DNA from: Actinomycetes bacterium
Lineage (GTDB): Bacteria > Actinomycetota > Acidimicrobiia > Acidimicrobiales > SZUA-35
Assembly (NCBI GenBank): GCA_024227975.1
Contig: JAAETV010000098.1
Coordinates: 1-22,950, forward strand
Length of the DNA stretch: 22,950 nt
Direction of reading: 5' to 3'
The notes beneath the pieces were generated by a model. The model did not search any database and was not told where the DNA came from. It saw only the letters and a program-made list of their open reading frames with translations. How positions within the stretch are numbered: position 1 is the first letter of the stretch; every line of letters begins with the position of its first letter. Shown in pieces: positions 1 to 22,950 of the stretch. The translations under genes and the position numbers were made by a program.

Positions 1-200
1 CCGAGCAGGATCAGTCCAACCGTCGCAACCACGAGATCGAACAACCTGACCAGCAGACGAGCGGCCACAGGCGGCGCATCGTCGGGCCATACCCAGTCCT
101 GAGATGGTCTTTGTTGGACCACCAGGTGGGGTGCTGGGGTCAGCAGGCTGGGGGCAGGCAGGATGCCGACGACGCCAGGTGTTGGCGCAAGTCCCGGCAC
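1..200 (-). CDS. Probable bacterial sugar transferase (undecaprenyl-phosphate sugar phosphotransferase), N-terminal fragment
   Basis: An open minus-strand frame runs off the left edge. Near the edge it reads AARLLVRLFDLVVATVGLIL, which resembles the start of the bacterial sugar transferase domain: a basic residue, then F-D-L-x-x-A, then a hydrophobic membrane helix. This family (WcaJ/WbaP/PssY type) moves a sugar phosphate onto undecaprenyl phosphate and so starts lipid-linked polysaccharide subunits. That fits the locus downstream. Only the N-terminus is in the window, so no catalytic residue is visible. The start is uncertain: the frame stays open back to GTG codons at 281 and 341 (minus-strand first bases), and the chosen GTG at 200 lacks a clear ribosome site. 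The gene is divergent from the epimerase operon. The family call rests on about 20 residues plus context. Confidence 0.5.
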   Translation of the reverse strand, partial: MPGLAPTPGVVGILPAPSLLTPAPHLVVQQRPSQDWVWPDDAPPVAARLLVRLFDLVVATVGLILL

Positions 201-341
201 GAAGTCCGCTCGCCCCCCTGAGTGGCTCGACGAGCGCGGCCGGACACCGATCGCGAACGAGTCAGTGCTTCTACCAGTCACCAGCGCTGGGGGCGGTTCC
301 CCACCCTGCAAGAGGCGCGTATGTGCCCCGCCAACCTTCAC

Positions 342-729
342 TTATGTGTCGCCTTTCCGTCCGCCTAGATGCACCGTACAACGCACCGGGTCCGCTGGAG
401 CCGGGTCAATGTACCTGGGGCCAGCGATCGACCATGGTCCTCCGTGCCCCTCGCTGGCTACAGTTGGCAGGTCGTACGGGTTGAACAATCGACGTGATTG
501 ATCGACAGCCATGGGGCACGGGTGGCTGTAGCCTCCATTGAAGACCACGGTTCTGTATGCTGCTAGACGCTGATACCGGCAAATTCGTTCCAGGCTCATG
601 AGAGAGGCGACCCCCCATGGCAAGAGACAGGCGGCGGCGCCGCTCGAGGTACTGCGGTGTCCTTGTATGGCGTGGAGGCAGGATTGCTGCGCCGGTGGGT
701 AACTGACCGTGACGATTGGCCGCGCTCCG
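342..729. other. Divergent intergenic region without a supported gene
   Basis: This stretch separates the leftward sugar transferase from the rightward polysaccharide operon, so promoters for both directions should lie here. Open frames exist on both strands, but their translations are arginine- and serine-rich, resemble no family I know and lack convincing ribosome sites. The only structured element I see is a short inverted repeat, CAATC-N5-GATTG at 486-500. I found no convincing -35/-10 pair, tRNA or terminator. Confidence 0.5.
486..500. promoter_or_regulatory. Short inverted repeat, possible operator
   Basis: CAATC and GATTG form a perfect 5-base inverted repeat around GACGT, in the middle of the divergent intergenic region. 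Its position would suit a repressor or activator site serving both transcription units. Five-base arms occur by chance often, so this is only a weak candidate. Confidence 0.15.
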
Positions 730-846
730 ATGTCGCTAAAGCAGTACCTAGCGGCTGCCGTTGTTCTGACCGTGATCCTCGGAATCCCCATGACCGCAGC
801 CTCGACCCCGGGCCGCGCCGACCGCCGACCGGCACCACGCTCGTAG
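730..846 (+). CDS. Candidate small membrane or leader peptide (38 aa)
   Basis: The frame ATG to TAG encodes 38 residues: MSLKQY, then a hydrophobic stretch (LAAAVVLTVILGI), then a Thr/Ser/Pro/Arg-rich tail. It looks like a signal peptide or a single-pass membrane peptide. It ends three bases before the epimerase ATG at 850 and is in the same frame, so it could couple translation into the operon. Against this, there is no clear Shine-Dalgarno sequence ahead of the ATG and I recognise no homologue. It could equally be a chance open frame or the remnant of a lost secreted gene. Confidence 0.3.
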   Translation: MSLKQYLAAAVVLTVILGIPMTAASTPGRADRRPAPRS

Positions 847-849
847 CCC

Positions 850-1818
850 ATGTCTGTTGTTGAGCGTGTACTCGTGACGGGAGCGGCTGGCTTCATCGGC
901 GGTCATCTCTGTGAACAACTGGCCTCGCAAGGGCGCCACGTGGTCGGGGTCGACAATTTCGACAATTTCTACTCCCGCGACCAGAAGGAAGGGAATGTGC
1001 GCCGGCTCAGGGCGGCTGGGGCCATGTTCGAGGAGGCCGACATCCGGAACTTCGATCAGTTCTCTCCGTGTGTCGACACCGTCAGGCCGGACGCAGTTGT
1101 CCACCTCGCCGGTATTGGCGGGGTCAGGAACAGTCTCGAGTTTCCCCGCCGCTACATAGAGACCAACTTCATGGGGACCCAGAATGTCCTCGACGTCTGT
1201 CGCAATGCTGGGGTCGAGCAACTGGTCATCGCCTCGACATCATCGGTCTACGGGCACACGGCTCCGGTCCCATTCGTAGAGACCGACTCCTGTGCGGTCC
1301 CCCCTCATCCCTACGCCGCCTCCAAGCGATCGGCCGAACTCGTTGCCGGCACGTATTCGTCGCTGTACGACATGCAGATCACGGTCTTTCGCTTGTTCAC
1401 GGTCTATGGCCCCTTTGGCCGGCCGGACATGATGCCAAGACTGCTGCTGGACAGCGTCAGTCATGGCCGCGAGATCCCTCTCTTCGAGGGCGACCTGGCC
1501 CGCGACTGGACCTACATCGACGATGTCGTGGCCGGCCTCACGCTCGGTGTCGACACACCACTCGGCTTCGAGATAATCAACCTTGGCCGCGGTTCGCCTC
1601 AGCCGGTCCGCGAGTTCATCAACCAGCTTGAACAGGTCAGCGGGCGGTCGGCCAACCTGGTGTCAACGCCTTGCCCGGAGTCCGAGCTTCGGTGCACCTA
1701 TGCCAGCACAGACAAGCTCCAGAGGCTCCTCGCCTTCCAGCCGAGCACGTCAATTGCCGACGGCGTTGACGCCCTCTGGGATTGGTGGAACATGGTCGAG
1801 AGCGAGCGGGTAGCGTGA
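850..1818 (+). CDS. NAD-dependent nucleotide-sugar epimerase/dehydratase (UDP-glucuronate 4-epimerase-like)
   Basis: This 322-residue extended short-chain dehydrogenase starts with the NAD-binding glycine motif TGAAGFIGGHL (residues 10-20). It has the catalytic Ser/Thr segment STSSVYG near 129 and the YxxxK pair at Tyr155/Lys159. The substrate-side signatures RLFTVYGPFGRPDMM and RDWTYIDDVV are typical of UDP-glucuronate or UDP-galactose 4-epimerases and related dehydratases. It should act in the cytoplasm to supply an activated sugar for the glycosyltransferases downstream. Length is normal for the family. Its TGA overlaps the GTG start of the next gene (GTGA), which indicates translational coupling. 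The exact sugar specificity cannot be told from the motifs. The ATG lacks a strong ribosome site but sits just ahead of the Rossmann fold. Confidence 0.9.
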   Translation: MSVVERVLVTGAAGFIGGHLCEQLASQGRHVVGVDNFDNFYSRDQKEGNVRRLRAAGAMFEEADIRNFDQFSPCVDTVRPDAVVHLAGIGGVRNSLEFPRRYIETNFMGTQNVLDVCRNAGVEQLVIASTSSVYGHTAPVPFVETDSCAVPPHPYAASKRSAELVAGTYSSLYDMQITVFRLFTVYGPFGRPDMMPRLLLDSVSHGREIPLFEGDLARDWTYIDDVVAGLTLGVDTPLGFEIINLGRGSPQPVREFINQLEQVSGRSANLVSTPCPESELRCTYASTDKLQRLLAFQPSTSIADGVDALWDWWNMVESERVA

Positions 1819-3113
1819 GTTCGTCGGCTCCGACGCCGAGCCAGGCTGTTGGGCTCGAATCCGGGCTGCGGCGCCAAGGGGTCGAAGCCCTTGTCTGGCA
1901 ACCGGATCTAGACCCGGCAACAGAATCGGCCGTGGTGGCTTGGCTCAATGGGTGGCATTCTCCGGTGCGAGTGCTCCATGTCATCACCCGCTATCAGAAC
2001 GGCGGATCACAGCAACGCCTGCTTGATGCAGTCGACGCAGTCGAAAGGGCGGCATTGGTCGTTGTCGGTGCTGAGCTCGACCCGGACTCGATCAGCAGAG
2101 ACATGACGCCAGACACCCTCGTCCTGCAGGTGCCCGAGCTGGTCAGGCCAATCAGCCCCTCATCCGACCGGCGAGCCCTCCGGGCGCTGAAGGCGATCAT
2201 TTCCCTGGCGCGCCCCCACATCATCCATACCCACCAGTCGAAAGCTGCCGTCCTCACTCGCCTGCTGCTGATGGCCCGGCCTTCCTCGCCATACCGGCTC
2301 ATTCACTCCGCATCGATGCAGAACTATGGTCAAGGATTCGGCCGACTCGAGTCGTCGGTTCACTACCTCTCCGAGTTGGCCACGGCCTGGAAGGTCGATG
2401 CCGTTGCTGCCGTTGGCGAAGAGGTCGGCACCTCTGTCCGGCGCTCGGGTGTCGCCTCGAAGAAAATCGAGGTCGTGCGGTCCAGTCAGCCCCTCGCCGA
2501 ACTGAGGACGGTCGCTGGCCTCAGCAAGGAATCAGCCCGCAAACAGAGTGGCCTCGATCGCGACGAAGAGCGCTTGGTCGTCTGCTTCGCAGGATCACTC
2601 GATGAGCGCAAGGGGGCAAACGAGCTCGTCGATCTCGGTGCTCGCATCGCCCGTAGCCACCCGAGAGAGGTGCTGTTGCTGGTGGCCGGCGAAGGGCCGT
2701 TGCGTCCGCTCATCGAGGATCAGGCTCGGGCTGAGTCAAGCCTGGAGGTCCGCATCCTTGGCCATCGTGGCGACGTTCCCGTGCTGATGCGGGCCTCCGA
2801 TGTCGTCGTGCTCCCGAGCCGCGCCGAGGGTCTGCCCCAGGTGTTGTTCCAGGCCGCCCTCGTCGGTACTCCCTACGCCACCTTCCCCGTCGCAGGAGCA
2901 AACGAGATCCAGAGAATCGGGGGCTTCGGAACCGTGGTCGATGAGTTCGACCTCGACCTGTTGGCCAGAGCTGTTGTCGACCTCGACGGTGTTGCAGCTC
3001 TTCCTTTGGCCGAGCAGGTGACCGCCCCCTGGAATGCCAGTGCCGTTCAGGCCAGGTACCAAGCGATCTACGCCAGGTTGAGAGGATGTTCGGGAGTACC
3101 GGCGCCCAGTTAG
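1815..3113 (+). CDS. Glycosyltransferase family 4-like protein
   Basis: The 432-residue product has a two-Rossmann GT-B layout. An N-terminal tail of about 45 residues precedes VRVLHVITRYQNGGSQQRL, the glycine-rich acceptor-side loop of GT4 enzymes. The C-terminal half has VVCFAGSLDERKGANEL, LLVAGEGPLRPLIE and VVLPSRAEGLPQVLFQAALVG, which form the nucleotide-sugar site. The usual E-x7-E pair reads E-x7-Q here, so the second glutamate is replaced. I chose the GTG at 1815 because it forms a GTGA overlap with the epimerase stop; a TTG at 1782 is also in frame. The enzyme probably adds one sugar to the lipid-linked repeat unit at the inner face of the membrane. Donor and linkage are unknown. Confidence 0.88.
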   Translation: MSSSAPTPSQAVGLESGLRRQGVEALVWQPDLDPATESAVVAWLNGWHSPVRVLHVITRYQNGGSQQRLLDAVDAVERAALVVVGAELDPDSISRDMTPDTLVLQVPELVRPISPSSDRRALRALKAIISLARPHIIHTHQSKAAVLTRLLLMARPSSPYRLIHSASMQNYGQGFGRLESSVHYLSELATAWKVDAVAAVGEEVGTSVRRSGVASKKIEVVRSSQPLAELRTVAGLSKESARKQSGLDRDEERLVVCFAGSLDERKGANELVDLGARIARSHPREVLLLVAGEGPLRPLIEDQARAESSLEVRILGHRGDVPVLMRASDVVVLPSRAEGLPQVLFQAALVGTPYATFPVAGANEIQRIGGFGTVVDEFDLDLLARAVVDLDGVAALPLAEQVTAPWNASAVQARYQAIYARLRGCSGVPAPS

Positions 3114-3121
3114 GGGCTTCG

Positions 3122-3913
3122 ATGCGTCGTAGCGGACGCAGACTCGGCATCTCAGCTTCCGTGCAGAGCGCCAGGGTCGGGTGGGCTGGCCTCATGGGAA
3201 AGCTCGTTGACCGCGGTTGCTTTCCATCGTTCGTCGGACTCGGGGCCCAGCGCTGTGGGACGACCTGGTGGTTCAGCCAGATCATGCTGCTACCAGATGT
3301 GTCCCCTCCCGTGAGCGGGCTGAAGGAGCTCCACGTGCTCGACCGCCCGGCCGACTCCAACGATGAGTCCCGGTTGCTCGATCTATACCAAGCCCAATTT
3401 GATTCTGGGAGTCGAATCAATGGTGAATGGACACCCTCATATCTCTCCAATCCCTATGCCATCGATCGCCTGACCCTGCTGCCGGCCGAGACCCGCTTCC
3501 TGGTTCTGCTACGTGATCCAAGGCATCGCATATCATCTGCTATCGACTATCAACGAACCCGGCACGGCCAGCTATCGCAAGGGGAACTGCAGTCGCTCGT
3601 CTGGCGGTCCCTCTACGGCTCATGCCTGCGCAGCGTGTTGTCCGCCATTGACCAGGAGCGGATACTGGTCCAGACACTCGAAACGTGCGTCAGGCAGCCG
3701 ACCGCTGAGTTGACACGGGTTGCCAATCACCTCGGGATCGAGTGGCCTGTCGACGGGGTTCCTATCTCGACCCAGCCCACAAATGAAGGTCCTCCAACCA
3801 CGGGATCCCACGACTGGATCGCCGAGCAATGGTCCGAACTGTTGGAAGAGGACGCTCGGTTGCTGGCACGGCTTGGATACGAGGACATCGTCGAGGCCTG
3901 GCATGCAGCCTGA
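3122..3913 (+). CDS. Sulfotransferase domain protein (first of the locus)
   Basis: The product carries the two PAPS-binding signatures of sulfotransferases. The 5'-phosphosulfate loop is FVGLGAQRCGTTWW at residues 37-50, and the 3'-phosphate segment is LVLLRDPRHRISSAIDY with Arg131-Asp132-Pro133. The family transfers sulfate from PAPS to a hydroxyl or amine, and in this setting a sugar of the nascent polysaccharide is the likely acceptor. I chose ATG 3122 because AGGGG (3112-3116) lies five bases ahead of it. The ATG at 3086, inside the previous gene, gives 275 residues but has AGAGG directly abutting it, too close to work well. Length (263 aa) is normal for a short bacterial sulfotransferase. 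The end overlaps the next gene by 11 bases. Confidence 0.85.
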   Translation: MRRSGRRLGISASVQSARVGWAGLMGKLVDRGCFPSFVGLGAQRCGTTWWFSQIMLLPDVSPPVSGLKELHVLDRPADSNDESRLLDLYQAQFDSGSRINGEWTPSYLSNPYAIDRLTLLPAETRFLVLLRDPRHRISSAIDYQRTRHGQLSQGELQSLVWRSLYGSCLRSVLSAIDQERILVQTLETCVRQPTAELTRVANHLGIEWPVDGVPISTQPTNEGPPTTGSHDWIAEQWSELLEEDARLLARLGYEDIVEAWHAA

Positions 3914-4697
3914 GCCAACCTATGTCTATGTGGTCGGCGAGAGTCGATCGGGGAGCACCGTCGTCGGTCGGATCCTGGCCCAGTCCAATGATGGCGTGAT
4001 GTTGGGTGAAGTCGCTCGGCTGCCCGAGCTCGCCACCGATCACCAAGCGAGCTGTACATGTGGCGCTGGGGTCGGGTCATGCCCCGAATGGAGCAAGGCT
4101 CTCGACTACCTGGACGGACAGCCGATCAGGCCGGCCAAGCGATCTGGTGAGTACTCGCCGGCCCGAGCCCTGGTTCAATCCGTGCTTCTCGTCCTTGGTT
4201 TCCGGACCAGAAGTGCCCGTGCCCGCGCCCGTCGCCACCATGGCGTCCTCGAGCTGATGGCCCACCGCGGTGGCATCTCGTCCTACCTCGTCGACACGAG
4301 CAAAAAGCCGGATCTGGCCGTCACCCTGGTCCGCTGCACCCAGGCCAACGTCAAGATCGTTCGCGTCCGTCGCCACGGGGCTGGCATCGTCGCTTCGGTC
4401 GTCCGCCGCGGCAACGCCACATTGCCAAGGGCGCTCTTCCGCTTGCTATTGGCTCGAGCACGAATCGCCGTACTTCTATGGTGGATACCGGCCAATCGCC
4501 TCCATACCGTCTGGTACGAGGACGTGATCGAGCAAGCCGCGACCCAAGGCGTCACGGTTACGGCCGGCGATCACGAGCTCGGTGGTACCGACCATGTGTC
4601 GACCGACTTCACGGTCGACAGGCGATACGAGACCGAGTTGCCGGCATGGCTGGTTCCGGTCGTCGGCCGGGTGGCAGGCCGAAGGAGATCAGCTTGA
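3903..4697 (+). CDS. Sulfotransferase-like protein (second of the locus)
   Basis: The 264-residue product begins YVYVVGESRSGSTVVGRIL (residues 7-25), a P-loop-like PAPS 5'-phosphosulfate motif. It is followed by a cysteine-rich stretch, CTCGAGVGSCPEW, of a kind common in the Sulfotransfer_3 group. The later segment VKIVRVRRHGAGIVASVVRR sits where the family normally has R-D-P/G-R-x3-S. The acidic residue is missing here, so the 3'-phosphate site looks modified. The ATG at 3903 is supported by GAGG at 3893-3896 with six-base spacing. The gene overlaps its neighbours at both ends (11 and 4 bases). It is probably a polysaccharide or glycolipid sulfotransferase, though reduced or altered activity is possible. 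Confidence 0.75.
   Translation: MQPEPTYVYVVGESRSGSTVVGRILAQSNDGVMLGEVARLPELATDHQASCTCGAGVGSCPEWSKALDYLDGQPIRPAKRSGEYSPARALVQSVLLVLGFRTRSARARARRHHGVLELMAHRGGISSYLVDTSKKPDLAVTLVRCTQANVKIVRVRRHGAGIVASVVRRGNATLPRALFRLLLARARIAVLLWWIPANRLHTVWYEDVIEQAATQGVTVTAGDHELGGTDHVSTDFTVDRRYETELPAWLVPVVGRVAGRRRSA
4682..4687 (+). promoter_or_regulatory. Ribosome binding site that fixes a TTG start
   Basis: AAGGAG lies six bases ahead of the TTG at 4694, inside the end of the preceding sulfotransferase gene. That TTG overlaps the upstream TGA as TTGA. The alternative start at 4478 would place about 70 unrelated residues ahead of the glycosyltransferase fold. Confidence 0.7.
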
Positions 4698-5686
4698 TCC
4701 TCCATGTAATTGGCCGTCTCGCTCCGTATTCGGTGCCGCTGCAGGTCGCATCGGCCATGAGTGATGCTGGCATCGATGTTCGAGTTGCTGGCCGGCACCG
4801 GCCGGAAGACGCCAATCCGCTGGCTATTGGCTTCACCCGAGCCATGCTCGGGATTGTCAAGGGTCAGTTCCGAGCCGTGCACTGTCATCACGGGCGCCAG
4901 GCCCTGCCCCTGGCTCTGCTGGCTCGGGCCAGGGGCCTTCCGGTCGTTGCGACCCAGCATTCCCTGCTCTCCACCGGCCTGACCTGGGCAAAGGTGTCTG
5001 CCATGGCACGCTTGTCGTTGTCGACGTCGATCGTCTGCAACTCGCAGGCGACGATGGACTCTCTGCCCGACCGCTACCATCGACGGTGCCGGGTCGTGTA
5101 CAACGCCGTCGATCTGATACCCGGGAGTCATGAGGCGGGCCCATCCCGTGATGTGGACATCGTCTATGTCGGCCGCCTGGAACCGATCAAGCAGCTACAT
5201 CGTTTGCTCGATGTGGTCGGTCACGTTGTCGAGGCGCTGGGCACGGTTCGGGTCGTCATTGCCGGCGATGGCTCGCAAGCGGCGGAGCTCCTCCAGCGGG
5301 TAGACGACGAGCTGAGCGGCGTCGTCTGTCTGGCCGGTACGCTTGATCGGTCGGGTGTGCACGAGTTGCTGGCCAGGTCCAGGATGTTCGTATCAATGTC
5401 GAGTAGTGAAGGTTTCGGCAACGCCGTGGTCGAAGCAATGTCGGCCGGCTGCGCCGTGAGGGTGCTCGACGTCGGAGCGATGGCCGAGGTCGTGCCCCCC
5501 CAGTCCCTGCTGGATGCCGACTCCAGCTCGGGTGAGGTGGCGAAGTCGATAGTTGCCGCCCTCCAACAACCCGGAGGGGTCACCGACGAGGGCAGCACAA
5601 ACCGGTCCTCCGCCTCGAGCTTCTCGATAGAACGGCATCTAGCAAGACTGGCGTCGGTCTACGGCCATGACCTCATCGACGGCTGA
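4694..5686 (+). CDS. Glycosyltransferase family 4-like protein
   Basis: This 330-residue GT-B enzyme starts directly with its first beta strand, ILHVIGRLAPYSVPLQ. It contains VHCHHGRQALPLALLARARG and VVYNAVDL in the linker. The donor-site signatures are DIVYVGRLEPIKQLHRLLD, VRVVIAGDGS and SSSEGFGNAVVEAMSAG, which holds an intact E-x7-E pair. It should transfer a sugar from a nucleotide donor to the growing lipid-linked oligosaccharide in the cytoplasm. The TTG start is supported by a well-spaced AAGGAG and the TTGA overlap with the gene before. The end overlaps the next gene by 20 bases. The N-terminal acceptor domain is short for the family, but both halves are complete. Confidence 0.88.
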   Translation: MILHVIGRLAPYSVPLQVASAMSDAGIDVRVAGRHRPEDANPLAIGFTRAMLGIVKGQFRAVHCHHGRQALPLALLARARGLPVVATQHSLLSTGLTWAKVSAMARLSLSTSIVCNSQATMDSLPDRYHRRCRVVYNAVDLIPGSHEAGPSRDVDIVYVGRLEPIKQLHRLLDVVGHVVEALGTVRVVIAGDGSQAAELLQRVDDELSGVVCLAGTLDRSGVHELLARSRMFVSMSSSEGFGNAVVEAMSAGCAVRVLDVGAMAEVVPPQSLLDADSSSGEVAKSIVAALQQPGGVTDEGSTNRSSASSFSIERHLARLASVYGHDLIDG

Positions 5687-6917
5687 GCTCGGCCGAGCGC
5701 CCTTCACCCTGAGGGGCAAGTTACTCTTCGCCCTCCTGCTCACCTCCTTCGCCACCCGTGTTGCTTCTGAGGTGCTCGTGCTCGACCTCCCGTTGGAAGA
5801 CTTGGCCAACTATGTGATGGCCGGTCTAGCGGCCACCGCTATCGGGCACGTAGCGATGTCCAACTCGACGCTGAAGCTCCTCGATCTCCACCCAATCCGA
5901 CATCAGTTGCCGCTGATTTCACTTCTCGGCATCATGGCCGCCCAGCTCCTCTCGAGTGCGGTGTTCAATCGCCAAGGCCTCCCCGCGGCCGCGTTCGATC
6001 TTCTCGTGTTGCTCGCCGTCATCGCCGTCGTCTCCACCATCGACGATGCAACCGATGTCTACCGTCCGATGTTCATCGGGGTTGGGCTGGCGCAATTGAC
6101 GATCTGGGCCTTGTTCCTCCAAGGATTCAGCCTGCAGACAGCAAATGGTCGGCTGGCCGGCCCATTCACCCACCCAACCGGGTTGGCCCAGCTTGGCTTC
6201 GTAGGCCTGTGCCTTCGCGTCCTGTATCCGACCGCCGATCGGGGAGAGGCCGGCAATGTCAGCCGAGTCCTCGACGCGGCCCTGATCTTCAGCTCAGTGT
6301 TGCTGATCGTCGCCTCTTCCTCACGGGCCTACCTGTTGGCGGCTCTCGTGCTAACGGTCGCTGACGTCATTCGGCGGGGTAAGAGCATCAGGGTGATCCG
6401 CATCAGCTTGGCTGTGTTCATGGTCGGCACCCTTGCTCTATCAGTCGGACCGGTGGCGGCGCGCCTGGAAACGTTGGATGTGACGAACTCCGACACTCGT
6501 CAAGCCTTGTGGTCGGTGGCGGTGCCCTCGGCGCTGCGGAATCTACCAGAGGGTGTTGGGTACCGGATGTCAGGGGCAGTGCTTCAGCGGAACCTGGTGG
6601 TGGCCGAGATTCCTGATCATCTGGAGTCGGTTCACAACCTGTTCATCCAGGCCACTCTGGAGCTCGGGCTGGTTGGGATGATCTGCTACTTCGGATGGCT
6701 GGTCTTGCCTCTCCTGTCTCGCTGGTCAGCAGAAGCGGTCGTGATCGGGGGGTTGGTGGTTACTCAGCTCCTCAGCTCGTCGCTGAGCATCCCCGGCAGC
6801 CCAATACGGGTCCTGGCTGCTGTGGCCACGGTGGTCGCGGTCCGGCGCGTAGCCGGAACAATGGGTGATCACGCCGACGGCTTGCTGAAGGTCGCTGACG
6901 AGCAGGACGCACGGTGA
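5667..6917 (+). CDS. O-antigen polymerase/ligase-like membrane protein (Wzy-type)
   Basis: The 416-residue product is very hydrophobic, with roughly ten membrane segments by eye. A large extracytoplasmic loop lies between about residues 260 and 320. Two features match the O-antigen ligase/polymerase family: the SSSRAYLLAALV segment with its conserved arginine, and SVHNLFIQATLELGLVGM, in which H-N-x-F is followed by a glycine-rich membrane helix. Family members join lipid-linked repeat units into chains at the outer face of the membrane, the step expected between the glycosyltransferases and the chain-length regulator of this operon. The ATG has no clear ribosome site and lies 20 bases inside the preceding gene, so coupled translation is likely. 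Polymerase versus ligase cannot be separated by sequence alone. Confidence 0.78.
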   Translation: MTSSTAELGRAPFTLRGKLLFALLLTSFATRVASEVLVLDLPLEDLANYVMAGLAATAIGHVAMSNSTLKLLDLHPIRHQLPLISLLGIMAAQLLSSAVFNRQGLPAAAFDLLVLLAVIAVVSTIDDATDVYRPMFIGVGLAQLTIWALFLQGFSLQTANGRLAGPFTHPTGLAQLGFVGLCLRVLYPTADRGEAGNVSRVLDAALIFSSVLLIVASSSRAYLLAALVLTVADVIRRGKSIRVIRISLAVFMVGTLALSVGPVAARLETLDVTNSDTRQALWSVAVPSALRNLPEGVGYRMSGAVLQRNLVVAEIPDHLESVHNLFIQATLELGLVGMICYFGWLVLPLLSRWSAEAVVIGGLVVTQLLSSSLSIPGSPIRVLAAVATVVAVRRVAGTMGDHADGLLKVADEQDAR

Positions 6918-7897
6918 GCTTCGTATTCATTGGCGGCTGTGAGCGGTCTGGGACGACATTGCTCGGCGCTGAGATGCACAGGGCTGGCGTCGGCCTCGCT
7001 CTTCCCGAGGCGGTGTTCCTGGTCAAGGCACTCGTCCACTCCTCGGGAGTCAGTTCCTTCGTCGATGCCATCGAGCGTGATTGGCGCCTGACTACATGGC
7101 CGACCCCGTCCGAGAGAATCGCTACTGCCCTTGACCAAGCGAGGAGTGAGCCAACCATTGCATCAGCTTTTCGCTCATTCGCCATCTGTGCTCTCGGCCA
7201 CAGAGACACGGGCCAGCCTCTCATCGACAGCACACCGTGGTCGCTCCGCTACGCCGGTTTGATCAAAGAAGCGTTCCCCGATGCCCGTTTCGTGCACATC
7301 GTGCGCGACGGGCGAGCGGTGCTGGCCAGTGTGCGACGTCTCGACTGGGGACCGTCGACACCACTCGCCGCCTCGACCTGGTGGGAGTCGGCCCTGGTTC
7401 CCGGACTCTTGGCCGACGCGGCCAACGAATGCGTGACCACCCGCTATGAGGACCTGGTGATCGATCCGGATGCTGTCGTCGCCCGGATAGCGGAGGGAAT
7501 CGGTCTAGCTCGGAGCGGGGGCTGGAGCGTCCAAGGGACCGAGAGCGAGACCAATGGGCCCGCCAACATCGCCGTCGGCTCGTATACCGAGAGCCAGCAC
7601 GCCTTGCTGGCAGAGCGACCGGTTCGATCGCGTATCTCGGCCTGGAAGGAAGAGCTGTCAGCCCGTGACATCAGTCTGTTCGAGGCTCGATCCGGCCAGA
7701 CGCTCGGGTGGCTCGGCTACGAGCTCATCACCTCGCCGCGCCCGATCTCGGGTGCGGATCGGCTCGAGGACGAGGTCAAGGCGTTCGCGGTGGCAACCTT
7801 GGGCGGTAGCGCTCGGAGGGCGGTCCGTCGGGCCGCACACGCTCGTCGCTCTCGTCGCTTTGGTCGGGGCAGAGGGCTATCGGAGTCCGAGCTCTAG
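6914..7897 (+). CDS. Sulfotransferase family protein (third of the locus)
   Basis: The 327-residue product has a clear PAPS 5'-phosphosulfate loop, FIGGCERSGTTLLG (residues 5-18), and a full 3'-phosphate signature, FVHIVRDGRAVLASVRR, with Arg131-Asp132-Gly133. RYEDLV follows, as in bacterial Sulfotransfer_1/3 proteins. The C-terminal tail is rich in arginine and serine (RRAVRRAAHARRSRR), which could contact an anionic glycan or membrane. The GTG start overlaps the polymerase stop as GTGA. Of the four sulfotransferase-like genes here, this one and the one at 3122 have the most canonical PAPS motifs. The acceptor is unknown; the exopolysaccharide repeat unit is the simplest choice given the operon. 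Confidence 0.87.
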   Translation: MSFVFIGGCERSGTTLLGAEMHRAGVGLALPEAVFLVKALVHSSGVSSFVDAIERDWRLTTWPTPSERIATALDQARSEPTIASAFRSFAICALGHRDTGQPLIDSTPWSLRYAGLIKEAFPDARFVHIVRDGRAVLASVRRLDWGPSTPLAASTWWESALVPGLLADAANECVTTRYEDLVIDPDAVVARIAEGIGLARSGGWSVQGTESETNGPANIAVGSYTESQHALLAERPVRSRISAWKEELSARDISLFEARSGQTLGWLGYELITSPRPISGADRLEDEVKAFAVATLGGSARRAVRRAAHARRSRRFGRGRGLSESEL

Positions 7898-7899
7898 CC

Positions 7900-9195
7900 G
7901 TGGGCGGGATCACACTGACACGACGAGTGGTCAGGAACCTGCTCCTTCGGAGCCCTCAACTGGTCTTCCTCACCGTTGCCGTTGTGGCCGCCGCTCGTCA
8001 GTTCGAAGATGCCACGGCCATCCGATTCGCCTTCATCGTGCTCATCTCGACGCCGGTCTTCAGCTTGCTCGAATTGGGCCTGCGCGAGATCAGATTCGCC
8101 AGCACTGCGACATTCGATACCTTCCTCCGGGTTCGTGGTTCATCATCCGTGCTTGGCGTGGCGGTGTGTGCCGCCATTGCTGCCACCACCGAAGGCATCG
8201 GCACCGCGGGAGCGGCATGGCTGGTCATCAAGGCAGCTGATCACCTGGCTGACATCTGCGGAGCCGAGTCACTCCATCGTCGGGAGCTCCGGCGATTCGA
8301 GGTCCGTGAGGGCTTTCGGGGGGGCGTCAACCTTGTGATCCTGGTTGGCGCAGTGGCGGTCGGCCAGCTCGCCGACGGTCTGGTCCTTGCCGCCATCGCC
8401 AGCGTGCTGTTCGTGTTCGTAGTCCAGATCCGACGGCTCCGAATCGGGAGTCAGAGTGATCCCACCTCATTGTCGGGATCTTCGTTGTCGGGATCTTCGT
8501 TGTCGGGATCTTCGTTGCCGGACCCGATGCTGACCCTTGTCAGATCCGGCCTCTTCCTGGCTGCTGGAGCGGGGGTGATGGCGGGTCGGTCCCTTTTCAT
8601 ACGTGGATCCATCACGTCGATCGCAGTTGGCGACGAGCTAGTCCTCTACGCCCTCCTCGTCACGGTGTTTCAAGCGTTCAACGTGATATCCACAACGGGT
8701 GCTCAACTGTCACTACCGAGGTTGAGGGAGGCTGCACCAGGCGAGCGAGCGAACATGACCGTAAGGGTGGCGATCGGACTGGTCGGGCCGTTGGTGGTGC
8801 TTGGGGCTGCCTTTGTCGTCTTCGCCGGGGAGTTGGCGACGGTTGTCGGAGTTCAGGAATCGGCCCGTCGTGTCCAATGGCTCGCAGGTTCACTGGTCGT
8901 AGCTCGAACCGCCGGTGCCATCGGCACCTTCGTGCGTTCGGGGCTGGTTGTAGCCGGCTCACTGCGGAGCCGGCTCGCCATCCCGACGGCGGCGACCATT
9001 TCGTCGATCGGGATGATTCTGTTGTTGTCGACCGATTCGGTGGTCAAGGTCAGTTGGCTCGACGCCTTCGGCCGTGCTGTTGGTCTTGCGGTAGCTCTGG
9101 CGTGGATGTGGTGGACCTCACGAACCGCGAGGGCCACCGGCCCCGGTGCGATCGGCCCCGAGCGTGGTTCGGGTACGCTCGATCCGGTCAGGTAG
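7900..9195 (+). CDS. Polytopic membrane protein, probable polysaccharide flippase (Wzx/MATE-like)
   Basis: The 431-residue product has many hydrophobic segments arranged in two halves, separated by a hydrophilic stretch around residues 180-212. The size, topology and place in the operon (next to the polymerase and the chain-length regulator) fit a lipid-linked oligosaccharide flippase. I do not see a diagnostic signature, so the call leans on context. The central loop carries three exact copies of a 15-base repeat encoding LSGSS (residues 191-205). The GTG start is two bases after the previous stop, with GGAG 14 bases upstream, which is weak. A 13-base gap with a good ribosome site follows. 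Without this gene the locus would have no visible flippase. Confidence 0.6.
   Translation: MGGITLTRRVVRNLLLRSPQLVFLTVAVVAAARQFEDATAIRFAFIVLISTPVFSLLELGLREIRFASTATFDTFLRVRGSSSVLGVAVCAAIAATTEGIGTAGAAWLVIKAADHLADICGAESLHRRELRRFEVREGFRGGVNLVILVGAVAVGQLADGLVLAAIASVLFVFVVQIRRLRIGSQSDPTSLSGSSLSGSSLSGSSLPDPMLTLVRSGLFLAAGAGVMAGRSLFIRGSITSIAVGDELVLYALLVTVFQAFNVISTTGAQLSLPRLREAAPGERANMTVRVAIGLVGPLVVLGAAFVVFAGELATVVGVQESARRVQWLAGSLVVARTAGAIGTFVRSGLVVAGSLRSRLAIPTAATISSIGMILLLSTDSVVKVSWLDAFGRAVGLAVALAWMWWTSRTARATGPGAIGPERGSGTLDPVR
8470..8514 (+). repeat. 15-base tandem repeat, three exact copies, in frame
   Basis: The unit TTGTCGGGATCTTCG occurs three times without mismatch (8470-8484, 8485-8499, 8500-8514). 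A partial fourth copy, TTGCCGGA, follows. Each unit is five codons (LSGSS), so gain or loss of copies would change the loop length without shifting the frame. It lies in the hydrophilic centre of the flippase-like gene. Confidence 0.95.
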
Positions 9196-9208
9196 GGAAA
9201 GGTCCGTC

Positions 9209-10951
9209 ATGCAGAATCCGAGGCAAGGGGAGGAACTCGACCTACTGGACTACCTGGGTATTCTGCGGCGCCGCTTCATCTGGTTCCTCACACCGTTGGT
9301 ACTACTTTCGGCTGCTTCGGTCTGGTATACACAGCGCCAGCCGGTCACCTACCGGGCGACCGCGAGCGTACTGATCGACGAATCGGCGGCACAGGAAGCG
9401 GTCGAGACCCGTCTCACCGGTACCAAGGTGAGAGATCGCGAGTTGGCGAACGAGATCAACCTGGCCGACAGCGACCCAGCCCGAGAGCTCGTTCGATCGC
9501 GTCTGGGGCTCCGTCCCGACGCCGCCCTGCCCAAAGGGGCGATTCTGGCCTCCATCGACGCTGATGTCCTGAACTTCCGCTTCGAGGGATCGACGGCTGA
9601 CGAGGCCGCCCTGATTGCTACCACCTGGGCTGAGGCCTATGTGAGCCTCAAGCAGGAGGCGGCCGGTCGTAGTATTGACCGAGCCACAGAGCGACTCCGT
9701 TCCCAGCTGGACGAGCTTCGTCTCGAGCGCGATGAGGTCCGCTCGGACCTGAACGCCCTCGAGGATCGAAGGGCTACCGCCGATACCGATGAAGACCGAG
9801 TCAGCCTGCAAGCCAAGATTGACCGCGAGGCCAGCGCTATCTCAGGCGAGCTCAATCTCGTGGATGCGCAGATAAAAGCCAATGTCCAGAGCATCACCCA
9901 GCTCCGGTTGAATGGTGATCTGACGTCGGGAGGGACCGCGTGGCTGTTCCAGACCGCATTGCCGCCAGCGGGTGCTCTCAACGCGTCGGTTTGGCGGAAT
10001 CTGTCGGTTGGTGTGGCCATCGGTGCGTTGCTCGGCGTGGTTCTAGCCATGGTCAGGCACCAGTTGGACCGGTCGGTCAACACTGTTGATGACATCAATC
10101 GACTCGGTCTGGTGTCGTTGGGGGCAATACCGAAATCACGCGGTCCGAAGGGTGAATCGCTCGCTCAGGTCAGCCTTTCCGATCCGATGAGCCCGATCGC
10201 TGATGCCTACCAGAAGGTTCGTTCCGCTCTCCAGTTCGTTGCTCTGGGCAACGATGCTCGATCGATCCTGGTCACGAGTCCGACTGAGGGCAACGGGAAG
10301 ACCACTACAGCGGTGAATCTGGCTCTGGCCTTTTCAGGCGTCGACCGGAAGGTTGTTCTGGTCGACGCAGATTTTCGGCGGCCGAGGATCCACACCGTTT
10401 TTGGTACGAACCTCGTTCCCGGCGTCTCTGATGCGCTTGTACACGACATACCCATTGCGTCCATCGCCGTTGCCAGTACCGCTGCCGCCCGGAGCTCTCT
10501 GGCGGCGTTACCGGCGGGCACCGAGCCGCCCAACCCAGCCACGTTTCTGGCCTCACCACTGTTCACTCGTTTCCTCGCTGAAGTGGAGGCCCAGTCGGAC
10601 ATGATGGTCTTCGATTCGCCACCGGTGCTCCCGGTTGCTGATGCCACTTCGCTATGTCCCCACTCCGACGGGGTGGTCATGGTGGTCGAGGCTGGCCACA
10701 CCAGTGGTGAGGAACTGCTCGATGCGATTGACGTGATCGACAGAGCAGGGGGAATCGTTCTTGGCGTCGTCCTCACCAAGGCGAAAGTGAGCGCAAAGGC
10801 CTACCGCTATCAATACGAGAGCAGTGAGGATGTCGGGAGAAGCCAGAGGCGTCATGGCCCCGAAGTTCCGTCATCGTCAAACGGAACCTCCCTCCGGCCG
10901 ATGACAACGGATCCCGAAGGGGAAGCAACGGCTAGCGCATTCGAGCGTTGA
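9209..10951 (+). CDS. Fused Wzz/BY-kinase: polysaccharide chain-length regulator and tyrosine autokinase
   Basis: The 580-residue product joins a Wzz-type membrane domain to a bacterial tyrosine kinase. The N-terminus (ELDLLDYLGILRRRFIWFL) leads into the first membrane helix. A periplasmic region with a coiled coil (about residues 155-230) follows, then a second helix near 263-283. The kinase has Walker A TSPTEGNGKTTT (Lys364), Walker A' VVLVDADFRRPR (about 383-394) and Walker B MMVFDSPP (Asp469). The tail has three close tyrosines (532, 534, 536), a short version of the autophosphorylation cluster. Such proteins control chain length and export of capsules and exopolysaccharides through cycles of phosphorylation. 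I chose ATG 9209 because AAAGG lies six bases upstream; a longer frame from 9146 adds only shadow sequence. Walker A has Asn where many family members have Glu. Confidence 0.93.
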   Translation: MQNPRQGEELDLLDYLGILRRRFIWFLTPLVLLSAASVWYTQRQPVTYRATASVLIDESAAQEAVETRLTGTKVRDRELANEINLADSDPARELVRSRLGLRPDAALPKGAILASIDADVLNFRFEGSTADEAALIATTWAEAYVSLKQEAAGRSIDRATERLRSQLDELRLERDEVRSDLNALEDRRATADTDEDRVSLQAKIDREASAISGELNLVDAQIKANVQSITQLRLNGDLTSGGTAWLFQTALPPAGALNASVWRNLSVGVAIGALLGVVLAMVRHQLDRSVNTVDDINRLGLVSLGAIPKSRGPKGESLAQVSLSDPMSPIADAYQKVRSALQFVALGNDARSILVTSPTEGNGKTTTAVNLALAFSGVDRKVVLVDADFRRPRIHTVFGTNLVPGVSDALVHDIPIASIAVASTAAARSSLAALPAGTEPPNPATFLASPLFTRFLAEVEAQSDMMVFDSPPVLPVADATSLCPHSDGVVMVVEAGHTSGEELLDAIDVIDRAGGIVLGVVLTKAKVSAKAYRYQYESSEDVGRSQRRHGPEVPSSSNGTSLRPMTTDPEGEATASAFER

Positions 10952-10959
10952 TCTAGCAG

Positions 10960-11778
10960 TCACCCCGCGTAGATTCCATAGCCCGCCCGCTTGACCAGGT
11001 CGTGATCCAAGAAATGGTTAATGGAGTCGATCACGCTCGCCCCGAGCTTGCCGGGATCATAGTGGGTGTATTTCGCCGCATAGGAGGCGAAGTCCATTTC
11101 ATCGTCGCCCTTAGTTGATGTCTCGATATTGATCCTCGACGCAGTCATGGAAAGGAATGCGTCCAACTTGTCGAAGAACCCGCTCAGGTCGGCGACGATG
11201 TCCTCATATCGAGAGATCATGCAGTTCGGAACGGAAGCGGCCAATTCGTGGTAGGACGCCACCTTCAGGTTCCAGAGCTCGACCGGTGATCGGAGCGATC
11301 GACCGTCGAGGTTGTCGCGCCCCACGGTGTCCCACGGTGAGTTCACGAACTCGTCGAGCGAGGTTCGACGAGGCAAGAGGTCCTGATAGGGCCGACGGTG
11401 CAGCGACTCGATGTAGGCATAGGGGGACTTCACCACACAAACGAAGAAGTACTGACCGGGATCGTCGAGGTGTCTGATCAGGCCCAGGTCGGGGCCGGCG
11501 TGCTTCCAACCGAGTTCCGTGCTCTCCGAGCGCTCGATGTCGAGATCGATCAGGTGCTGCTGCCATCTTCGACGACGGTTGCCGACCCTGAAGCCCGTCC
11601 TCACAATGAGTTCGAGGGTAGTCATAGATCTGGTCCCGCCGAGGAGATCTACTCGATAGTTGCCCTCCAGAAGTCGGCTGATGTAATTGGTGCCACAGTT
11701 TCTCTCCCCGAAGACCTTCACCTTGGGGGTACGTTCAGCCCTTGTCGGTGATTGCTCGGGTGTTGTCACGGTGTCCAC
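10960..11778 (-). CDS. Sulfotransferase-like protein (fourth of the locus, opposite strand)
   Basis: The 272-residue product contains VKVFGERNCGTNYISRLLE (residues 20-38), a P-loop-like motif in the PAPS 5'-phosphosulfate position. Later segments are FVCVVKSPYAYIESLH, in the place of the 3'-phosphate signature, and SRYEDIV. There is no signal peptide, so it should be cytoplasmic. The pattern differs from the other three sulfotransferases (GERNCGTN rather than RSGTT), which points to a separate subfamily rather than a recent copy. The gene converges on the kinase gene with only eight bases between the stops. The start is unclear: GTG at 11778 or GTG at 11769. The second would be coupled to a six-codon leader that carries the strong ribosome site. 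Confidence 0.7.
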   Translation of the reverse strand: MDTVTTPEQSPTRAERTPKVKVFGERNCGTNYISRLLEGNYRVDLLGGTRSMTTLELIVRTGFRVGNRRRRWQQHLIDLDIERSESTELGWKHAGPDLGLIRHLDDPGQYFFVCVVKSPYAYIESLHRRPYQDLLPRRTSLDEFVNSPWDTVGRDNLDGRSLRSPVELWNLKVASYHELAASVPNCMISRYEDIVADLSGFFDKLDAFLSMTASRINIETSTKGDDEMDFASYAAKYTHYDPGKLGASVIDSINHFLDHDLVKRAGYGIYAG

Positions 11779-11786
11779 CGGCGCAT
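11766..11786 (-). CDS. Candidate six-codon leader peptide (MRRWTP)
   Basis: On the minus strand, AAGGAG at 11793-11798 stands exactly six bases ahead of an ATG at 11786. That ATG opens a six-codon frame ending in TGA at 11768-11766. The TGA overlaps an in-frame GTG (11769-11767) of the sulfotransferase gene as GTGA. The large gene has no good ribosome site of its own. A ribosome that finishes the leader could restart on the GTG. It could be a translational leader or simply an accident of the overlap. Confidence 0.3.
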   Translation of the reverse strand: MRRWTP

Positions 11787-11792
11787 GGGACG

Positions 11793-11798
11793 CTCCTT
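11793..11798 (-). promoter_or_regulatory. Strong Shine-Dalgarno sequence ahead of the short leader
   Basis: AAGGAG on the minus strand is at ideal distance (six bases) from the leader ATG at 11786. It is about 14 bases from the GTG at 11778, which is too far for efficient use. It decides whether the leader or the main gene is loaded first. Confidence 0.45.
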
Positions 11799-11904
11799 GT
11801 CCGGTCAGAGTATTGGGCTGGTACTTCTACCTAAGCAGTGATCATTCAATGGGTGTTCATCCCCAATAGCCGCACAGGCTTCTGCCGAGTTGGGTGATTG
11901 TTGT

Positions 11905-11920
11905 GATTCCGTTGGGAATC
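11905..11920. promoter_or_regulatory. Perfect 6-base inverted repeat, possible operator or small hairpin
   Basis: GATTCC-GTTG-GGAATC lies in the 269-base region between the leftward sulfotransferase and the rightward giant secreted protein. It is followed by CTTTGG rather than a T tract, so it is a poor terminator. Its place about 130 bases ahead of the oxidase operon would suit a regulator site. I do not recognise it as a known copper-sensor box. Confidence 0.25.
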
Positions 11921-12047
11921 TTTGGAGAGGTCTCGACGATACTCGTTCTGGATAGTGAGGGAGTGTGTACCGGTCTGTGTTTTCGAGAACCCAGATCATA
12001 CGCAGAAGTGACTCCCGTGTTCATGAGCAGCCGGGAGGGCTGAGCGA

Positions 12048-15000
12048 ATGAGAACGAGTCGAGCAGGGACAGTCCGTCGGGTCCGGAGGAAGCGCATCAA
12101 GCCGAGCCTCATGTTGGCCCTTCTGGCGTCCTCCTTGGTTGCGAGCTTGCTGACTGTCACCCCATTCTCCGGGGCGATCGATCTGGCGGAGCCAGTTGCG
12201 GCTCAGGCGGGAGTGTCGACGTACTGCGAGTCGATCGAGTCCGGGCACCCTCTGGGGCCTGATTCGGCAGAGAACCAGGGCGGCGATCCTGTCAACATCA
12301 CCGTCGAGGTCGTTGATCGCGAGAACGGCACCAACCTTGGTGGAACAGCCGATGGCTTCTCCTACATGGTGAACCTCGACAACACCGCCGTTGGCAGCGA
12401 CCCGGAGGCTGATCGGCACCCGTCGGTGAACCCGATGGCGTCCAATGCTCCAACCGTGGCTGCAGGTGACGAGGTCTACCCGACCTTCACCGTCCCCAAC
12501 GGGTGTCGCTACCTGATCTCGGTACGGGCCGCTGGCTACAAGCTGTGGGGCCAACACGTCGTTCTCGAGGGTGGTGCCGGCGCTGACACTTCCGATCGCA
12601 CGGTAACCATCGAGCTGCTGGCCGACGCCCAGGACACGGGTACTCCGGCCGAGTGGCGCAACAACCCCGACGGGTCTGGTTTCCTGGAAATCCCCCGTGA
12701 CGGGCTCCCCCTTTCCGATCTCGAGGTGTGGGTCTTCGAAGACGTCGGCCCGACCAATGGTCAACCCGATGTCCCCCTGGACAATGGACTTGGTGGCTTT
12801 CAGATCACGATCGTGGACGCCGCCGGTGAGACCATCGTCGATTTCGGTGGCTCCCCCCTCTGTCAGGACATCGGCAACGACTGCATCACGGACTCCAGCG
12901 GGAGCCTACGCCTCTCCGGGCTCCCGTTCGGTCGCTACGACATCCACGCCATTCCTCCCGACGGCACCGATTGGGTCCAGACGACCACCTTCGAAGGAAC
13001 CCAGGCCGTCGATGCCTGGCTGATCGAAGGTGACGAGGGCAGTGGGGCCATCGGCGAGTTCCTCGTCGAGCCCAATGTCCAGACGGCGTTCTGGTTCGGC
13101 TTCGTCGAACACAACCCGGCCTCCCTGCCGACGACTTGCCCGACCGCCGATTGCGGAACGATCAGCGGCCGCGCCGTCAACTTCATGGTGACCCCACCGT
13201 TCGAGGACTCGGTGCCCCAGCCCAACGAGCCGATCGACATTCCCTACGTCGCCCTGAACGCGACTGGTGGCGGTGACACGGTCGAGCAGGTCGTGCGGGG
13301 CAACGCCAACGGCGAGTTCACCTTCGAAAACGTGCCTCCCGGTGAGTACATGCTCTCCATATGGGACAAGCCCCTCGACTACATCACCAAGTTCTACACC
13401 GTCAGCGTTCCCCCGAATAGTGACGTGGAGATGGGTGACCTGGGTGTGTGGCGCTGGTTCGGCTGGTTCTCCGGCTACATCTATCTCGACAACGGCGTCG
13501 CGGCCGACGGGACGGTGCTCGACAGCGGGAACACCCTGTCGCAGATGAACCTCAACGGCCTGCCCGACGACACCTTCGCCGGCAATGGCCTCCGCGACTG
13601 CTACGGCGGGGCGGCTGCTGATCCGCACGATATTCCTACCTGTGAAGCCGGCCTACCGATGGAAGAGGTGCTGCTCAAGTACCGTGATGGCAGCGTCTAC
13701 AAGACCGCGATCACCGACGGCAACGGCTACTACGAGTTCCCTGAGGTCAGAGGCCCACTCGGCCGCTACGTAGTGCCCGAGGTCGGCTTCGCTCGCCGCG
13801 ACCGAACCGGCCATTCCATCCGAGAGGAGTTCAACTTCGACGAGGGTGGCGACCCGCCATACGAGCCCTACAAGTCGCTGCCGATTCCCGGTGAAAAGGG
13901 CGGCAACCTCCTGCTGGCCGCCATCATCTGGGAAGGTCATCGCACCTCGGTCGACTGGGGCAAGGCCAACTACGATCTGACCGACCCCGAACAGAACGGT
14001 GGCATCGCCGGTGCCGTGCTGTATGGCACGACCCGGAACGAGCTGGAGCCCCAGCTGGCCGGCCAGGAGGGCTACGAGCCTGGCATCCCCAACGTGCCAT
14101 TGCGCCTGTGGGGCCCTGGTGCCGACGGAATACCGAACACCGACCTTGACGTGCTCATGGTCGAGCTCACAACCGATGCCTGGGAGCATCCTGGTGACGG
14201 CGACGGACCCCAGCCCCAGACAGCCTGGACCAACGGTCCTGACACTCCCTGCAACCTGATCGACAACCTGGGCAACCCGGTTGACGATCCAAACGGCATC
14301 GCCGCCGGCTGCATGGAGATCCCGCAGAACGGCAATGAGACCCAAGACGGGGCCTGGGACGGCGGCTTCGCTTTCGAGGACGACTGCTCGGCCGCCATCA
14401 CCACCCAGCAGGGCGCGGTTCTCCGTGGCGATCCGGCCGACCCTGGTAGCAACTACAACGCAGCGCCGGGCACCCTCTATGACGAGGGCACCCTGGGAGA
14501 CTGCACCCACATCGTGTCTGGTGACTATGCGGCCCAGGTGCTGGTGCCGGAGTTCTACCAGATCCTCAAGGAAGAGGACGTCAATACCGACGAGGGCGTC
14601 GAGCTGGTGCCTCAGATCCCACCGACAGGCTGTGTCGGCCTCGACCACGAGGTGCCCGATCCCCGGAGCCCCTCCTACGGTGTAGCAGAGCCCCTTTGCG
14701 ACCTGAAGGTCATTCATCTCCAACCGGGCCAGAATGCGGCGGTCGAGTTCACCCTGTTCACCGAGTGTCCGGCGCCTGAAGGGCCCACCGGTGGTGGCTG
14801 TGATCCCGACGATCCATACACCTCGCCCGGAGGTCGGACGTCGCCCGACATCACCCAGCGTTGGAGCACCGACTACGACGGGCCCGACGACGAGTCGGTT
14901 CCGCTCCCGGCCCGGTTCTTCGGCTTGATGGAGAACGATGTCGCCATCCAGAACGACCCGAACTCGCTGGTCTATGGCGAGAAGTTCGGTCTGGCTGGTA

Positions 15001-18000
15001 TTCCCATCGGTATCTACGACTTCACCGGTGAGAAGCTGACCACCATCTACACCGACGAGAACGGCTACTACGAGGCCCTCGTCCCCTCCACCTACACGGC
15101 CCTGTGCCCGACACCGTCTGGCGTCTGCCCGGGCATGTACTGGTTCATCCTCAACGATCCGGGCGATCCCGCCGCCCCGGACGAGGGCTACAACCCGAAC
15201 TATCTGGTCGAGACCCTCAACTTCGAGACGTTCCCGGGCAAGATGCGCCATACCGACACCCCACTCGATCCGACGACTGCCATCCAGTGCGTCATCGAGC
15301 AGGGCACGCCGGAGTTGCTCCACATCTCCGATACCCACAAGTTCCCTGGTGGCACTCTCGACGTGACCATCACGGGCAACGCGTTCGAGAATGGGCCAAC
15401 CGGTGCGCCGAACGTCCACCTGGTCCCACCGGGTGGTGGCGCAATCATCCCACTGTCGGTCGTGACCTGGACCCCGTCTGATGTCACCGGCCCGACACCG
15501 GTGTTCGAGGACGTGGTCACGGTGACCGTCCCCGATCTCCCCGTCGGGCGGTACCAGATGGAGGTCGAGGCCGACGGGTTCACCTCGGCCAACGCCATAA
15601 CCTTCCACGTACTGGCGGGGGGGACGACGGTGATCCCGGTCATCCCGACCACTGACCTCGATCTGGGGATTGTCCAGCCCATCCAGGCTGCCATCAACTC
15701 GGCTAGCCCTGGTGATTTCATCGATGTGGCCCCCGGTACCTACCGGGAGAATCTGGTCATCGGTGTCGACGGAATCGTCATCCAGGGCCACGGCCCAGGT
15801 GGCGCGGTCGGCAACACGATCCCCGAGGCCGGTGATGATGCGGCGTTCCCGCCGTCCGACCCACCGTTCTCCACCATCACCGGGTCAAACATCGACTCCC
15901 GTTTCTTCTTCGGGAGCGGTCCGGCCCAGACCTTGTGGGAGAGCACGGTGCCTGGTGCCTACAGCGGGGCTCCCGCTGGTGCGGCTGCCACTCTGTTCGG
16001 GGCCAACGACGTCATGATCGACGGCATGGGCATCGGCTTCAGCCGGGGCCTTGGCGCCGGCGGCGTCTGGGCCTACCGCGACTCGAGCGGGATGAAGGTG
16101 AGCAACAACATCATCGCCCATAACACCGGTCGTCACGGCGGTGGCGTGGTAGTTGGCGCCCCTGGGGCCGAAGGCGGCCTGGCCGACAACGGCAATGATG
16201 GTGCCGCGATCGAGAACAATCGCATCATCCAGAACGGTGGTACGTTCTTCGCCGGCGCCGTCGGCCTGTTCGCTGGGTCTGATGGCTACCGGATTGCTCA
16301 CAACGACATTTGTGGCAACTTCTCCGTGGAGTACGGGGCCGGTATCTCCCACTTCGGGACGAGCCCCGGTGGCCGTATCACCCAGAACCACATCTACTAC
16401 AACGAAGCCTTCGACGAGGGTGGCGGCATCATGATCGCCGGTGAGTCCCGAACCGGTCCCACCCACACCCCGTCGGGCGATGTGATGATCGACAAGAACG
16501 AGATCCTGTTCAACTTGTCGAACGACGACGGTGGCGGCATCCGGTTGCTGGCACCGCGCGATTCTCGGATCGAGATCGTCAACAACTTCATCAACCACAA
16601 TGTGGCCGGTGACATGGGTGGTGGTCTGGCGCTCGATGATGCATCGGACGTGTTCATCGTGAACAACACCATCGTGGAGAACGCCTCGACCTCGACCTCT
16701 GAGGACGCCGAGAAAGCCGTCGCCCTCTCCAGTTGTGCCCCGGTCTTCACCGACCAGATCACATGCCCGAGAGGCGCCGGGTTGACTACCACGCCCCACA
16801 GCACGAACTTCTCCCCGGCTGACGGGTCGACATTCTCCGATCCAGTGCTGGTCAACAACATCTTCTGGCGGAACACGTCCTACTACTGGGGCCTGCTGCC
16901 TCCAGAGCTGGGCGCCCCCGAAGGTCAGTTCGGCCTGGTGCCGGCGGGTGGACCTCCCGGTGGTGGGCAGAGCGGCTACTGGGATATGGAGGTCGTCTTC
17001 GGCGGCGCCGCGGGCTGCTTCGACCCAACCTACTCATTCCTGTCAGTGGCTAGTGGGCCCTACGACCTGTGTGACTATTCGGCTGCGACCGGAAACGTCG
17101 TCGGTGTCGATCCGCTGGTCAACACCGACTGGGCGGTCAAGGAGACCAACCTGGTCATCCTCTGTGCTCCGGGTATCCTCGGCGATGTCATCCAGTGCCG
17201 GATCTCTCGCGGTGAGGACGGTCCGCTGGGGATCGGTGGGACGGTCTTCCTGGACCTGATCGACATGCATCTCATGCCGGTCTCACCGGCCATCGACGCC
17301 GGGATCGACCCATCCACACTCATCAACCCGATAACGGTCGATGATGACTTCGACGTCGAGGCCCGTCCCATGGGGGCGACGTGGGACATAGGCGCCGACG
17401 AGGTGCTGGCCGACGATCCGGATGTCTACATCTCCACCGACTGTGGGTCCTACGGCAACGCCGCCAGCTGTGGGGATCCGGCCTTGGGAGACGGCCGCTC
17501 CGATGTGCGCATCATGCGGGTCAACGGGACCTCACTGGAGATCGTCTTCGAGGGTTGGGAGGTCATGACCAAGACTGGCAACCAGAGTCGTCGGGACCCG
17601 GCCGAGGCTCAGATCGATGGCTTCGCCTTCCTGAGTGAGACCGAGATCCTGGTCTCGTTCAACCGGCCAATGCATTACTCGGTCTTTGGTATGGCCCCAC
17701 CACCTGATGTGAACATCGACGATGCTGACATCCTGCTGTTCACCGCAACCAGCCTTGGCGCCGGTACAGCTACAACGGGAACCTGGAGTTTCTACTTCGA
17801 CGCATCTGACGTCGGGATGGATGCAGGGTCCGAAGACGTCGACGCCATCGCTCTGGCTCCCGGCGGCGGCCTGCTTCTGTCAACGGTTGGCGGGGCATCA
17901 GTCGGAGGTGGTCAGACCTACGACGACTCGGATGTGTTCAAGTTCGAGTTCACCACCGGCCCCGGCGAGGTGACCGACGGCAACTTCGAAGCGTTCTTCG

Positions 18001-18302
18001 ACGGCAGCCAGTCGGAGGGTCCGAATGGATCCGACCTGGCGACCAACGCCGAGGACATCAACGGGTTCAGCACTGATCCGCTGTCAGCCGATCTGCTGCA
18101 CCTGACGACGCCGGGCAATATCAGCGTCGCCGAAGCGGTCGATCCCTACATCGCCGCCGACCACGACGTGACCACCTGCGTCAATGAGGCGGGCCCCCAG
18201 GTCTGCGACGACTGGGTGGTGCTGTTCGACGGAAACACCGTTCCAGGGCTTGGACAGTTCGACATCAAGGGCCTCGAGGTGTACGTGGGGGGGCTGGGGT
18301 GA
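12048..18302 (+). CDS. Giant secreted multidomain protein: Sdr/CnaB-like domains, IPT-like stretch, beta-helix and C-terminal repeat module
   Basis: This 2,084-residue protein starts with a basic N-terminus and a signal peptide (cleavage likely after about residue 54, AAQA). The first half holds repeated beta-sandwich units of the carboxypeptidase-regulatory/Sdr type, for example ANGEFTFENVPPGEYMLSIW, TDGNGYYEFPEV (near 550) and IYTDENGYYEALVP (near 1010). An IPT/TIG-like stretch lies near 1090-1190. A right-handed beta-helix starts with IQAAINSASPGDFIDVAPGT (1212) and has many N-N-x-I-x-x-N and GGG turns, ending near WDIGADEV (about 1780). Residues 1793-2084 form a module found again in the last gene of the window. 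No LPXTG, PEP-CTERM or membrane anchor is seen. GGGAGG (12033-12038) precedes the ATG by nine bases. It looks like an extracellular scaffold or matrix protein for the oxidases encoded next; no enzyme activity is visible. Confidence 0.85.
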   Translation: MRTSRAGTVRRVRRKRIKPSLMLALLASSLVASLLTVTPFSGAIDLAEPVAAQAGVSTYCESIESGHPLGPDSAENQGGDPVNITVEVVDRENGTNLGGTADGFSYMVNLDNTAVGSDPEADRHPSVNPMASNAPTVAAGDEVYPTFTVPNGCRYLISVRAAGYKLWGQHVVLEGGAGADTSDRTVTIELLADAQDTGTPAEWRNNPDGSGFLEIPRDGLPLSDLEVWVFEDVGPTNGQPDVPLDNGLGGFQITIVDAAGETIVDFGGSPLCQDIGNDCITDSSGSLRLSGLPFGRYDIHAIPPDGTDWVQTTTFEGTQAVDAWLIEGDEGSGAIGEFLVEPNVQTAFWFGFVEHNPASLPTTCPTADCGTISGRAVNFMVTPPFEDSVPQPNEPIDIPYVALNATGGGDTVEQVVRGNANGEFTFENVPPGEYMLSIWDKPLDYITKFYTVSVPPNSDVEMGDLGVWRWFGWFSGYIYLDNGVAADGTVLDSGNTLSQMNLNGLPDDTFAGNGLRDCYGGAAADPHDIPTCEAGLPMEEVLLKYRDGSVYKTAITDGNGYYEFPEVRGPLGRYVVPEVGFARRDRTGHSIREEFNFDEGGDPPYEPYKSLPIPGEKGGNLLLAAIIWEGHRTSVDWGKANYDLTDPEQNGGIAGAVLYGTTRNELEPQLAGQEGYEPGIPNVPLRLWGPGADGIPNTDLDVLMVELTTDAWEHPGDGDGPQPQTAWTNGPDTPCNLIDNLGNPVDDPNGIAAGCMEIPQNGNETQDGAWDGGFAFEDDCSAAITTQQGAVLRGDPADPGSNYNAAPGTLYDEGTLGDCTHIVSGDYAAQVLVPEFYQILKEEDVNTDEGVELVPQIPPTGCVGLDHEVPDPRSPSYGVAEPLCDLKVIHLQPGQNAAVEFTLFTECPAPEGPTGGGCDPDDPYTSPGGRTSPDITQRWSTDYDGPDDESVPLPARFFGLMENDVAIQNDPNSLVYGEKFGLAGIPIGIYDFTGEKLTTIYTDENGYYEALVPSTYTALCPTPSGVCPGMYWFILNDPGDPAAPDEGYNPNYLVETLNFETFPGKMRHTDTPLDPTTAIQCVIEQGTPELLHISDTHKFPGGTLDVTITGNAFENGPTGAPNVHLVPPGGGAIIPLSVVTWTPSDVTGPTPVFEDVVTVTVPDLPVGRYQMEVEADGFTSANAITFHVLAGGTTVIPVIPTTDLDLGIVQPIQAAINSASPGDFIDVAPGTYRENLVIGVDGIVIQGHGPGGAVGNTIPEAGDDAAFPPSDPPFSTITGSNIDSRFFFGSGPAQTLWESTVPGAYSGAPAGAAATLFGANDVMIDGMGIGFSRGLGAGGVWAYRDSSGMKVSNNIIAHNTGRHGGGVVVGAPGAEGGLADNGNDGAAIENNRIIQNGGTFFAGAVGLFAGSDGYRIAHNDICGNFSVEYGAGISHFGTSPGGRITQNHIYYNEAFDEGGGIMIAGESRTGPTHTPSGDVMIDKNEILFNLSNDDGGGIRLLAPRDSRIEIVNNFINHNVAGDMGGGLALDDASDVFIVNNTIVENASTSTSEDAEKAVALSSCAPVFTDQITCPRGAGLTTTPHSTNFSPADGSTFSDPVLVNNIFWRNTSYYWGLLPPELGAPEGQFGLVPAGGPPGGGQSGYWDMEVVFGGAAGCFDPTYSFLSVASGPYDLCDYSAATGNVVGVDPLVNTDWAVKETNLVILCAPGILGDVIQCRISRGEDGPLGIGGTVFLDLIDMHLMPVSPAIDAGIDPSTLINPITVDDDFDVEARPMGATWDIGADEVLADDPDVYISTDCGSYGNAASCGDPALGDGRSDVRIMRVNGTSLEIVFEGWEVMTKTGNQSRRDPAEAQIDGFAFLSETEILVSFNRPMHYSVFGMAPPPDVNIDDADILLFTATSLGAGTATTGTWSFYFDASDVGMDAGSEDVDAIALAPGGGLLLSTVGGASVGGGQTYDDSDVFKFEFTTGPGEVTDGNFEAFFDGSQSEGPNGSDLATNAEDINGFSTDPLSADLLHLTTPGNISVAEAVDPYIAADHDVTTCVNEAGPQVCDDWVVLFDGNTVPGLGQFDIKGLEVYVGGLG
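17424..18299 (+). repeat. Duplicated C-terminal module, copy 1 (in the giant protein)
   Basis: This roughly 290-residue segment starts VYISTDCGSYG and ends the protein (KGLEVYVGGLG). It matches the segment at 22098-22950 over its whole visible length, with roughly four in five residues the same in the best-aligned part and clear similarity at the DNA level. Within the module a shorter pattern repeats about three times: D-x-D-hydrophobic-x-F, then W/F-x-x-Y-F-D-x-S-D-V, then E-D-V-x-x-I-x-L, then L-L-L-S-T. That suggests a blade-like beta repeat. Four cysteines are kept in both copies. Confidence 0.9.
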
Positions 18303-18346
18303 GCAAGCGAGTACGGCCAGACGGTATCGAGTTGGAAGGGAAGCAC

Positions 18347-19729
18347 ATGAGCGATCAGCCGAGACGAGTCTCCCGGCGTCAAGCGCTACAGCTGAGCATG
18401 GGCGGCGTCTTGGCCGGTGGCGGGATTATCGCCCAGCGACGCCTAGGCGGAGGAGGGGGCAGCGTTGAGACTGTCAGCCCTGCGGCACCAGGTCCACTCC
18501 CGCTGATTGGAGGAGCGGCCGAGAGCGTGCGGTCGATCGCAACCGACGGCTACATGTCATACCCCGGCCGCCGGGTCCGCCAGCCAACGCTTGCCTGGGA
18601 TGGCACCGATGGCTACGGCTACGACTCGGACCGGCTAGATGCGGGCGACGGGGTCTACAGCTTCGGCTTCCGCACCATCTATGACCATGAGGTCGATGGT
18701 CCCAGTGCCTTCGATGCCCCGATCGGCGAGCTGGTCGGCAAGTTCAAGGGTCTGGTCCACCACCCATCATCGATCCTCGGCTTCTCGAAGAACGCTGACG
18801 TGTTCATCAATATGTCGAACCTCGGCTTCGAGGTCCGGCCCGACCTCGACGACGCCCACACCCTTCACTGGCACGGCTTCCGCCAAGCAGTGACGGTTTG
18901 GGACGGTGTGCCCGAGGTCTCGGTTTCGGTACCGCCGACTCGAGACTTTCCGTACTACTTCGGTGCCCTCGACGAGGGCACCTACATGTACCACTGCCAC
19001 TTCGAGGACGTCGAGCACGTCCAGATGGGCATGGATGGCATCCTCTACGTGAACCCGGTAGCTGGCGCTGACCACCTCTATGAAGATGCGCCGACCCAGT
19101 TCGATCGGCAGTACGGGCTGCTCCTCAACGAGGTGGACCTGAACCCCCATGACTTGCTGGCTTCGGTGCAGGAGTTCACCTGGTCGGACTACGACGCTCA
19201 CTACTTCGTGATCAACGGACGCTCCTACCCCGACACGGTGCGGGGCTCGGGAGATCCTGGGCTCGAAACGAGCCCTTGGTATGACAGCAATTCGACGCTC
19301 CCCTTGCAACCGGTGTCATCGTTGATCCAGGCAAACCAAGGGGACCGGGTAGCGATCCGGTTGGCCAATCTCGGGTACTACTACCATGAGATGCAGCTGG
19401 CCGGCATCCCCATAACGGTCTACGGCAAGGATGCTGAGCGGCTCTGGGGGCCAGGTGGCGATCTGGCCTATGTCACCAACACTCTGGACTGTTCACCGGG
19501 GGAGAGCCGGGACGCTATCTTCGTCGCTCCTGCCCACTCCACCAACGTCCCTGATGATCCACCGGACATATACCTATTCAAGAACCGGCACGTCGACCGG
19601 CTCGTCAACGGCCCGGACCCAGCCAACCTGGCGCCCAACGGGCTAGGAGGCATGGTCACCGAAGTCCATGTCTACCCGGCCGGGACCCTGCCTGCTCAGA
19701 CCGAGCCCAACGAGATCTTTCCAGTCTGA
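18347..19729 (+). CDS. Two-domain multicopper-oxidase-like protein with domain-1 copper ligands only
   Basis: The 460-residue product has a Tat-type signal (RRVSRRQALQLSMGGVLAGGG, residues 6-26), so it is likely exported folded with its copper. Domain 1 has H171-T-L-H174-W-H176-G and H216-C217-H218 followed by H224 and M229. These are a full type-1 site (H171, C217, H224, M229) plus four trinuclear ligands. In domain 2 the two matching sites read YYYHEMQLAG (near 347) and FKNRHVDRLVN (near 411-421), so the expected histidine pairs are gone. Alone it could not build a normal trinuclear cluster. I chose ATG 18347 (GGAAGGG six bases upstream, short n-region); a GTG at 18299 overlapping the previous stop is also possible. 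The next gene has the opposite half of the ligand set. Confidence 0.85.
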   Translation: MSDQPRRVSRRQALQLSMGGVLAGGGIIAQRRLGGGGGSVETVSPAAPGPLPLIGGAAESVRSIATDGYMSYPGRRVRQPTLAWDGTDGYGYDSDRLDAGDGVYSFGFRTIYDHEVDGPSAFDAPIGELVGKFKGLVHHPSSILGFSKNADVFINMSNLGFEVRPDLDDAHTLHWHGFRQAVTVWDGVPEVSVSVPPTRDFPYYFGALDEGTYMYHCHFEDVEHVQMGMDGILYVNPVAGADHLYEDAPTQFDRQYGLLLNEVDLNPHDLLASVQEFTWSDYDAHYFVINGRSYPDTVRGSGDPGLETSPWYDSNSTLPLQPVSSLIQANQGDRVAIRLANLGYYYHEMQLAGIPITVYGKDAERLWGPGGDLAYVTNTLDCSPGESRDAIFVAPAHSTNVPDDPPDIYLFKNRHVDRLVNGPDPANLAPNGLGGMVTEVHVYPAGTLPAQTEPNEIFPV

Positions 19730-19764
19730 TGGGGATTCGAGTGAGAAACCGAACGGAGATCAAG

Positions 19765-21123
19765 ATGAAGAAGCGAGGACGGGTCGGTCTCGGGCTGCTC
19801 GGAACCGTTGGGCTCCTCGCCGGGGCTCTGGCCATCATCACGACGAGCCCCGTCAGTGCCAGCGCTCCCGGCACCAACATCGTGTGCTCGGCTGGTGGGG
19901 TAAACGGGGCGGCAGATGTCGTGACCATCAACCTGGCACCTACCGAGGGCTATATGTCGACACCCGACGGCAACAGCCTCTACATGTGGAGTTATGGGGA
20001 GGAGTCGGAGCCAGGGGCCGGCGACGCGACGTTCCAGACGCCAGCACCGACGATCTGTGTCGACGAGGGCGATACGGTGACGGTGAACCTGACCGTGCCC
20101 GGCGGCTGGCCGACCATTCCAACCGGATCAGGTGTTGACACGCCGGTTTCGATCATCTTCCCCGGCCAGACCGTAACGACATCAGGCGGATCGCCTGGAT
20201 TCTTGACGGCCGAAGCTTCGGGAGGGACAGTCAGCTACACCTTCACTCCCACGGCCGGAACCTATCTCTACGAGGGCGGCACCAACTCGGCGCTGCACGT
20301 CGCCATGGGCATGTACGGCAGTGTGGTCGTCTATCCGAAAGACGGCACGACCGCCTACGGGCCAGGCACGGAATACGACACCGACCGTGAGTTCCTCTTG
20401 ATGCTCCACAGCGTTGACCCTGGAGAGCATCAGACCATGGAGTACTGGACCAGCGCGGACCCGTTCTCTTATGTCCCAGAGCCATACGAGAAGGTTGGAT
20501 TCACTGGCCTTCTCGACCCACCGGGAACGATTCGTCACGAGCGGTACTGGACGATCAATGGCCGCTCCAATCCGGATACCTTGTGGCCGAACAACACACC
20601 TTTGATGCCGAACCAGCCTTACGGATCCGTCATCCACGTCGAGGCTCAGGATCCGGCAGATCCCGGCTTGCCGGCCCTGGTCCGATACACCAACGCCAGC
20701 CTCGACAACCATCCCTTCCACCCCCACGGCAACTCCCTGAAACTCATCGCCCAGGATGGTCAGACCCTGGGTCTTGGTGATGGGCTCGAGATATTCACGT
20801 CGACGGTCGGCTCGGGGCAGACCTACGACCTGATGGTCGAATGGCTCGATGTCAACGGCTTCGACTCGACATTCAATCCGATACCGGTCACCCTCCCGGG
20901 GCTCAACAACCTGGTGTTCAAAGATGACTCCAGTACCTACTCGGGCAGCCCCTATCTGGGAGAGAAGGGGGAGCTTCCCGCTCCGGTGACCCAGTTCAAC
21001 GCTTGCGGCGAGTACTACTTCCCGTGGCATAGCCACGCACTGTGGGAGATACAGAACTTCGACGAAGGGTTCGGGGGCATGCTCACGCTCTGGCGAGTCG
21101 ATCCAATTGGAGGTTGCCAGTGA
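19765..21123 (+). CDS. Two-domain multicopper-oxidase-like protein with domain-2 copper ligands only
   Basis: The 452-residue product has a Sec-type signal (MKKRGRVGLGLLGTVGLLAG, cleavage likely after residue 34). Domain 2 has the classic H316-P-F-H319-P-H321-G and, near the end, H422-S-H424 followed by a GGM segment. These are the trinuclear ligands contributed by the last domain of a multicopper oxidase. A serine stands where laccases have the type-1 cysteine. In domain 1 the HCH position reads LYEGGTNSALHVAMGM (Glu170-Gly-Gly), and no HWHG is present, so that half has no ligands. The fold pattern around each lost site is still recognisable. GGAG (19755-19758) supports the ATG at 19765 over 19729. 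It is most simply read as the partner subunit of the preceding protein. Confidence 0.83.
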   Translation: MKKRGRVGLGLLGTVGLLAGALAIITTSPVSASAPGTNIVCSAGGVNGAADVVTINLAPTEGYMSTPDGNSLYMWSYGEESEPGAGDATFQTPAPTICVDEGDTVTVNLTVPGGWPTIPTGSGVDTPVSIIFPGQTVTTSGGSPGFLTAEASGGTVSYTFTPTAGTYLYEGGTNSALHVAMGMYGSVVVYPKDGTTAYGPGTEYDTDREFLLMLHSVDPGEHQTMEYWTSADPFSYVPEPYEKVGFTGLLDPPGTIRHERYWTINGRSNPDTLWPNNTPLMPNQPYGSVIHVEAQDPADPGLPALVRYTNASLDNHPFHPHGNSLKLIAQDGQTLGLGDGLEIFTSTVGSGQTYDLMVEWLDVNGFDSTFNPIPVTLPGLNNLVFKDDSSTYSGSPYLGEKGELPAPVTQFNACGEYYFPWHSHALWEIQNFDEGFGGMLTLWRVDPIGGCQ

Positions 21124-21167
21124 CCACGGCGACTGACCACTCGAATCATTGGGAACGCGGAGGAATC

Positions 21168-22950
21168 ATGTTCACCAAGAAGCTCCGGGCCGCCTTGGCC
21201 TTGACAGTATTGGCCGCACTGACCGTTCCCTTGGCCTCGCCGGCATCGGCCCAGGTGTCGATCGATCTATGCGCAACCACCGGCTCGGTGACGATGCCAG
21301 ACGCGGCCGTTGTACCGGTCTGGAGCTATGTCATCGGCGACTGCACGACGACCGGCAACGCGGTCCTCCCCGGGGAGGAGATCCGGCTCACGGAGGGCAA
21401 CAGCCTTTCCATCGACTTGTATGTCGACGGCGCGGGCATCGGCGAGCCGGTCTCATTGATTGTGCCGACCCTGCCCGGTATGCCGGACGTGAGCGGGACG
21501 ATGACCGGGCCGATCAACTACTCATGGGCGGCCGGCGACTTGACTCCGGGAACGCACCTCTACGAGAGCGGGGTCAACCCGGGAGTTCAGGTCCCGATGG
21601 GGCTGAGCGGGGCAATTGTTGTCGAATCGGCGACGCCGAGCGCTGATGTGGACCAGGTTCTGGTCCTGTCCGAGCTCGATGTCGATATGAACGCCAGCCC
21701 CGGCACGTTCAACCGGAATGACTACGCCCCCGAGTACTTCCTGATCAACGGCAAGGCCGCGCCGCAGGTGCCCGCTATCGCTGCCGTCCCTGGACAAACG
21801 GTCCTGTTGCGGTACGTGAACGTGGGTTCCCGGCTTCACTCGATGGCCGTGCTCGGAGCTCGTCAGACGGTTGTGGCCAGGGAAGGACGCCCAGCGCCGC
21901 TTCCGAGAAGCGTCGTCGCTGAGCTGGTTGCACCCGGTCACACCATTGATGCCGAGATCGAGGTGACTGCTGATCATGCCGAGAGCCGACTGATCGTCTA
22001 CAACCGCAACGGCTTCCTGAACAACAATATTGATGGCGTGTCGACGGGCGGGATGCAACTAGGCATCCACGTCGGCCCGGTTCCAGATCCACCACCGGTT
22101 TACATCTCCCTCGACTGTGGCAGCTACGGCGGTGCTGCGACCTGTGGGGATCCGGCGCTAGGAGATGGCCGCTCCGATCTGAGGATATTCCGAGTGGACG
22201 GCACCTCACTGGTTGTGGTGTTCGATGGCTGGGAAGTCATGACCAAGACCGGTAACCAGAAGCGCCGGGACCCGGCGGAAGCCCAGATCGACGGGTTCGC
22301 CTTCCTGAGCCACAGCGAGATCCTGGTCTCGTTCAACCGGCCGATGCACTACTCGGTATTCGGGATGGCAGCGCCCCCGGACGTGAACATCGACGATAAT
22401 GACGTCCTGCTGTTCACCGCCACATCACTTGGCGCGGGCGCGGCGACGACCGGTGACTGGAGCTACTACTTCGATGGCTCCGATGTCGAGTTCGGTGACG
22501 GTCCAGAGGACGTCAACGGGATCGCTCTCACCTCCACGGGAGAACTACTGTTGTCGACTCGAGCGCCTGGCAGCGCTCAGGGTGTGTCGTTCGACGATTC
22601 CGACGTGGTCAGGTTTGTCTTCGATGGCAGCCCAGGCGAGGCGACAGCGGGGAGCTTCTACCCCTACTTCGATGGCAGCACCTCCGAAGGGACCAACGGA
22701 TCAGACCTGGCCAAGAACAGCGAGGATCTCAACGGCATCAGCATCGATCCGTACTCGGACCTCCTCCACTTCACGACCACCGGAAATGTCAGTGTGGCCG
22801 AGGCAGTGGATCCCTATATAGCCGGGGACCATGACGTGTCGACTTGCATCGATGATCCGGGCGGCGAGGTCTGCGACGACTGGGCGGTCCTCCTCGACGG
22901 GAACCCGCTCATCATCGGGCAGTATGACATCCAGGGGGTCGAGGTCTACC
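21168..22950 (+). CDS. Ligand-free multicopper-oxidase-like paralogue fused to the shared C-terminal module (3' end outside the window)
   Basis: The open frame runs 594 codons to the right edge without a stop. It has a Sec signal (cleavage likely after Ala28). The next 270 or so residues follow the two-domain layout of the gene before. VVPVWSY matches SLYMWSY, THLYESGVNPGVQVPMG matches the domain-1 site, VGSRLHSMAVLG (His224) matches HPFHPHG, and VYNRNGFLNNN then STGGM matches the HSH-GGM site. None of the four copper sites keeps its histidine pair. From residue 311 (VYISLDCGSYG) it is the same module that ends the giant protein. GGAGG (21159-21163) precedes the ATG by four bases. It may be a structural subunit linking the oxidase to the scaffold; catalytic activity is unlikely. 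Confidence 0.82.
   Translation, partial: MFTKKLRAALALTVLAALTVPLASPASAQVSIDLCATTGSVTMPDAAVVPVWSYVIGDCTTTGNAVLPGEEIRLTEGNSLSIDLYVDGAGIGEPVSLIVPTLPGMPDVSGTMTGPINYSWAAGDLTPGTHLYESGVNPGVQVPMGLSGAIVVESATPSADVDQVLVLSELDVDMNASPGTFNRNDYAPEYFLINGKAAPQVPAIAAVPGQTVLLRYVNVGSRLHSMAVLGARQTVVAREGRPAPLPRSVVAELVAPGHTIDAEIEVTADHAESRLIVYNRNGFLNNNIDGVSTGGMQLGIHVGPVPDPPPVYISLDCGSYGGAATCGDPALGDGRSDLRIFRVDGTSLVVVFDGWEVMTKTGNQKRRDPAEAQIDGFAFLSHSEILVSFNRPMHYSVFGMAAPPDVNIDDNDVLLFTATSLGAGAATTGDWSYYFDGSDVEFGDGPEDVNGIALTSTGELLLSTRAPGSAQGVSFDDSDVVRFVFDGSPGEATAGSFYPYFDGSTSEGTNGSDLAKNSEDLNGISIDPYSDLLHFTTTGNVSVAEAVDPYIAGDHDVSTCIDDPGGEVCDDWAVLLDGNPLIIGQYDIQGVEVY
22098..22950 (+). repeat. Duplicated C-terminal module, copy 2 (truncated by the window edge)
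   Basis: This segment matches 17424-18299 almost from end to end: GDPALGDGRSD, GWEVMTKTGNQ, RRDPAEAQIDGFAFLS, EILVSFNRPMHYSVFGM and DVNIDD are shared exactly. The last visible residues (IQGVEVY) match IKGLEVYV, so only a few residues of the module should lie beyond the window, unless the protein continues further. Confidence 0.9.

Follow-up and report, generated by a model that had tools for sequence, protein, structure and literature searches.

The window, by which we mean the whole 22,950-nt stretch of DNA that was analysed, carries a four-gene unit on its forward strand: a gene for a giant scaffold-like protein is followed by three genes, here called A, B and C, for two-domain proteins. 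The features are listed below, with the residues of A counted from position 18299 and those of B from 19729 (TNC, trinuclear cluster):

12048..18302, forward strand: giant, scaffold-like protein of 2084 aa, encoded by the gene that opens the unit, with Pfam matches SdrD_B, CarboxypepD_reg, SpaA and Beta_helix
17424..18299, forward strand: C-terminal module of the giant protein, the same module as in C
18347..19729 (ORF from 18299), forward strand: A, two-domain multicopper-oxidase subunit with a live domain 1 and a dead domain 2; Tat-type signal SRRQAL near the N-terminus
18857..19033, forward strand: ligand block of A (H187, H190, H192, H232, C233, H234, H240 and M245), by analogy type-1 copper ligands plus four TNC histidines; kept in 81 of 81 rows
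19729..21123, forward strand: B, two-domain subunit with a dead domain 1 and a live domain 2
20719..21036, forward strand: ligand block of B (H331, H333, H434 and H436), by analogy the other four TNC histidines; kept in 78 of 78 rows
21168..22949, forward strand, running off the window end: C, ligandless two-domain paralogue (about 21168-22097; 62 bits with profile A2) plus a C-terminal module
22098..22949, forward strand: C-terminal module of C, which shares 71% identity over 286 aa with the C-terminal end of the giant protein

A and B overlap by a single base, shared between the stop codon of A and the earliest start open to B. Pfam matches Cu-oxidase_3 in both A and B and returns no match for the window copy of C, so that gene-by-gene annotation would recognise A as an oxidase and may give C no name. 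The nearest solved protein is 2zwn for A and a copper nitrite reductase for B; copper nitrite reductases are matched in sequence by A as well. When a profile of the whole set is compared with the PDB, the blue copper oxidase of N. europaea (3g5w) and a metagenome laccase (2zwn) come out at the top, and the same two are the best fold relatives of the B and C parts; from their domain-1 motifs, we take both to be type C. Upstream of the unit, at 850-10951, lies what looks like an exopolysaccharide cluster as judged by eye from the translations, with ORFs resembling sugar-nucleotide epimerases, glycosyltransferases, sulfotransferases, an O-antigen ligase and chain-length/kinase proteins.

Further loci were collected by an A profile search of contigs from one genome per species; 80 of the 137 confirmed loci were analysed, which together with the window gives 81 loci spread over Chloroflexota, Actinomycetota and Bacillota. 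The three genes lie in the order A-B-C, on the same strand and as separate ORFs, in 74 of the 81 (in L047 and L054 as judged by match position), while the other seven (L018, L019, L021, L031, L063, L066 and L070) stop at a contig edge, with the start of C showing at the edge in three of them. The C gene of L050 is split over two frames, so that 75 C rows represent 74 loci, and a contig end truncates some of the C sequences; G669 (L093), where a frame-broken A runs into C without B, perhaps through an assembly fault, was excluded from the counts. Protein searches with E-values up to 0.001 returned 2330 matches for A and 3003 for B, other multicopper oxidases included. Among the best 120 of the 2330 relatives of A, HxHG and HCH are present in all 120 and H[ST]H in one, and among the best 120 of the 3003 relatives of B, H[ST]H is present in 118 and HC in one. 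Several values for the length of the longest contig are common to the two lists of 120, an early sign that A and B go together.

In multicopper oxidases, electrons enter at the type-1 copper and pass over a Cys-His bridge to the TNC, where oxygen is reduced. Two-domain members of the family form trimers in which the TNC ligands come from two protomers, type C being the class with the type-1 copper in the N-terminal domain (PMC13151041, in excerpt); homotrimers with the active site between monomers are likewise described in the available portion of PMC3192119. Domain 1 of A contains the motifs H187-T-L-H190-W-H192-G and H232-C-H234-F-E-D-V-E-H240-V-Q-M-G-M245. If the assignment of residues to coppers follows known oxidases, as we assume by analogy for both A and B, then H187, C233, H240 and M245 would be the type-1 ligands and H190, H192, H232 and H234 would serve the TNC; all eight columns are invariant in the 81 rows of A, although the search patterns contained several of A's own ligands and this invariance is thus partly a product of selection. 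The corresponding TNC positions in domain 2 of A are occupied by Q366, A368, N429 and H431, position 431 being His in just three of the 81 rows, the window included, and an HxH at either domain-2 site is found in none.

The pattern of B is the reverse. Its domain 2 contains H328-P-F-H331-P-H333-G and H434-S-H436, with H331, H333, H434 and H436 invariant in the 78 B rows, and here no selection was at work, as neither B nor C was selected by ligand. The domain-1 ligand positions of B hold no His or Cys except H190, a position that is Gln in 77 of the 78 rows, and HCH or HxHG is found in domain 1 of none. Position 328, which would face the type-1 His of A, is more variable (His in 43 rows, Tyr in 34 and Thr in one). 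In C, none of 74 rows has HxH, HC or CH at any of the four sites, and six have such a string elsewhere. All three proteins thus have two cupredoxin domains per chain as type-C oxidases do, type-1 ligands in domain 1 are present in A (81/81) and absent from B and C, and no chain of the three unites both halves of the TNC ligands; taken together, A, B and C hold one complete ligand set. The preliminary description of this DNA had assigned to A and B the same reading frames, had placed the ligand motifs in domain 1 of A and, as HPFHPHG and HSH, in domain 2 of B, and had called the two sets complementary, all of which is borne out across the rows: a full set within either protein was looked for and found in none of the 81 A or 78 B rows. 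With invariant columns over this many rows and the opposite sets absent, the division of ligands is more than chance.

The same description had tied its reading to A and B occurring together, and they do. Among 201 Chloroflexota genomes, B is strong in five (at least 369 bits, the next match reaching 141) and A is found in the same five (at least 401 bits), the trio sharing a contig in each; among 299 Bacillota genomes, B (at least 372 bits) and A (at least 298 bits) are found in the same 13, with the trio on one contig in 12 and a contig break between A and B in G566. A search of 296 Actinomycetota genomes with the B profile located B in three: A lies beside B in G301 and G414, and A- and C-like matches lie beside B in G006 and in a second copy in G414. 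Depending on the search, up to eight, six or five first-look candidates were scored per genome. Because the loci are related, with two pairs under the same genome or species name, and because several genomes in the co-occurrence search also supplied loci, these counts are not independent trials.

A single A-type gene without B was encountered, in G544 (L092, 4617-6692; 245 bits), where it is accompanied by C; the 11 kb fetched contain no giant gene. In this protein HxHG reads YWEG and HCH reads HCY, so that H190, H192 and H234 are lost and H187, H232, C233, H240 and M245 are retained. Additionally, 13 Bacillota genomes, one of which (G706) has the trio elsewhere, carry a solitary, more distant A-like gene (163-199 bits), and no match to B or C is found in the 5-7 kb fetched around it. 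In 12 of the 13 solitary relatives the complete ligand set is present in one chain (HxxHxHG and HCH...EH in domain 1, HxHG and HNH in domain 2), and the thirteenth, at L098 (1816-3237), lacks most of the TNC ligands while its type-1 set is intact.

A tree was built from 65 two-domain units, taken from 17 chosen loci, from 12 of the solitary proteins, those with the whole set per chain, and from a protein of L091. In it, A, B, C and the solitary proteins are each confined to one side of a branch (SH-aLRT 99, 97, 94 and 100, respectively). Within each of A, B and C, Bacillota are set apart from Chloroflexota plus Actinomycetota, and this repeated split of the phyla indicates either that the triplication is older than the split or that the three genes were transmitted together. 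The inter-locus distance matrices of the three proteins correlate at 0.92, 0.87 and 0.90 over 74 loci, the largest value in 500 permutations being 0.15.

The Chloroflexota gene at L091 (575-2866, reverse strand) led to a family of 22 proteins with four oxidase domains (641-764 aa; P0241-P0262). HxxHxHG and HCH...EH in domain 1, together with HLHG and HDH in domain 4, are present in all 22, and domain 3 has neither set in any of them. Domain 2 has lost its set in ten, the L091 protein included, and keeps the four TNC histidines in 12 (the HxH at the second site is present in 12, and the first site in the same 12 by eye or in nine by a stricter pattern). The two halves of the L091 protein are sisters in the tree, with 44% identity and SH-aLRT 99. 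The family reads as one that lost the domain-3 set first and is now losing that of domain 2, a series leading up to a division like that of A and B by way of a separate duplication; since domain 2 retains its set in 12 of the 22, it cannot be counted as a clean second case of such a division. A candidate natural A-B fusion, P0006 (758 aa), was also set aside, since what comes after A in it looks, by eye, like a translation out of frame.

Structure models were predicted for two loci. At L043, A, B and C are in one frame and were folded as a read-through chain (pLDDT 76.9, pTM 0.72), and A and B of L057 were likewise folded as a single chain (pLDDT 78.8, pTM 0.77), so chain order is favoured in both models. 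With Foldseek, the ABC model of L043 fails to match ceruloplasmin in chain order (TM 0.23) but matches Thermus laccase with a TM of 0.71 of the target over 749 columns. The tool gives no ranges, and the overlay indirectly suggests domain 1 of A at domain 2 of B, or domain 1 of B at domain 2 of C, the ring being the same either way. The AB model of L057 matches ceruloplasmin in chain order with a TM of 0.58 of the model and factor VIII with 0.64 of the target; here the overlay is read as domain 2 of A at domain 1 of B, which would bring both dead faces together in the opposite neighbour order to that of L043. The two models, as read, contradict each other: that of L043 speaks for the proposed meeting of the ligand halves at one interface and that of L057 against it. 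Loops next to the ligands have pLDDT below 50 (76-103 in part and 655-705 in ABC; 77-99 in part and 652-694 in AB), and the 50 fold-search (VIA) rows listed are mostly single two-domain units.

The giant gene is conserved as well. A homologue of the giant gene lies upstream of A in all 74 loci with more than 2.5 kb of upstream sequence, four of which supplied the queries; it matches SdrD_B, CarboxypepD_reg and beta-helix and, where uncut, is about 1,500 to 2,550 aa long (2084 in the window). Downstream, some loci have CopC and CopD genes (by Pfam for L004 and by phmmer in others). In the window the same C-terminal module in the giant protein and in C hints at a common anchor, through which C may tether the oxidase to the giant scaffold; across the 80 further loci the module has just four matching ORFs, all of them weak (26-55 bits). 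The N-termini, called by a simple rule and not by a signal-peptide predictor, differ between phyla: the Tat motif of A is present in 47 of 49 Actinomycetota, 17 of 17 Chloroflexota and the window, and in none of 14 Bacillota, while a hydrophobic N-terminus is absent from 13 of 14 A and 12 of 13 B proteins of Bacillota. By eye, the window B has a signal-like N-terminus if translation starts at 19765 (MKKRGRVG...). Bacillota A and B (L043, L057, L062, L077 and others) seem to be made without signal peptides, although in other phyla relatives of A carry the Tat motif and those of B a hydrophobic N-terminus; applied to C of Bacillota, the rule, a crude one, calls a hydrophobic stretch in 8 of 14 rows. 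A Coat_F gene lies near the unit in the Bacillota loci L058 and L077, the Bacillota genera concerned are presumably mostly spore formers, and we would guess at a role in the spore coat there.

We consider it likely that an ABC heterotrimer with one active site emerged when a homotrimeric type-C oxidase underwent triplication and the copies came to share out its ligands. A, B and C would be paralogues arising from triplication of a type-C two-domain multicopper oxidase, and after duplication the copies would have lost complementary ligand sets, leaving just one of the three ABC interfaces active: that of domain 1 of A, with the type-1 copper and four histidines, against domain 2 of B, with the other four. 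Since the unit has three paralogues and not two, a closed trimer can be made of A, B and C, in which C would close the ring and supply two dead faces, and may link the oxidase to the giant protein. Electrons would be taken up at the type-1 copper of A and delivered over the Cys-His bridge to the TNC at the face with domain 2 of B, with oxygen reduced there; Mn(II), Fe(II) and phenols are candidate substrates. From the sequences we infer an obligate hetero-oligomer in a 1:1:1 ratio, its oxidase activity, tethering and substrate being inferred in the same way. The preliminary description had proposed an enzyme of two gene products, which stands as far as the ligands are split over A and B and falls short in that the ligandless third paralogue and the conserved giant gene were missed.

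It is also conceivable, though we think it unlikely, that A and B form the enzyme by themselves, as an AB dimer or A2B2, and that C is a separate tether or a pseudo-enzyme outside the catalytic complex. The ten four-domain proteins that lack the domain-2 set point this way, as their A-like and B-like halves hold one ligand set with no third unit, and so does the uneven length of the C ORF, which is about 320 aa in several Bacillota and more than 1,000 in some others. Far less probable is that no TNC is shared at all, A being a type-1 copper electron-transfer protein or a homotrimer akin to nitrite reductase, and the histidines of B binding copper to some other end. Such a reading accords with the sequence matches of both proteins to copper nitrite reductases and with the persistence of the A-like proteins of G544 and L098 with type-1 ligands only, but all eight TNC histidines are kept wherever A and B co-occur, and just one of A's four remains in the sole case that lacks B. 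That A and B are two broken copies of an ordinary oxidase would fit the lack of half of the canonical set in each chain but is highly improbable, as it is contradicted by the same halves being kept over three phyla with frames open in 80 loci and the window.

Taking the ABC heterotrimer with its single active site a step further, we regard as somewhat better than an even bet a broader reading: the pseudo-threefold heterotrimer, with one live and two dead interfaces, would be a living step between homotrimeric two-domain and six-domain oxidases; with the giant scaffold, it would constitute a four-gene surface oxidase (in Bacillota possibly of the spore), and the four-domain family would display the same kind of loss under way within one chain. 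In three phyla, triplication and loss seem to have taken place while each unit kept a gene of its own. The set can be compared with complete relatives encoded by one gene, with a relic that lacks B and with a four-domain family divided in part, which makes duplication, interface specialisation and fusion each testable in the laboratory. Full-text searches of an open-access library turned up no description of a two-domain oxidase with divided ligands or of this gene set.

How does the set compare with known systems? The resemblance seen to copper nitrite reductase is one of sequence and fold. Like the set, 3g5w and 2zwn have two cupredoxin domains, the type-1 copper in domain 1 and TNC ligands in both domains; unlike it, they have the full complement of ligands within every chain and are known to form homotrimers with three active sites, whereas here the ligands are shared out between A and B, with none in C. 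Six-domain oxidases such as ceruloplasmin are derived, according to the part of PMC3600357 available, by triplication of a two-domain protein and loss of all but one TNC, and the bacterial members have the TNC between domains 2 and 3 and the type-1 copper in domain 2. In common with ceruloplasmin and MnxG (9bxa), which have three two-domain units and one TNC per molecule (PMC3600357, in excerpt), the present set has one TNC per three two-domain units, by ligand count only; unlike these single-chain proteins, it keeps its six cupredoxin domains on separate ORFs in all 74 loci that have all three genes, and the type-1 copper would sit in the domain-1 partner, as opposed to domain 2 of the bacterial six-domain enzymes. 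The idea that A-B-C is simply MnxG cut in three is not upheld, given the published position of the type-1 copper in domain 2 (same excerpt), MnxG having been compared by its description only. The manganese oxidase MnxEFG of Bacillus sp. PL-12 is, like the present set, a hetero-oligomeric multicopper oxidase from adjacent genes; there, as far as the excerpted text of PMC5622069 goes, only MnxG is an oxidase and MnxE and MnxF resemble no characterised protein, whereas here all three subunits are oxidase paralogues.
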